Shown piece by piece: positions 1-64,000 of a DNA stretch of 64,000 nucleotides. The stretch comes from Flammeovirga sp. SJP92. GTDB taxonomy: Bacteria > Bacteroidota > Bacteroidia > Cytophagales > Flammeovirgaceae. The stretch covers positions 1 to 64,000 of the forward strand of contig NZ_LQAQ01000120.1 of the NCBI RefSeq assembly GCF_001583495.1, given 5' to 3'. The notes beneath the pieces are model-generated. The model was not told the DNA's origin and made no database searches. It worked only from the letters and a program-made list of their open reading frames with translations. A program made the position numbers and the translations under genes. The first letter of the stretch is position 1; each line of letters begins with the position of its first letter.

Positions 1-182
1 GACTTTCTACCTAACTTACTATTTTTCTGTCCATGAATTATTTTATTAAATGCACTGATTGCATCATAGCGTTGATCATCTGTTACAATCCATAGGATGT
101 TAGGTTGCTTTTGTGCGTAGAGTGTTTTGGAAGTCGAAAAAAAGGTCACTAAGACCAAAAGAGTAATTCTAATTTTATTCAT
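1..182 (-). CDS. S1-family sulfatase, N-terminal part (runs off the left edge)
   Basis: The minus strand from an ATG at 182 reads open to the window edge (60 codons). It starts with a signal peptide ([13 protein letters not shown], cleavage probably after YAQ), then [20 protein letters not shown]. The [12 protein letters not shown] block is the classic first strand of S1 sulfatases, with the paired Asp that bind the active-site calcium. The FGly motif (C/S-x-P-x-R) would lie beyond the edge, so class and subfamily cannot be assigned. It is probably a periplasmic or secreted sulfate-ester hydrolase for algal galactans, which suits the one-carbon and carbohydrate genes beside it. Family call is firm; substrate unknown. 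Confidence 0.85.
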
Positions 183-732
183 TTCTGTTGATTCGTTAAT
201 ATCATTTTCCGAATGTTGAAATTTGGAGTAAATGATGGATATAAGTAGTTCACTGTTCAACTGCTTAGATGCACTGAACATAATACAACATAACCGATGA
301 AATGGAAAGTATAGGGTGTTCAACCGTAATGATAATAGACTTTTTTGATCTTCCCCCTTTATTTTAAAGTATACAACAACCTATAAGGGTATGATGGATT
401 GTTTTTTGAATTTTAAAGACTGTTTTTGTGTGATGTTATTAGTTTTTAGCAGAAAGGAAGAGTGTTTTAAAGATGGGTGAAATGGGGTGTATTGTAAATA
501 ATTTCAAGGTTCCAAGGAGTTGGGTGGTTTGTAGACCCATAATTAAAATTATGGGCTTTTGGGAAGATATTCCTCTTTTCGTCTTTCATTTTAAACTTAA
601 GATATTTCAATGGTTTACCTGATCGTAAATTCATCTAAATACGAGTAGTTCAAATATTTTTATCAAAAGATGTAAAAAAGGATAGCTTCCCATAAGCCCG
701 TGACTTCAGTCATGGTGCACGATATTTTGCAA
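183..732. other. Intergenic region between partial sulfatase and Mo-oxidoreductase
   Basis: No convincing coding sequence. It contains the upstream region of the left-edge sulfatase, a short hairpin at 536-555 (CCCATAATT, loop AA, AATTATGGG) and the REP-like element at 696-721 described separately. Small open frames here have no recognisable features. Confidence 0.6.
696..721 (+). repeat. REP-like hairpin, copy just downstream of the Mo-oxidoreductase
   Basis: A 26-base element with a hairpin core (CGTGACT, loop TC, AGTCATG) followed by GTGCACG. It matches 25707-25732 with one difference. It ends 12 bases past the stop codon of the minus-strand gene at 733, and the second copy ends about 22 bases past the stop of the FNR gene, so both sit at gene 3' ends in the same relative orientation. 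Confidence 0.75.
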
Positions 733-3042
733 TTAATTTTTCTTCAAAATACTTACCCTCACAGATTTACTAATAGGCGTATTACTTATTGTCGCAAACT
801 GATCATTGGGAATCAAAACATTTGCCTCAGGAAAGTAAGAGGCAAGGTTTCCTTCAGGAATATCATAAGGTACTATGATGAAGTTTTCTGCTTTACGTTC
901 CACACCATTGTATTCACTTTTTAAGTCTACAATTTCATTGGCTTTTAAACCTAAATTGCTGATATCTTTAAGATTGATAAGCACAACCCTTCTTTCATTA
1001 AAAATACCTCTATAGCGGTCATCCAGACCGTAGATAGTGGTATTGTACTGATCATGAGAGCGAATAGTCATCATTAAGAACTCATTTTCATTTAGTTCAT
1101 GTTGAGGAAGCTGATTGACGGTAAATTTGGCAACTCCACCGGGTAACTTCGAGAAATCACCTCTTCGTGTATGGTTTGGCAAATCGAAACCCGACTTTTT
1201 ACTTCTCTCCGTATAATCTTTAAAACCATCAAATACTTCTGCAATTTTACTTCTGGTGAAATCATAATCTGTTCCAAGGCGGTTCCATGGAATAGAAAAA
1301 TCTTCTTTAAAATAACTTTTGGCAATTCTGCTGACAATCTCCGGTTCACTCATCAAGTATTCAGAGGCAGGGTTGATTCTACCTACAGATCGGTGTACCC
1401 TTCCCATACTATTTTCAACCGTAACAAATCTTGATTTTCCATCTGATTCATCTTTTTCAGTTCGTCCTAAAGTTGGAAGGATCAATGAAGTTTTTCCCGT
1501 TATGAGGTGTGTTCTATTGAGTTTGGTACTGACTGAAACCGTCAAGTCACAGTTTTGAAGAGCTTTTGCGGTGTAATTGGTATCAGAGGCGGCAGAAAGG
1601 AAATTGCCTCCGAGTGCCATAAACACTTTTGCTTTTCCCTCGTACATGGCTTTAATACAATGTACCACATCGAGACCTTCCTCTGTTGGAGGTTTGAAGT
1701 TAAATGTCCTTTCAAATGAAGCATTGAGTTTGGCAGAAACGTGATGGGTAATTCCCACTGTTCGATCTCCTTGCACATTACTGTGTCCTCTCACAGGACA
1801 AGTACCTCCGCCTTTAATTCCTATACTGCCCTTAAGTAATAAAAGGTTGACACACTCGCGAATATTATCAACGCCATTTTTATGTTGCGTGAGTCCCATT
1901 GCCCAGCAAATTATCACTTTTTTCTTTTGTGCTAAAAGCTCTACAATCGGCTCTACCTCATCAGCAGATAAACCTGTTTGCTCCAATAAATCTTTTTTGG
2001 TAAACCCTTCAAGGTTTTTGAACAGGTCTTCCGAACCACTGGTGTTATTCTTAATGAAATTCCAATCAATAACATTCCCTTTCTTTCGATCAATCTGCAA
2101 TAACCTTTTCATGATGTATTTTAAAAGAGGAACATCTTGATTGATTTTGACTTGAAGATAATAGTCTGAAATTGCCGAACCACTGCCGACGACACCTTTT
2201 ACTTCTTGAGGGTTTTTAAAGCGAACAAGCGCCGCTTCTTTTAGTGGGTTAACGCTGACAACTTTGCCACCTTTCTGCCTGCATTTTTCTAATGCCGTCA
2301 ACATACGTGGGTGGTTGGTACCAGGATTTTGTCCTATTACCATCACTACATCTGCATGCTGGAAATCTTCTAATGTAACACTCCCTTTGCCAATACCGAG
2401 CGTTTGAAAAAGTCCTGCTCCACTTGACTCATGACACATATTGGAACAGTCAGGCATATTGTTGGTGCCTAATTTTCTGGCAAAAAGCCCGTACAAAAAG
2501 GCAGCCTCATTGCTGGATCTTCCTGACGTATAAAAGACCGCTTGATTAGGGTCTTTTAAAAGGTGAAGATGCTTACCGATGAGATCGAAAGCTTCATCCC
2601 AAGCAATGGGGGAATAATGTGTATCACCTTCTCTCAAAATCATGGGATGAGTAATCCTTCCACTTTTTCCAATTTTAAAATCAGTCCATTGACTCATTTC
2701 TTTGACAGAATATTGTTCAAAAAAAGCAGGAGTTACCCTTTTATTGGTTGCTTCTTCTGCAATGGCTTTCACACCATTTTCGCAGAATTCACCCAAGTTG
2801 GATCGATGCTCAGGGTCGGGCCACGCACAGCCTGGACAGTCAATGCCTTCTTTTTGATTTAATTTTGATAGCGTAGCAATAGATTTCGCTAAACCCATTT
2901 CTTTCATGGCATGTTCCAAAGCTACTTTTACGGCTGTCACACCTGCAGCATATTGGGGTGGTGCCGTCAACTTAAGGCCCGTAAAATTAACAGGACCAAT
3001 TGCTTCTTCAACGGTTTGGAGTTTGTTATTCTTGGTTTCCAT
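733..3042 (-). CDS. FdhF/YdeP-family molybdopterin oxidoreductase (putative formate dehydrogenase)
   Basis: A 769-residue Mo-bisPGD enzyme. An N-terminal Cys block (C69-P-G-C72, then FCENG) is typical of the YdeP/Fdh-alpha-like family. NMCHESSG places C203 where FdhF carries its Mo-ligating selenocysteine. Later motifs include GQNPGTNHPRM, GGGTCPVRGHSNVQGDR and a C-terminal molydopterin-binding domain. An upstream ATG at 3099 would add 19 residues but lies inside the hairpin 3074-3109, so I chose the ATG at 3042 (METKNNKLQ). Family members are annotated as formate dehydrogenases, but E. coli YdeP is tied to acid resistance, so formate is an inference. It rests on the neighbours: formaldehyde-dehydrogenase-like and S-formylglutathione-hydrolase-like genes directly upstream would produce formate. 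No electron-transfer subunit is adjacent. Confidence 0.8.
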   Translation of the reverse strand: METKNNKLQTVEEAIGPVNFTGLKLTAPPQYAAGVTAVKVALEHAMKEMGLAKSIATLSKLNQKEGIDCPGCAWPDPEHRSNLGEFCENGVKAIAEEATNKRVTPAFFEQYSVKEMSQWTDFKIGKSGRITHPMILREGDTHYSPIAWDEAFDLIGKHLHLLKDPNQAVFYTSGRSSNEAAFLYGLFARKLGTNNMPDCSNMCHESSGAGLFQTLGIGKGSVTLEDFQHADVVMVIGQNPGTNHPRMLTALEKCRQKGGKVVSVNPLKEAALVRFKNPQEVKGVVGSGSAISDYYLQVKINQDVPLLKYIMKRLLQIDRKKGNVIDWNFIKNNTSGSEDLFKNLEGFTKKDLLEQTGLSADEVEPIVELLAQKKKVIICWAMGLTQHKNGVDNIRECVNLLLLKGSIGIKGGGTCPVRGHSNVQGDRTVGITHHVSAKLNASFERTFNFKPPTEEGLDVVHCIKAMYEGKAKVFMALGGNFLSAASDTNYTAKALQNCDLTVSVSTKLNRTHLITGKTSLILPTLGRTEKDESDGKSRFVTVENSMGRVHRSVGRINPASEYLMSEPEIVSRIAKSYFKEDFSIPWNRLGTDYDFTRSKIAEVFDGFKDYTERSKKSGFDLPNHTRRGDFSKLPGGVAKFTVNQLPQHELNENEFLMMTIRSHDQYNTTIYGLDDRYRGIFNERRVVLINLKDISNLGLKANEIVDLKSEYNGVERKAENFIIVPYDIPEGNLASYFPEANVLIPNDQFATISNTPISKSVRVSILKKN

Positions 3043-3073
3043 TTGAGTGTCGTGAGTGTAATAGAGGGTGTTT

Positions 3074-3109
3074 GAAAAAGTCCATGAAGTAAATTTCATG
3101 GACTTTTTC
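3074..3109 (-). terminator. Bidirectional-looking terminator hairpin
   Basis: Perfect 15-bp arms (GAAAAAGTCCATGAA and its complement) around a 6-base loop, with A-run and T-run flanks on both sides. It lies about 40 bases past the esterase stop (3150) and before the Mo-oxidoreductase start (3042). It could terminate or attenuate the ADH-esterase transcript, leaving the oxidoreductase to readthrough or its own promoter. Confidence 0.7.
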
Positions 3110-3149
3110 GATAGTAATAATTCAAAATAATCAAAATCGTAAACAGTAG

Positions 3150-3965
3150 CTATTTATTGACTGTTTTTTCGATTTTATCAAAAAATAATAAAGTATCCTC
3201 TAAGTGTTCGTACCAGTATTCCCATTGATGTCCCCCTTCGAACTCTTCGTATACATGCTCAATATTATTTTCATTGAGTTGTTGATGCAATACTCTGTTG
3301 AAAGTGATTAATTCATCCGTATTGCCACAGTCGAAACGGAATGGAGGTAGGTTCTCTTTATGTTGAAGAACGGCAGTTAATACATCTTCATCTTCACGGT
3401 TTTCCTGAGCATAGTTGTCCAATTTTTCCTCCACAAATAATTCCATCTGTTGAATTTCTGTAATGGAACTATGTCCGCTCACACCGTCGTATTGATGACC
3501 ATATTTTGCTCCAATTCTCAAAGCACCAAAACCACCCATTGATAATCCTGAGATAAACAAAGGAGAAGCCTCACTGGTTTGAGGAATATTTTCTCTAACA
3601 GCTTGAGGTACATCTTCGGCAATCCACTTCTCAAAACTATAGTCATGATGGTCATTATAAGCAGAACCATCACCCCATAAACCATCTGACGGCATGGCTA
3701 AAATCACCGGTTTAATTTTTCCTTCCTTGATTAATCGGTTAGCAGTGACGTGAGCACCGCCCATCATGCACCAGATCCATGCACTTCCGTATACACCATG
3801 AAGCAATGTGACAATCGGCAGATCTTTATGATCACCTTCAGGCACAAAAACACATATATCACCTCTTCCTTTGAGGTTGTTCGTTTTTACTGTGATAAAA
3901 CGAAGTCCATCCATTTCAAATTTTGGATTGGATAATTCTGTTGTTCTAAATTTTGACTTACTCAT
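3150..3965 (-). CDS. Esterase D / S-formylglutathione hydrolase-like alpha/beta hydrolase
   Basis: A 271-residue alpha/beta hydrolase of the esterase D (tributyrin esterase/FGH) type. LLHGVYGS (54-61) forms the oxyanion region, GLSMGGFGALR has nucleophile S142, D212 or D217 in FDCGNTDE is the likely acid and H246 in GGHQWEYW the base. There is no signal peptide, so it is cytoplasmic. Its start overlaps the ADH stop by 8 bases (3958-3965), which predicts translational coupling. With a class III ADH upstream, the natural reading is hydrolysis of S-formyl-thiol to formate plus thiol. The GxSxxG surroundings are nearer to generic esterases than to classical FGH, so a sugar-ester esterase role is an alternative. 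Confidence 0.8.
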   Translation of the reverse strand: MSKSKFRTTELSNPKFEMDGLRFITVKTNNLKGRGDICVFVPEGDHKDLPIVTLLHGVYGSAWIWCMMGGAHVTANRLIKEGKIKPVILAMPSDGLWGDGSAYNDHHDYSFEKWIAEDVPQAVRENIPQTSEASPLFISGLSMGGFGALRIGAKYGHQYDGVSGHSSITEIQQMELFVEEKLDNYAQENREDEDVLTAVLQHKENLPPFRFDCGNTDELITFNRVLHQQLNENNIEHVYEEFEGGHQWEYWYEHLEDTLLFFDKIEKTVNK

Positions 3966-5079
3966 GATCGAAAATTAATACCCCTTTAGCGTTTCTACCC
4001 TTCAACATATCATCAAATGCTTGTTCAAGTTTTTCTAGAGGGTAGGTTCTAGTAACCATTTCGTCAAGCAATAAATCACCTTTCTTATAAAGGTTTACAA
4101 GTTTCGGAAAGTCTACTTCAGGACGGCATTTTCCGTACAATGGATTGATGTAGATTTTGTCCCATTCAAAAAGGCTCATGTCGATCAGAACTTCTTGCTC
4201 AATACCACTCACTTGAACAGCAGTACCTGCATTTCTGACCATAGCCAAAGGTGCGGCACCCAAGGCCGGAATAGCCGTACATTCAAAAGCATAATCGGCA
4301 CCTCTTCCACCTGTCATTTCCTTTACTTTTTGAGCGGCTTTCAGCAATCCTTTATCGTCTTTATCAGCAAGGATAGTATGAGTAGCACCAAATTGAAGGG
4401 CCATTTGAAGCCTTTCCATGTTGATATCAATAGCAATAATCTTTTCAGCACCAGAGACTTTTGCACCTTGAATAGCATTTAGTCCTACACCTCCAGTTCC
4501 TAAAACCACGGCAGTATCACCAGCAGAAATATCAGTAGCATTCACCACAGATCCGTAACCTGTCATCACACCACAGCTGATCAAACTTGCTGAAGCCATT
4601 GGAATATCCTTATCCATTTTGACGCAAGCCGACTCTTTTACTAATGTATATTCTGAAAAAGTACCTAAGTTGAAAGATCTTTCAATAGGTTTTCCGTTCC
4701 AAAGGTTGCCTTCTAAATGAGAGTGGCCTGGAGTATGACCATTTCCGCCAGCAACCACCGGAGAGTTGGTATCACAAATATGTTGGTTGCCATCTTGACA
4801 TTGATCGCATTTCATACATGGAGTAGCCCAGTTTAATATGACTGAATCTCCATTTTTTAGTTTAGTTACATTTGGGCCTGTTTCCACTACAATTCCAGCC
4901 CCTTCATGACCTAATATAATGTCTTTGCCCCAGTGTAGTGAATCATGATCCGTATGGCACAGTGACGCCGCCATGACTTTGATGATTACTTCATCGTCTA
5001 TTGGCTCACCTATTTCTATATTTTCGATCGTAAACGTTCCTTGTCCATGACCAATAGCGGCCTTGCATTGTATTCCCAT
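3958..5079 (-). CDS. Class III-type zinc alcohol dehydrogenase (S-(hydroxymethyl)thiol dehydrogenase-like)
   Basis: A 373-residue medium-chain dehydrogenase. Catalytic zinc ligands are C41 (SLCHTD), H58 (LGHEGAG) and C169 (ISCGVMTGYG). Structural zinc is held by C88, C91, C94 and C102. The Rossmann motif is GTGGVG (194-199), with D218 suggesting NAD preference. The overall pattern is that of glutathione- or mycothiol-dependent formaldehyde dehydrogenases, which oxidise the hydroxymethyl-thiol adduct of formaldehyde. It is the first gene of a minus-strand set with the esterase (8-base overlap). Many Bacteroidota do not make glutathione, so the thiol partner is unknown; activity on another alcohol or aldehyde from algal sugars is possible. 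TTTTACACT abuts the start codon, and a divergent AraC gene begins at 5246. Confidence 0.87.
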   Translation of the reverse strand: MGIQCKAAIGHGQGTFTIENIEIGEPIDDEVIIKVMAASLCHTDHDSLHWGKDIILGHEGAGIVVETGPNVTKLKNGDSVILNWATPCMKCDQCQDGNQHICDTNSPVVAGGNGHTPGHSHLEGNLWNGKPIERSFNLGTFSEYTLVKESACVKMDKDIPMASASLISCGVMTGYGSVVNATDISAGDTAVVLGTGGVGLNAIQGAKVSGAEKIIAIDINMERLQMALQFGATHTILADKDDKGLLKAAQKVKEMTGGRGADYAFECTAIPALGAAPLAMVRNAGTAVQVSGIEQEVLIDMSLFEWDKIYINPLYGKCRPEVDFPKLVNLYKKGDLLLDEMVTRTYPLEKLEQAFDDMLKGRNAKGVLIFDHE

Positions 5080-5088
5080 AGTGTAAAA
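5080..5088 (-). promoter_or_regulatory. TTTTACACT motif directly before the ADH start
   Basis: On the minus strand TTTTTTACACT runs straight into the ATG of the dehydrogenase. The same nine bases occur upstream of the P450, the PUL sulfatase, the PUL AraC gene and between the GH16-like and HTCS genes. Function is inferred only. Confidence 0.35.
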
Positions 5089-5160
5089 AATGTTTGAGGA
5101 GTTGAGATAACTTGTGTTGTTGATAGCAAATGTCTTCTGTTTTCTTACGAAAGAGTTTCT

Positions 5161-5189
5161 CTATTTTGATTGAAAAGTTATCTATTTTG
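5161..5189. promoter_or_regulatory. Two direct half-sites CTATTTTG, 21 bp apart, in the ADH/AraC divergent region
   Basis: CTATTTTG at 5161-5168 recurs at 5182-5189. A 21-bp step is two helical turns, the usual spacing of direct-repeat half-sites bound by the two HTH motifs of AraC-family regulators. The sites lie 57 bases before the AraC start (5246) and about 80 from the ADH start, a suitable place for control of one or both genes. Confidence 0.45.
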
Positions 5190-5245
5190 TATTTTATATG
5201 ACTATTGTGTTATTTTAGTGATTAAAATACATCATTTTTTAATCT

Positions 5246-6088
5246 ATGAAGGCTTTTTTTGAGAAGGTCGTTACACAAGACTCTTCTAATATTCGTGCTT
5301 TTAAATACTCACAGAAAGAGTTTAATACACCTTGGCATGTCCATCCAGAATATGAACTGACTTTTATTCTGAATAGTGTTGGAAACCGTTATGTAGGGAA
5401 TAATATATCTGGCTATCAACCAGGGGAATTGGTTTTGCTGGGGCCGAATTTACCGCACTGTTGGAAAAACGACATTGATGAACGTGAAAATGCAGAATCT
5501 TTAGTGATCCAATGGCCTAAAGAAGTGGTGAATAATATTTTAGAATTTGATGAAATCAAGTCATTGTTTAAAAACATCAACAGAGGCATTCTGTTCCATT
5601 ACCCGTCGTCATTTGATATTAAAGCAAAAATGCAAGTAGTGATAGAGAGTAATGGGTTGGAAAGGTATTTGAATTTAATTGCTCTTTTAAAAGAAATGAA
5701 TCGCCTTGAAAAGAGAGAATACTTGGCAGGGGCGTCCTATGCTTATGAAGAGTCTACGGCTTTGAATGATAGAATAGAGAAGGTGCAGAATTTTATAGCT
5801 GAAAATTATGATCGGAAAATTAGATTATCTGAAATTGCCCAAGAACTCAATATGACAGAACAGTCTTTCTCACGGTTTTTTAGCAAAGCAATGCAACGTC
5901 CTTTCTTTGTTTTTCTCAATGAATATAGGATTAATAGAGTCAGCCGTCTTTTGCTGGAAACTGATATGCAAGTGGCAGAGATAGGGTATAGATGCGGTTA
6001 CGAAAGTCTCCCGTTTTTTTATCAACAGTTTAAAAAGTTCAAGAATTACAGTCCTTTAGAATTTAGAAAATTGTATAAGAAAATTTAA
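5246..6088 (+). CDS. AraC-family transcriptional regulator with cupin sensor domain
   Basis: A 280-residue regulator. The N-terminal half is a cupin fold (HVHPEYELTFILN, then GELVLLGPNLPHCWKND). The C-terminal 100 residues carry two HTH motifs (IRLSEIAQELNMTEQSFSRFFSKAM and VAEIGYRCGYESLPFFYQQFKKF) and end in the family signature NYSPLEFRK. It is divergent from the ADH gene and probably controls it; a sugar or its derivative is the likely ligand. It is paralogous to the AraC protein at 43974, with similar cupin blocks (HYHQQYELIFIQ, PYLPHLWRND). A decayed copy of its last 24 codons lies 470 bases downstream. Confidence 0.93.
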   Translation: MKAFFEKVVTQDSSNIRAFKYSQKEFNTPWHVHPEYELTFILNSVGNRYVGNNISGYQPGELVLLGPNLPHCWKNDIDERENAESLVIQWPKEVVNNILEFDEIKSLFKNINRGILFHYPSSFDIKAKMQVVIESNGLERYLNLIALLKEMNRLEKREYLAGASYAYEESTALNDRIEKVQNFIAENYDRKIRLSEIAQELNMTEQSFSRFFSKAMQRPFFVFLNEYRINRVSRLLLETDMQVAEIGYRCGYESLPFFYQQFKKFKNYSPLEFRKLYKKI

Positions 6089-6125
6089 GTGTTAGAGATT
6101 GAAACCTTGTAGGTCATTAGAAGCC

Positions 6126-6170
6126 TCCTGATTTCTAAAAACCACAAATATCCATGAATAGTAGTTTACA
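6126..6170 (+). repeat. Dispersed short repeat, copy 1
   Basis: TCCTGATTTCTAAAAAC followed by (C/T)ACAAA and, after a variable stretch, TAGTTTA(C/T)AATG. The same order of blocks occurs at 12075-12115, at the 3' end of the caspase gene. This copy starts 38 bases after the AraC stop. Confidence 0.6.
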
Positions 6171-6180
6171 ATGTATTTAT

Positions 6181-6281
6181 GTACTGCTTATACACTATAC
6201 ACCGTACAGACCGTACGGTGTATAGTGTATAAGCAGTACGGTGAATAGCGTACAGTGTGTACGGTGGGTAGTGTATGGATA
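6181..6281. repeat. 27-bp perfect inverted repeat joined to three 23-bp tandem units
   Basis: 6181-6207 and 6213-6239 are perfect inverted copies (27 bp) around the loop AGACC. The right arm also begins a tandem series: units start at 6213, 6236 and 6259, each beginning GTACGGTG and continuing with variants of TATAGTGTA. The inverted left arm is thus a fourth, flipped copy of the unit. No coding sequence overlaps it. Confidence 0.9.
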
Positions 6282-6323
6282 GGTTGAGCTGAATAAAAGT
6301 GGATTTGCAATAAGAGCTATTCC

Positions 6324-6336
6324 AAACATGCTCTTA
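6324..6336 (+). repeat. AAACATGCTCTTA short dispersed repeat
   Basis: This 13-mer occurs at 6324-6336, 12095-12107 and 58426-58438, always outside genes or at a gene 3' end. Here a degenerate second unit (AAACACGCTCTAA) follows directly. Confidence 0.55.
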
Positions 6337-6558
6337 TTTCAAACACGCTCTAATATATCTCTTAGGTTTTAAATATTTAAAAAATTAATAAGTGAGTTTT
6401 TAGAGCGATATATAATTGAAATTTAAAGTTGCTTATTTCATTTCAATCAGAGTATTACAAAAATATTTTATTTATTGACAGTTTTCTAATCCAAGCATGT
6501 TAAAATATATTATTACATTATTGAAAACGAGGAACTAAAGACGGTAATGAGAGTCTAT

Positions 6559-6633
6559 CATTTTTATCTGCAATTTAAAAAGTACAACAATTACAGCCCT
6601 TTAGAATTTAGGAAATTATATAAGAAAATTTAG
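6559..6633 (+). pseudogene. Decayed duplicate of the AraC gene 3' end
   Basis: Reads HFYLQFKKYNNYSPLEFRKL then YKKI and a stop, against FFYQQFKKFKNYSPLEFRKL, YKKI and a stop at the true end of the AraC gene (6014-6088). Similarity also holds at the nucleotide level and includes the stop position. The frame upstream of 6559 does not resemble the rest of the protein, so only the terminal segment was duplicated or survives. Confidence 0.8.
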
Positions 6634-6763
6634 TCTTGTAACACCGATAATTGTCTATCTTTATCTCATTCAATAAAACTCAATTTTTTGAGGAGTAATT
6701 ACTAACAGAAAGCGAATTTGTGTTTTAATCTAAATAAATTTGGACAATTAACTTAAACAAACA

Positions 6764-8380
6764 ATGAGACATTTTTTTGTATTACTACCGTTATTATTCT
6801 GGCTTCATACCGAAGCATTTTCCAAAAAACTACCCACCAAAGTCAGCGGATATATATTCGAAGACATCAATCAAAATGGCGTACTAGACAAAGGCGAACC
6901 GCTCGTAAAAGGAGTGGCGGTATCGAATGGTTTAGAAGTAGTGTTGACCAACGAGAAAGGTTTTTATGAATTACCTCTTCAACCGAAACAAACCATTTTT
7001 GTAAGTAAACCAAGCGGTTATGAATTAAGAAAGAACAGCTATCATACCATGGCCGATTTTTTACATTTCTACCCTGAACCCACTGCCGAATCGTATGCAC
7101 CAACCGTAGCACAAAATGCGGAAGTACCTGAGCAATTGAATTTCCCTTTAAGAAAAATTGAAGAATCTAAGGCTTTTACAATGGCAATGCTTGGTGATAT
7201 TCAGGCACGCTATCAGCATCAAGTCAATTATGCTCATGAAGTAGCGGAGGAATTATATCAATATCCTAATTTGAAAGGTGCAGTAATGTTAGGGGATATG
7301 GGTGATGATAATGCCATGATTTTTCCAGCTCTAAATGAGCTTTTTAAACAATTTACAACCACTGTTTATCCGGTGGCAGGGAACCATGATAGAAACTATG
7401 ATATTGAAGATTTGACAGAAGACTTTAGTGGCTTCAAAAAATACTATGGACCAGATCAGTATTCTTTTAATATTGGTGATGTGCACTTTATCGCCATCAA
7501 TAATGTAACGACAATCAAAGGCATTCAATACAAAGATTTTATTCCTAAAAACAGAATGGAATGGATCAAAAATGATTTAGCTACAGTGCCAAAAGAAAAA
7601 CTAATCGTCTTTTTACAGCATATTCCATTAGGACATATGATGCAGGAAAGTAGAGATGAACTGATGGAAGTGATTAAAGATTTCCCTCATGTAAAATCGT
7701 TTTCAGGGCATCTTCATTCTATGACTCATTTGTATTTACCTTATGGCGATAATAAAGTCCTACACGATGTAGTAACAGGTGCAGTCTGTGGATTATGGTG
7801 GGGTGGAGAGTTAGATCTTGATGGTATTCCGAATGGCGTAATGGGATGTGGCTCTCCAAAAGGGTATTACTTAGCTCATTTTAACGGTAATAAAGTCAAT
7901 ATGGAGTATAAAGCATCGGGTAAACCAAAAGAAAAGCAAATGAAGATTTGGGTGTATCAACCATTAAATGCGAAGAAAGATCCAACGATACATATTCCAG
8001 AGGGATTGACAGAAAACAACTTCTTAGCGAATATTTGGGCAGGTTCGATTCATACAGAAGCTTATGCTCAGATAGACGGTGGGGAATGGCAAAAATTGGA
8101 GCGAAGAGATAAAATAGTAGATCCAACAGCGAGAAGAATTTATTTAAGAGATTCATTAAAAATATCCAATCAAAAATCTCATCTTGGACCTGGCTACCCG
8201 AAGAATATACCTTCACATATTTGGGTAGGGGAATTTCCTGAAGATTTTAAAGATGGCAGTCATATTATCAAAGTGAAAGCGGTTGATCCTTCAGGAATGG
8301 AATTTAAAGGTCATCGTATTTTTACGAAAGGTAATTTTGATGGTGATTATGAAGAAGTGGATTGGTATAATATCCATTAA
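6764..8380 (+). CDS. Secreted calcineurin-like phosphoesterase (MetallophosN-Metallophos-MetallophosC)
   Basis: 538 residues. A signal peptide (MRHFFVLLPLLFWLHTEAFS) precedes an N-terminal beta domain with DINQNGVLDKGE (34-45), resembling a calcium loop or SdrD-B repeat. The metallophosphoesterase core follows: LGDIQ (D145), GDMGDD (about 178-183), GNHD (206-209), LQHIP (about 284-288) and GHLHS (about 315-319), which covers the dinuclear metal ligands. The last 160 residues form a beta-rich C-terminal domain. This three-part architecture is common in Bacteroidota; physiological substrates are mostly unknown, and a phosphodiester or phosphomonoester outside the cytoplasm is likely. It stands alone before a palindrome and is not obviously in an operon. 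Confidence 0.88.
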   Translation: MRHFFVLLPLLFWLHTEAFSKKLPTKVSGYIFEDINQNGVLDKGEPLVKGVAVSNGLEVVLTNEKGFYELPLQPKQTIFVSKPSGYELRKNSYHTMADFLHFYPEPTAESYAPTVAQNAEVPEQLNFPLRKIEESKAFTMAMLGDIQARYQHQVNYAHEVAEELYQYPNLKGAVMLGDMGDDNAMIFPALNELFKQFTTTVYPVAGNHDRNYDIEDLTEDFSGFKKYYGPDQYSFNIGDVHFIAINNVTTIKGIQYKDFIPKNRMEWIKNDLATVPKEKLIVFLQHIPLGHMMQESRDELMEVIKDFPHVKSFSGHLHSMTHLYLPYGDNKVLHDVVTGAVCGLWWGGELDLDGIPNGVMGCGSPKGYYLAHFNGNKVNMEYKASGKPKEKQMKIWVYQPLNAKKDPTIHIPEGLTENNFLANIWAGSIHTEAYAQIDGGEWQKLERRDKIVDPTARRIYLRDSLKISNQKSHLGPGYPKNIPSHIWVGEFPEDFKDGSHIIKVKAVDPSGMEFKGHRIFTKGNFDGDYEEVDWYNIH

Positions 8381-8387
8381 TCTTTAT

Positions 8388-8419
8388 CCTCAGCCCACGA
8401 TTTAAATCGTGGACTGAGG
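8388..8419. repeat. 32-bp palindrome between convergent genes (terminator/REP-like)
   Basis: Sixteen-base arms meet at ATTTAAAT with one mismatch (CCTCAGcCCACGAT against ATCGTGGaCTGAGG). It sits between the stop codons of two convergent genes (8380 and 8473), so it may serve as a two-way terminator. In minus-strand RNA the mismatch becomes a U-G pair. The CCCACGA core is shared with 10284-10325. Confidence 0.7.
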
Positions 8420-8472
8420 ATGTGTTCGTAATGCTTTGTGGCTCACGGGAACCATAAAAACACCAGTTCTTA

Positions 8473-8763
8473 TTATTCAAAATAAAGCTTGAATGCGAGT
8501 TCATATAAAATATAAGCTCCAACAACACTAGCTATCAAATTAAACATCAATAACCCTAAACTTTCAGAATTCTTACCTCGAAACCCATGATAAGCAGAAA
8601 TAAGGCATAGATTGAAAGTCAAAAAAATGGGTAATGCAAGTAAACCATAACCCCAAGGTCCACCTCTTGCAATGATAATTTTCAGTGTCATTGGAATATA
8701 ATAAAGATTTAGAAGTAAGATTAAAACCGATGTCCCTTTGTTTGCTTTAGATATGAAGTTCAT
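8473..8763 (-). CDS. Small membrane protein, unknown function
   Basis: 96 residues from the ATG at 8763 (MNFISKANKG); an upstream in-frame ATG at 8814 would add 17 residues with no extra feature. Three hydrophobic segments are visible: VLILLLNLYYIPMTLKIII, GLLALPIFLTFNLCLISA and SLGLLMFNLIASVVGAYILY. No family is recognised. It is convergent with the phosphoesterase and divergent from the P450. It could be a genuine small inner-membrane protein; no link to its neighbours can be shown. Confidence 0.55.
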   Translation of the reverse strand: MNFISKANKGTSVLILLLNLYYIPMTLKIIIARGGPWGYGLLALPIFLTFNLCLISAYHGFRGKNSESLGLLMFNLIASVVGAYILYELAFKLYFE

Positions 8764-9102
8764 GATGCTACTGTTTAGTTGAATGTAATAAAGCTGATAC
8801 ATCTCAAATTTCAAAAAGCAACCCCTTTATTTCTGTTTTTTACCTCTAAAAATCACTTTTTAATTTAAATAAGATAAAATACATAACTAATTAACGAAAA
8901 AACAGAAAGATTTGCCCTTTTCAACTCCATTACTTTGTGGTATCACTCAAGCATTAGAAATCATAACTCAATGAAAGTACCAAGACAAAAGTAAACGAAA
9001 ATTACCCATTTACTTCTGCCTTTGTACCTATAACTTCTAAATTAAAATAGGTAAGATAAGTGCTCTTATGCTTGATTTTTTTACACTCAAACAGCACAAG
9101 GT
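8764..9102. other. Divergent upstream region of the P450 operon
   Basis: About 340 bases without a gene. It contains the TTTTACACT motif at 9079-9087 and two T-rich stretches ending in CTTTGT (8933-8938 and 9020-9025). These loosely resemble the Bacteroidota -7 box (TAnnTTTG) but do not match it, so I do not call a promoter. Confidence 0.45.
9079..9087 (+). promoter_or_regulatory. TTTTACACT motif 15 bp before the P450 start
   Basis: A run of seven T leads into ACACT, with the ATG of the P450 at 9103. The nonamer is shared with the upstream regions of the ADH and several PUL genes. Confidence 0.35.
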
Positions 9103-10281
9103 ATGGAACACTTGAAAGAAGATAAGAAAACCAAACTAAGCGAATTCCCAGATCCATTTGAGCAAGCAAGAATCGAAAAAGGATACGGTGAAATTGATGA
9201 TCAGAATGATCCTGTCACAATGTTATTACGTCTGAAGGATGTTCGTAAGACAGCACATAACTGGAAAACGTTTATTTCTGGTGCTGAGCCAGGACGTATT
9301 GTTGTGCCTTCAGAAGTTCATATTAGAGATATCCGTCAGATTCCATTCGAGGTGGATCCACCAGAGCATAAATCATATAGAGATTTGGTAGAGCCTTGGT
9401 TCAAGAGACCTTTAGGTGAGGAATACCAAAAAGAATTAAAGACGATCATTGATGAGTTGATTGATGAAGCGTTGACGAAGGAACAGTTTGAGGTAGTAGA
9501 AGACTTTTCATTGAAGCTTCAATCACGAGCATTGACTACTTTATTGAATGTCCCTTACAAAGAATCTGAAATTTGGATTGATTGGGGCGTTCACGTTTTC
9601 CGTTCTGAAGAAACTTCCTTGGATGGCAGTAAGGCCAATATTCTTTTTGATTATCTGGATGAAAAAATTGAGGAAGCGAGCAAGAATCCAGGTGATGACC
9701 TTTACTCATTATTACTTTCTGCTGAAGTAGATGGTAAAAAGATGACAAAGGAAGAGGTGAAAGGTGTGATGATCTTAACGTTTGCAGGTGGTAGAGACAC
9801 AGTAATTAATGCAGTGACAAACTCAATTGCCTACTTTGCAGAGCATCCAAATTCTTTAAAAAGAATCGCTCAAGAACCAGAAATTACGGGTAGAGCAGTA
9901 GAAGAATTAGTGCGTTATTTCGCACCGTTAACTCACATGGGAAGAGTAGTGACGGAAGATACTCAAGTGTGTGAGCATGCCATCAAAAACGATTCTAGAG
10001 TTTCATTATGCTGGGCTTCTGCAAATAGAGATTCTGCCGCATTTGAAAATCCGAATGAAGTAGTTTTAGACCGTAAAGTAAACCCTCATGTCAGCTTTGG
10101 TTTCAGTACGCATAATTGTCTAGGAGCAACACATGCTCGTCAGATTTTGAAGATTTTATTGACTTCTTTAGCAGAAAAAGTGACTGCTATTGATATCAAA
10201 GAAGCGAAAGAAAATATAGAAGAGTGGGGAGAGTTTGACCGTAAAGTAGGATTCAAAAATATTACAGTAAGTTTTAATTAA
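9103..10281 (+). CDS. Cytochrome P450, probable 6-O-methyl-D-galactose demethylase
   Basis: A 392-residue soluble bacterial P450. The I-helix motif is AGGRDT (228-233), the K-helix ExxR is E268-L-V-R271, and the heme loop is FGFSTHNCLG with thiolate ligand C339. A ferredoxin and a ferredoxin reductase follow in the same direction, so this is a full class I three-component system. The same trio next to red-algal polysaccharide genes in Zobellia and Formosa was shown to oxidatively demethylate 6-O-methyl-D-galactose, giving galactose and formaldehyde (Reisky et al. 2018). Substrate here is inferred from this context and from the formaldehyde-type genes nearby. FGFS replaces the usual FGxG of the heme loop. 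Confidence 0.88.
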   Translation: MEHLKEDKKTKLSEFPDPFEQARIEKGYGEIDDQNDPVTMLLRLKDVRKTAHNWKTFISGAEPGRIVVPSEVHIRDIRQIPFEVDPPEHKSYRDLVEPWFKRPLGEEYQKELKTIIDELIDEALTKEQFEVVEDFSLKLQSRALTTLLNVPYKESEIWIDWGVHVFRSEETSLDGSKANILFDYLDEKIEEASKNPGDDLYSLLLSAEVDGKKMTKEEVKGVMILTFAGGRDTVINAVTNSIAYFAEHPNSLKRIAQEPEITGRAVEELVRYFAPLTHMGRVVTEDTQVCEHAIKNDSRVSLCWASANRDSAAFENPNEVVLDRKVNPHVSFGFSTHNCLGATHARQILKILLTSLAEKVTAIDIKEAKENIEEWGEFDRKVGFKNITVSFN

Positions 10282-10283
10282 TC

Positions 10284-10325
10284 CTCATTTCTGGCCCACG
10301 ACTTAAGTCGTGGGCCAGAAATGAG
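10284..10325. repeat. 42-bp perfect palindrome between P450 and ferredoxin genes
   Basis: Two 21-base arms, CTCATTTCTGGCCCACGACTT and its exact complement, with no spacer. It begins 3 bases after the P450 stop. As RNA it would form a strong stem, and the CCCACGACTTAAGTCGTGGG core matches the REP-like elements elsewhere. No T-run follows, so simple termination is unlikely; mRNA stabilisation or partial attenuation fits better. Confidence 0.9.
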
Positions 10326-10350
10326 ACATCCAATATAACACTAATAAAAA

Positions 10351-10659
10351 ATGGCTAAAATAACATTTATAACAAAGGATCAGGAGTCCATTGTAGTAGA
10401 AGGAACTTCGGGTTCAGTGATGGAGTTGGCAGTACAGGCCAACGTGAAAGGAATCGATGGAGATTGTGGTGGAGTGTGTTCGTGTGCAACGTGCCATGTA
10501 CAAGTAGATCCGGCTTCTGCAGATAAGTTAGGGGAGGCAAGTGAGATTGAGCAGGATATGCTGGAACTTGATGACGATGCAAATGAGTATAGCCGTTTGT
10601 GCTGTCAGTTGCAAGTGACAGAAGCATTGGATGGTGTGGTGCTTAATGTTGTGAAGTAA
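10351..10659 (+). CDS. [2Fe-2S] ferredoxin, putidaredoxin/adrenodoxin type
   Basis: 102 residues. Cluster ligands C39, C45, C48 and C85 fit the C-x5-C-x2-C-x36-C pattern (GDCGGVCSCATCHV and RLCCQLQV). Residues C43 and C84 are additional. The protein would carry electrons from the reductase encoded next to the P450. The stop codon TAA is followed at once by the ATG of the reductase, so the two are almost certainly cotranslated. Confidence 0.95.
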   Translation: MAKITFITKDQESIVVEGTSGSVMELAVQANVKGIDGDCGGVCSCATCHVQVDPASADKLGEASEIEQDMLELDDDANEYSRLCCQLQVTEALDGVVLNVVK

Positions 10660-11910
10660 ATGGGTAATAATAAATGCTGTGTAATCATTGGAGGAAGTCA
10701 CGGAGGTGTGAATGTGGCTTTCTCCTTGAGGAAAGAAGGATGGGAAGGAAGGATTGTGGTGATTGATAAAGATCCTAACCTTCCTTATCAAAGACCGCCA
10801 CTTTCTAAGACCTATCTTACGGTGAAAGATGAAAGCGGGTATATTCCACTTAAAGGCGAGCAAAGCTACCTTAACGAAGAGATTGAGTTGCTCTTAGAGC
10901 AGGAAGTGGTGGATGTGGATAAAAAAACGCAGTCTGTAGAACTTCAGAATGGTGATGTGATTGCTTATGATTTTCTAGTACTTGCTACAGGTGCGTCACC
11001 AATCATCCCTCCAATCAAAGGAATTGATACGGCTCAGCATCTTTTTGTGATGCGTAATATCCAAGATGTGAAAGGGATACAATCAGCATTGGAGAGTGGT
11101 GTTCAGAAAGTTGCAATTATTGGCGGTGGATATATTGGGTTAGAGACGGCTTCTTCTTTAAAAAAACTAGGGTTAGAAGTGACTGTTTTTGAAAGAGAAG
11201 AAAAGCTATTGCCTAAGGTGAATGCCGATGAACTATCAGCATTTTTATTGGATTTACACCAAAAAAATGGGGTACAGATTCAGTTGAAATCTAGTGTGTC
11301 AGCAATTACAACAGAAGGTGGTGTTCAAACCATTGTCACAGATAAAGGGACATCTTTTGAATGCGATATGATTATAATGGGAGTTGGCGTTTATGTCAAT
11401 CAAACCATCAGTGATCAATTAGCTTTGAAATACAATAATGGAATTGCAGTCAACGAATACTGTCAAACGTCAGAGGCTAACGTTTATGCAGTAGGTGACT
11501 GCAATACACATTATAATGCTATCTATGGTCAAGCAATCCGTTTGGAATCGGTACAAAATGCGGTTGATCAGGCAAAAATTGTTGCCAAATCCATTACAGG
11601 AAACCCAGAGAAGTACAACAGCTTACCTTGGTTCTGGTCAGATCAGTATGATGTAAAACTTCAGATCGCAGGTTTAACGATTGATGCTGACAATCATATT
11701 ATAAGAAAAGAAGAAGAGAATAAATGGTCGATTTGGTTTTTTAAAGGAGATCAAATACGCTCTGTCTACGCTATCAATAATGCAAAGGCTTATGTGGTAG
11801 GTATGAAAATGATCCAGCAAAATGCTAAGCTGGACAAACAGAAAGTGATAAATCCAGAGGAAAAATTGGCACCAAAAAATATTCTACTTCAAACAGAAAT
11901 TAATGCATAG
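10660..11910 (+). CDS. NAD(P)H:ferredoxin reductase, putidaredoxin reductase type
   Basis: 416 residues of the FAD/NAD-linked reductase fold. The FAD dinucleotide motif is IIGGSHGGVNVA (9-20, a variant of GxGxxG), the NAD(P) motif is IIGGGYIGLE (near 152-161), and the second FAD motif is VYAVGDC (about 276-282). E-R-E at the end of the second Rossmann strand (VTVFERE) favours NADH. The start abuts the ferredoxin stop. It completes the electron chain NADH to FAD to [2Fe-2S] to P450 heme. A terminator hairpin follows. Confidence 0.93.
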   Translation: MGNNKCCVIIGGSHGGVNVAFSLRKEGWEGRIVVIDKDPNLPYQRPPLSKTYLTVKDESGYIPLKGEQSYLNEEIELLLEQEVVDVDKKTQSVELQNGDVIAYDFLVLATGASPIIPPIKGIDTAQHLFVMRNIQDVKGIQSALESGVQKVAIIGGGYIGLETASSLKKLGLEVTVFEREEKLLPKVNADELSAFLLDLHQKNGVQIQLKSSVSAITTEGGVQTIVTDKGTSFECDMIIMGVGVYVNQTISDQLALKYNNGIAVNEYCQTSEANVYAVGDCNTHYNAIYGQAIRLESVQNAVDQAKIVAKSITGNPEKYNSLPWFWSDQYDVKLQIAGLTIDADNHIIRKEEENKWSIWFFKGDQIRSVYAINNAKAYVVGMKMIQQNAKLDKQKVINPEEKLAPKNILLQTEINA

Positions 11911-11957
11911 AGGCGGTCGTTAATCTATTTTATTTTACGTTTGATAAAAGTTTGTTT

Positions 11958-11990
11958 AAATCCCATGATCCATTTCATGGGATTTATTTT
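11958..11990 (+). terminator. Rho-independent terminator after the P450 operon
   Basis: 11-bp arms (AAATCCCATGA / TCATGGGATTT) around TCCATT, followed by ATTTTTTT. It stands 48 bases past the reductase stop. Its stem core resembles the REP-like CATGA family. Confidence 0.75.
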
Positions 11991-12074
11991 TTTACCTACT
12001 ACCTCATTTTAAGTGCCTTGTGGACTTAATATTAAGCATCATCATCATTAGTGCTTTGAAGCTCATCAGAAAAT

Positions 12075-12115
12075 TCCTGATTTCTAAAAACTACAAACAT
12101 GCTCTTAGTTTATAA
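12075..12115 (+). repeat. Dispersed short repeat, copy 2
   Basis: Repeats the blocks seen at 6126-6170 (TCCTGATTTCTAAAAAC, ACAAA, TAGTTTA) and includes AAACATGCTCTTA at 12095-12107. It overlaps the stop codon region of the caspase gene. Confidence 0.55.
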
Positions 12116-15100
12116 TGGATTAAGCTCCACAAAAATAAAATCGTTGGCGAGGTTCTCTGAACGGGAAGTAGGATGCTGTTTTCCTTCCGTCAGTTGGTCT
12201 ACTTTTTGGAATAGATATTCTTTCAATTCCCACATATTGATGGTTTGATCTCTGTTGATGTCCATTTCTTTGGATGTGATTCCAGATAAAAGAGAATAGG
12301 TGAAAACACCATTTTGCCAATTTTTATTTTCATAAGCAAATTCCAAACCGCTCGCACTTGAGAAAATAAAAGTACCATTTTGACGTCTTGTCTCTTGGAA
12401 AACTGCTTTGATTTTTGACAGATTGTCTTTGGTGTTTTTCCTGTTCAAAACCTTTAAACCTCTCGTATTTTGAGGGTGAAGACTCGAATCAGCAAAAGTA
12501 TACTGTTCATCGAACAGTTCTCCAGAGTGACAAGCATCAACAAACATTACCTTTTGTCGAGCTGGGCAGTTATTCACAACCTCTTCTAATGCTTCAAAAG
12601 AAAGTCCCTGTGCAGAAGGTTTGCTGAAGTCAATCGGGTAGCTTGATAAATAGAGTTTTTGATTTTCTAAAACACCGTGTCCTGCATAGAAGACATAAAC
12701 ATGATCATCTACTTTTGCCGTTTTTAAGATGGCTTCAACTTCGTTCACTACACTTGTGGTCACTTCTTGATTAGTAAACGTCTTGCTAATAATTTCCACT
12801 CCATCTTTTTTTATCACTTTTTCCAAAGTAGATGTAAAATCTAGAGCATCTTTATCGGCATATTTTAGATTATATAATTGGTTTTGATGCTTAGAAACGC
12901 CTAAAGCAATAAAATAATACTTAGGGGAATAGTTGTTTTTATTGGCATAAACGGTTTGTGATTTTCTTAGTGATTCATTATTCAAAGCATCCGTTACTGA
13001 GACTTCAATCAAGTTTTTCCCTTGGGATAGCTCAATTTCAATACTTCCATTCCAGTCCTTTTGATTGTTCAATTTTTTTCCTTCTCTACCAAAAACAGGA
13101 ACATTGTTCACCCAGATATTCAAATGGTTTAAAGTAGATGCAGAGGAAGCACGTAAAGAAAGCTTCAATCTGTCATTATCTACATTGTCAGGAAGTGAAG
13201 AGAGTTCAATTTTTGGTAAAGATATTTTAAAATCTGTCTCCTCAATACCTAACCACTTCATTCTTATTTGATGTAGTTCCTTATAGTAGTCTACCGTTTT
13301 TTGAGTAACAAAAGGGATTTTTTCCAACACTTTATCAGGACGGTTGAGTTGAATGTCAAATTGTTCAGAACTGTAAGGAATCTGGTCCACCATCACCGAA
13401 AAACTCTTATTCATATTGGGTGAAGTAAAGTAATACTTGTCTGGTGAGAACATCATAAAACCACTTTCTTCTCCTATGTACAAACTCCCTTTTTTAGTTA
13501 AACCGTTCTCCAATGTATAAAAAGCAATTTCCCCTGTGGGATATCCGAAAATAAAGTTTTTCTCATCAATTTTTTCAATAATGGAAGGAGGGTCACCAAT
13601 GAAATAATTTTCAATAACAGGTAGTTTATTAAACCTATTAGGTGTTCCAGTCAAGTCAATTTTTTGAATATAGTCTCTTCTCATTTTGTATAAATAATGG
13701 TCTTCTATTATGATTGGAGAGATTCCAAAGATGCCAGGAACTTGGTATTTAAAGAATAGACCATTGTACTTTACTACAACTTTTTCGAGGATAGAATATT
13801 GATTCTCCTTCAAGAAGTTTATTTCCTTTCTGTTGATATCATATATATAAAAATGTTCTTCATTCTTTTTGGTGAAAAATAAAGTGCTATCTTTTAATTG
13901 AAAGTTATAGAGAGGGTGCTCAAACCATTTAATAAATTCAGATTTATTATTTTTTAAATCGTATTGCCATAAAAAAACTTTATAATCTTTTTTGTTAAAA
14001 GATCCCATATTATCGTATCCAACGGCATAAATAGTTTGTGAATCTTCATGATATAAGATTTCTGAGAACCTTCTATTTTTTCCAAGACGAAATATTTCTC
14101 TTGTATTTCCTGTTACTAAGTCTTTTCTTTTTAAAGTTTGTGCAGGCCTTTCAATAAGAAAAATTTCATTATTTGAAATAAAATAATCTTCAAATTTTTC
14201 TCTAATTGGATAATCAGGCAAGACTTTAGAAGTTAATGTATCAATTGAGAATGTTTCATTTTTAAAATCAATTCTTCTAGCGTATCCACCACCCCCTAGA
14301 GTGACATATAAAGCGTTATTATGCCATTTTAACTCATGAACCCATTTTGTGACTGAGGTTTCGCTGGATGGTTTAAAGTTGTTCTGAAGCAATTTTGCAT
14401 CTAAATTCCAAACAGAAATTTCATTTTCAATCAGGTTATTTCGCCCCACAAACAGTTTATTATCTACTTGATATAAAGTTGTGACCTCAGAAATATTTCC
14501 TTTATCACTTAAAAAATATCCCAAATCAGTCTTATACCAATACCCATGCCTTGCTTGATGATGATGAAGATTTGCAGTAATTTCATTCGTTTTTAAATCT
14601 ATTAGGTCAAGACTTTTAAACGGAACATCTGTTTCTCTATATCCAATTTTATATCTTGAGTTTTGAAATATAATTTTAGGATGATCTCCCCAGCAGCATC
14701 CATCAACATTACTTTTTTTGATTCCTTGCAGATAAAATGACTCAAAGAAATTTATTCCCTTAAGATGTGATTCTAGGCTTGAAATCATATTCACCTTTTC
14801 TTGAGGTGGCATGACATAAGGTGTGTAGGTACTAATGATATCATTATTTATTTCCAGCTTATCATTTTCGGATGCTTTAAAATATTGTGGTGCAACCTCA
14901 AACCAAGTAATAGGTTTTTCGTTAATATTTTCTAGGCCTACATATTTTCCGTAACTCACCTGTTGATTTGTAGATAAGTCCCAGATACTTATTCCTTCAT
15001 TTTCATAAAAGCTAGCTAAAAGATTTTTCTCTTTATGGTAATCAAATCCAATGATATTTTTTTCTCCCCATTTTTTGATCGAAATGTCAAGCTGACTTTC

Positions 15101-16792
15101 ATCAAACTTTTTTGTGTCATTTATATTTTTATTGATCCATTCATTTATTTTCATTTTCTGAACAACACCATTCTGTAATGAAAGATAAAGTGTTGAATTT
15201 ATATATTTAAAATCAAATATATTTTTAGGATAATCAATCTTTGTAATAAGCGAAGCCTTATTATTTCTTTTGGTATTTAGGTCATAAAGATAAATACTTG
15301 AAGTCTTGTTATTTGTTTTTTTTGTAAAAATAAAAAGTTCCTCATCAGGGACATATTGATAGCTGTTATTGTCGATTAGATAATCATTATTAACTTGTTT
15401 TACTATAGGCTCTAAAAAGCTAGAAGGGTAGTTAAGATTATTGAGTACTAGCTTTCCCATCCCAGGTAGACTCTCTGCAAAATGATATGTAATGAAACGT
15501 CCCTTTTTTTGTTTTAGGTAGGCCTGTTCAAAGTTATTTTTTGCAATTTCTTTCACTTCACCATTCTCTTCATAGAAATAGCCAAGAATCTTATCATTAT
15601 AATACGACATACGCATAAAATACAACCGTGGTCCATCTAAAAATGTAAACCCTGTGGCTAATTTGTATGTGTTTTCTAGGAGAGTATACTCTTGTTGGAG
15701 TGTTGATGATGAAAGGTTAAATAGGCTTAGTCCAATATAGTTTAGAGGAATACTACTATAATTAGAGTTTTGTGTCAGAAGTATTTGTTCTTCCTTTTCA
15801 TCTACATCTATGTAAAAATATTCAGGATCTTCAGGATCAAAAAATGTAGTGTCCATTAGAGCGAGTTGCTCTTTTTCAGCATTTAAGAAAGGGATTGGCT
15901 GATTTCTTAAATCAACAATTTCAAAGTCTTCATTATTTTCGCCTTTAATACTGTAATTAAAGGAGGAATATTCTTGATTAGAATTTGTTGAAAGTGAAGG
16001 GAGTACAAAAGAAAAAAACAGGTTGTTATGAGTCTTTCCCCAAACTCTATTATTTTCTATTTCTACATCAGAAATTAAGGTAAATCCACTCTGATTTGGA
16101 AGTTGAAGAATTGTATCTCTTTCGCAAAGTATATTGCCTTGGTCTATACTATATTTCTTATTGTTTTTTCCTTTAATATATTTAGGATTACTATTTTCTT
16201 CTATTACTTCATAATCTAAATGTCTGTTGAAATTGTTACTATTATTTAAAATATCTAATAGTAGATATTCATGATCATTTAAATGAACTGAGATACTTTT
16301 ACATAGGTCGAAAACAGACAGCGTTTTATTTTTTCTTGAAAAGATTGAAATAAATTTTTGGGCTGTGTAATCGTAAATAAAGCCTTTGTTTTTAGACTGG
16401 CTAAAAATCAGAGCCCATGGTTTAAATGGCAGGAAGCCTATAAATTCATAGTCCGTGTCTTTATTGATCAAAAAAGGAATATCAATGTCTTTTTCATTTT
16501 CTTTGTCATAGATTCCAAACTTATATCCATTATCCGAATAGTGATTGAATGCAAAATGGGGATGATGTGGATGAATAAAAATATCTTTAATGTCTTTACC
16601 TTTTGTGTTATGATTGCTAACCACAAGATCATTATCCAATAGGATGATATTTTTAAAATCACTGAGTAATAAATGGTTGCCAACTGTACCCTTGATTTCG
16701 TAAGTTTTATCTGTTGGAAGTTGTTTTGTAATACTCTGTTGTGCTTGTACGAAACAACTAGGTAAGAAGAATAAAAGGAGTAAGTATTTCAT
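12110..16792 (-). CDS. Secreted propeller protein with C-terminal caspase (C14) domain
   Basis: 1560 residues. A signal peptide (MKYLLLLFFLPSCFVQAQQ) is followed by about 1150 residues of WD40/propeller-like beta repeats with many IYDINRK, SVWDLST and YDLNTKR strands. A short beta domain precedes a caspase-like peptidase: ALGVSKHQNQLYNLKYADKD (substrate pocket), YAGHG with catalytic H1372 and DACHSG with catalytic C1421. After it comes DINRDQTINMWELKEYL, an EF-hand-like loop. The catalytic dyad is intact. The protein is likely periplasmic or at the outer membrane. It is the last gene on this strand after four sensor kinases, 83 bases from the nearest. Bacterial caspase-like proteins take part in cell death, signalling or processing; which applies here is unknown. 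Confidence 0.85.
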   Translation of the reverse strand: MKYLLLLFFLPSCFVQAQQSITKQLPTDKTYEIKGTVGNHLLLSDFKNIILLDNDLVVSNHNTKGKDIKDIFIHPHHPHFAFNHYSDNGYKFGIYDKENEKDIDIPFLINKDTDYEFIGFLPFKPWALIFSQSKNKGFIYDYTAQKFISIFSRKNKTLSVFDLCKSISVHLNDHEYLLLDILNNSNNFNRHLDYEVIEENSNPKYIKGKNNKKYSIDQGNILCERDTILQLPNQSGFTLISDVEIENNRVWGKTHNNLFFSFVLPSLSTNSNQEYSSFNYSIKGENNEDFEIVDLRNQPIPFLNAEKEQLALMDTTFFDPEDPEYFYIDVDEKEEQILLTQNSNYSSIPLNYIGLSLFNLSSSTLQQEYTLLENTYKLATGFTFLDGPRLYFMRMSYYNDKILGYFYEENGEVKEIAKNNFEQAYLKQKKGRFITYHFAESLPGMGKLVLNNLNYPSSFLEPIVKQVNNDYLIDNNSYQYVPDEELFIFTKKTNNKTSSIYLYDLNTKRNNKASLITKIDYPKNIFDFKYINSTLYLSLQNGVVQKMKINEWINKNINDTKKFDESQLDISIKKWGEKNIIGFDYHKEKNLLASFYENEGISIWDLSTNQQVSYGKYVGLENINEKPITWFEVAPQYFKASENDKLEINNDIISTYTPYVMPPQEKVNMISSLESHLKGINFFESFYLQGIKKSNVDGCCWGDHPKIIFQNSRYKIGYRETDVPFKSLDLIDLKTNEITANLHHHQARHGYWYKTDLGYFLSDKGNISEVTTLYQVDNKLFVGRNNLIENEISVWNLDAKLLQNNFKPSSETSVTKWVHELKWHNNALYVTLGGGGYARRIDFKNETFSIDTLTSKVLPDYPIREKFEDYFISNNEIFLIERPAQTLKRKDLVTGNTREIFRLGKNRRFSEILYHEDSQTIYAVGYDNMGSFNKKDYKVFLWQYDLKNNKSEFIKWFEHPLYNFQLKDSTLFFTKKNEEHFYIYDINRKEINFLKENQYSILEKVVVKYNGLFFKYQVPGIFGISPIIIEDHYLYKMRRDYIQKIDLTGTPNRFNKLPVIENYFIGDPPSIIEKIDEKNFIFGYPTGEIAFYTLENGLTKKGSLYIGEESGFMMFSPDKYYFTSPNMNKSFSVMVDQIPYSSEQFDIQLNRPDKVLEKIPFVTQKTVDYYKELHQIRMKWLGIEETDFKISLPKIELSSLPDNVDNDRLKLSLRASSASTLNHLNIWVNNVPVFGREGKKLNNQKDWNGSIEIELSQGKNLIEVSVTDALNNESLRKSQTVYANKNNYSPKYYFIALGVSKHQNQLYNLKYADKDALDFTSTLEKVIKKDGVEIISKTFTNQEVTTSVVNEVEAILKTAKVDDHVYVFYAGHGVLENQKLYLSSYPIDFSKPSAQGLSFEALEEVVNNCPARQKVMFVDACHSGELFDEQYTFADSSLHPQNTRGLKVLNRKNTKDNLSKIKAVFQETRRQNGTFIFSSASGLEFAYENKNWQNGVFTYSLLSGITSKEMDINRDQTINMWELKEYLFQKVDQLTEGKQHPTSRSENLANDFIFVELNPL

Positions 16793-16875
16793 CGGTTTGT
16801 TTTAGTCAAGTTGATTAGTTGAAACGAAATTGATTCGAACAAATATAGAAATAAATAAAGAATATCCCTTTTCAT

Positions 16876-18624
16876 TCAAACCACCCTCACACCTTCAATT
16901 CCAATATAAGTTCCCAATTCAGAAGCATTGATTTCAATAGTGCCATTAATGGTATAGACCCTGTTTTTTAGATGTTGCAGCGCTTTTGAGTTCTTGGAGT
17001 CGATGCAAATATCATTTTCAAAGTAGATGGCAATTGTGCCTTCTTCAAGTAAGAGTGAAATATGAATATTTTGTTGCAGAGGATATTCTATAGATAAGTC
17101 TAATAAGGCTTGTATAATTCTGTAAATTTGATTCTTTATAAGAAGGTCAATATTAGTATCCATTGGAGGGATATTGAGATGGATTTCAGCTGATGCATAT
17201 TTCTTCTGATAACATAAATCTTCAATGACTTCGTGTAGGTTTTCATTTGTAAAATCAGGAGAAACCAAATAGTGGCTAATTTCCCTAATTTTGGTAATTG
17301 TAGAGCTGATGGAAGAAAGAATAGAAGGGCTATTGATATTTTGAGACTGATGTATATGGTCCAATTTACTGTTGACTTCTTGATCTAATTGTGCTTTGAT
17401 TTGTTGCCTTTCTTTTTCCTGCCCATCAATAAATGCAGAAGTATACTTTTGAGTAATCTCAAATTGTGCTTTTTCGAGTTCCATTTTCTCTTTGTAAAAA
17501 AGATACGTCTGATAGAATAACAGAGACAGGTAAGCGATCATATCAAAGGTGATGATAATGTGAAAAATGTATCGGTGCACTTCTCCTTTTTCTGTGATGT
17601 TGGCATTAGGCAAAACCGAAAAAAGAATGATGGTCATGGTGGTAAGAGAAAAAATACCTAATGCATAATAAACCATTTTTCTTTTCTCTTTGATACCCAA
17701 ATAAAGTAAAATTATAATCCCCACATCAGTCAGAGCAATATATAGAAAAGCAAAACTGATGATGAGTTCTTGTATTTCAATGACGTGTTGATTTTCACTG
17801 AAAAAAATTAATAGAATATGGGAAACTGCAATTGGAAGAAGTGAATGTTGAAGGATTTTACCAAAACGTCCTAAATAGTTTTTTTGCTGGAAAATAATGT
17901 GTGTGTAAAGTTCCAGTGCTAAATAATGATAAGTGCTAGAGACAATCAGTAAAACATATTTGGTATAAACAGCCGCTTGAAGCCCAAAGTAATCTGCCAA
18001 TAATCCATACTCTATTTCGGGATAAGTAACATACAAAATGGAGCACAAAACATAAACCGCAAATACTCTTTGTTTTAAATAGATTGCACAAATTACTCCT
18101 AACAGCATTGTGATAAATATGAGCGATCGGCAAATTATTTTTATGCTATGTTCTACCTGATATACCTCTTCATATTTTTTTGTAGAATACAACTTTATAC
18201 TTTGATTGATGGGCCAGTATTCATCATAAATTTCACAATAAATAGTAACTTCTTGACCGGCTTGAATCAAAAATGACTCACATAAACCGTAACTGACATT
18301 AGGAGGAATATATTGCGGCTCCCATCCGTATTCTAACGTCTTTGTTTTGCCATGCTCATCAATGATCCATAAGTTAAGCATTTTAACTACTCCATTATTC
18401 AACCGTAAAATCAAATGCTGATCAACGGCACTGTATACTTTCACTTTAAAATAATGAGTATCTCCATACTTGTATGTAATATCATCTTGGCATGCAACAT
18501 CATTGTATAATCGTTCTTTATCGATGTTACTAATGTTGCAAACCTGATAGGTAAAATGATTTTCTTCTTTGGTTTGGCAAGAACAAATGAGAAGAAATAA
18601 CATTAAAAAATAATACAATTTCAT
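16876..18624 (-). CDS. 7TM sensor kinase paralogue, apparently a pseudokinase
   Basis: 582 residues with the same plan as the three genes upstream: lipoprotein-like leader (LLICSC), extracellular beta domain, seven hydrophobic segments and a cytoplasmic kinase-like part. Where its paralogues have RELHDHIGGN, this one has KAQLDQEVNSK, so the phosphoacceptor His is lost. The N-box Asn is absent (ALLDLSIEYP against ELLVNALKHS), and the ATP-lid DDGIGF is replaced by ENDICID. It overlaps the next kinase by 4 bases (18621-18624) and so is probably coexpressed with it. It may be a dimer partner or ligand sensor that modulates an active kinase. The frame is intact, which argues for retained function. 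Confidence 0.82.
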   Translation of the reverse strand: MKLYYFLMLFLLICSCQTKEENHFTYQVCNISNIDKERLYNDVACQDDITYKYGDTHYFKVKVYSAVDQHLILRLNNGVVKMLNLWIIDEHGKTKTLEYGWEPQYIPPNVSYGLCESFLIQAGQEVTIYCEIYDEYWPINQSIKLYSTKKYEEVYQVEHSIKIICRSLIFITMLLGVICAIYLKQRVFAVYVLCSILYVTYPEIEYGLLADYFGLQAAVYTKYVLLIVSSTYHYLALELYTHIIFQQKNYLGRFGKILQHSLLPIAVSHILLIFFSENQHVIEIQELIISFAFLYIALTDVGIIILLYLGIKEKRKMVYYALGIFSLTTMTIILFSVLPNANITEKGEVHRYIFHIIITFDMIAYLSLLFYQTYLFYKEKMELEKAQFEITQKYTSAFIDGQEKERQQIKAQLDQEVNSKLDHIHQSQNINSPSILSSISSTITKIREISHYLVSPDFTNENLHEVIEDLCYQKKYASAEIHLNIPPMDTNIDLLIKNQIYRIIQALLDLSIEYPLQQNIHISLLLEEGTIAIYFENDICIDSKNSKALQHLKNRVYTINGTIEINASELGTYIGIEGVRVV

Positions 18625-20408
18625 AATTCAGTAGGGGAGTTTAAAGCATCTGTTTTTGCATTGATAAAGCTGATTTTACTGCCTTTCATACTATTTTCAA
18701 TGATCATCTGACCCTGTAGTTTTTCAATGCGGTGTTTCATATTATCGATACCAATCCCTTTGTTATTGAGATTGGATGGAAAGCCAATTCCATCGTCCAT
18801 GTAATAAAGATTGAGGTGTTTGCGGGATGGGCTATAAATGTAATTGAGGTGGATGTTCTTAGCTTGACTGTGTTTTAATGCATTCACTAGAAGTTCTTGT
18901 GTTATTCTGATAAATTGGTTCTGAAGTACAGGAAGAAGTGCTTTCGGTATTTCTTCAAAAGAACAGTGTATTTTAAAAGAGGAAGATTGATATTGAAATA
19001 CAAGCAATTCTATTTCTTCTTCCAATGATTTTTGTTGGTCGAATTTTGGAGAAAGACGCTTCGTTATTTCATCTAAACTGTGGATCGTTTCATTAATGAT
19101 CGCTTCTTTATCCAGATTGGCAATTTCACCCATTTTATCCATAAGAGCCAAGTTTCCACCAATATGATCATGTAATTCTCTGCCGATGCGGTTTTTCTCA
19201 TTTTCTTTCCCTTTCATCAAAGCCAAAGAATAGTCTCTCTGAAAGTTATTGTACTGCATTAATAAAATTTTCCGTTCGTTCATTATCTGATGGTATTTGT
19301 ATAGGATAATGAAAATATAATAAGTAGAATCAAAGGCGAAAAGGTAATAAAAAGCAGTCCTTGATGCTTCTAGTTTTTGTGCTAAGCCCATGTTGGCAAG
19401 CCCTGAGAAATACATCATTACGGCAATATTGACCACAAAAATAAAAATGATTGCATTGGTGATTGGTTTCTTTAATTGGTACCCTTTAAAGACTAAATAG
19501 CAGGTAAACAGATAGGCAATATTAAAGCTTGTAAATCCAATTATGATATTGCTATTGTTGAGAATCAATAGTTCTTGAGGAAAAACAATTAATAAAAAGA
19601 GGCTGATAAAAATAATAACAAGCAGGGCGTGCATTACTTGAATAATTCTTTTATTAATGCCTTTACTATTAAAAATAAGGGCGTAATAAAAGAAAAAGAA
19701 GTAATAATGATAAAACTGTATGAAGATTAATTGTACATTCTTACTATTGACGGATGAGGGGATGATGTTTAGAATGAAACCATATTCAGCTTCAATAAAA
19801 AATAAACCTGCTGTGGTGCAAAAGACATAATAAAAGAAGATTTTTTTGCGAAGGTAAATCCCAAATACCATTCCTATAAATAGAAAAATACCAATAATGG
19901 ATCGACAAATGATTTTTACATTTTTCTCGTAAACCAGAAGGTGTTTGACTTCATTTGGGTCTTTTAAACTAAAACTATCATTGTAGGCATAACCCAAGTC
20001 ATGAATACTGTAATACAATGTCTTTTTTTCTCCCTTTTCAAAAGAAAGTGGAATTAATATACCTTCAGATTTATCTTTTGGGAAATGCATCACAGAGGTT
20101 CCATAATGGAAGTGTCTAGAGACCGTATCATCTTCTAAAACCCAAAGTTGAAAATCATGGAAATTTCCACCGTTAAAAAGCAGAGTTTTATCTTTCCTCT
20201 CTTTCAGTTCAATTGTAATTTTTCCATATATAATACTTTTGATCAGGTATTTTTTTGGAGGAAAAGGAGGAACAAATGAGGGCAGGGCATCAGCATTCAA
20301 TTCATAAAATTGAATAACATGATCGGTTTCTTTTTCTTCATTACAACCTGTAAATAAAAAGAGAGTGCAGAGTAAAAAATAGAAATTAGCTAATGTTTTA
20401 GCAAGCAT
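18621..20408 (-). CDS. 7TM (7TMR-DISM-type) sensor histidine kinase, HisKA_3
   Basis: 595 residues from the ATG at 20408; a GTG two codons upstream is less likely because the paralogue at 22368 also begins ML-K. A lipoprotein-type leader (LCTLFLFTGC) precedes a beta-rich sensor domain, seven TM segments, a short coiled region and RELHDHIGGN with phosphoacceptor H413. The N-box is ELLVNALKHS, followed by DDGIGFPS and GIGIDNMKHRI. This is the NarL/LytS-like HisKA_3 class, which normally pairs with LuxR-type response regulators, yet none is adjacent. Confidence 0.9.
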   Translation of the reverse strand: MLAKTLANFYFLLCTLFLFTGCNEEKETDHVIQFYELNADALPSFVPPFPPKKYLIKSIIYGKITIELKERKDKTLLFNGGNFHDFQLWVLEDDTVSRHFHYGTSVMHFPKDKSEGILIPLSFEKGEKKTLYYSIHDLGYAYNDSFSLKDPNEVKHLLVYEKNVKIICRSIIGIFLFIGMVFGIYLRKKIFFYYVFCTTAGLFFIEAEYGFILNIIPSSVNSKNVQLIFIQFYHYYFFFFYYALIFNSKGINKRIIQVMHALLVIIFISLFLLIVFPQELLILNNSNIIIGFTSFNIAYLFTCYLVFKGYQLKKPITNAIIFIFVVNIAVMMYFSGLANMGLAQKLEASRTAFYYLFAFDSTYYIFIILYKYHQIMNERKILLMQYNNFQRDYSLALMKGKENEKNRIGRELHDHIGGNLALMDKMGEIANLDKEAIINETIHSLDEITKRLSPKFDQQKSLEEEIELLVFQYQSSSFKIHCSFEEIPKALLPVLQNQFIRITQELLVNALKHSQAKNIHLNYIYSPSRKHLNLYYMDDGIGFPSNLNNKGIGIDNMKHRIEKLQGQMIIENSMKGSKISFINAKTDALNSPTEL

Positions 20409-20580
20409 ACCCACTCGATGAAATAATTTGAAAAAGCATAAGAGTTATTATATTAAAAACTGAATTATCGTCAACTTTCAAACGGCGTTTTTACAATTTA
20501 CCATTTATCTTAGAGAAACCTATTGATGGTAATTATTTTGAATATCTAACTCAAACGTTATAAGTGAAATAACCTCTTGG

Positions 20581-22368
20581 TTATGTAGTTGTTTTTTCTG
20601 TTGTATTATTGAGTTGTATATTGATGAAATCAATTTGAACTCCATTTTCATTACTTTCAACTTTCATAATTCCATTTACCTTTTCCACCCTATACCTCAT
20701 ATTTTTCAACCCAACTCCATCTTTTTCCAATTCGGGTATAAACCCAATTCCATCATCTTTGTAATACAGGTTTAAACTATTCGTAAAGGGATTAAATTGA
20801 TAATCAAAATAGACATTTTCTGCATGACTGTGTTTCACCGCATTGATCAGTAATTCTTGCGAAATACGTAATAATTGACTTTGCACAAAAGGAGAGTTGA
20901 GTGTGGAAATATTCAATGTAACATGCAAGTTGAAATAAGACTTTGAATACTTTATAAATAGTTGTCCCAATTCTTCTGTAAAATGATTTCTCTTTTTAGC
21001 ATTTGGAGACAAACTCTTTATCATATCTTCTAGGCTGACAATTGTATCACTCAAAATAGCATTGGAGTCATTTTGAATGATGTTATCCATTTTATCAATC
21101 ATGGCTAGATTACCACCAATATGATCATGCAATTCTCTCCCTATTCTATTTTTCTCTGTTTCTTGTCCCTCCATCAATGCTAAAGAGTAATCTCTTTGTA
21201 AAGAATTATATTTCATTAAAAGTGTCTTGCGTTCTTGTCTGAGTTTATAGTATTTATAAAGCATGATTACGATATAGTAAATCGAGTCAAAGGCAAATAA
21301 GCAATAAAAGATAAAATGAGAGATTTTATAATTAGGAAAGAGATTAAACTGAGAAAATATTGCAGGAAGAAAAACCACAAAAAGATTTACCAGAAAAATA
21401 AAAAGAGTTGCTTTTGCAATGGGCAACTTCAGATAAATTCCTCTGATCAACAAAAAACCAATAAATAGATAGGTTAGTAAAAAACTGATATGTCCAAAGA
21501 TGAGGTATGTATTGCTGATATTGGTGAGGTACTCTGGAATTAATGCGTACGCTAAAAAAACGATGGGCATCAGACTGAAATAAACCTTTATTGATTTTAT
21601 AAATTTTCGGTTTACTCCTTTGCTATTGAATAAGAGGGAATAATAAAAGAAAATATAAAAGTAGAAGTACAATTGTAGTGTTAAGAATTGTACTAATTTG
21701 ATATGGAAGTAGCTGGGAGAGTGGTGTAATATGATACCAAATTGTGACTCTGTGTAAAGCAGGCCAGTGAAAGAAAAGATGACATAATAAAGCAATACTT
21801 TTTTACGGAGGAAGTAACCAAGACACAATCCAATAAATAAAAACAGGCCTAGAATTGACCGACAAATCGTTTTTATGGCAATTTCCGAGCGTATTATCCT
21901 TTCAAGTTTGTCATTATCTTCTAAACTAAAAGAGTCATTGAAGATGACACCTAAATCATAGATGGTATAATAAATTCTTTTGGTCTCGGAGGCTTCAAAA
22001 GAAAGTGGTATTTTAATTCCTTCATTTCTTTTTTCAGGGTATTTTTTAATGTTACTACCATAGTGTAAAACACTTGAAATAGTATCATTTTCTACTACCC
22101 ATATTTTTATTTCATAAAAGGCAGTTCCATTGAAGTGTAAAGTTCTTTCACCTTTGCTTTGAGCGGTGATTCTAATCTCTGCATATTTTACATTTTCGAT
22201 CACATTGGACTCTGTTTTCAAAGGAGTCATAAAAGAAGGTAAGAAAGTGCTGTTCAATTCAGAAGTTTGAATAAAAAACTGATTTGAATTGCTATGGTCT
22301 TTACTCTCTGCTTTTAGGGTGAGTGCAAGAATCAGAAAAGAGATAAAACTGAATAATTTAGTAAGCAT
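20581..22368 (-). CDS. 7TM (7TMR-DISM-type) sensor histidine kinase, HisKA_3
   Basis: 595 residues from the ATG at 22368 (MLTKLFSFIS), aligned with the paralogue's start; an in-frame ATG at 22428 would add an unlikely Cys/His-rich leader. Signal peptide, beta-rich sensor, seven TM segments, then RELHDHIGGN with H414, N-box ELLINAVKHS, DDGIGFIP and GVGLKNMRYRV: all catalytic elements are present. It is separated from the flanking kinases by 172 and 126 bases, so it may have its own promoter. Tandem duplication is the simplest origin of the set. Confidence 0.9.
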   Translation of the reverse strand: MLTKLFSFISFLILALTLKAESKDHSNSNQFFIQTSELNSTFLPSFMTPLKTESNVIENVKYAEIRITAQSKGERTLHFNGTAFYEIKIWVVENDTISSVLHYGSNIKKYPEKRNEGIKIPLSFEASETKRIYYTIYDLGVIFNDSFSLEDNDKLERIIRSEIAIKTICRSILGLFLFIGLCLGYFLRKKVLLYYVIFSFTGLLYTESQFGIILHHSPSYFHIKLVQFLTLQLYFYFYIFFYYSLLFNSKGVNRKFIKSIKVYFSLMPIVFLAYALIPEYLTNISNTYLIFGHISFLLTYLFIGFLLIRGIYLKLPIAKATLFIFLVNLFVVFLPAIFSQFNLFPNYKISHFIFYCLFAFDSIYYIVIMLYKYYKLRQERKTLLMKYNSLQRDYSLALMEGQETEKNRIGRELHDHIGGNLAMIDKMDNIIQNDSNAILSDTIVSLEDMIKSLSPNAKKRNHFTEELGQLFIKYSKSYFNLHVTLNISTLNSPFVQSQLLRISQELLINAVKHSHAENVYFDYQFNPFTNSLNLYYKDDGIGFIPELEKDGVGLKNMRYRVEKVNGIMKVESNENGVQIDFINIQLNNTTEKTTT

Positions 22369-22494
22369 GGCTACTAAAGCATGTTTTTGTTGTAGGTGAT
22401 GGCAATGTTTACAGTTGTTAAGATACAATTATTCTGTTTTAATTCTATTTTTTCATTGAAAAATCTTACAAATTGTAACGTTCTTTGGACTGAT

Positions 22495-24279
22495 TTAAGA
22501 CCAATTTTTGGTGAGTGTTTTACCCAAAGGTATTTTGATAAAGCTAATTTTAGTACCGTTAGTATCCGTTTTAATAATCATTTTACCTTGTAGTTCCTCT
22601 GTTCTGTTTTTCATATTCTTAATCCCAATTCCTTCAAAATCCTTTTGGGCGTCAAATCCAATTCCATCGTCGCTGTAGTATAGATTCAGCTCATTTTTGT
22701 CGATATTTAAAGAATAGTTTAAATAAATTTTTTGAGCTTTGCTATGCTTTAATGCATTGGATAACAGTTCTTGAGTAATTCTATAAATATGATTTTGAAT
22801 AGATCCATCTTTCAGAAAATGAATAGAAAAAGAAGTGTGTATTTTGAGATTTGATTTTTGATATTGTTGAATTAATTCGTGAAGTTCCTGTTCAAAAAAC
22901 TTTTTTTTCTGAGTCTTAGGAACAAAGCCATTAATCATCTCTTCCAAACTATTCATGGTATCTTCTAATATTTCACTTGAGTTGAAATGCATTAGACTGT
23001 CAATTTTATCAATCAAAGCCAGGTTCCCCCCTACATGATCATGCAACTCTCTTCCAATTCTATTTTTTTCATTTTCCTGTCCTTTCATCAATGCCAACGA
23101 GTAGTCTCTTTGCAAATCATTGTATTTAGTCAACAAGCTTTTCTTTTCATTAATAAATAAATAATATTTATAAAGTATTACAAAAATATAATAAGATGAG
23201 TCGAAGGCAAAAAGATAATAGAACACTGAACGTGAAAGGTCGTCTTTTGGTATGATTCCTGAATTGGTAAGTACCGAGAAAATCATCACCACAACAAAAT
23301 TTACCAAAAAGATAAACAATGCTGGCTTTGCAATGGGTATTTTTAATCGAATTCCCTTCACAAGCAGGTAGGTGATAAATACATAAGTACACCAAAAACT
23401 TGTGAACCCAACCAATACATTGAAATTTGAAAAGATATAATTATCCTGCTCAACGACAAAAATCAATATGCTATTGACTAGAGCAATGTAAAGGTAGACT
23501 TTCATTATTTTGGGGATATAATTCTTCAGGCCTTTGCTATTGAAGACAAGTGCATAATAGAAGAAAAAGTAAAAACAATGATAATACTGAACGATGACAG
23601 ATTGAATGAATTTACCATTAAAATGGTCAGGTAAAAGATGGAGGATAAACCCATATTCAGATTCAATAAAAGCAATACCTGTAAGAGAACACAAAAGGTA
23701 ATAGAAAAACACTTTTTTGCGGAAGTAAACCCCCAAAATAATCCCAAAACAGAGTAAAATACCAATTAGAGATCTGCAGATTATTTTCACTTTTTTCTCA
23801 AAATGGAAGAGATGTTTTAAGCCTTCAGGCGTGATTAAGGTATAACTGTCATTGAAGGCAAAACCTAGATCGTAAATACTATAATAAATTTTCTTTGTTT
23901 CTCCTGCCTTAAATTCAAGTGGTATACTGATTCCGCTGCTTTTTTCATCTTCATTTTTCACAAGTGAATCTCCATAGTGAATATACTTGGAAATAGTATC
24001 TGAGGCAACGACCCACAATTTAAGATCATGAAGGTTGCTACTGTAAAAATAAAGAATACGCTCTTCTTCTACCGTTGATTCAATGGTCAACTCCGCATAT
24101 TTTATGCTCTTGATAAAGAAGGGGTGTTCATTAATGGCAGGAATAAATTCAGGCAAAGTTGTTGGAGACAGTTCAGTGGTACGTACTGTGAAATGATCTG
24201 AGTCAGATTGTCCATAACATTTTGCATAAGATAAAATAAGAAGAAAAATGTAGAGATAATACGTGTTTTTTCTTGGCAT
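22495..24279 (-). CDS. 7TM (7TMR-DISM-type) sensor histidine kinase, HisKA_3
   Basis: 594 residues. A signal peptide (YLYIFLLILSYAKCYGQ) precedes an extracellular domain sharing with its paralogues the blocks LYFYSSNLHDLKLWVV and KKIYYSIYDLGFAFNDS. Seven TM segments lie between residues about 165 and 375. The kinase part has RELHDHVGGN with H413, N-box ELLSNALKHS, DDGIGFD and GIGIKNMKNR. It is the first gene of the four-kinase array and the most canonical member. Ligand and response regulator are unknown. Confidence 0.9.
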   Translation of the reverse strand: MPRKNTYYLYIFLLILSYAKCYGQSDSDHFTVRTTELSPTTLPEFIPAINEHPFFIKSIKYAELTIESTVEEERILYFYSSNLHDLKLWVVASDTISKYIHYGDSLVKNEDEKSSGISIPLEFKAGETKKIYYSIYDLGFAFNDSYTLITPEGLKHLFHFEKKVKIICRSLIGILLCFGIILGVYFRKKVFFYYLLCSLTGIAFIESEYGFILHLLPDHFNGKFIQSVIVQYYHCFYFFFYYALVFNSKGLKNYIPKIMKVYLYIALVNSILIFVVEQDNYIFSNFNVLVGFTSFWCTYVFITYLLVKGIRLKIPIAKPALFIFLVNFVVVMIFSVLTNSGIIPKDDLSRSVFYYLFAFDSSYYIFVILYKYYLFINEKKSLLTKYNDLQRDYSLALMKGQENEKNRIGRELHDHVGGNLALIDKIDSLMHFNSSEILEDTMNSLEEMINGFVPKTQKKKFFEQELHELIQQYQKSNLKIHTSFSIHFLKDGSIQNHIYRITQELLSNALKHSKAQKIYLNYSLNIDKNELNLYYSDDGIGFDAQKDFEGIGIKNMKNRTEELQGKMIIKTDTNGTKISFIKIPLGKTLTKNWS

Positions 24280-24584
24280 TTTTTCAAAAAAGAGAGTCGA
24301 TCAACAAATAGTATATAAGTGTAAGCTTGGAAGGTCAAATTATAAGATATTTCTTATTAAAACTACATTTCTTGTTTATAAATTTCCATAATAATGAATG
24401 TATACGTTGTTATTTTTTAAAATATAAAAAAACGTACCAATAACTCAAAAATGAGATTGATACGCTTTATTCTAATTTTAAAAAGCAAATGATAATGTAC
24501 ACTGGCAAGGCTTATTTTTTCAAATATGCCCGCCTGATACACGTGCGTGCTAATAATAGAGTATTGCTGGTTTTGAAAAAAACA
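24280..24584. other. Region between rnfB and the sensor kinase array
   Basis: About 300 bases with no gene. It holds the probable Rnf-operon terminator at 24425-24465 and must contain the promoter of the first sensor kinase, although no clear promoter box was recognised. Confidence 0.5.
24425..24465 (-). terminator. Probable terminator of the Rnf operon
   Basis: On the minus strand an imperfect stem (GCGTATCAATCTCA pairing with TGAGTTATTGGTACG across a TTTT loop) is followed by TTTTTTTATATTTT. It lies about 120 bases past the rnfB stop. Confidence 0.6.
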
Positions 24585-25451
24585 TTAAGAAGTTTCCAGC
24601 CTTCTTTTTCCTTTGCGAATAATCTTTTTACTTTCAGGACCTTTTACAATACCTTTCTTATCATCTAACCAAACGATAGCCCCTGTAGGACAGCGTTGAA
24701 TAGCATCTTGTGACTTGTGATCTTTATCGTAGTCAATCGCCGGTAAGTTGTTGATCATTTGGATTAAATTGCCTTTTCCATCCACAGCACATTTTCCACA
24801 TGCAGAACAACCCACTTGGCATTCTTCTAACACTGCATCACCATTTTCAAGGTTCTTACAGTTGACCCACAAACGATGGCTGATCGGGTGGATAGAGAAC
24901 AATCCTTTCGGACACGCTTCTACACAATCACCACAAGCTGTACATTTGTCTACATCAACTACCGGAAGAGAATGTTCATTGAGTGAAATCGCATCGAAAT
25001 CACATGAAACGGCACAATCTCCTAAACCCAAACAACCCCAGAAACAGCCTTTGTCACCTCCTGAAATCAATGAGGAAGCTTGGCACGTTTTGAGGCCTTC
25101 GTATTTTGATCTATTGACAGCAACGTTGGTACCACCACCACAAGCGAGACGAGCCACTTGCTTTTCTTCTTTACCCAAGTCTACACCCAAGTAAGAAGCA
25201 ATACCCTGCTGACCTTCTTCTGTATTTACTGAACATTTTCCAGGTAATATTTCACCTTTGACAACTGCTTCTGCAAAAGGTTTACACCCTGGAAATCCAC
25301 AAGCACCACAATTGGCCTGCGGTAGTAGATCGTTGACAACATCAATTCTTGGGTCTTCATAGACGTAGAACTTTTTGTTGGCAACAATCAGCATGATGGC
25401 GAGTAGGAGTGTCAGTCCTCCCAAAGCCAAAAGTGCAGTTATTATTGTCAT
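24585..25451 (-). CDS. rnfB: RnfB, iron-sulfur subunit of the Rnf complex
   Basis: 288 residues from the ATG at 25451 (MTIITALLALGG); a longer frame to 25529 would run into the hairpin region. An N-terminal TM helix (about 5-24) precedes the RnfB Fe-S domain with C48, C51, C56 and C73 (CGACGFPGC). Ferredoxin motifs follow: CTACGDCVEACP and CSACGKC near an earlier CFWGCLGLGDCAVSC. RnfB takes electrons from reduced ferredoxin and passes them into the membrane complex. In many Rnf operons it neighbours rnfA and rnfC; here it is last, after an FNR gene and 303 bases of hairpins. Confidence 0.92.
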   Translation of the reverse strand: MTIITALLALGGLTLLLAIMLIVANKKFYVYEDPRIDVVNDLLPQANCGACGFPGCKPFAEAVVKGEILPGKCSVNTEEGQQGIASYLGVDLGKEEKQVARLACGGGTNVAVNRSKYEGLKTCQASSLISGGDKGCFWGCLGLGDCAVSCDFDAISLNEHSLPVVDVDKCTACGDCVEACPKGLFSIHPISHRLWVNCKNLENGDAVLEECQVGCSACGKCAVDGKGNLIQMINNLPAIDYDKDHKSQDAIQRCPTGAIVWLDDKKGIVKGPESKKIIRKGKRRLETS

Positions 25452-25484
25452 ATCTTGTTCTTTTTTTAAGTTAAATATGATGTA

Positions 25485-25732
25485 GTAGCGCCAAAACAAA
25501 GTTCTGACGCTACGGACCACCAAGTACACCCCTTAGAGGTGAAAAAAAGTAAATCTTTAGGACAAGTACCAAGATGAAAGAAAACTTGTGTTACGTGTAC
25601 CATAGTTAAAACTATGGACAAGTGATAAACAACCTGATCAAGACTAAAGTCTTGAAGGTTGAAAAACGTAGACAACACTTCAGTGTTGTTGGAGTTGGTA
25701 TCACTTGCCCATGACTTCAGTCATGGTGCACG
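25485..25732 (-). repeat. Cluster of six consecutive hairpins in the FNR-rnfB gap
   Basis: Stems at 25485-25513, 25527-25541, 25600-25617 (CCATAGTT/AACTATGG), 25639-25654 (CAAGACT/AGTCTTG, with an outer AACCT/AGGTT pair), 25673-25688 (CAACACT/AGTGTTG) and 25710-25725 (CATGACT/AGTCATG). The last four close on two-base AA or TC loops. In the first two, imperfect positions pair as G-U only in minus-strand RNA, the sense of the operon. The last stem is a second copy of 696-721. No gene lies in this stretch. Confidence 0.85.
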
Positions 25733-25754
25733 TAAGTTTTCTCTAACTCAGCAC

Positions 25755-26612
25755 CTAGTAAATCACCTCAGCCCACTTTTGACCGGCAATCAACTCTGCC
25801 TTACGAACTAACCACGCTTCTTCACTTCCAAGAATTTTAGCAAAAGCCTTATCTAAATTCTCTTTGATTTTCTCGTGACCAGCAACGTAGATATACGTAT
25901 TGTTTTGATTCAACAACTTCAATACCTCCTCGGCTTTACTTTCAATTGTGGCATCCAAAGTGATTGTATCAGACCATTGACCGTGAGATGTCACTGCTTG
26001 GAATGCTTTGAAAGTTGCTTGATCGTAGTATTGTGTTAAGTCGTCGTTTTGCTCATTCATGTACAACATTTCTAGACCGCTCTTAGCACCATAGAATAAT
26101 CTTACAGCACCTTTCCAATCTTTGACGTTTTCGTAGATATGCTTTACAAATGCTCTGAAAGGAGCAATACCTGTACCCATACCAATCAAAATCATATTGG
26201 CTGATTTGTCTTTCGGTAATTGGAAAGCCAAATCAAAAGGACCTGTGATGATTACTTCATCCAATACCTTTCTACTGCAAAGGAAGTTTGAACTTACGCC
26301 TTTGTATTGCTCACCATTGAATGCATCAACGTAGTTACATCTTTTTACCAAAAGCGTGATTCTAGTCTTACCATTTACACGAACTGGAATATCAGAAACG
26401 CTGTATAATCTGTGATGGTATTTTTGACCAAAATCTCCTTCTTTTTCTACTAAAACACCAAAGCTTTGGTTGACTTTACATTCAAAAGTAGGGTCTTCTA
26501 CTTCTAAAATAATTTCCCTAACTTCTTCTGATTTAGACGGTGAAACTCTAATACTAAGAATCACTTTCGCCTTATATGTTGTTTCTGTTTTATAATCTGC
26601 TAATGAACTCAT
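25755..26612 (-). CDS. Plant-type ferredoxin-NADP+ reductase
   Basis: 285 residues. FAD-binding RLYSVSD, the plant-FNR block GVSSNFLC, ITGPFDLAFQLPKD, NADP-pyrophosphate loop GMGTGIAPFRAF, FYGAKS, YVAGHEKIKENLDKAF and a C-terminal Tyr (WAEVIY) that would stack on the flavin as in chloroplast FNR. It is cytoplasmic or peripheral. It lies 18 bases after a small Cys-rich gene within the Rnf operon, so it probably exchanges electrons between the ferredoxin pool and NADP(H), alongside Rnf's ferredoxin:NAD+ activity. A plant-type FNR inside an rnf operon is unusual. Confidence 0.88.
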   Translation of the reverse strand: MSSLADYKTETTYKAKVILSIRVSPSKSEEVREIILEVEDPTFECKVNQSFGVLVEKEGDFGQKYHHRLYSVSDIPVRVNGKTRITLLVKRCNYVDAFNGEQYKGVSSNFLCSRKVLDEVIITGPFDLAFQLPKDKSANMILIGMGTGIAPFRAFVKHIYENVKDWKGAVRLFYGAKSGLEMLYMNEQNDDLTQYYDQATFKAFQAVTSHGQWSDTITLDATIESKAEEVLKLLNQNNTYIYVAGHEKIKENLDKAFAKILGSEEAWLVRKAELIAGQKWAEVIY

Positions 26613-26630
26613 ATCAATATCTTTTTTAAT

Positions 26631-26837
26631 TTAAACATTCGCTTTTTTGAATTGCTTTTTGCAAACTGCTCCACACGAACAGCTTCCACATTGTGATCTA
26701 TGCTTCAGCACGTCTTCGTCGTTCAGTTCTTCTTTGAAAAGTTGTCCCCAAAGCGATTGAACTACGATCCATGCCACTAAAATGACAACGAGAATTAAGA
26801 GTGCTGTGAAATATTTAATTAGCATAGTATTACCCAT
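26631..26837 (-). CDS. Small Cys-rich single-TM protein in the Rnf operon
   Basis: 68 residues (or 64 from the second ATG at 26825). One TM helix (YFTALLILVVILVAWIVVQSLW) is followed by an acidic stretch and a tail with four Cys in CGSCSCGAVC, ending basic (KKQFKK). The start overlaps the rnfA stop by 8 bases, so it is part of the operon. It resembles in layout the small Cys-rich assembly factors of Na+-NQR (NqrM) and FeoB-associated Cys-rich proteins. I do not assign it to either family. A role in delivering iron to the intramembrane cluster of RnfA/RnfE is a reasonable inference. Confidence 0.75.
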   Translation of the reverse strand: MGNTMLIKYFTALLILVVILVAWIVVQSLWGQLFKEELNDEDVLKHRSQCGSCSCGAVCKKQFKKANV

Positions 26838-27411
26838 TTAGTCCTGAAAATCCCATAAATGTGAGTGATAAAATACCACCGATCAACAGTGTTAAAACTG
26901 TTCCTTTGACCACATTGGGTACTTCAGCAAATTCCATTTGCTCACGTAATCCGGCCATCAGTAATAAGGCGATTGTAAATCCAGCACCTGCTCCTAAAGC
27001 GTAGAATACACTTTGAAAAAGGTCATACCCTTTGTTGGTTTGGAATAATACAAGACCTAGAATGGCACAGTTTGTCGTGATCAAGGGTAAGAAGATACCC
27101 AACGCTTGGAAGAGTGAAGGACTCATCTTTTTGATGATCATTTCCACCAATTGTACCGTAGAGGCAATCACAACAATGTAGCTGATCAATTGGAGGAAGG
27201 GTGCGTCGATAAATACAAGTAAACTATGAATGCCGTATCCACAAACTGCACTTATCAGCATAACGAATGTCACCGCTCCCCCCATTTTTGTCGCCGTATC
27301 CACCTTTCCAGAAACTCCAAGGAAAGGACAAATTCCAAGAAAATACGCTAAAACAAAATTATTGATTAGACAGGCATTTAAGAAAATGCCCCATAAAGGT
27401 TCGTTGTTCAT
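26830..27411 (-). CDS. rnfA: RnfA, membrane subunit
   Basis: 193 residues with six hydrophobic segments. LGICPFLGVSG (C28) and ITTNCAILG (C115) are the paired Cys half-sites which, together with those of RnfE, hold the intramembrane iron-sulfur centre of Rnf/NQR complexes. ATGA overlap with rnfE upstream (27408-27411) and 8-base overlap with the small Cys-rich gene downstream indicate tight translational coupling. Confidence 0.95.
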   Translation of the reverse strand: MNNEPLWGIFLNACLINNFVLAYFLGICPFLGVSGKVDTATKMGGAVTFVMLISAVCGYGIHSLLVFIDAPFLQLISYIVVIASTVQLVEMIIKKMSPSLFQALGIFLPLITTNCAILGLVLFQTNKGYDLFQSVFYALGAGAGFTIALLLMAGLREQMEFAEVPNVVKGTVLTLLIGGILSLTFMGFSGLNG

Positions 27412-28046
27412 GATGATGTCTTTTTAGATTTAAAAATATTAAATACCAAAAGCCAAAATGCTAGTGTAAAGAATCCTCCTGCAGGTAGAATCATCACGAT
27501 CCAGTCCTGAAACTGATCGGGGAATACCTGAAAACCAAAGAGACTTTTACTGCCTAGTAATTCTCTCACCACGCCCAAGCACAATAGACCAAAAGTGAAA
27601 CCTACTCCCATACCCAGGGCATCCATGATGGATTTTCCGATGGTATTTTTAGAGGCAAATGCTTCCGCTCTACTCAGAATCAAGCAATTCACTACAATCA
27701 GAGAGATAAACGCTCCCAAGCTTTTGTGTAGCTCTACACTGATAGCTTGGATGACATAATCGATGATTGTTACGAAAGTGGCGATAATTAATATATAAGA
27801 GGAAATTCTTACTTGTTTTGGAATAAAATTACGTAATGCGGAGATTAAAATATTCGACATTAGTAATACAAAGGCAGTCGCTAAACCCATTGCTAGGGCA
27901 TTGCTTGCCGTGTTGGTTACAGCCAAAACAGGACACATTCCCAAGACCTGTACGAATACAGGGTTCTCTTTCCATAATCCTTTAATAAACTCATCCGTGG
28001 ATAAGTCTTTCTTTTTCGGAGGTTCTTTTTCCAATACTGTACTCAT
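27408..28046 (-). CDS. rnfE: RnfE, membrane subunit
   Basis: 212 residues, six hydrophobic segments. GMCPVLAVTNTASNA (C38) and VVNCLILSRAEAFA (C121) are the inverted-repeat half-sites homologous to those of RnfA. It starts 2 bases after the rnfG stop. It forms, with RnfA, the symmetric core through which electrons and cations are thought to pass. Confidence 0.95.
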   Translation of the reverse strand: MSTVLEKEPPKKKDLSTDEFIKGLWKENPVFVQVLGMCPVLAVTNTASNALAMGLATAFVLLMSNILISALRNFIPKQVRISSYILIIATFVTIIDYVIQAISVELHKSLGAFISLIVVNCLILSRAEAFASKNTIGKSIMDALGMGVGFTFGLLCLGVVRELLGSKSLFGFQVFPDQFQDWIVMILPAGGFFTLAFWLLVFNIFKSKKTSS

Positions 28047-28048
28047 CG

Positions 28049-28732
28049 TTATTGTATTTTTAATTCCGAAATATTACGCTGTATAATTGGAAGCATTTCT
28101 GACGTACTTTCATTCAGAATGTTTCCAATGGCTCTTGATGAAATAGTAGCACCCGTGATGCCGTCTACTTCCCATAAGTTGTTCTTTTCTCCACTTTTTA
28201 CGGTGGTAACAGGGTTGACCAACTGTGATTTGTCAGCATTCAGCTTTACATCCATCGCTTCGAAGTTGGAAAGGAAAACTTCATCTTTTTCGATTTTATC
28301 TCCCAAACCTGGCGTCTCTTTACTTTCCAGTACATAGAAACCCACTATCTCTTCTTTCTGAGGATTGTAACCATACAATACCTTGATCACATCAGCATAC
28401 CCTTGACCAGCTCCTTGGATTGCTATTCCTGCCAATTCACCTTGACCCGTAAATCCTGCATAGACTACCGTCGCTTCTTTTTGGTTTTCAGCTAGAGGCT
28501 GGAAATGCCCCTCTTTATCCAAATAAAAAGCTCTTGTTTTCTCAATACCTGGAAGTACTTTGAAGATGGCATTTTGTAATGCTTCTTGTTTTAGGAAAGC
28601 AATTCTTTCGGCGGTTCCTTCATAAGTCAGTACAATCAATAAAGCACACAAGGCTCCTATACCGACCATCGCCGTCAACATCTTCTTACTGTTAGATGTT
28701 GGTTGCTCCTGTTGTTCTATAGTTGCACTCAT
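28049..28732 (-). CDS. rnfG: RnfG, covalent-FMN subunit
   Basis: 227 residues. One N-terminal TM helix (MLTAMVGIGALCALLIVLTY) anchors a periplasmic FMN-binding domain. DGITGATISSRAI contains T196, the expected site of covalent FMN attachment. A preceding PGLGDKIEKD block is typical of the FMN_bind domain. It overlaps rnfD by 4 bases (28729-28732). Confidence 0.95.
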   Translation of the reverse strand: MSATIEQQEQPTSNSKKMLTAMVGIGALCALLIVLTYEGTAERIAFLKQEALQNAIFKVLPGIEKTRAFYLDKEGHFQPLAENQKEATVVYAGFTGQGELAGIAIQGAGQGYADVIKVLYGYNPQKEEIVGFYVLESKETPGLGDKIEKDEVFLSNFEAMDVKLNADKSQLVNPVTTVKSGEKNNLWEVDGITGATISSRAIGNILNESTSEMLPIIQRNISELKIQ

Positions 28733-29745
28733 GACTTTTTCTTTTTAGATGTACCGTAAACTCTAGGTTTTAGCCATTGATCCAATTGTGGAGACAATGC
28801 ATTGCCGAGTAAGATGGCGTACATTACCCCTTCAGGGAGTCCACCCCAAATACGGATTACAACGACTAAGATTCCTATAAAAGCACCGTAAACTATGATT
28901 CCTTTGGTGGTCAATGGAGATCCTACCATGTCCGTTGCCATAAAGCAAGCACCTAACATTAATCCTCCAGAGAATAACATAAACAATGGAGAAGGGTAGA
29001 GTTCTGCATTAAACAAATGCAAGGCACCACTTAGAACGATTACTGAAGTCAGAATACTTGCTGTAATCTTCCAGTTCGCCATTTTTCTCACCATCAAATA
29101 CACACCACCTGCAAGGATCAAAAAGCTACTTGTTTCGCCTAATGAACCTCCAATCATACCAAAGGCAAGATCGAATGAAGGGGTAATATGATGATCGAAT
29201 TTAAATGCGGATAATGGTGTCGCTCCTGATGTAATATCGTATACAGGTTCCATAAATGGCAAAGCCAAAACAGAAGATGGAATGCTTGTAAAACGATCAG
29301 CGGATAAAGCATCTGTCCAAGTGGTAATCGCTACAGGGAAAGCCGCTTGTAAAACTGCACGTCCTACTAAAGCTGGATTAAAGACATTGTATCCTAATCC
29401 TCCAAAAACAAACTTTCCTAAGCCAATAGCAATGAAGCCTCCACAAGCTACCATCCACAACGGAAAGGCAGGAGGGAGGGTCATCCCCAACAGTAAACCT
29501 GTGATCACTGCAGAATAATCCGAAGTGGTCACTTTTCTTCCCGAAACTTTACACAAAGCATACTCTGTGATAAGACAAGAAGCAACTGCGGTACCCAAGA
29601 CCAATAAAGCGGATAAACCAAAAGTGAAAACGGAAAATAAGGCTGCCGGAATTAAGGCATACACAACATTTTTCATTATCACTTGCGTACTATTCCCCTT
29701 CACAATGTGGGGAGAAGTACTGATATGTAATGTTTTATTAAGCAT
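28729..29745 (-). CDS. rnfD: RnfD, covalent-FMN membrane subunit
   Basis: 338 residues from the ATG at 29745 (MLNKTLHISTSPHIV), which overlaps the rnfC stop by 8 bases; the open frame back to 29889 lies wholly inside rnfC and lacks sense for this family. Multiple TM helices; TSGATPLSAF carries T176, the likely covalent FMN site (SGAT motif of NqrB/RnfD). GGLPEGVMYAILLGNALSPQLDQW is the conserved C-terminal segment. Confidence 0.94.
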   Translation of the reverse strand: MLNKTLHISTSPHIVKGNSTQVIMKNVVYALIPAALFSVFTFGLSALLVLGTAVASCLITEYALCKVSGRKVTTSDYSAVITGLLLGMTLPPAFPLWMVACGGFIAIGLGKFVFGGLGYNVFNPALVGRAVLQAAFPVAITTWTDALSADRFTSIPSSVLALPFMEPVYDITSGATPLSAFKFDHHITPSFDLAFGMIGGSLGETSSFLILAGGVYLMVRKMANWKITASILTSVIVLSGALHLFNAELYPSPLFMLFSGGLMLGACFMATDMVGSPLTTKGIIVYGAFIGILVVVIRIWGGLPEGVMYAILLGNALSPQLDQWLKPRVYGTSKKKKS

Positions 29746-31087
29746 GTTGTTTCGCAGATTTTCGTTTTCTAACGATTGATTTTGACAATCTGAAATATTG
29801 CACCAGCGGGATATATGAAGGGCAAACGAATGAACATGAACCACACTCGAAGCAGTCCAATAAGTTTTGTTCTTCCGCCATTCTATCATAGGCTTTGAAT
29901 TTTGCCATCAGACCCATTCTTGATGGATTCAACGATAAAGGACAAGCTTCCACACAAGCACCACATTTGATACAAGGGTGTTCTTCATTTCTGGAAACCA
30001 CGTCTTCATCATTGAAAACTAGGATACCAGAAGTTCCTTTTACAATTGAAATATCAAGGTTGGAAACGGCCATACCCATCATCGGGCCACCCATATACAC
30101 CTCACTGATGTTGTCACTGATTCCCACTTGATCCAAAACGTAACGTAAAGGAGTTCCCATCGGAATAAGGTAATTTCCTTTATTTTTCACTCCTGGACCA
30201 GTGATCGTGACCACTCTTTCTTGGATGCCCCAACCGTGTGGAAGAAGACGTCCAATCTCTGCAGCTGTTGCCACATTGACCACTACCGCACCTACATCAA
30301 TAGGCAATCCACCTGAAGGGACTTCAACCCCCATAATGGATGTGATCAACATTTTCTCAGCACCTTGAGGATATTTTACAGGAACGACTTTCACTTCGAT
30401 AGGAAGATCTTTTGGAATATGACGCTCCAAGTGTTCCGCTGCATCCATTTTGTTGGCTTCAATACCGATGATTGCTTTCGGTGCACCCGTTGCTTTCATC
30501 AAGTATTTAATACCATGAATGACATCCTCAGTCTGTTCTAACATTACTCTATGATCGGTTGTGAGATAAGGCTCACATTCGATGCCGTTGATCAAGAGTA
30601 CTTCACAATTCTTATCATCAGGCACTTTCAGTTTGACGTGAGTCGGGAAAGCCGCTCCACCCAAACCAACAATACCTGCATCTTGAATACCTTTCAAAAT
30701 CTCATCTGCACTTGCCGTCTCTAGATCGAGGGGCATTCCTTCGGCTACTTCTTGACCAGAAAAAGGGAATACCTCCAGGAAGATTCCTGGAGACATTTTT
30801 CCTGAGATGGTAGGGACATTCGCAATCTTACGGATGATCCCTGCTGCAGGAGCGTGAATCGGTACTGATACATAGCCCGTAGACTTTGCAAGCAGTTGAC
30901 CTCTTTCCACTTCCTGACCCTCTCTTACTACAATTTCTGAAGGAGACCCAATGTGCTGTGCCATGGGTATAATTAGCACCGGAGCGAAATCAAATTGACG
31001 AATCGGCAGGTGATTGGTCTCTTCTTTGTACTCCGGTGGATGAACCCCATGTTTGAACGTATCCTTATGAATATTCAACATTTTCAT
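29738..31087 (-). CDS. rnfC: RnfC, NADH- and FMN-binding peripheral subunit
   Basis: 449 residues. N-terminal RnfC barrel-sandwich domain (HIGSPSEIVVREGQEVERGQ), then the NQO1-like nucleotide-binding region (GLGGAAFPTHVKL, LLINGIECEPYLTTDHR), and two [4Fe-4S] motifs: C372-x2-C375-x2-C378-x3-C382 and C412-x2-C415-x2-C418-x3-C422. This subunit connects NAD(H) to the complex. It begins 11 bases after the nifJ stop, so pyruvate oxidation and Rnf share a transcript. Confidence 0.95.
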   Translation of the reverse strand: MKMLNIHKDTFKHGVHPPEYKEETNHLPIRQFDFAPVLIIPMAQHIGSPSEIVVREGQEVERGQLLAKSTGYVSVPIHAPAAGIIRKIANVPTISGKMSPGIFLEVFPFSGQEVAEGMPLDLETASADEILKGIQDAGIVGLGGAAFPTHVKLKVPDDKNCEVLLINGIECEPYLTTDHRVMLEQTEDVIHGIKYLMKATGAPKAIIGIEANKMDAAEHLERHIPKDLPIEVKVVPVKYPQGAEKMLITSIMGVEVPSGGLPIDVGAVVVNVATAAEIGRLLPHGWGIQERVVTITGPGVKNKGNYLIPMGTPLRYVLDQVGISDNISEVYMGGPMMGMAVSNLDISIVKGTSGILVFNDEDVVSRNEEHPCIKCGACVEACPLSLNPSRMGLMAKFKAYDRMAEEQNLLDCFECGSCSFVCPSYIPLVQYFRLSKSIVRKRKSAKQHA

Positions 31088-31098
31088 AGGTTCAATCT

Positions 31099-34000
31099 TT
31101 AATTAAATTTCTCTCCTCTTTTAATCCATTTTTCCACGTCTTTCTCAGACATATTAGCCGGTGTACCAGGGTGAATTACGCCAGCAGTACATTTTTCTGC
31201 TGCTTTCACAATGTCTTGGTACGTACCGCCGTCAGAGTTTTTGACAAAGGCTTTTTTATCTGAATTATAGCTGAAAATTTTGCTGTTGATTTTAATACAC
31301 TCATCGCAAGAAGTACATTCTTCTGTCTCTAACCATGGTGCGATATAATCCGCGTTTTGTTCAGCAGCTGGTGACTCAGGGGATGATGCAGTGTCGGAAG
31401 AGGCAGTTGAGTTTACCAAACTGTCCATATTTAAATTACCTCCACCGGCTAATTTCATCAAACCCTGAGCAATGTTTCCAACCACTTCAGCTTTGATTTT
31501 CTCTTCGATATTTTCTTCAGGTTGTTCTTTCACACCTGCAAGACCTTTCAGCATGATCCAGAAGTCTCTTCTTTCTTCACAAGACTCCACAATCGGATCA
31601 GCCACTAACACTCTGTTCAAGTGTTGTTTTCTATCTACAGCCCAGATGAATGGGTATTTACCTTCTCTTTCATCTGCGTCCATTTCAAGGTACTCACTGA
31701 TCACTACCATATCCTCATTCCAAGCATCACGAGGAACTTGTCTGAAGTGCTTTCTGAAACGAGCTTCAGTCAAGGCAAAATCCGCAAATGTCATATCCAA
31801 TTCCATTTCCTTCTCTTGCTCATTCTCTAGGTACTTCAATGTGTATGAAGGCCAGTTTTTCTCCATGTCAGGGTTACCTGTCAAGTCGAAGTTCTCTTCC
31901 GTTGTTTTACCCATTTCAGGGTTGTACTTGAAGATTGGGTAAGAACGAGACTCTAATGCCAATTTCGCTTGGTGTGCTCCTAAATCATCCGCTACACCGT
32001 GCTCTGGCTGACATGTTGTATACAAGTTGAATAAGGCAGGGCGTTTCGCTTGAAGACCGTCAATAAATCCTTCGATCATCTGCGTCGTATTCGCCAATGT
32101 ACCTTGCAATACATACGTATTTCTGTGTGCCATTGCCAATAAACCGATCTCTTTACGAGGCTCTGATTTACCTTTCCAAACCTTACCGTACTGTGCCATA
32201 TCAGATACTTGACCGATAAAGCCTGAAGTACATGCTTGACCACCAGTGTTAGAGTATACTTGCGTATCTACAACGATTACTTTGATTGGTTTACCCGAAG
32301 CCATCATTCTTGATAGGTTTTGGAAACCGATATCGTACATAGAACCGTCACCACCTAGTGCCACTACAGGAGGGCAAAGGTGCCACTCATCGTCTGAGAA
32401 TTGCTCCCAGTTGAAGTAAGTGAAGAAGTCGTCATGTTCAGCTGGATTGTACTCTCCGCTTAATTCCAACTCCGCTTTACGGATTGCCTTGAATCCTTCT
32501 GCCATTTTCACCATGTGTCCTTCAAATACACCCATTGCTAGTGATGTAGAATCTTGGAATAAGTGGTTGGCCCATGGGAATGGATAAGGGTTGTAAGGAT
32601 AAGTACTACCCCAAACTGATGTACAACCTGTGGCATTACAAATACCCATATTCGAACGACCTTCACCTGTTGTACCTTGCGTATATTTCCATTTCAGTTG
32701 CTTCAATTGAGCAATCAGCTGACTAGTATTTCTTAGCCATTCTTGATCAATTGGCTCACTGCCTTTTTCTTCTTCAAATCGGTTGGTGATATCCGCCATT
32801 GTCAAATCTTTGTCCTGCATTTCAGTGACAATTTTCGACATCATATCTGTATCATTCAGATTGACAGTACCGACAAGTTTCGTTTGAAGATGATTTTCCA
32901 TCTTACCGATCAACTCGTCTAAGTATTTCACATGCTTCTCAACTCTTGGATTCATTAATGATTCCACTGTCGCTGTAAATAAGTGAACTACTGTTTTCTC
33001 CGAACAACCTAAACAAGCACCGTCACCTGATGCAAATGCACCGTAAGCGTCCTTGTTCAATAACAATGTTTCTAGAGGTCCGATTTTTTCCTCCAGATCA
33101 TCAATTCTGTTGTACTTCTCAGGAGTAGTAGGAAGATCTTCCCATAGATCCCACTCACTGCGTAGTTTGGCAACAGCACCTTCTGTTTGAATGACCGTCT
33201 TAAGGGCATCATCATTACAAACTTTCACACATTCCATACAACCTTTACAAGTCGCAGGGTTTAATGTGATACTGAATAGACCACCACTGTTTTTCTGTTT
33301 TTTCTCATTCAGATGGTAGTAAGGTCTTGTCAATGCAAATTTGAAGTCCCCTAATTCCTCTTTGAACCATCCTAATTCTTCCACTAATTTCGCTTCCGTA
33401 TCAGGGTTAGCAATTGCCTCATCAATCACTTGATGGATTTGCTGATTCACTGAGATTTTCTCATCATTATCTCCGTTAAATAAACCTCTGATTTGGCTTT
33501 CCATCTTACGGATCGCTCTTGGAAGTTCAGTGACTTCAAAATGATTTTTCTTCACTCTCTTCACTACAGTATCTAGTACCGATGAAAGCTCAGAAACTAA
33601 ACCAGGAAGCGCTGTATCAGGACAAACTGTATAACAGTCACCACAAGCTGTACAATTTTCAGGCACCCACTCCGGATATTCAAAACGAATACCAGTCATG
33701 TCTCTGAATAGAGAAGTCGTAGCAGGCATCAAACTTAGACCGATAAATGGATCTGTCAAGTTATCATTACCCATACCTCTTTGGTAGAAGTTACCTGTTT
33801 GCTCCCAGAAACGGTGTACATCACTCAATTTCGACTCACTGACAGGACGTTCTTTCAACATCTTCGGTACTGTAACAGCACCCGCATCTTTCTTCTGAGA
33901 TGTTGTAGTTAATTCCTTGTTTGTGATCTCATGAATTTCAGTGAAACCTCTCTTCACCACACGCATGTTGTCATCTACAACACGTTGTCCTTTGGCTCCG

Positions 34001-36012
34001 AATTTATATTGTAATTGATCCTCGATGGCTTTCAATAAAGTCTCATCTGTAAGACCTGCTTTTTCTTTTAATGGAGAAGCCGAGAAGAATGCACCTTGGA
34101 AGGCGATACCTTGCATACGAAGCTGTAATTCTGGATCTGTAGCTTCCTCTCTTGCGATCTTAAATCCATCGATATACCAGATATGAATATCGTTTTGGAT
34201 GATCAGTTTTTGATACTGTTTTGGAATATCAGCCCATACCTCTTCAGGTGTTTCTTTTTCACTTTGAATAATGAAATGACCACCTTTTTTTAAACCTGCT
34301 AACGCGTTTGTATGCTTGAATACGTTAGGGTCTGGAGAAAGCACCACATCCACGAAGTAATACTCGCAATTGATACGAATTGGCTCTGGCGCTGCTGCTA
34401 AGTAATAGGTAGTAGGTTGACCTTTTTTCTCCGATCCATATTTAGGGTTGGCTTTGATATCATAACCCAATAGATCGAATAATGTCATGGCTAAGTTCTT
34501 ACCTGTAGTAATGGCACCCCAACCACCTACGGAGTGGAAACGAACCGTTACCGCACCATCAGGCATTAAGTTAGGATTTTCAGAACCTCTAACGGCCAAG
34601 TCTTGAATATTTGGATAAGCCTTTTGGATGCTTTCCTGATATGCTCTTTGTTTTGGTGAAAGTGGATTTTCCTTTAAGAAATCAATCGATAAGTAGAACA
34701 TTTTCTTCTGCGCACCGTCAGGCAACATGTTTTCTACTGCACCGATAATTCCTTCCGGTTGTAAATCTCTACTACCCATACCAAATGATCCTGAGTACAA
34801 TACAGGGAAATCTTCTGGCTTCGTATAGCTTGCCAACGTAGGATAAGGAACATTCTTACGGTGTGCACCATTCTCGATACACTTCGTCACTACAGATCTG
34901 ATCTCTCTCATGATTGGAAGATCTTCTGCCAATGGCTGATCCAAACGTTCTAATACAACTACACCTTTTCTACCCTTCAAGATATGACCTAGCATATCCG
35001 CAGGGAAAGGTCTAAACATCACTAAATCAACTACACCAATCTTAAGACCTCTTGTTTCTCTTAAGTAATCAACTACCACTTCCGCCGAAGAAACCACACT
35101 ACCTTGCCCTAAGATCAAGTAATCCGCATCTTCGATTTTGTAAGTCATTACTCTTTCATACAGACGACCCGTCAGTTCAGCAAAATCTTTGAATGCTTGG
35201 TCTGTAATTTCTTGAATATGATCAAAGAAGAATGGACGCTGTGCTGCAACACTCTGCATATAAGCATCTTGGTTTTGTACCAAACCTGCCATCAATGGAT
35301 TATCCACATCCCAGATTTCAGGAATTCTTCTTCTTTTATCTCCATAAATCAGGCGTTGTGCCTCAGTAGGAGTATCTATAATATCGTCCGGTCTACCTAA
35401 GTACTCTTTGATCAGTTCTCTTTCTGGAAGGCTCAGAGACTCAATAAGGTGAGTCGTCAAGAAACCATCCTGAGCAATGATACCAGGAGTCAGTGCCAGT
35501 TCGGCAATTTTGTGGGAAATAATATTTAAATCAGCAACGTGTTGTGCCTTTTTGGCAAACAACTGGAAGAACCCAGTATCGTCTACTGCATGGTAATCAT
35601 CGTGTCCGGCATGTACATTCAATGTAGACTTTGTCATGGCACGAGCACCGATGTTCAATACATAAGTCAATCGCTTACCAACAGCGGCATAAAGTGATTC
35701 ATGCATGTAAGCAATACCTTGACCAGATGAGAAGTTGGTGGCACGCTGACCTGTCATGGATAAACCAGCTGTAACGGCGGCGGCGGCATGTTCACCTTCC
35801 GGTTCAATAAAAATTAAAGGTTTATCAGAAATGTTTAAATGTCCTCTGGCAGCTTCTTCTGCCCAATATTCGCCCATCTGAGTAGAAGGGGTAATAGGAT
35901 ACGCACCTGCTGCATCCGTAGACTCTCTTTCACACATGATGGCAACTGTATTACCATCCATTGCTACACGCTTTCCAGGGTATTTCGCTTTAGAAGATTT
36001 GTGGTCCTTCAT
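31099..36012 (-). CDS. nifJ: Pyruvate:ferredoxin oxidoreductase with insertions and a fused C-terminal ferredoxin
   Basis: 1637 residues, far above the usual 1170-1200. The order is that of homodimeric PFOR: alpha domain (AYPITPSTQMGE), gamma domain (VRFHSVGGWGAITTGKNLA), two [4Fe-4S] motifs (from C787, CTACGDCYTVCP, and C922, CKGCMECVKVC) and a TPP domain (ACLGCSEK, GGDGSMYDIG with D1222, YSNTGGQA). Extra material lies between the two cluster motifs (135 residues apart, usually about 55) and between ACLGC and GICNATGC. The last 80 residues form a single-cluster ferredoxin (C1566-x2-C-x2-C, then EKC near 1603). It converts pyruvate and CoA to acetyl-CoA, CO2 and reduced ferredoxin, and it heads the Rnf operon. 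Confidence 0.93.
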   Translation of the reverse strand: MKDHKSSKAKYPGKRVAMDGNTVAIMCERESTDAAGAYPITPSTQMGEYWAEEAARGHLNISDKPLIFIEPEGEHAAAAVTAGLSMTGQRATNFSSGQGIAYMHESLYAAVGKRLTYVLNIGARAMTKSTLNVHAGHDDYHAVDDTGFFQLFAKKAQHVADLNIISHKIAELALTPGIIAQDGFLTTHLIESLSLPERELIKEYLGRPDDIIDTPTEAQRLIYGDKRRRIPEIWDVDNPLMAGLVQNQDAYMQSVAAQRPFFFDHIQEITDQAFKDFAELTGRLYERVMTYKIEDADYLILGQGSVVSSAEVVVDYLRETRGLKIGVVDLVMFRPFPADMLGHILKGRKGVVVLERLDQPLAEDLPIMREIRSVVTKCIENGAHRKNVPYPTLASYTKPEDFPVLYSGSFGMGSRDLQPEGIIGAVENMLPDGAQKKMFYLSIDFLKENPLSPKQRAYQESIQKAYPNIQDLAVRGSENPNLMPDGAVTVRFHSVGGWGAITTGKNLAMTLFDLLGYDIKANPKYGSEKKGQPTTYYLAAAPEPIRINCEYYFVDVVLSPDPNVFKHTNALAGLKKGGHFIIQSEKETPEEVWADIPKQYQKLIIQNDIHIWYIDGFKIAREEATDPELQLRMQGIAFQGAFFSASPLKEKAGLTDETLLKAIEDQLQYKFGAKGQRVVDDNMRVVKRGFTEIHEITNKELTTTSQKKDAGAVTVPKMLKERPVSESKLSDVHRFWEQTGNFYQRGMGNDNLTDPFIGLSLMPATTSLFRDMTGIRFEYPEWVPENCTACGDCYTVCPDTALPGLVSELSSVLDTVVKRVKKNHFEVTELPRAIRKMESQIRGLFNGDNDEKISVNQQIHQVIDEAIANPDTEAKLVEELGWFKEELGDFKFALTRPYYHLNEKKQKNSGGLFSITLNPATCKGCMECVKVCNDDALKTVIQTEGAVAKLRSEWDLWEDLPTTPEKYNRIDDLEEKIGPLETLLLNKDAYGAFASGDGACLGCSEKTVVHLFTATVESLMNPRVEKHVKYLDELIGKMENHLQTKLVGTVNLNDTDMMSKIVTEMQDKDLTMADITNRFEEEKGSEPIDQEWLRNTSQLIAQLKQLKWKYTQGTTGEGRSNMGICNATGCTSVWGSTYPYNPYPFPWANHLFQDSTSLAMGVFEGHMVKMAEGFKAIRKAELELSGEYNPAEHDDFFTYFNWEQFSDDEWHLCPPVVALGGDGSMYDIGFQNLSRMMASGKPIKVIVVDTQVYSNTGGQACTSGFIGQVSDMAQYGKVWKGKSEPRKEIGLLAMAHRNTYVLQGTLANTTQMIEGFIDGLQAKRPALFNLYTTCQPEHGVADDLGAHQAKLALESRSYPIFKYNPEMGKTTEENFDLTGNPDMEKNWPSYTLKYLENEQEKEMELDMTFADFALTEARFRKHFRQVPRDAWNEDMVVISEYLEMDADEREGKYPFIWAVDRKQHLNRVLVADPIVESCEERRDFWIMLKGLAGVKEQPEENIEEKIKAEVVGNIAQGLMKLAGGGNLNMDSLVNSTASSDTASSPESPAAEQNADYIAPWLETEECTSCDECIKINSKIFSYNSDKKAFVKNSDGGTYQDIVKAAEKCTAGVIHPGTPANMSEKDVEKWIKRGEKFN

Positions 36013-36883
36013 CGTCGTTGATTTAGTCTTGATTATATTTTTTCGTTTTCTTTAGGGTGTACAAATCCATCCTCAAAAAGTCTGTTTTTTTTGAAGCAAA
36101 AGATTGAAAGTGTTGGTGGTATCTAACTCACTTTCATTAAATCATCTGAATTTGTACTCCATGAACCTTTGTTCAAATGGAGAGTATTCCTCTCACATAA
36201 AAATGTTCCAAGTAGTAGTTGTTTTTTATAGGCTTAACGTAAGTAATAGGCCAAATAGCTTTGGCGTATAACTCATTATCCTTTAAGAGTAACCTTAATA
36301 ATTAATGCACTCTAATTGGCAGAAGATGGCTTACTTCAATTATTTAAATAGGACTGCCATAAGAGTTGGTAAGAACGGATCTTCAATTCATACTTTGCTT
36401 TTCTATGAAGATTTTGGATTGGTTACGGCTCAAAAGTTAGTGCTAAGACATCCCTTTTATGGAACACTTTTTATCAATTGTATACATCTAGAGTTATAAA
36501 AACGCTAATGTGGCTTTAAATTGATCATCATTGCATTGGTGGTTATTGGTCCTTGGAACATGTTCAAAATCAATTGAAAATGCCCTTAATTACTTTTCAT
36601 TCACTAATGTAGGTTAACACGATGGGTTGCGATATGATCGTCCTCAATAGAAAACATGACGAAAGTCAGTTTTGCGATTAAAAAATGCATTTATGACACT
36701 TCTAGCCTATTTTTTATGACTTATGTTATTTAATTATAAATGTCGTTATAACACTAATTTAAAATTAATACAAATAAGATTAAACGTGTCGTAAATACAC
36801 TAAATAGCGAAATTTCGCCTTGCTTTCATCATAATACTTTTTAAATTGCAGTATGCTTACTTCACCAACAAACGCAATACCCG
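36013..36883. other. Long intergenic region upstream of nifJ
   Basis: 870 bases between two divergent genes. It must carry the nifJ-rnf promoter. A 64-codon frame at 36305-36499 has no recognisable features and I do not call it. No repeat or strong hairpin was noticed. Confidence 0.5.
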
Positions 36884-37330
36884 ATGATACAAAAACATTC
36901 ACACCAAAAAGAGATCCAGGAGTTGCTTAGCTTCTGTAAGAATGCTCAAAATAATGTAGAACAGTATCTTAGAACTGATACTTACTATAATAGAAGTATG
37001 ATGTTAATTACGTTTGAGCATTTGTTCATACACCTTGAAGATTATCTTGTAGATACTTTTCAAGATTTTGATAGGCAAAGCTATGTGGATTGTACAGCGT
37101 CAACTATGCCTGTTTATGATTACGACGGGAAAGTGTTTACATTGGAATGTGCTTCAGAGTGGGTAGGCTGTAAGATCTTTGGAGATGCAGAGGAGATAGA
37201 GCAATTATTATTGCACAATGATATTGTTGATTGGAAGATCGTACAAAATAATTTAAGAAAAACGAGAGCGTTAGTAAAAGGTTTGCGTCAAGATAAAAAT
37301 AAGATGCCGACCAAGAAACATAGAATATAA
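36884..37330 (+). CDS. Hypothetical protein, 148 aa
   Basis: No family recognised. It is a soluble, mixed-charge protein with an N-terminal helical part (QKEIQELLSFCKNAQNNVEQYL), a central WVGCKIFGDAEEIEQLL segment and a basic tail (KKHRI). An intrinsic terminator directly follows (37354-37387), which supports a real single-gene transcript. Confidence 0.65.
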   Translation: MIQKHSHQKEIQELLSFCKNAQNNVEQYLRTDTYYNRSMMLITFEHLFIHLEDYLVDTFQDFDRQSYVDCTASTMPVYDYDGKVFTLECASEWVGCKIFGDAEEIEQLLLHNDIVDWKIVQNNLRKTRALVKGLRQDKNKMPTKKHRI

Positions 37331-37353
37331 ATTACTGTTTTTATTTCTTTTGG

Positions 37354-37387
37354 AAACCACCTTGATTTAGAGAGGTGGTTTTTTTTT
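37354..37387 (+). terminator. Rho-independent terminator
   Basis: AACCACCT pairs with AGGTGGTT across a 10-base loop, followed by seven or more T. It closes the transcript of the 148-aa gene and lies before the acetyltransferase start. Confidence 0.85.
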
Positions 37388-37422
37388 GCTATATTTTTTT
37401 GAATAAAATTTTCCAACACTTT

Positions 37423-37857
37423 ATGAACGTAAAATACATAACTTCTGAACATACTTTATATCAAGAAGCAAAAGCAATTCGCATTCAATGTTTCTTTGAA
37501 GGACTTGAAAATGCAGAACAACTCATTCATGATCAATTTGAGAAGGAGGGTTTTCATTTGATTTATCTTAATGAAGAAAATCAAGTTTTGGGGACAGGGA
37601 GATTAAATATTGAAGTGGACACAGGCATTATTTCTCAAATGGCTATTGCACCAGAACATCAAGGTAAAGGAATAGGAGGAATCATTTTAGATCAATTAAT
37701 AATAAAGAGCAAATCAATGAATATAACCCAAATACGTTTGAGTGCAAGGTTGACTGCTCAGTCATTTTATCAGAAAAGAAACTTTCAACAAGTTGGGGAG
37801 GTTTACCCTTCTAAAAAAACAGGCATTATGCATGTGAACATGATTTTAGTTCTCTAA
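37423..37857 (+). CDS. GNAT-family N-acetyltransferase
   Basis: 144 residues from the ATG at 37423 (MNVKYITSEHTLY); an earlier ATG at 37375 lies in the terminator. The acetyl-CoA site is ISQMAIAPEHQGKGIGGIIL (motif A, Q-x-x-G-x-G). Overall layout (RLNIEVDTGIISQMAI, then FYQKRNF near the end) matches ElaA/GNAT small-molecule acetyltransferases. The acceptor is unknown and it has no operon partner. Confidence 0.85.
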   Translation: MNVKYITSEHTLYQEAKAIRIQCFFEGLENAEQLIHDQFEKEGFHLIYLNEENQVLGTGRLNIEVDTGIISQMAIAPEHQGKGIGGIILDQLIIKSKSMNITQIRLSARLTAQSFYQKRNFQQVGEVYPSKKTGIMHVNMILVL

Positions 37858-38078
37858 ATGAATTTATTGTTAAAATGCATTTCAACCGGTTTAAATACTT
37901 AAAACAATGACGATTATCATCAAAAAAATGTTAAGGTTTAGATATATTGCGTAAGCTTTAAAAATCCAATTACGAATGAAGACTTTGTCAAGTTTTCAAC
38001 TTAATAACCCCTACTAAAAACAATTCCGCTTGCATATATGGGAATGTAAGTACACACACACATAAAACTTTTACTCCA

Positions 38079-38327
38079 ATGTATAATTCAAATCTGAAAG
38101 TCAAAAAACTATTAATCGGTCTGTGCTTAAACGAAGGAAGAACTATCGAAGAAGTTGCACAACATTTAGGCTTATCCTCTAATCAAGACGAAATCAAAGA
38201 AATCGTAGACATCCTTGAAGACGAAGGTTTCATCCAGAACACAAGTTTAGGTTACAAAAACACCACAACAGAACTTACCGCTAAAGGTTCCAGAGAAGCT
38301 TCCACATTATTGGAAGTAGCCTATTAA
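38079..38327 (+). CDS. Small winged-helix-like protein, 82 aa
   Basis: It reads as a short HTH domain: TIEEVAQHLGLSSNQDEIKEIVDIL (helix-turn-helix) and DEGFIQNTSLGYKNTTTELTAKG (wing), as in the DNA-binding half of MarR/PadR-like proteins, with no further domain. It may be a small transcription factor. It is convergent with the GH16-like lipoprotein, with a terminator between them. Confidence 0.6.
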   Translation: MYNSNLKVKKLLIGLCLNEGRTIEEVAQHLGLSSNQDEIKEIVDILEDEGFIQNTSLGYKNTTTELTAKGSREASTLLEVAY

Positions 38328-38343
38328 AAAAGAATTTTGAATC

Positions 38344-38376
38344 GCCCTTTAGTTATTACACTACAGGGCTTTTTTA
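38344..38376 (+). terminator. Terminator after the 82-aa gene
   Basis: GCCCT pairs with AGGGC, followed by TTTTTTA. The right arm overlaps the last codons of the convergent lipoprotein gene. Confidence 0.55.
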
Positions 38377-39260
38377 TTGATTTCTTTTCCCCAAATACGA
38401 ATGTATTCGATTGTAAACCTGGAGGGAAGTTCATTTTCTTTCGGTAAGCCATATTCCTTTGCCAAACTAGTGTTTACCCATACTTCAAATGAGTCTTTTG
38501 AAATTGGCCATGCTACTTCAAACTGTGTATTGTTGATCGAATAAATCTCTTGACCATCAAGATATAGTTTTAAATAATGCTGATCCCACTCGAAACCGTA
38601 GACATGAAAATCATTGGTGAGGTTACCTTTATTAAGTAAAGGTATGCTCAGCAGTTTTTTACGGTTCAACTGTGTAGTTGAATCTAAGGAATAATACCTG
38701 AATAGAAATGGAGTTCTCTCCATGTATTGATAAAAGCGGGGTTTTCCCACAATATCAAAAAGGTGAAGCTCAAAAAGTGAGTTACGAATACCAAAGCTAC
38801 TTTGAATACTGGAATTGGCCACTTTGGCTTTTATTTCCACATATCCTTTGTCAATTTTCTGTTTACTTACAATGCCTCCTGTTGTCACATTTTCATATAT
38901 CTTACCATTATACCTCTCCTTTGAAAACTTAGAATGAGGTTGCCATTCAGAGGAGATAATCAACTGATCTTTAGTTAACTTTATATTGTCACTGAAAAAT
39001 TGTGACGGTGCATCTCCTTTCCAAAGATGATACCTGTTGTTGCTTCCTTGAACAAACCATTTTGTAGTATCAATTCTTCCATTTTTAAATTCATCACTTA
39101 GTGCTTCAATTAATCTCCAATTATTTGGTTTTGAGTGTGTTGAAAATGGAATTATTTCGTCATCATCAATATTTATTTCTACATTAGGTTGCTGGGGTAT
39201 TTGCTTTTGGCATGAAAAGAATAAAATAAGTAGTACCGCTATATTAAAAGATTGTTGCAT
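38361..39260 (-). CDS. GH16-like lipoprotein with altered catalytic motif
   Basis: 299 residues. A lipoprotein leader (LLILFFSC, Cys17) precedes a GH16/laminarinase-like jelly roll: EALSDEFKNGRIDTTKW (55-68), TTGGIVSKQKIDKGYVEIKAKV, FHVYGFEWDQHYLKLYLDGQEI and FTIEYIRIWG near the end. The active-site strand normally reads E-x-D-x-x-E; here it is ELHLFD (164-169), so the central Asp is His and the acid/base Glu is Asp. It may be a carbohydrate-binding or poorly catalytic paralogue that presents substrate to the hybrid sensor gene divergent from it. It could also be an enzyme with changed chemistry. Confidence 0.8.
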   Translation of the reverse strand: MQQSFNIAVLLILFFSCQKQIPQQPNVEINIDDDEIIPFSTHSKPNNWRLIEALSDEFKNGRIDTTKWFVQGSNNRYHLWKGDAPSQFFSDNIKLTKDQLIISSEWQPHSKFSKERYNGKIYENVTTGGIVSKQKIDKGYVEIKAKVANSSIQSSFGIRNSLFELHLFDIVGKPRFYQYMERTPFLFRYYSLDSTTQLNRKKLLSIPLLNKGNLTNDFHVYGFEWDQHYLKLYLDGQEIYSINNTQFEVAWPISKDSFEVWVNTSLAKEYGLPKENELPSRFTIEYIRIWGKEINKKAL

Positions 39261-39286
39261 GTTATATACAAATACATTCGAGATAA

Positions 39287-39295
39287 TTTTACACT
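39287..39295 (+). promoter_or_regulatory. TTTTACACT motif between GH16-like gene and HTCS
   Basis: Part of the 15-mer ATAATTTTACACTAA (39283-39297), identical to 44886-44900 before the sulfatase. It is 26 bases from the start of the minus-strand lipoprotein and 223 bases before the HTCS start. Confidence 0.35.
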
Positions 39296-39517
39296 AATTT
39301 AATAGCTTGTAACATTCTTTAATTCATTTAAATTACCTAGTTTTTGACCTTTAATTACCTTCTTCATTAAACTATTGGCAGAATTTATCAGGACTGCTTA
39401 TCTTTATAATCGTAGTTTTTTTGGAGGGTAAGAAAGCAGTAGTTATCCCTCAAAACTTCTGTTCTGATTCTTATTTTCGAGTAAAGGAACAATACATCAA
39501 CACTTTTTTATTATAGA

Positions 39518-42500
39518 ATGCACTATCAGGTCCACTTTTTTAATACCATTCAATACCGCTGTTTATTATTTCTTTTTTGTTTTCTGAATTCACTGTCACT
39601 ATGGGGCAGTAATGTAGAGATCAACATCACAAAACAGTTGACTTATAAAGAAGGACTTTCTCACTTTGGTGTAACTTCACTGGAAGTGGATAAAAATGGA
39701 TTGCTTTGGGTGGGCACTTTTAAAGGATTGAATGTTTATGATGGCTATGAGTTTAAAAGTTATTATTATCAAGATACACCTTCACTTCTAAGTAATAGAA
39801 TTACGGCTCTTCATAAAGACAAGAACAACAATATTCTGATTGGTACTGAAAAAGGCTTGGCTTTATATAGAGAAAACTTGGATCGGTTTGATTCACTTTT
39901 TTTGACTGAAGAAGTAATTAAAAGGAATGAATCAACTTCTATTACTGACATAGTAGAAACACAACAATATGTGGTATGTAATATTTCGAATGGATGGTTG
40001 ATTGTTGTTGAAAAAGAGAATTATACCATTGTTGGGGAGTTTCATCCCTTGCCTGAAAATAGAAATAATTTTAAGGCATTTCACATCTCTGAGTTTGTAG
40101 AAGACCAAATTCTCATCGCTTCCAATAGAGGTTTGCTCACTTATGATCTTCAAAAGAAAACGTATAGAAATAACAGCTTTCAGCAATTTAACTATTGTGT
40201 AGATGTAGCTTTTGATGGCCATAAAACCATTTATGCCTTGAGTTATACAGATGTTTTTATTTTTCAATACGATAGTGTCACTAATAGAGTCAATCATGTG
40301 ACCACAATTCTAAAAGATGAATATTTTTCTAGAGTTGAAATTGGATTAAATGGAGAATTATGGTTGTTGAAAAACAATAATTCAATTGCATTGATTACAG
40401 AGCCGAACTATCATAAAAATATCTATCAGAATATCGTGTATTATAACTTTATGAATGATTTTACACGTTTAAGCAGTATCACATTTGGGAAGCACGGCGG
40501 TTGGATTGGGAGTTTTAATCAGGGAATTTTTCAATTCAAAACAGACAAACCTTTCTTTCAGTATACAGGACTTAAAGAAAAATACAAAGAATATAAATCA
40601 AGTCAGGTCATCAATATAGTTCCTTTTTCTAGTCATCAGGTTTATGTTACACTCAATGTGAACGATAATAAATTATTTGATTTGAATGATTTGTCTATCA
40701 AAAATATCAAACATCCAAAAATTAATAACCAATTGATATCTAAAGTGTTGATTGATCGACATAACAGTGTTTGGGGTGGAAGTAAGCGTAAAGGAATCTT
40801 CAGAAAGAAAAATATAAACGCCGAATGGCAACAGTTGAAAATAAAGGGAGATCCCGATTTTATTATTGAAGGAGCTCAGACCTTTGTAGAAGATGGAAAT
40901 GGTGATATTTGGCTAGCAGGTTTGGAAGCTTTGTATAAGTTTTGTCTGGATAAGAACGGTAAAATTTTAAAAGTGGACAAATTGGGACAATTGGATGATT
41001 TGGAGTATGATACCAATTTGCTCATAAATGTAATGTATTATGATGAGCTTGAAAATTGCATTTGGATTGGGACAAATGGAAATGGATTATACAAAGTTGC
41101 TCTGAATAAAAGTCATACCCTTGCTGTTGAAGATTGCTGTAAGGTGAAAATGTCGGAGGCATGTCCATTGGAGGGTTCTATTATTACGTGTATTAAAAGA
41201 TTGCCTAATAAAGAATTGTGGGTTGGTGTATTGGAAGGTGGAATTTCTAAAGTAGTCAAAGAAGGGGAAGGTTATTGTTTTGAGACTTTTACAGAAGAAG
41301 ACGGTTTGGATGATAATGATGTGATGACTTTTGAGTTTGATATTTTCAATAGGCTTTGGATAGCGACTAATAAGGGCATCAATCAATTTGATCCGGCGAC
41401 AAAAACCTTTGTCAATTATACCACAAGCGATGGAATTGTTCCGGCTTCATTTGAGGTCGTTTCTACAAAATTGGAAAATGGATTAATGGTTTTTGGAGGA
41501 AATAATGGTTTATGCTATTTCGATCCTAATCAGATTTCTACAAAAATTGACGAGCCTGAACTTTTATTTGGAGAACTGAGAATTCATAATAAGAAAATTA
41601 CAGTAAATAGTGGGGAAGAGGCTGTTCTTTCCAAAGTATTGAATGAGACGGAAGAGATTACATTAGAACATGATCAGAACTCCTTTTCTTTTGAATTGAT
41701 TTCTCTTCATTATGAAAATGCCAATACTTATGGATTGAGGTATAGATTACTACCGAAAGAAAAAAATTGGAGCAGTACTACTTCTAATAATAAAATAGCT
41801 TCTTATAACTTACTGCCTGCTGGAGAATATACATTTGAGGTACAGGCCTCTAATTCAAAAAATGAATGGTCAGAAAGCAGAAAGATAAAAATTAATATTT
41901 GTGAGGCTTGGTGGAAGACTTTTTGGGCAAAGGTAGTTTATTTATGCCTTTTCTTGATTGGAATTGCGATCATTATGGTAGTCATTATTCGAATTAAATC
42001 ATTGAGCTATAGGCTGAAGTTGGAAAATTTGGAAAAGAACCGACTGAAAGATTTAGATGCTGCCCGATTGAAGTTGTTCATGAATATTTCTCATGAATTC
42101 AGAACACCTCTGACGCTTATTAATGGTCCGATTGCTCTTCTAAAGAATATGTTTGAGAATAATCAAGATGCATTCGAGCATATTGATTTAGTACAGCGGC
42201 AATCAAAGAAAATGCTTCAATTGGTAGATCAGGTGCATGAAATCAGAAAAGCAGACCAGAATTTATTAAAGCTCAAAAAGAAAAATTTTGATTTTACTCA
42301 CTTCATTACTGATGTTAAAAAGGATTTTGATCAGCTGGCAGAAAAATCGAAAAAGACTTTAAAACTGATTGGTACCGATCATCAGTTGATGGTAGATGCA
42401 GACAAGGGTAAGCTGGAGATTGTGATCAATAACCTTCTAAATAATGCTTTTAAGTTTACTGAAACGGAAGATACTATTACAATTTCTTATGATTGTAAAG

Positions 42501-43645
42501 GAGAAACATTAATGCTAAGTGTGGAAGATACCGGAAGAGGAATTTCAGCGGAAAACCAGAAAAACATTTTTAAGCGTTTCTATCAATCAGACAATAAAGA
42601 TGTTTATACCGCAGGGTCAGGTATTGGTCTCGAACTTTCTAAAATGATCATTGATTTACACGGAGGGTCTGTTGTGGTTGATAGTGAAATTGGGAAAGGG
42701 ACAAAGTTTACGATTGAATTACCTATCAATGTGAAAGTGCAGGAGCAGTTAAGCGATATTAAGGTTGAAGAAACCATCAAGGAGGAATCGCATGAACAAC
42801 GTCAGAGAACTTTGAATGAGATGGTAGATATTTCTTTCTTGACCAAAGGGAGTAATTCCAAAAACAGTTTGATATATTATGTAGAGGACAATGTGGATTT
42901 GAGAAATTTTGTTTCCAATATTCTTTCTCAACATTATAAAGTAAAAACATTTGACCATGGACAAGCTTGTGTAGATGCCTTAGGAAGTGAATGGCCTGAT
43001 CTGATTTTAAGTGATATTCTAATGCCAGTGATGAACGGTTTAGAGCTTTGTGAAATCGTTAAGGGAAATGTAAAGACCAGTCATTTGCCAATTGTTTTGC
43101 TGACGTCCAAGTCTTCAAGTGATGAAAAAATAGAAGGAATGAATGTGGGAGCGGACGCCTACTTGACAAAGCCTTTTGAAATTAAACAGGTGGTAGCCAC
43201 AATTGAGAATATTTTGAAGAGTAGAAAAGTGCTTCAAGACAGGTTCCAAATGGAAGTGCCTTTGCCTATTAAAAAGAAAGAACTCTCAGATGCCGATCAG
43301 AAGTTTATAGAAGATTTTACTAACCTTCTTAATGAAAACCTTTCCAATGAAAATATAGACCTTCAGGAGTTCTCCAAGGAGCTATTGATGAGTCGAAGTC
43401 AATTCTTCAGAAGAATAAAGAGTATCACCAACTCTACACCTAATGATATAATAAGAACTTTCAAATTAAAGAAAGCGGCAGAACTGCTATTGATTAAAGA
43501 AAATACCGTTAATGATGTGGTAATCATGACAGGCTTCAAAAATAGAACACATTTCAGTAAATTATTCAAAGATCATTTTGGAGTCAGTCCAGGTAAATAT
43601 GCAAGTGAAGCCAATGAGAAAATAAATAAAAACACTCCATCTTAG
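39518..43645 (+). CDS. Hybrid two-component system sensor (HTCS) of the PUL
   Basis: 1375 residues in one chain. Signal region, two seven-bladed propellers of Reg_prop repeats (LLWVGTFKGLNVYDG, NIWLAGLEALYKF, RLWIATNKGINQFDP), a Y_Y_Y domain (YRLLPKEKNWSS), one TM helix (about 810-830), HisKA with H859 (ISHEFRTPLTL), HATPase_c (NLLNNAFKF, DTGRGIS), receiver with D1166 (LILSDILMPVMNG) and an AraC-type HTH (TPNDIIRTFKLKKAAELLL). HTCS proteins bind a breakdown oligosaccharide in the periplasm and activate the nearby susCD-type genes, which fits the carrageenan-type genes downstream. Confidence 0.95.
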   Translation: MHYQVHFFNTIQYRCLLFLFCFLNSLSLWGSNVEINITKQLTYKEGLSHFGVTSLEVDKNGLLWVGTFKGLNVYDGYEFKSYYYQDTPSLLSNRITALHKDKNNNILIGTEKGLALYRENLDRFDSLFLTEEVIKRNESTSITDIVETQQYVVCNISNGWLIVVEKENYTIVGEFHPLPENRNNFKAFHISEFVEDQILIASNRGLLTYDLQKKTYRNNSFQQFNYCVDVAFDGHKTIYALSYTDVFIFQYDSVTNRVNHVTTILKDEYFSRVEIGLNGELWLLKNNNSIALITEPNYHKNIYQNIVYYNFMNDFTRLSSITFGKHGGWIGSFNQGIFQFKTDKPFFQYTGLKEKYKEYKSSQVINIVPFSSHQVYVTLNVNDNKLFDLNDLSIKNIKHPKINNQLISKVLIDRHNSVWGGSKRKGIFRKKNINAEWQQLKIKGDPDFIIEGAQTFVEDGNGDIWLAGLEALYKFCLDKNGKILKVDKLGQLDDLEYDTNLLINVMYYDELENCIWIGTNGNGLYKVALNKSHTLAVEDCCKVKMSEACPLEGSIITCIKRLPNKELWVGVLEGGISKVVKEGEGYCFETFTEEDGLDDNDVMTFEFDIFNRLWIATNKGINQFDPATKTFVNYTTSDGIVPASFEVVSTKLENGLMVFGGNNGLCYFDPNQISTKIDEPELLFGELRIHNKKITVNSGEEAVLSKVLNETEEITLEHDQNSFSFELISLHYENANTYGLRYRLLPKEKNWSSTTSNNKIASYNLLPAGEYTFEVQASNSKNEWSESRKIKINICEAWWKTFWAKVVYLCLFLIGIAIIMVVIIRIKSLSYRLKLENLEKNRLKDLDAARLKLFMNISHEFRTPLTLINGPIALLKNMFENNQDAFEHIDLVQRQSKKMLQLVDQVHEIRKADQNLLKLKKKNFDFTHFITDVKKDFDQLAEKSKKTLKLIGTDHQLMVDADKGKLEIVINNLLNNAFKFTETEDTITISYDCKGETLMLSVEDTGRGISAENQKNIFKRFYQSDNKDVYTAGSGIGLELSKMIIDLHGGSVVVDSEIGKGTKFTIELPINVKVQEQLSDIKVEETIKEESHEQRQRTLNEMVDISFLTKGSNSKNSLIYYVEDNVDLRNFVSNILSQHYKVKTFDHGQACVDALGSEWPDLILSDILMPVMNGLELCEIVKGNVKTSHLPIVLLTSKSSSDEKIEGMNVGADAYLTKPFEIKQVVATIENILKSRKVLQDRFQMEVPLPIKKKELSDADQKFIEDFTNLLNENLSNENIDLQEFSKELLMSRSQFFRRIKSITNSTPNDIIRTFKLKKAAELLLIKENTVNDVVIMTGFKNRTHFSKLFKDHFGVSPGKYASEANEKINKNTPS

Positions 43646-43973
43646 GGGCAGTCCTAAGTTACTGCTCAACTCCCCATAAAAATCAATGTCTTTTTTAGTG
43701 TCATAGATGTAAAACTACGTGTTTGATACCTTCAGGGTGGTTTTGAGACGCAAAATGACACTGAAAACAACAAAATTGATACGCCTTCAAATCAATATTC
43801 ATGGAATAAGTGTGAATTTTACGATGTCAACAATGGACAATTAATCTATCGCAAATACAATTATCTATTGGACATTTTTTTACACTATATGTACCTGTTA
43901 TAATACTACGCTTGGTACAGTTTGAAATGAATTATTAACGACTCTCTTGATTGAGAATTTAATTATCTGACTT
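43646..43973. other. Intergenic region with TTTTACACT motif before the AraC gene
   Basis: 328 bases without a gene. TTTTACACT lies at 43878-43886. TGGACAATTAA at 43835-43845 also occurs at 6741-6751, about 13 bases before the phosphoesterase start. ATCTAT occurs at 43844 and 43863 in direct orientation. The meaning of these short matches is uncertain. Confidence 0.45.
43878..43886 (+). promoter_or_regulatory. TTTTACACT motif upstream of PUL AraC gene
   Basis: A seven-T run followed by ACACT, 88 bases before the AraC start. Same nonamer as at the ADH, P450, sulfatase and HTCS regions. Confidence 0.35.
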
Positions 43974-44813
43974 ATGAAATTGGTTTTTAAAGACACTGAA
44001 TCGAAAGAAAATAAGGCTATCACAGTTTCCCAAAAAACGACACCTTGTTACGACACGCTTTGGCACTATCATCAACAGTACGAACTTATTTTTATTCAAA
44101 AAGGAAGTGGTCTCCGCTTTGTGGGAGATGATGTATCTTCTTTTTCTGCTGGTGACCTTGTGATTGTGGGGCCTTACTTGCCACACTTGTGGCGTAATGA
44201 TGAAGGGCAAGGAGATGTAAGCATTTTGGTGATGAAGTTTGAGAAAAACTTTATGGGACAAGGGACTTTTGATAAACCTATTTTCTCGAAAATCAATGAC
44301 CTTTTAGAAAAATCAAAATTCGGAGTTTCATTCTCTAATGATCTGGGCTTGTCAATTGAAGGAGAGCTTATGGAATGCCTTGAGAAATCAACAGCGGAGC
44401 AATCTATTTATTTATTGAGTTTGTTGAATCGTTTAGCGCAAGATGGAGAGGTAAAGAAGTTGTCTACATCAGACATGAGACAGCAAGGAGATACAAGTTC
44501 AGATAGAATTGACAGAGTATTAAAATACATTTCAGATAACTATGAGAAAGATATTGATCTTCAAGAGATTGCAGATATCGCATGTTTGACATCCAATTCT
44601 TTCTGCAGGTTCTTCAAAAAAGTAACCAATAAATCTTTCAAACAATATCTTAACGAGGTAAGAATCAGAAATGCCAGCAGACTTTTGGTACAAGAGAATT
44701 ATCAAATATCAGATGTTTGCTATGAGGTAGGATTCAACTCAATTACCAACTTCAATAAGCAATTTAAAATGATCATTGGCAAGACGCCAAGAGAATTTAG
44801 AATGGCCATTTAA
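43974..44813 (+). CDS. AraC-family transcriptional regulator with cupin sensor domain
   Basis: 279 residues, paralogous to the regulator at 5246. Cupin part: HYHQQYELIFIQKGSGLRF and GDLVIVGPYLPHLWRND. Two C-terminal HTH motifs (IDLQEIADIACLTSNSFCRF and ISDVCYEVGFNSITNFNKQF) and GKTPREFR. It sits between the HTCS and the sulfatase, in the same direction as the PUL. An AraC activator also controls the carrageenan regulon of Zobellia galactanivorans, so a similar role is plausible. Together with the HTCS it gives the PUL two candidate regulators, one periplasmic-sensing and one cytoplasmic. Confidence 0.92.
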   Translation: MKLVFKDTESKENKAITVSQKTTPCYDTLWHYHQQYELIFIQKGSGLRFVGDDVSSFSAGDLVIVGPYLPHLWRNDEGQGDVSILVMKFEKNFMGQGTFDKPIFSKINDLLEKSKFGVSFSNDLGLSIEGELMECLEKSTAEQSIYLLSLLNRLAQDGEVKKLSTSDMRQQGDTSSDRIDRVLKYISDNYEKDIDLQEIADIACLTSNSFCRFFKKVTNKSFKQYLNEVRIRNASRLLVQENYQISDVCYEVGFNSITNFNKQFKMIIGKTPREFRMAI

Positions 44814-44889
44814 GAGGATAATTTAGTAGGGTAATTTTGAGTAACCTTTGGCTAAATATAACGAAAGAATCGACGCTTATATGATATAA

Positions 44890-44898
44890 TTTTACACT
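44890..44898 (+). promoter_or_regulatory. TTTTACACT motif upstream of the PUL sulfatase
   Basis: Embedded in ATAATTTTACACTAA (44886-44900), identical over 15 bases to the HTCS-region copy. It lies 43 bases before the sulfatase start. Confidence 0.35.
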
Positions 44899-44941
44899 AA
44901 GTTCAAAGACAAAATATTTTTTACAAGCAATACCTATAGTT

Positions 44942-46348
44942 ATGAAAGGGATAGTATACCTTCTGATTTTTTTAATTCCATGTTTTCAACTTTTCGCTCA
45001 AAAAGGCAAGAACAAAGCTAAAAAACCTAATATCATTTTATTTTTTACAGATGATGGAGGGTATGCTGATTTTGGTTTCCAAGGAAGCAAAGAAATCAAG
45101 ACACCACAATTGGACAAGTTGGCTAATTCTGGTTTAGTGTTTTCACAAGGCTATGTTACGGCATCAGTTTGTGGGCCTTCAAGAGCTGGTTTAATTACAG
45201 GTCAGTACCAACAGAAGTTTGGTTATGAAGAAAATAATGTACCAGGTTATATGAGTCAGTCTTCAAAACTTTTGGATGTGGATATGGGATTGCCTACTGA
45301 TATTAAAACAATGGGTGATTACATGAAAGAATTAGGGTATGCTACAGCCTTTTATGGTAAATGGCACTTAGGAGATGCAGATAAATTCCATCCTACAAAA
45401 CGTGGTTTTGATGAATTTTATGGGTTTAGAGGTGGAGATAGAAGCTATTTTGCGTATGAGAAATTCCCTCATCCAGATAAAAGAATGGAAAGAAATCTCA
45501 ACAACTTTGAAGAGCCTAATAAATATGCCACAGATGTTTTTGCTGAAGAAACAATCAAGTTTATTGAAAAGCACAAAGATGAGCCGTTCTTTATTTTCCT
45601 TTCTTATAACGCGGTGCACACACCAATTGAAACTACAGAGGAAGATTTAGCATTATTCCCTGAGTTAGAAGGAAGAAGAAAAGAGTTGGCGGCTATGACT
45701 TGGGCAATGGACAGAGCTTCAGGAAATGTATTGCAGAAATTAGAAGAGCTAGGTTTGGACGATAATACTTTGATTGTATTTACGAATGATAATGGAGGTC
45801 CTTCTGATAAAAATGGATCTATCAATTTACCGTTAGCAGGTACAAAATCCAATCACTTAGAAGGTGGTATCAGAGTGCCATTCACTATGACATGGAAAGG
45901 TCACATCTCTAAAAAATCAAGATTTGACTTCCCTGTAAGTACGTTTGACTTGTTGCCTACTTTTTATGCTGCAGGTGGTGGTGATGTAAAAGATTTGAAA
46001 GATGTGGATGGTGTGGATTTGATGCCTTATATCAAAGGAGATAAAAAAGGAAGACCACATGAGAACCTTTTCTGGAAAAAAGAAACAAGAGCTGCTGTAA
46101 GAAGTGGAGATTGGAAATTGATCCGTTATTCTGATCGTCCAGCTGAGCTTTATAATATCGTAAAAGATGAATCAGAGTTGAATAATCTTGCTTACGAAGA
46201 AACGGATAAGGTAAAAGAACTTTTTAAACTATTGTATGATTGGGAGTTGACGTTGGAGAGACCTTTATGGCAGTTGAAGAGACAGTTTGAGAAGTACGAT
46301 AACGACAGAATGGACAAATATAAACTAGGTAATGAACAAAATAACTAA
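44942..46348 (+). CDS. S1-family formylglycine-dependent sulfatase
   Basis: 468 residues. Signal peptide ([16 protein letters not shown]), then [12 protein letters not shown] with calcium ligands D37 and D38. The FGly motif is [12 protein letters not shown], with C77 to be converted to formylglycine by an enzyme encoded elsewhere. GKWHLG and TNDNGG complete the active site. It is likely periplasmic, removing sulfate from galactan oligosaccharides; a carrageenan galactose-4-sulfate is a good guess from the GH16 and GH127 neighbours, but the subfamily cannot be set by eye. The next gene starts inside its last codons (17-base overlap), so the pair is coexpressed. Confidence 0.93.
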
Positions 46349-47834
46349 ACTAATACAGCTGTTATTTTTAGCAGCTGTATTTACAAACAACGCTTTAGCA
46401 CAAACACCCGTTTCTCATCCGGATTTAGTATGGGAAAAAGAGGAAACACATTCAGATGAATTTGACGCTTTAGATACTGATAAGTGGGAAAATGATCCCA
46501 ACGATTGGGGAGTATGGTCATGGGATCCATCATTGGCTTATGTGGAAAATAATGAGTTGAAAATCAAAATGATTCAGGAGACACATAGACGTAATACACA
46601 CTTTGGTCAGAATGAAGAATTATATTATAAATCAGGCATCATCAGAAATAACCAGACAATTACTTACGGTTATTTTGAAGCAAAAATTAAAGGAGCTGAT
46701 CGATTTCCTGGTGTATCTCCGGCTTTCTGGTTGTACAGTATCAACCAACCTGATCCAACTGAAGATGGACAGGCAAAGTACAGTGAGATTGATGTTGTGG
46801 AATTGACGCAGAAAGAGTGGGATTTCGAAAATAATGAATGGGAAGGTCCTGAAGCCATTGATATGAATTTACATGCTGTGGCAAGAGAAAATGGACAGTT
46901 AGTTCAGATCAGACCACACGGTAAACCAGACCTTGCTCAAAACAAATGGTATGCAGATTTTGATCCAAGAGATGATTATCATACCTATGGTGTATTGAGT
47001 AGAGTAGATTCAATTTTCTGGTATGTGGATGGTATAGAAAGAGGACGTAAAGAAAATTTATACTGGCACTTGCCAATGCATATCACTGTTTCAATGGGAT
47101 TGAGAAATCCATTTGTGAAATATGTAGATGGTGTACGTTATCCAGTAGCAGATTCAACTACAACTGTTGGTTTTCCTACAGAAATGGCTTGTCAATATGT
47201 AAGAGTTTGGACAGCAGTTCCACAAATTCAAGCCAATGCAAGTGATTATGAAAATGTTGAGTTTGGGAAAAATAAAGGACTGACTTTCAATAGCTATTTT
47301 GATGCAGGAAGTGGATTCAAATCAACTTCAGTCATGAATGTAGAATTGGTAGAAAAGAATGCATCTGGAGAAACGGTAAAAGTAGCCGCTTCATCACAAG
47401 CTTTGATCAACGGAAAAGCAGCAGGACAGGCTTCAGCATTTTTTAATCTTCAAGGTGTATCCAATTCAGCAGAATTAGAAGCAGGTCATTATTATGAAAT
47501 CAATGCTAGCTTCACTTCTTCAAAAGAGGAAGGAACAGTTGTAGAGCTGACGCCTATAAAAAATATTCAGATTGTGGATGAGGTGACGTCAATTGATCAA
47601 GGACTAGGAAGCAAAATAGAAATCTTCCCTAATCCGGCTTTAGCGTCAATCAAAATCAATGGTATTCAAAAAACAGCTTCCATCACAATACACAGCGTTT
47701 CAGGAAATGTAATGCTTGAAAAAGAGGTAAAACCTCAGGAAAGTATTGATATCAGCAACTGGGTGAATGGTGTTTATATCATAAAGGTTAGTCACAATAA
47801 TGTTGTAACAACGAAACGTTTTGTGAAACTATAA
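46332..47834 (+). CDS. GH16 endo-galactanase, kappa-carrageenase-like, T9SS-secreted
   Basis: 500 residues. Signal peptide ([18 protein letters not shown]), then a GH16 jelly roll: [24 protein letters not shown], and [10 protein letters not shown] with nucleophile E152, D154 and acid/base E157. [10 protein letters not shown] is the wording I associate with kappa-carrageenases (GH16_17) more than with agarases or porphyranases. The domain ends near [14 protein letters not shown] beta linker follows, and the last 75 residues ([14 protein letters not shown] to TTKRFVKL) form a type A T9SS sorting tail, so the enzyme is exported and probably cell-surface attached. Its start overlaps the sulfatase end by 17 bases. 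Confidence 0.9.
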
Positions 47835-47919
47835 ATGAAATAGTTTAAAACCTGCAGACTTTTATCAGATGAAGGCCAAAATCATACTTCAGGCTTACGG
47901 CTTGAATTCGATCTTCTAG

Positions 47920-51186
<3,267 letters not shown>

Positions 51187-51205
51187 TTCAAAATCAACAA
51201 TAAAT

Positions 51206-51214
51206 AGTGTAAAA
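51206..51214 (-). promoter_or_regulatory. TTTTACACT motif, minus strand, after GH2
   Basis: AGTGTAAAA on the plus strand, 20 bases past the GH2 stop. Orientation is opposite to the flanking genes, so this copy may be fortuitous. Confidence 0.2.
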
Positions 51215-51320
51215 CTAGCTAAATAAAAACCAATGTATCAAAGGTTTAATAACGGACGAAAACCTTTGAAGTACCTATGATAGATTTTGATGTAACATTT
51301 CATTTCATTTCATTGATACT

Positions 51321-51353
51321 AACTCCTGAGTAATGTTTACTCGGGAGTTTTTT
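51321..51353 (+). terminator. Rho-independent terminator after GH2
   Basis: 13-bp arms AACTCCTGAGTAA and TTACTCGGGAGTT (one G-U pair) around TGT, followed by TTTTTT. It separates the sulfatase-GH16-GH2 block from susC. Confidence 0.88.
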
Positions 51354-51721
51354 ATTGTTCTTATATATTGTAAATCAGTAATATATATTACTGTGTTTGT
51401 CGTTTACCTCCAACCAATTAGCCCTTCATCAAAAGTTAATTTAATTAAAATGAAGGGGGAAGCTTTATTGTTTTTACTGCATTTGAAGCGTTAAATTCTT
51501 TGAAAAATCAACTCAAACCTATCCAAAACTAACACCAATTTACCCTCAATCCTTAAGATGTTAAAAAAGTGTAAGTAAAGGGTAATTATTACACATAAGC
51601 TCTCTGTGGTCTTGAGTAATATTGTAATGTAAGATAGCAACGTTCGTCTACATTAATATTTTTTCAGAGAAAGTGTGCTTGCAGAAGACTCTTTCATCAT
51701 CTGTTCATTAATCATAAAGTT

Positions 51722-54700
51722 ATGTTATTCTTAAGTAAACTTAGTATGAATCGGAAAGTGATACCAAAAGCGGGTTTTATGACCTTCTTCTTAATGATTT
51801 TTTATACAACTATTTCTCTTGCTCAAGAAGTTGTTGTAGCAGGCCAAGTATTGGATCAAGGAGAACCATTACCTGGTGTGAATGTTATAGTGAAAGGTAC
51901 AACGAAAGGTACAGTTACTGATTTTGATGGTAAGTTCAGTATCAATGTATTAAAAGAAGATGTTTTAGTTTTCAATTACATCGGATATGTGCCTCAAGAG
52001 CATGAAGTAGGAACAACTACAACTTTTAATATTGATTTAAAACAAGATCTTGAGTTATTAGATGAGATCGTAGTTGTAGGTTATGGTGTTCAAAAGAAAA
52101 AGGAAGTTACAGGTGCTGTAAACAACGTAGGATCTGAAGCTTTAGAGAAGATGCCTACTCCAGATTTAGGAACAGCATTACAAGGACAAGTGGCAGGTGT
52201 AAACGTACAAGCATCAAGTGGTGCTCCAGGTGCTCCAGCTAACATCCAAATTAGAGGTGTAGGTTCACTTTCAGGTGCTACAGAGCCTTTATACGTAGTG
52301 GATGGTATTCCTTACCAAAACAACCCAAATATTGCTCCTTCTCAAATTAAATCAGTTGATATCCTTAAAGATGGTGCATCAGCAGCGATTTACGGTGTAA
52401 GAGCATCAAACGGTGTAATCTTGATCACAACAAAAACGGGTGATCCAGGAAAAGTAAAAGTAGATTTTACAGCTTGGGGTGGTTTCCAAAATATTACTTC
52501 AGGTACTCCATTAATGGATACACACCAGCAGTTCTACTATGATCAATTAAGATCAGACGCAACAGGTATTCCTTCATCTGTACTTGCAACAAACCCAAGA
52601 GCTTTAGAAAATAATACAGACTTTATTGGAGCAATTCAAAATGATAATGCTGCAATTCAGAACTACGAATTAAACGTTTCTTCAGGTAAAGGTGATTTAT
52701 TGTTGAATGCTAACGTGAACTACTTCAACCAAGAGGGTGTCATCATCAACTCAGGTTTTGATCGATTGGCTACTCGTTTAACGGGATCAATGAACAAGAA
52801 GAAATTCAAAATGTTTGCTTCGGTTGGTTTCCAAAATGAAAACAGAAGAAGAGAGCCATGGGCAATCTATGAGCAAGCAATGCGTCAAATGCCATGGAAC
52901 ACTCCTTTAGAGGATCTACCAACAAACGGTGATGTGATTCAGATTCCAGACCAAAATGAAATTACTTATAGTTACTTATCTGGTATTATGTCAAATACTG
53001 ACCTTCAAAATACCAAAAGATTCAACTTTGCATTCAATGCTTCTTACGAGATCTTGGAAGACTTAACTTTCCAAGTAAGAGCAGGTAGTAACTTCTTAAA
53101 CTCAACTAGAAATCGTTTCCAACCAAAATATACTATTATTGATGCGAACGGAAATTATAACCCAACAGCATCAAGACCACAAGCAAGATCAAATGAGGAT
53201 TACGTATGGGATGAAAGATATACTTTAGAAAATATTTTGACTTATAACAAGTCGATCGGTAAGCACAACTTAAACTTTACAGGTTCATACTCATTTGAGC
53301 AATACACTAACAGAACTACTGGTCTTTTAATGTCATTTGCAGAAAATGGTAACAACGAAGTGAAAGTACCTGGTGCGGCAGTATCTATCTCAAATCCAAC
53401 AGGTCATATTTATGAAACAGCGCTGATTGGTATGATGGGTAGATTGCAATATAGCTATGACAGTAAATACTTGCTTTCTGTTTCACTAAGAAGAGACGGT
53501 ACTTCACAGTTCAATCCTGATAACAGATTTGATGTATTCCCAGGTGTTTCATTAGGTTGGAACGTGGACAGAGAGAACTTCTGGAATGTAGATTTCATCA
53601 GCGGTTTAAAAGTAAGAGCTTCTTATGCTGAACTAGGTAACAACAGAGTAGGTGCTAACCCATACATTGCTTCTCCAGTAATTGAGCAAGGTGTGAACTA
53701 CTTATACGGTTACAGCAAAGACTTAACACCAGGTCTTACTCAAAGAAGATTTGCCAACCCTAATATCTCATGGGAAACTTCAGTGGCACAAAACATCGGT
53801 ATTGACGTAACAATGTGGAATGACAGAATCCAGTTTACTGCTGACGTTTATAAAAACGAGAAGCGTGACATGATCTTAGGTCAGCAACTTCCATTGTCTG
53901 CAGGTGTGAATTTGACAAGAGAAGGCGGTGAGATTTCTTCTTACAGAACTTACACATTGAATGCTGGTGACATGACAAACACAGGTCTTGAATTAGCATT
54001 GAACTACAAGAACCAAACAGAGTATGGCTTATCATACAATATTGGTGTGACATTCACGAAGAACAAAAACGTTGTAAATAACTTGAATGGAGTATCAAGA
54101 GGTTATGCAGGTGGTCGTCCATCATTGACAAACAACTCAATGGATTACACTACTTTCATGGCAGAAGGATATGAGGCTGGTGCTTTCTTCTTAGTTCAGA
54201 CTGATGGAATCATCAAAACAGAAGAAGAATTGAAGCATTACCAAGAAAATGTGAACCCAAGTGCTCGTTTAGGTGATGTAAGATACATTGATCAAGATGG
54301 TGACGGTGAAATTACAGACAACGATAGAGTTTATGCTGGATCAGGTATGCCAGACTTCGAATCAGGTATTGTAGCAACAGTAGCTTACAAAGGCTTTGAT
54401 TTCTTCATCCAAGGTTACTACTCATACGGTGCTGAAATTCTTAACGGATCAAAATTATATGCTTACTCAGAAAGTAGACATTCAGACCTAGTAGGAATGT
54501 GGAGCCCTCAAAACCCTACTTCTGATATTCCATTAGTAACTTATAATCAAAGTGAAAACGTAAGAGCTTACTCTGATCTATGGTTAGAAGATGGTACTTA
54601 CTTCAGAATCAGAACAATCACTTTAGGATATGATTTGGGTAGATTGATCAGCGAAAAATCAGGAATTGCTAAAGCAAGAGTATACGTGTCAGCAGTGAAC

Positions 54701-54832
54701 CCATTCACTTTCACAAAGTACACTGGTTACGATCCTGAAGTTGGTGGAGAAGGAATCTCAATGAGAGGTGTTGACAGAGGTAACTACCCTGTATCAAGAC
54801 AATTCTTAATTGGTGCTCAACTTAGTTTTTAA
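51722..54832 (+). CDS. SusC-like TonB-dependent outer-membrane transporter
   Basis: 1036 residues. Signal peptide (FFLMIFYTTISLAQ), a carboxypeptidase-D-like domain (VAGQVLDQGEPLPGVNVIVKG), a TonB-box region (LDEIVVVGYG), plug domain (GQVAGVNVQ, QIRGVGSLSG, YVVDGIP, GASAAIYGVRASNGVILITTK) and a beta barrel ending in QFLIGAQLSF. It carries oligosaccharides through the outer membrane with SusD as lid. The start may be the second ATG at 51746. It is 18 bases from the susD-like gene, which makes a shared transcript very likely. Confidence 0.96.
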   Translation: MLFLSKLSMNRKVIPKAGFMTFFLMIFYTTISLAQEVVVAGQVLDQGEPLPGVNVIVKGTTKGTVTDFDGKFSINVLKEDVLVFNYIGYVPQEHEVGTTTTFNIDLKQDLELLDEIVVVGYGVQKKKEVTGAVNNVGSEALEKMPTPDLGTALQGQVAGVNVQASSGAPGAPANIQIRGVGSLSGATEPLYVVDGIPYQNNPNIAPSQIKSVDILKDGASAAIYGVRASNGVILITTKTGDPGKVKVDFTAWGGFQNITSGTPLMDTHQQFYYDQLRSDATGIPSSVLATNPRALENNTDFIGAIQNDNAAIQNYELNVSSGKGDLLLNANVNYFNQEGVIINSGFDRLATRLTGSMNKKKFKMFASVGFQNENRRREPWAIYEQAMRQMPWNTPLEDLPTNGDVIQIPDQNEITYSYLSGIMSNTDLQNTKRFNFAFNASYEILEDLTFQVRAGSNFLNSTRNRFQPKYTIIDANGNYNPTASRPQARSNEDYVWDERYTLENILTYNKSIGKHNLNFTGSYSFEQYTNRTTGLLMSFAENGNNEVKVPGAAVSISNPTGHIYETALIGMMGRLQYSYDSKYLLSVSLRRDGTSQFNPDNRFDVFPGVSLGWNVDRENFWNVDFISGLKVRASYAELGNNRVGANPYIASPVIEQGVNYLYGYSKDLTPGLTQRRFANPNISWETSVAQNIGIDVTMWNDRIQFTADVYKNEKRDMILGQQLPLSAGVNLTREGGEISSYRTYTLNAGDMTNTGLELALNYKNQTEYGLSYNIGVTFTKNKNVVNNLNGVSRGYAGGRPSLTNNSMDYTTFMAEGYEAGAFFLVQTDGIIKTEEELKHYQENVNPSARLGDVRYIDQDGDGEITDNDRVYAGSGMPDFESGIVATVAYKGFDFFIQGYYSYGAEILNGSKLYAYSESRHSDLVGMWSPQNPTSDIPLVTYNQSENVRAYSDLWLEDGTYFRIRTITLGYDLGRLISEKSGIAKARVYVSAVNPFTFTKYTGYDPEVGGEGISMRGVDRGNYPVSRQFLIGAQLSF

Positions 54833-54850
54833 TTAAAAAGAAGTATTACA

Positions 54851-56572
54851 ATGAATGCTTTAAAGAAGATATTAATCGTACAATTGATAGCAGGGATGTT
54901 TGGACTAACATCATGTAATCATGATGAGTTTTTAAATCGAAAAAACCCTAATGCTATCACAGAAGCAACATTCTGGGAAACAGAATCAGATGCTGAAGCG
55001 GCACTAACTACTGTGTATGCTGCCTTACAATACCAATCAATCAGTGGTGGTCATTTAACTTATGAAATGATCAGAAGTGATTTAGGTGGAACAAATGACT
55101 GGGTAAAACATTTCCCTTACACTGAATTTATTATTCCAGACAACAGTTTACCAGTTTTCAACAAGTGGGCTGAGTGTTACAATGGTATTTTCAGAGCCAA
55201 TCAGGTGATTGATAATATCCCAACAATGGATCAGCTTTCTGAAGAAAGAAAAGAAGAAATCTTAGCAGAAGCACGTTTCTTAAGAGCATTCTTCTACTTT
55301 GAAGTAGCACATACTTTTGGTGGTGGTGTGATCAAAACATCTTCAAAAATTACAGATCATAATGTTCCTTTCTCAACGATTGTTGAAGTAACAAGCCAAG
55401 TAATTTTACCAGATTTGGAATATGCAATTGAGCGGCTTCCTTTGACAAGACCTGAGACGTTGTTAGGTAAAGCAACTTGGGGAATGGCAACTACTTTATT
55501 AGGTAAAGTTTACTTGTACAACAAAGAGTGGACAAAAGCAGCAACAGAGTTCAAAAAAGTAATTGACTCAGGTTTGTATCAGTTAGCTTCTAACTATGCT
55601 GAAAACTTCAGACATGATGTAATTTATAACTCAGAGTCAATCATGGAAGTGCCATTTGATGGTTCAATCAACTCAGGTGCTCAAGATGCAAGTATTGTAG
55701 ATGATGGTCCTAACAATGCCGGTGGTGAATCTTCAAAACTAGCACGTTGGTATGGTCCTTACTCACTTGGAGGATGGCAAGCAATGTTGCCTACTTACTG
55801 GGCACACGAACTATTAGTATCAGATTCAGTTGCAGGTTCTAATGCACATTCATCAAGATACACGGCTACTATAGCAGGTAGAGATGCTGAAGGTTTATAC
55901 TACAACAAGCCAGCTTCAGAATTGAAAGCGGATGTTCCAAGAAGATGGGGATTTGGTGAATCATCATATGTGAAAAAATACGCTAACTGGTATCATTTGG
56001 ATGTTGAAGATCCAGAAAACAGATCATCAATTCACTACAAACACATGAGATTGTCAGATGTATACTTAATGTATGCTGAGGCAGTGCTAGAAGGTGAAAG
56101 TAACATCAATACAGCGATCGAATACATTGACAAAGTAAGATCTCGTGCAGGTGTAGTTACATTGCAAGAGTACATCAACAATGACGGTGGTATTCCTCAA
56201 TTGCACGTTTCTCAAGTATTGTATGGCGCAAGAACAATTGTACCAGCTACTTTAGAAAACGTTAGAACTCACCTTCGTATGGTAGAACGTCCAACAGAGT
56301 TGGCATTCGAAAATTCAAGATGGAGAGACTTAGTAAGATGGGGTATTATCAAAGACGTGTTCACAAGTCACCACAATGATGAGGACTTAAGAATCGAAAT
56401 CTTCGATAGATTAAGTGACGAACTAGGAGAAGCTCCTCCTCCAGTAGCACCACTTTACATTGAAGCTAGAATCCGTCCTGACTTTGTCAACAACTGGAAC
56501 TTCTATAGTTCTGACAAGCACGACTACTTCCCAATTCCAGCTGCAGAAGTTCAAGCTAACGACGCAATCTAA
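54851..56572 (+). CDS. SusD/RagB-like surface lipoprotein
   Basis: 573 residues. Lipoprotein leader LIAGMFGLTSC, then the SusD helical core (AEARFLRAFFYFEVAHTFGG, TPR-like helices, LLGKVYLYNKEWTKAATEFKKV) and the C-terminal RagB block (MRLSDVYLMYAEAVLE, RRWGFGES, ENSRWRDLVRWGI, YFPIP). It binds substrate at the cell surface and caps the SusC barrel. The next gene starts 14 bases downstream. Confidence 0.96.
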   Translation: MNALKKILIVQLIAGMFGLTSCNHDEFLNRKNPNAITEATFWETESDAEAALTTVYAALQYQSISGGHLTYEMIRSDLGGTNDWVKHFPYTEFIIPDNSLPVFNKWAECYNGIFRANQVIDNIPTMDQLSEERKEEILAEARFLRAFFYFEVAHTFGGGVIKTSSKITDHNVPFSTIVEVTSQVILPDLEYAIERLPLTRPETLLGKATWGMATTLLGKVYLYNKEWTKAATEFKKVIDSGLYQLASNYAENFRHDVIYNSESIMEVPFDGSINSGAQDASIVDDGPNNAGGESSKLARWYGPYSLGGWQAMLPTYWAHELLVSDSVAGSNAHSSRYTATIAGRDAEGLYYNKPASELKADVPRRWGFGESSYVKKYANWYHLDVEDPENRSSIHYKHMRLSDVYLMYAEAVLEGESNINTAIEYIDKVRSRAGVVTLQEYINNDGGIPQLHVSQVLYGARTIVPATLENVRTHLRMVERPTELAFENSRWRDLVRWGIIKDVFTSHHNDEDLRIEIFDRLSDELGEAPPPVAPLYIEARIRPDFVNNWNFYSSDKHDYFPIPAAEVQANDAI

Positions 56573-56586
56573 AAAAGAGATCAATC

Positions 56587-58200
56587 ATGACAAATTTGAA
56601 TTATATAAAATTATTCATCCTTTCATCACTTGCCCTTTTAATGGGGGCATGTGGTGAGGAGTTGAACAATCCGACCGTAAATACACCAAGTCATAGTGTA
56701 CTTAGAATTTCACAAGCTTCTAATGAAAATACCATCAACATCAATCAGCATATTGATTTTGCAGATGTATCACAAGGTATTGAAAGCAGACAATGGGTTT
56801 TCCCTGATGAAGATGTTACATTAGAAGGTAATCCTCAAGATGCTCAAGTAAGAGGTACTTTCCACAAAGCAGGTTCTTATGATGTAACCTTAAGTCAAGT
56901 TTTTAAAAACAACGCTTTTGTAGGTTCTGAAACTGTAGCAAGAGAAACAAACAAAATTGATACAACAATTGTAGTAACTGTTCTTCCTGCAGTACAATTG
57001 ACAGAGATCAAAGCCAATATTTTAATGGCTGATGGAACACTTGGAGAAGCAGTTTCTATGGAACCAGCAACACCAACAGAAATTCCTTTCGGCAGTGTAT
57101 TACGTTTTACTTATGATGCCATCGGTAATCCAAATGAAATTCGCGGTGAGTTACACGGTGCTGAATTAGTAGCTGAGGATCCTGTGAATAATACGTTTGA
57201 CGTGAAGTACGTGACTTTGGATAAAGTATACAGTTTTGCTCCAGTATTCGTAAGAACACAACCAATGAGCCAAGACACTTTAGTAGTGGTTGACTTTGTG
57301 AAATGTGTTAGATCAGATGAGCCATTAGTATTAGAAGCGGTAACTGCAGATGAGGACAAGAAAATCAACTTGGTGTATTCAAGAGGTTTGAATGCGAACT
57401 CTCCAAAAGCTTCAGATTACAGCGTAACAATCAAAACTGCTAAAGGTGCTACATTAACACCAGAAATCACTTCAGCTTTTGTAAGCCCGGATAACCCTAG
57501 TAATTTAATTTTAGAAATTGGTGAAGAGTTAGTTTACAGTGATGATGCAGTGACAGTGACTTACACAGGTAATTCATTAGAATCTCAAGATGCGGCATTA
57601 GCTCCAGAATTTACGGATGAGGTATTGACTGGATCAGAAGAAGATTTATTAAAAACATCTAACTATGATTATGGTTATGAGAACTCTTCTATGGAATACA
57701 AAGGTGCAGATCCAGCATGGTTAGGTAATGTTGTTCCTGATGTATTGGAGCAATCTACTGAGCAAATGTCAGAAGGCAGCCATAGTTTGAAAGTATCTAT
57801 TCCTGCAGCAACTGATTCTAGAGCAGTGATGCCATCAGCAATTCAGACTTATCTGAATGGAGTATTACACAAGTTCTCTTTCACAGAAAATGAAAATAAC
57901 AAACTAAGATTACAGTTTGATATTTATATCGAAAACAATGGAGGTGCTAGACATCCTAACGCTACATTCGATTCGAACATCCGTTTCCACTTAAGTAATA
58001 AGGGTTCTGATTGGCAAGAAATTGCACATGGTTTTGCAAATTCAGATGAAGGAAAGTGGTTGACATTCACAAATGTAATCGATGTGAAAAACGTAATCAA
58101 TGAATACAACTTGATTATGAAAATTGTAAACACAGGTAGCGAGCCAGCTGTTTTATACATTGATAATTTAAGATTGAAAAGATTCTATCCTAGACCATAG
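56587..58200 (+). CDS. SusE/F-position surface lipoprotein with PKD-like and binding domains
   Basis: 537 residues. Lipoprotein leader LALLMGACGEE. An N-terminal PKD-like fold (SRQWVFPDEDVTLEGN, GTFHKAGSYDVTLSQVF) is followed by two Ig-like segments (KKINLVYSRGLNANSP, VTVTYTGNSL) and a C-terminal jelly-roll resembling carbohydrate-binding modules (YDYGYENSSMEY, RLQFDIYIENNG, NLIMKIVNTG, LYIDNLRLKRF). It takes the place of SusE/SusF next to susCD and probably binds the galactan at the cell surface. No catalytic motif is visible. Sequence family not recognised beyond the folds. Confidence 0.8.
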   Translation: MTNLNYIKLFILSSLALLMGACGEELNNPTVNTPSHSVLRISQASNENTININQHIDFADVSQGIESRQWVFPDEDVTLEGNPQDAQVRGTFHKAGSYDVTLSQVFKNNAFVGSETVARETNKIDTTIVVTVLPAVQLTEIKANILMADGTLGEAVSMEPATPTEIPFGSVLRFTYDAIGNPNEIRGELHGAELVAEDPVNNTFDVKYVTLDKVYSFAPVFVRTQPMSQDTLVVVDFVKCVRSDEPLVLEAVTADEDKKINLVYSRGLNANSPKASDYSVTIKTAKGATLTPEITSAFVSPDNPSNLILEIGEELVYSDDAVTVTYTGNSLESQDAALAPEFTDEVLTGSEEDLLKTSNYDYGYENSSMEYKGADPAWLGNVVPDVLEQSTEQMSEGSHSLKVSIPAATDSRAVMPSAIQTYLNGVLHKFSFTENENNKLRLQFDIYIENNGGARHPNATFDSNIRFHLSNKGSDWQEIAHGFANSDEGKWLTFTNVIDVKNVINEYNLIMKIVNTGSEPAVLYIDNLRLKRFYPRP

Positions 58201-58264
58201 GTTAATGTAAAGGGATAAATTAAAAGGGAAGAAAAACGATTTCTTCTCTTAAGATAAAAGTCAA

Positions 58265-58310
58265 GAGGTTAGAAGCTTAAGGTACTTCTTTAAGTTTCTA
58301 ACCTCATTTT
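58265..58310 (+). terminator. Terminator of the susCD-lipoprotein operon
   Basis: 16-bp arms GAGGTTAGAAGCTTAA and TTAAGTTTCTAACCTC (one G-U pair), with a 9-base loop, then ATTTTG. It lies 65 bases past the lipoprotein stop. Confidence 0.75.
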
Positions 58311-58425
58311 GTGTATTACATTTGTAATTTTAGTATATGAGGCGTCAAAATTTTCCATTTTAGGTTGTGATGAAATTAATAAACTCATATTCTGAAAGGG
58401 TACTTTAAACCCAAAGAGGTATTGT

Positions 58426-58438
58426 AAACATGCTCTTA
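58426..58438 (+). repeat. AAACATGCTCTTA short dispersed repeat
   Basis: Exact 13-base match to 6324-6336 and 12095-12107. It stands alone in intergenic DNA between the lipoprotein gene and the second GH16 gene. Confidence 0.5.
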
Positions 58439-58812
58439 ATGTTTGACTTAACATGTGGATATAGATTGACATAAGGCACTTTATAATAAATATTATAGCT
58501 TCTTTTTCACTATTAAAAATAAGTTAAAAACCTGCTATAAGGTGGTAAATATTAAGAAGTTGAACATCATTCTAACTTCTAAATTGTCAACGAAATAAAT
58601 TATTTACTTGATGCATAAGAGTTAGGTTGGAACATTACTATTGAAGGTGAAAAAGTTTTTTTGATAAATTATTGAAAGAGTGGAATTACTCTCTTTTATC
58701 TTTTCTAACAACACATATTTTGAAGGAAGATTTTTTCTCTGAAAAAGTATTTCCAACAAACTTAAGATAGTACCAGCGTATCGTTATGCATTATTAACTC
58801 TTGATTAAAATA

Positions 58813-61119
58813 ATGAAACACTTAAATTTGGACTATTCCAGAGCTATGAAACTACTACTCTCATTGGTGGTTTTTGTGCTGATTTCTGGTCGAACATTTG
58901 CACAGCAGCCTACCAAAACTTCCGACCCTTCAGATGTATGGGAAATCAGATGGAGTGCATCTGATGAATTTAATGGAGACAACCCCGACTGGTCAAAATG
59001 GATCAAAACCGGCAATCTACCTAATACCACTGCGTGGAAATGGGACAACGACAGCAACGTAAAAATTGAAAATGGTGTAGCGGCATTGACTATGCGCCAG
59101 AACCCAAACAATGCTTCAGATGGTGGAACTTATTTCAAATCAGGAATTTTGAAATCCTACCAAACTTTTACTTATGGTTACTATGAAGCAAAAATCAAAG
59201 GAGCTGATATTGGAGAAGGGGTTTGCCCATCTTTCTGGCTTTTTTCCAACTTTGATTATTCTGTTGGAAATGGTAAAACGGTTTACAGTGAAATTGATGT
59301 AGTAGAACTACAACAATTTGACTGGTATGAAGGTCACCAAGACGATATCTATGATATGGACCACAATCTTCATGCAGTCGTTATGCAAAATGGAACAGGT
59401 GTCTGGAGAAGACCAAAACAACACCCTGAAGAGCAGTTGAACAAATTCAGAGCACCATGGGACCCTACAAAGGATTATCATATCTATGGTTGTGAGGTCA
59501 ACGAAACAGAAATTATATGGTATGTTGATGGTAATGAAGTAGCAAGAAAACCTAATACCTACTGGTATAGACCAATGAACGTAACGTTGTCATTGGGATT
59601 AAGAAAGCCATTTGTGGAGTTCTATAACAATAGAAATAATGCAGTGAATCCAGAAACAGACCCTGATGCAAAAGCAAAATTGCCAGGAATGCCAACTACA
59701 ATGTATGTTGAATATGTGAGAGTTTGGGAAAAATCAACGACTACACCGCCTCCCTCTATCGGAGTAGGAGAAATCGGAAACCCAAGTTTTGAAGAAGGTG
59801 ATTTATCCTACTGGACAGCAAGTATTGGAATCAATGAGGTGGTTACAAATACAAAATCTTCAGGTTCATACGGAGCAAGAATCAGCAATGGTAATGTAGC
59901 TCAAGTGATCACTTTGGCTGCTAATACTACTTATACAATTGCTGTAGATGGTAAAGTGGGTTCAAATGGTACAACTGCCTTTTTAGGACTGACGAATGCA
60001 GTGACTGGAGATTTTATTACAAATCAGGAATTTTCATCTACTTCGTTTGAAAATAAGAGCATTACGGTAACTACAGGTGCTTCAGAGCAAAAATATAGAG
60101 TATGGTATTACTCCTCAGGAGAAGCATTTTGTGACAATTTCACGATTGGAACAGGAAGCAACCCGCCAACAGATACACCTGTGAATGGAGTTTCTTTAAA
60201 TAAAAACTCTTCATCAATTGGCATTGGAGAAACGGTTCAATTAACTGCATCAGTTTCACCTTCTAATGCAACAGATAAAACGGTAACTTGGTCTACTGCC
60301 AATGCATCAGTAGCTACCGTATCCAATGGAATAGTTTCTGGTGTAGGTGCTGGTACTACAAAAATTACTGTAACTACAAGAGATGGCAATTTTAAGGCTG
60401 AATGCAACATCACAGTTACTTCAGGTAGTAGCGGAGGAAGTGGAGACTTACCTTCAGCAGGAAACACTATCTGGTTACAGACATTATCAGATGATTATGT
60501 GACAGTCAATACTGGTCAAGGAACAGCATTGCAAGCTACAAAATCATCTGTTTCAAGTCTTGAAGAGTTTACAGTATTAGATGCAAATGGGTATTATGCC
60601 TTGAAGTCAGTGGCAACAGGAAAATATGTGACTGTGGCTTCAAACAATACGGTGAAATGTGGAGCAACGGGTATTTTTGAAAGACAGAAATTCACTTTTG
60701 AATTAACTTCTGACGATTACCTTATTCTTAAAGGGAAAATCAATGGTCAATACATCAGCGTAAATGCTTCCAATGCATTAGAAGCCAATCAATCTAATGC
60801 TTCAAACGCAACGAAATTTATATGGGGAGGTTCTTCTTCTGCAAGAAGGAGTACAGTTGAACAATTGAACCTTGAAAAAGAAATAAAAGTCTATCCTAAC
60901 CCTTACAAGTTTGGTAATTTATACATTCAACTTAACGAAGTGAAAAGCGGTACACTTCGAATTTTTGATGTAGGGGGAAGAGAGTTCATCAACAAGAAAT
61001 TCAATGAGGTAAATCAAATAGTTCTTAAACAAGATGAATTGATGAATCACAATGGTTTATTAATTTTCCAGATTGTCACAAAAGATGGCACAACTACAAC
61101 ACGGACGATTTGTAATTAA
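58813..61119 (+). CDS. Multidomain GH16, kappa-carrageenase-like, T9SS-secreted
   Basis: 768 residues from the ATG at 58813; the ATG at 58846 (MKLLLSLVVFVLISGRTFAQ) gives a more usual signal peptide and may be the true start. GH16 domain ([26 protein letters not shown]) with E160-I-D162-V-V-E165 ([11 protein letters not shown]). A CBM-like jelly roll (GNPSFEEGDLSYWTA) follows, then a Big_2 Ig domain (VSLNKNSSSIGIGETVQLTA), a fascin/ricin-type beta-trefoil (about 555-675) and a T9SS tail (KVYPNPYKFGNLYIQL). The extra modules suggest binding to intact algal wall. It is likely a surface or extracellular endo-enzyme complementing the smaller GH16 at 46332. Confidence 0.9.
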   Translation: MKHLNLDYSRAMKLLLSLVVFVLISGRTFAQQPTKTSDPSDVWEIRWSASDEFNGDNPDWSKWIKTGNLPNTTAWKWDNDSNVKIENGVAALTMRQNPNNASDGGTYFKSGILKSYQTFTYGYYEAKIKGADIGEGVCPSFWLFSNFDYSVGNGKTVYSEIDVVELQQFDWYEGHQDDIYDMDHNLHAVVMQNGTGVWRRPKQHPEEQLNKFRAPWDPTKDYHIYGCEVNETEIIWYVDGNEVARKPNTYWYRPMNVTLSLGLRKPFVEFYNNRNNAVNPETDPDAKAKLPGMPTTMYVEYVRVWEKSTTTPPPSIGVGEIGNPSFEEGDLSYWTASIGINEVVTNTKSSGSYGARISNGNVAQVITLAANTTYTIAVDGKVGSNGTTAFLGLTNAVTGDFITNQEFSSTSFENKSITVTTGASEQKYRVWYYSSGEAFCDNFTIGTGSNPPTDTPVNGVSLNKNSSSIGIGETVQLTASVSPSNATDKTVTWSTANASVATVSNGIVSGVGAGTTKITVTTRDGNFKAECNITVTSGSSGGSGDLPSAGNTIWLQTLSDDYVTVNTGQGTALQATKSSVSSLEEFTVLDANGYYALKSVATGKYVTVASNNTVKCGATGIFERQKFTFELTSDDYLILKGKINGQYISVNASNALEANQSNASNATKFIWGGSSSARRSTVEQLNLEKEIKVYPNPYKFGNLYIQLNEVKSGTLRIFDVGGREFINKKFNEVNQIVLKQDELMNHNGLLIFQIVTKDGTTTTRTICN

Positions 61120-61501
61120 CACACTTTAGTGGGGCATGTGTAGAACGAATTAACTATGAGATGGTGTTTTATACTTGCCCAGGGGCTGGCTGTATGGCCA
61201 GCCTTTTTTGTGTAGAAAAAATGATATAATAAAGATTTTGTGAGCTAACTTTTCGATAACGTTTTATAGCCTGTTTTAATATAAAACTGTGATTATGAAT
61301 TTCTACTTTACCCTTTCCTCCCTGCCTTTCTTCAGCAAGGGCTTATGCTAATTTTTTACCGAGAATGGATAATTTTTAAGAATTCATTCAGATCCATAGT
61401 CTCTAATTTTACAATATGATCAAAGACTTGTATTTGAGAACAGTACAGGTGCTGATCAATCAAGCTAATTACTCAAAAAAAGGTTTAAGACTATATATTA
61501 A
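61120..61501. other. Intergenic region before GH127
   Basis: 382 bases. Apart from the terminator at 61184-61209 and TAATTTTACAATA (61403-61415, a near match to the TTTTACACT motif), nothing was recognised. Confidence 0.5.
61184..61209 (+). terminator. Rho-independent terminator after multidomain GH16
   Basis: GGCTGGC pairs with GCCAGCC around TGTATG, followed by six T. A strong GC stem in AT-rich surroundings. Confidence 0.9.
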
Positions 61502-63529
61502 ATGAAAAAATTATTTGTAATGGCTTGTGCTGCCCTGATGACTCAGGTTGGTGTAGCACAGGATAGAGGCGTATTAGGGCAGGCAAATACCCCTAATGTA
61601 GAATTGAAGAGTATCAATTTAGGTGACTGTAAGTGGACAGAAGGTTTCTGGGCAGATAAATTTGAAGTGGCAGAAACATCGATGGTGCCTTATATGGGTG
61701 AAGTGTTGACTGGTGATGTGGGACATGCTTTGAATAACTTCAAAATTGCGGCAGGATTGAAAGAAGGAAAGCACCAAGGAATGCACTGGCATGATGGTGA
61801 TTTCTATAAGTGGATTGAAGCATCTATGTATGTGTATGCTCAAAATGGAGATAAAGCACTTTTAGAAGAAATTGATGGTTACATCAAAATCATTGGAGAT
61901 GCTCAAGAGGAAGACGGTTACATCCAGACACAAGTACAGTTGAGATCAAATGTGGACCGTTATGAAAACCGTAAGTATCATGAGATGTATAACACGGGTC
62001 ACTTGTTGACTTCAGCATGTATACATCATAGAGTTACTGGTCAGTCTAATTTCTTGGATATTGCGGTTAAGCACGCTGACTTCTTATACAAAACATTCAA
62101 TACGGATGATCCAAGATATGGTCGTTTTGGTTTCAACCAAACGCAGATCATGGGATTAGTAGAGATGTACAGAACTACAGGAAATAAGAATTATTTAGAT
62201 CTCGCAGAGCGATTTATTAATAATAGAGGCAAATATGAAGTAGAGGAGACTCCAGAAACACAAGGTTATCCTATCGGTGATATGGTGCAGGAAAGAGTGC
62301 CATTGAGAGAGTCTGATGAGGCAGTTGGACATGCAGTGTTGGCATTGTACTACTATGCAGGTGCAGCGGATGTAGCAGCTGAAACAGGTGAAAAGGCTTT
62401 AGTTGATGCATTGGACAGACTTTGGGATAACGTAACGAACAAGAAAATGTATGTTACTGGAGCAGTTGGACAAGCGCATTATGGAGCATCAACAAACCGT
62501 GATAAGATTGAAGAAGGTTTTATTGATGCTTACATGATGCCAAACATGACTGCTTACAATGAAACTTGTGCGAATGTTTGTAACTCAATGTTCTCTTACA
62601 GAATGTTAGGATTACATGGTGAGTCAAAATACGCTGATATCATGGAATTGGTATTGTACAACAGTGGTCTTTCAGGTATTTCTTTAGAAGGAAAAGATTA
62701 TTTCTATTCAAATCCTTTAAGAATGGTTCACGGTTCAAGAGATTACTCTAAACATAATACAGAAACTCCAGAAAGAGAACCTTACTTAGAGTGCTTCTGC
62801 TGTCCTCCAAACATTGTTCGTACTATTGCAAAATCAGCAAACTGGGCGTATAGTTTATCAAAAGATGGTGTTGCTGTTAACCTTTACGGTAGTAACAGAT
62901 TAGATACAAAATTGACAGATGGTTCTCAAATTATTTTGAACCAAGTGACAAACTACCCTTGGGAAGGTACCGTGAATATCACTGTTGAAAAAGCAAAAAA
63001 ACAACCGTTTGATGTGATGCTTAGAATTCCAAAATGGGCAGTAGGTTCTTCATTGAAAGTTAACAATGAAGCAGTAGATGTAAAAGTGGTAGAAGGAGAG
63101 TTTGCAACAATCAATAGAAAATGGAAGAAAGGTGATATCATCACTTTAGATATGCCAATGGAAGTGCAATTAGTGGAAGCAAATCCATTAGTTGAGGAAG
63201 CAAGAAATCAAGTGGCAGTGAAGAGAGGGCCAATCGTATATTGTGTTGAAACTCCGGATCTTCCAAAAGATACGAACATCTTAGATGTGTATTTCAAAGG
63301 TGGAGCGCCATTAAAAGTAACTTATAACAAAGATTTATTAGGAGGTGTTGCAACAGTTGAAGCGCCAATCTTAATCAGAAAAGATCAAGCAACGAAGGAC
63401 ATGTATTCAACAGTGGATGTGCCAAAGTTTGAAGAATCATCGATTCAACTTGTGCCTTATTTCACTTGGAACAACAGAGGCAAGGCTGAAATGACAGTAT
63501 TTATGCCAGTAATCTGGAACAACTTATAA
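61502..63529 (+). CDS. GH127-family glycoside hydrolase (putative 3,6-anhydro-D-galactosidase)
   Basis: 675 residues. Signal peptide (FVMACAALMTQVGVAQ), an alpha/alpha-barrel (GMHWHDGDFYKWIEASMYVY, DGYIQTQVQL, HEMYNTGHLLTSACIHH) and the GH127 zinc-thiolate site: E354 and C356 (YNETCANVC) with C433 and C434 (ECFCCPPNIVRT). C-terminal beta domains follow. Family enzymes include beta-L-arabinofuranosidases, and GH127 members in Zobellia's carrageenan regulon release 3,6-anhydro-D-galactose. With two kappa-carrageenase-like GH16 proteins and GH2 in this locus, the anhydrogalactosidase reading is favoured. A sugar-transporter gene begins 50 bases downstream. Confidence 0.9.
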   Translation: MKKLFVMACAALMTQVGVAQDRGVLGQANTPNVELKSINLGDCKWTEGFWADKFEVAETSMVPYMGEVLTGDVGHALNNFKIAAGLKEGKHQGMHWHDGDFYKWIEASMYVYAQNGDKALLEEIDGYIKIIGDAQEEDGYIQTQVQLRSNVDRYENRKYHEMYNTGHLLTSACIHHRVTGQSNFLDIAVKHADFLYKTFNTDDPRYGRFGFNQTQIMGLVEMYRTTGNKNYLDLAERFINNRGKYEVEETPETQGYPIGDMVQERVPLRESDEAVGHAVLALYYYAGAADVAAETGEKALVDALDRLWDNVTNKKMYVTGAVGQAHYGASTNRDKIEEGFIDAYMMPNMTAYNETCANVCNSMFSYRMLGLHGESKYADIMELVLYNSGLSGISLEGKDYFYSNPLRMVHGSRDYSKHNTETPEREPYLECFCCPPNIVRTIAKSANWAYSLSKDGVAVNLYGSNRLDTKLTDGSQIILNQVTNYPWEGTVNITVEKAKKQPFDVMLRIPKWAVGSSLKVNNEAVDVKVVEGEFATINRKWKKGDIITLDMPMEVQLVEANPLVEEARNQVAVKRGPIVYCVETPDLPKDTNILDVYFKGGAPLKVTYNKDLLGGVATVEAPILIRKDQATKDMYSTVDVPKFEESSIQLVPYFTWNNRGKAEMTVFMPVIWNNL

Positions 63530-63537
63530 AAATGTAC

Positions 63538-63559
63538 GGGTCGTCCTTAGTGGCGACCC
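63538..63559 (+). terminator. Hairpin between GH127 and the transporter
   Basis: GGGTCG pairs with CGACCC around a 10-base loop, followed by TTCTATT. The T-tract is weak, so it may attenuate more than terminate. Confidence 0.5.
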
Positions 63560-63579
63560 TTCTATTAACTAATAATCAA

Positions 63580-64000
63580 ATGGACATTTTTGCAATTTTT
63601 TTAATACTGTGTGCTAGTTTTTTTCAAGGGACATTTGGTCTTGGAATGAAGCACATTGCTCCTTTAAAATGGGAGAATTGGTGGTTGGTACATGCCACTA
63701 CTGCTATGATTGTGTTGCCAATTGGATGGGCATTGCTCGTTGAACCGAATACATTTTCAATCATAGGAGAAATTGATTCATCAGTACTTTTTATGGCCAT
63801 GTTATTTGGCTTTTTGTGGGGAATAGGAGGAATCCTTTTTGGCGTGAGTGTAGAATATACTGGAGTTAGTATCACATATGGAATTGTAATGGGATTGGCC
63901 GCTTCTATGGGGTCTTTAGTGCCTTTATTCCAGATGGAAACCCTTCCAGAAAATATGTCATTAGTACTGAGTGGTGTTGCTTTACTTTTAGTTGGTGTTG
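63580..64000 (+). CDS. RhaT-family sugar transporter, N-terminal part (runs off the right edge)
   Basis: From the ATG at 63580, 140 codons are open to the edge. The protein is hydrophobic, with about four or five TM segments, and follows the start of E. coli RhaT: GLGMKHIAPLKWENWWLVHA for FYAPFKKVKKWSWE, then LFGFLWGIGGILFGVSVEYTG and SITYGIVMGLAASMGSLVPL. RhaT is an L-rhamnose/H+ symporter of the DMT superfamily. Beside GH127 in a red-algal PUL the substrate is more likely a monosaccharide from the galactan, such as 3,6-anhydrogalactose or galactose; this is inference. Confidence 0.85.
   Translation, partial: MDIFAIFLILCASFFQGTFGLGMKHIAPLKWENWWLVHATTAMIVLPIGWALLVEPNTFSIIGEIDSSVLFMAMLFGFLWGIGGILFGVSVEYTGVSITYGIVMGLAASMGSLVPLFQMETLPENMSLVLSGVALLLVGV

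Follow-up and report, generated by a model that had tools for sequence, protein, structure and literature searches.

A predicted Flammeovirga variant of the 6-O-methyl-D-galactose demethylation cluster and the recurrence of its alcohol dehydrogenase–esterase pair beside other oxygenases

The grouping of a cytochrome P450, its redox partners, an esterase and an alcohol dehydrogenase (ADH) of the FoADH/ZoADH type has already been described (Brott 2023; PMC10033563), and the P450 reaction, as cited, yields equimolar formaldehyde. According to the main text of that study, FoADH and ZoADH act neither on formaldehyde alone nor on formaldehyde with glutathione, mycothiol, bacillithiol, cysteine, CoA, ergothioneine or aromatic thiols, and prefer to reduce aromatic aldehydes with NADH. 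The active site is narrow and hydrophobic and is said to exclude mycothiol and bacillithiol, and the authors judge activity on sugars unlikely (PMC10033563). Knocking out the ADH cripples growth on the methyl sugar and leaves growth on galactose unimpaired; the authors conclude that these ADHs have no part in formaldehyde detoxification or in a step after demethylation (PMC10033563). The work thus poses a puzzle, a dehydrogenase that ignores formaldehyde and is required for growth on 6-O-methyl-galactose (Brott 2023).

Here we compare these systems with a locus of Flammeovirga sp. SJP92 (genome G000 in our set). The window is a stretch of 64,000 nucleotides of contig NZ_LQAQ01000120.1, and its relevant features are collected in Table 1. 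The original prediction read the locus as a complete chain from a methylated algal sugar to CO2. Its P450-ADH-esterase neighbourhood stands but was already published (PMC10033563), while its thiol-dependent ADH step is not supported.

Table 1. Features of the window discussed in the text
Feature	Position	Strand	Basis
Sulfatase, N-terminal fragment cut by contig edge	1..183	-	Direct reading of sequence
FdhF/YdeP-family molybdopterin oxidoreductase	733..3099	-	TIGR01701, 851.9 bits (cut-off 582.15)
Alpha/beta-hydrolase esterase	3150..3965	-	PF00756; overlaps ADH by 8 bases
Zn ADH, FoADH/ZoADH ortholog	3958..5079	-	651 bits to 8h2a (FoADH), 600 to 8h2b (ZoADH)
AraC-family regulator, divergent from ADH operon	5246..6088	+	PF12833
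Calcineurin-like phosphoesterase, between the two operons	6764..8380	+	PF16370, PF16371, PF00149
Cytochrome P450	9103..10281	+	PF00067; ortholog of 6g5o/6g5q (phmmer)
2Fe-2S ferredoxin, redox partner	10351..10659	+	PF00111
NAD(P)H-ferredoxin reductase	10660..11910	+	PF07992 + PF14759

The P450, ferredoxin and reductase predicted at 9103-11910, all on the + strand, are borne out by their open reading frames and Pfam domains. The P450 matches 6g5o over its full length (phmmer, 636.5 bits, residues 11-392; next chain 177.5). We take 6g5o and 6g5q to be carbohydrate-demethylating P450s and 6g5o to be the Zobellia enzyme, the record itself reading only "Cytochrome P450." An adjacent ferredoxin and ferredoxin reductase, as expected of a 6-O-methyl-galactose P450 system, are present (10351-11910), and a ferredoxin homolog adjoins the P450 in 9 of 10 named comparison loci, L012 being the exception. 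Orthology supports the predicted role of the trio as a 6-O-methyl-galactose demethylase and, judged by sequence, the locus is the Flammeovirga form of a 6-O-methyl-D-galactose demethylation cluster already on record. Most P450 loci compared also contain an AraC homolog. Homologs of the calcineurin-like phosphoesterase occur in L004-L006 only and were not found in L007-L013; this protein is probably outside the pathway.

The polysaccharide context fared unevenly. The predicted left-edge sulfatase is present, with about its first 60 codons in the window (183-1, - strand; read directly from the sequence). The polysaccharide utilization locus (PUL) at 38-64 kb, proposed as a methylated galactan context, is of the kappa-carrageenan type (5ocr, 532 bits; 5ocq, 222 bits; GH127) and starts 26 kb beyond the P450 operon; it therefore does not speak directly for methylated porphyran as the substrate. 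Since the closest relatives of its GH16 enzymes are kappa-carrageenases, we rejected it as a porphyran context.

The ADH lies at 3958-5079 on the - strand and overlaps the esterase by 8 bases, exactly as predicted. It is the single ADH of the FoADH/ZoADH kind in the genome (E<=1e-30) and retains both zinc sites (ligands C41, H58, C169 and C88, C91, C94, C102) as well as F136. Its proposed membership in the class III family did not hold (TIGR02818, 222.7 bits against a cut-off of 543.95), and it falls below the TIGR03451 cut-off too. A function as thiol-dependent formaldehyde dehydrogenase is not supported, two orthologs being inactive in published assays (main text of PMC10033563), so that the classical formaldehyde chain fails at its second step. 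Such inactivity on thiol adducts, named beforehand as evidence against the original prediction, was thus seen in orthologs of the window protein. Similarly, the esterase does not prove to be S-formylglutathione hydrolase-like (TIGR02821, 33.5 bits; cut-off 281.7). Ser142, His246, Asp212 and Asp217 are invariant in an alignment of 36 of the 57 esterases. The AF2 model (pLDDT 95.4) ranks feruloyl esterases first by fold, then S. aureus FrmB (7l0a), with esterase D entries later; FrmB is also among the better profile matches (84 bits). The enzyme is probably cytosolic.

Does the ADH-esterase pair travel with the P450? In family f8 (probably Flavobacteriaceae; 397 genomes compared) the ADH is found in 28/28 P450 genomes against 12/369 without P450, far beyond chance. 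The tight association is therefore supported, and co-occurrence in relatives, suggested as a check, is seen for the P450 and the ADH. A same-strand esterase accompanies the ADH in all 57 ADH loci; 66 loci were examined, of which 9 P450 loci contain neither gene. Eight P450 loci lack the pair in their vicinity, seven of them with 9-10 kb of flank on both sides.

The pair also occurs with other oxygenases. Fifteen genomes carry the ADH with no P450 match; in 10 of these a same-strand PhyH-family dioxygenase is present, nine times at most 200 bases from the ADH or esterase, and in one an FA_desaturase-Rieske protein and a PaaE-like reductase lie directly upstream of the pair. In four of the 15 (L080, L083, L084, L087), the subset of ORFs scanned within about 9 kb included no homolog of the P450, of PhyH or of the desaturase-Rieske protein. 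The PhyH proteins keep HxD...H and an Arg in 13/13 cases. The starred branches of the ADH tree require the PhyH label to have changed five times or more, and a single PhyH clade is rejected (p-AU 2e-47). These findings suggest that ADH and esterase move together as a unit accompanying several unrelated oxygenases, and the PhyH and desaturase-Rieske proteins are candidate sugar demethylases. Sulfatases lie near the pair in L051, L078, L080, L083, L084 and L086. In the main texts of open-access papers we found no account of the pair alongside a PhyH or desaturase-Rieske oxygenase; the main text of PMC10033563 contains none of the terms dioxygenase, phytanoyl, desaturase, Rieske, Flammeovirga and molybd.

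It is tempting to hypothesize the following route, which as a whole we regard as about evenly balanced between right and wrong: a variant methyl-sugar cluster in which the portable ADH-esterase pair handles the one-carbon unit as an adduct and YdeP oxidises formate. The P450 with its ferredoxin and reductase would turn the methyl group into formaldehyde and leave galactose behind. The pair, which comparative genomics points to as a portable companion of O-demethylating oxygenases, may process the released unit while it is bound, either in a hemiformal or on an uncharacterised thiol. This adduct would be oxidised by the ADH, after which the esterase would free formate. The least certain step is the last, in which the appended FdhF/YdeP enzyme would oxidise that formate in Flammeovirga and near relatives. 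The ribulose monophosphate (RuMP) pathway, put forward as the answer in Zobellia, is unlikely to apply to Flammeovirga because its marker HPS (TIGR03128) was not found there (above cut-off in 0/9 Flammeovirga, with a best score in G000 of 26.3 bits against 200, and in 5/43 P450 genomes). That the pair recurs with other oxygenases lends indirect support to the idea that ADH and esterase process the one-carbon unit, but the main text of PMC10033563 comes to the opposite conclusion. Counterpoints to the adduct proposal are the inactivity of the ADH orthologs with formaldehyde and thiols, the pairs with no recognised oxygenase, the P450 loci lacking the pair, and the failure to find FdhD. A bolder generalization, possible although we would sooner bet against it, is that the pair is a general one-carbon disposal module (via a hemiformal or unknown-thiol adduct) marking sugar O-demethylase operons, that the PhyH and desaturase-Rieske proteins are unrecognised sugar O-demethylases, and that the Flammeovirga route proceeds to CO2 via the Mo enzyme.

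The oxidoreductase predicted at 733-3042 does belong to the FdhF/YdeP family (TIGR01701), but its start was misplaced: the longest ORF begins at 3099 and 3042 is an internal ATG. The gene shares the strand of the esterase and lies 50 bases 3' of it. Aligned to YjgC (8rqz), the protein has the Mo-site Cys-His (DCSNMCHE) and the PxRGxxNVQ arginine (PVRGHSNVQ), both as expected of a formate dehydrogenase; it scores below the formate dehydrogenase family TIGR01591 (261.9 bits, cut-off 666.25). Formate dehydrogenases are usually matured by the sulfurtransferase FdhD. By TIGR00129 FdhD is above cut-off in 12/64 genomes; neither G000 nor any of the nine Flammeovirga gave a match. Both motifs are identical in 33/33 readable YdeP loci (of 34, all but L115), with and without FdhD alike, and we therefore rejected the idea that FdhD status separates YdeP proteins by active site. 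L002 and L003 are other Mo enzymes of G000.

We give only slightly less than even chances to the reading that YdeP is an unrelated neighbour with another substrate, whose place next to the module in Flammeovirga and in G013, a genome of another genus, reflects chance or shared regulation; this is compatible with all other readings. Outside family f1, YdeP is near the P450 in 0/34 P450 genomes and elsewhere in the genome in 30/34. Chance is harder to reconcile with a gene that follows the esterase at a distance of 50-355 bases, on its strand, in seven genomes of two genera (six Flammeovirga and G013), or that was not found in G005 and G007, the two Flammeovirga without P450 and ADH; the Mo-site motifs, too, match those of YdeP proteins having adjacent FdhD. 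In family f8, YdeP is present in 25/28 P450 genomes versus 126/369 others (p 8e-9, genome size uncontrolled), but at least 11 P450-lacking congeners of P450 genomes keep it (only YdeP carriers being listed), and we therefore read this association as lineage and reject YdeP as a tracked pathway part across Bacteroidota. An earlier set gave 30/34 P450 genomes versus 4/20 P450-lacking genomes, the latter taken in list order. Formate oxidation by YdeP is unproven, since the gene is unlinked outside Flammeovirga and G013 and no FdhD was found. The predicted Mo enzyme as last step is thus weakly supported: it adjoins the module in Flammeovirga and G013, but only there, with no tracking of the P450 within f8 genera. 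In the same family, Fdh4A of Methylobacterium and PP_4596 and PP_0256 of Pseudomonas putida are reported to be genetically linked to formate oxidation (PMC10308882), and ydeP abundance has been noted in chlorate-reducing milk samples (PMC13094775).

Rather unlikely, in our estimation, is that the pair never touches the one-carbon unit but clears some different ester or aldehyde (such as a polysaccharide by-product, or aromatic or furan aldehydes) or keeps NADH in balance, and accompanies methyl-sugar genes because their substrates co-occur. The measured preference for NADH-dependent aromatic aldehyde reduction, the conclusion of the PMC10033563 authors themselves, the loci with no recognised oxygenase and the sulfatases near the pair all fit; a knockout phenotype specific to the methyl sugar (PMC10033563) and the abutting of the pair, on one strand, with three unrelated oxygenase types do not. 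Zn ADHs can also oxidise hemiacetals to esters. The ADH might then act on the sugar hemiformal R-O-CH2OH, oxidising it to a formyl ester before it can break down, the esterase yielding sugar and formate with little free formaldehyde. Such a shunt would explain why the orthologs are inactive with free formaldehyde and thiols and why the ADH is needed on methyl sugar only, and would fit the CE1/feruloyl-type esterase and the recurrence with unrelated oxygenases, but hemiformals are short-lived. We consider it improbable, given also the equimolar formaldehyde cited for the P450 and a pocket that may exclude sugar, on which activity is doubted (PMC10033563). Very improbable, and rejected both as a family assignment by the curated cut-offs (TIGR02818, TIGR03451, TIGR02821) and for the orthologs by the assays and narrow site in PMC10033563, is the classical chain of glutathione-, mycothiol- or bacillithiol-dependent ADH, S-formylthiol hydrolase and YdeP formate dehydrogenase, which fits the gene order and fold types, the bacillithiol gene bshC (in G000 and in 63/64 genomes), the resemblance of the esterase to FrmB and the formate-linked Fdh4A and PP_4596 (PMC10308882), but not the lack of an FdhD match in nine Flammeovirga.

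Returning to the adduct proposal, the recurrence of the pair beside two other unrelated oxygenases narrows the puzzle of Brott 2023 to a feature shared by the oxygenases, which is now testable, and names candidate new sugar demethylases. If they prove to be such, oxidative demethylation of algal sugars would extend from one oxygenase fold to three, with a bearing on the return of methylated algal carbon to CO2.

Among known systems, the G6Me cluster known from Zobellia galactanivorans and Formosa agariphila (PMC10033563, citing Reisky 2018) is, as described there, alike in having the orthologous P450, redox partners, ADH and esterase side by side, whereas in Flammeovirga the ADH-esterase and P450 operons run divergently, the esterase is followed by a Mo enzyme of the FdhF/YdeP family, and a search of the genome for the RuMP marker found none. 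FrmA/FrmB and the mycothiol and bacillithiol systems of formaldehyde oxidation likewise encode a Zn MDR dehydrogenase and an alpha/beta-hydrolase esterase as an operon, but the window ADH and esterase are below the family cut-offs and the ADH orthologs are inactive with known thiols. Fdh4A, PP_4596 and PP_0256 share the FdhF/YdeP family with the window protein, which differs in having no FdhD found, no known partner subunit and a putative function. New here are YdeP after the esterase in six Flammeovirga and G013, the lack of a detected RuMP marker in Flammeovirga, and the ADH-esterase pair beside PhyH and desaturase-Rieske oxygenases.

The reading frames of the window lie where the original prediction had put them (see table), and the neighbourhood of P450, alcohol dehydrogenase (ADH) and esterase that it proposed is already published: in the text available of Brott 2023 (PMC10033563), the P450, its redox partners, the esterase and the ADH are described as one group from several marine genera. 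The P450 scores 636.5 bits against the solved structure 6g5o (next P450, 177.5 bits) and shows 95-96% identity in three named Flammeovirga loci. The ADH matches FoADH (8h2a) at 651 bits and ZoADH (8h2b) at 600 bits, the next chains scoring about 203 or less; it has all the zinc-site residues given in the same text, and it is the only ADH of this kind in the 8.49 Mb genome at E <= 1e-30. It had been called a class III, thiol-dependent formaldehyde dehydrogenase and does not reach the model cut-offs for the glutathione- or mycothiol-dependent enzymes. Its neighbour, overlapping it by 8 bases and predicted to resemble S-formylglutathione hydrolase, is a PF00756 member under the cut-off of that model. 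A profile built from 36 of 57 esterases scores 122 bits against feruloyl esterases, 84 against S. aureus FrmB (6vh9, 7l0a) and no more than 38.5 against chains annotated as S-formylglutathione hydrolase. The modelled structure (pLDDT 95.4) has feruloyl esterases and then FrmB as its closest folds, and therefore the fold does not decide the substrate. Since its N-terminus has no hydrophobic stretch, the esterase is probably cytosolic.

Features of the window and of the loci compared
Feature	Position or locus	Strand	Remarks
P450-ferredoxin-reductase run	9103-11910	+	ORF reading
ADH-esterase-YdeP run	5079-733	-	ORF reading
AraC regulator	5246-6088		divergent from ADH-esterase-YdeP run
Perfect palindrome GCCCACGACTTAAGTCGTGGGC	10294-10315		P450/ferredoxin intergenic, within longer inverted repeat
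Diverged palindrome copy	8393-8414		3 mismatches
Caspase/HATPase region	12110-24279	-	large caspase-domain (C14) protein, one without Pfam match, three HATPase-like
PUL	39518-63529		HTCS regulator, sulfatase, two GH16 carrageenase-like, GH2, SusC, SusD, GH127
AraC-to-esterase run of G016	L051 5565-11062		AraC, PaaE-like FAD/NAD/2Fe-2S reductase, FA_desaturase-Rieske fusion, ADH, esterase
P450 loci without pair	L010, L033, L034, L035, L037, L038, L039		9-10 kb examined each side
P450 locus without pair	L012		7 kb downstream, 0.4 kb upstream examined; ferredoxin/reductase homolog also absent
P450 locus without pair	L076		genome carries pair elsewhere (L090)
PhyH loci	L054, L055, L078, L079, L081, L082, L085, L086, L088, L089, L025, L070, L073	pair's strand

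The palindrome between the P450 and ferredoxin genes (0 expected in shuffles) also has two exact copies in a stretch of F. aprica (L004, the same stretch as L045), and it looks like a mobile palindromic element within the operon.

Among 66 loci examined, 57 have the ADH, and in every one of these the esterase lies on its strand, at a spacing of at most 343 bases in 52 loci and about 2.6 kb in five. Both genes are absent from nine P450 loci. Where P450 and ADH are both present they share a strand in 33 of 41 loci, the eight exceptions all belonging to the window's family (f1). The whole set, from P450 to esterase, is found in the gammaproteobacterium Agaribacter marinus (L011), which suggests transfer between phyla.

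The pair is also found away from the P450. An ADH of 60-71% identity is present with no P450 match (thresholds 1e-100 and 1e-30) in 12 of 397 genomes of f8, probably the Flavobacteriaceae, and in three f1 genomes. In one of the latter, G016, a reductase and a FA_desaturase-Rieske fusion run directly into the pair, flanked by GH2 and sulfatase genes; this may be a third kind of sugar demethylase. The loci of ten P450-lacking genomes, two from f1 (G011, G012) and eight from the f8 set of twelve, encode a PhyH-family protein, as do three P450 loci (L025, L070, L073); the association is with the loci lacking P450 (10/15 vs 3/41, p 2e-5). PhyH is on the pair's strand in 13 of 13 loci and, in 12, at most 200 bases from one gene of the pair, L086 having it 5.6 kb off. 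All 13 keep the iron and 2-oxoglutarate ligands, and the closest solved chain to their profile is RESC14, followed by MysH. L085 has genes for KDPG-aldolase and 2-keto-3-deoxygalactonokinase, together with altronate dehydratase-type and mannitol dehydrogenase-type genes, so that the substrates there may be methylated uronic acids or galactose. No P450, PhyH or desaturase-Rieske protein was seen in L080, L083, L084 and L087.

On a tree of the 57 ADHs, the PhyH label, scored against all other rows, changes seven times, at least five changes being forced by starred branches. A single PhyH clade, a group defined by gene context with a quick tree already seen, is rejected (p-AU 2e-47; 3e-51 without the long row L081). 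P450 against PhyH alone gives six changes on the quick tree. Not every one of the seven changes is a swap, since some end in loci that lack a recognised oxygenase or have both types; L036, L081 and L080 are long branches of unsure placement. Because the tree forces repeated changes and rejects one PhyH clade, exchange of partners around a constant ADH-esterase pair is well supported. The comparison thus covers gene content, orthology, linkage and changes of partner, all of which it shows.

The Mo enzyme clearly belongs to the FdhF/YdeP family and lies 50 bases from the esterase in the window, with no terminator-like site listed in the gap by a consensus scan. Our f1 sample comprises 18 genomes, nine of them Flammeovirga. 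Seven of the nine have P450, ADH and YdeP; none of the three was found in G005 and G007. YdeP lies 3' of the esterase on its strand, at gaps of 50-355 bases, in six Flammeovirga genomes and also in one from a different genus, G013, where all six genes from P450 to YdeP run in one direction; in G008 esterase and YdeP are on separate contigs, each at an end. In G017, P450 and ADH are linked and YdeP is elsewhere, and five f1 genomes (G001, G002, G011, G012, G016) have YdeP without P450. YdeP is encoded by 30 of the 34 P450 genomes outside f1, and in none does it fall in the 20 kb around the P450 (12 kb for L036). In f8 it is present in 25 of 28 P450 genomes vs 126 of 369 others, and 11 P450-lacking congeners keep it. 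FdhD is at most 500 bases from YdeP in 9 of 12 genomes over the FdhD cut-off; searches for it came up empty in every Flammeovirga and in G013. The genomes of L033, L034, L035 and L037, P450 loci with no nearby pair, all have FdhD adjoining YdeP. All 33 sequences that could be read carry the Mo-site motifs of the YdeP family. Methylobacterium and Pseudomonas have relatives with a link to formate, as far as the available text goes (PMC10308882); for the window's enzyme, formate oxidation has an even chance at best.

RuMP is unlikely as a general answer to formaldehyde, because HPS (TIGR03128) is over cut-off in 7 of the 64 genomes scanned, in 5 of 43 P450 carriers and in no Flammeovirga; intermediate matches (137-148 bits) occur in twelve genomes, none in f1. 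RuMP genes of Zobellia are up with porphyran (Brott 2022, cited in PMC10033563). A bacillithiol-type thiol is likely, since bshC is present in 63 of 64 genomes. The PUL at 38-64 kb, offered as methylated-galactan context, is kappa-carrageenan-like and provides no evidence for the pathway: between it and the P450 operon lie the caspase/HATPase region, where two of the three HATPase-like proteins score under the Pfam cut-off, and Rnf-type genes.

What does the pair act on? We infer every catalytic step in this organism. The predicted ADH step on formaldehyde-thiol adducts is contradicted by assays of orthologs: neither published ADH acted on formaldehyde, whether by itself or combined with glutathione, mycothiol, bacillithiol, cysteine, CoA, ergothioneine or aromatic thiols, and neither dismutated it; the authors' conclusion is that these enzymes do not detoxify formaldehyde and do not catalyse a step after demethylation (PMC10033563, available text). 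The pair may, less probably, act on a non-C1 aldehyde that occurs widely in diets of this kind. Knocking out the ADH strongly impaired growth on the methyl sugar and left growth on galactose unimpaired (PMC10033563, same text). P450, 2-oxoglutarate dioxygenase and desaturase-Rieske system could all release the methyl as formaldehyde via a hemiformal, and a C1 unit would therefore be the most parsimonious choice for what the pair acts on. It might be the hemiformal itself or an adduct of an unidentified thiol, neither among the forms assayed for FoADH and ZoADH in the available text of Brott 2023 (PMC10033563), whose authors still allow for such a thiol.
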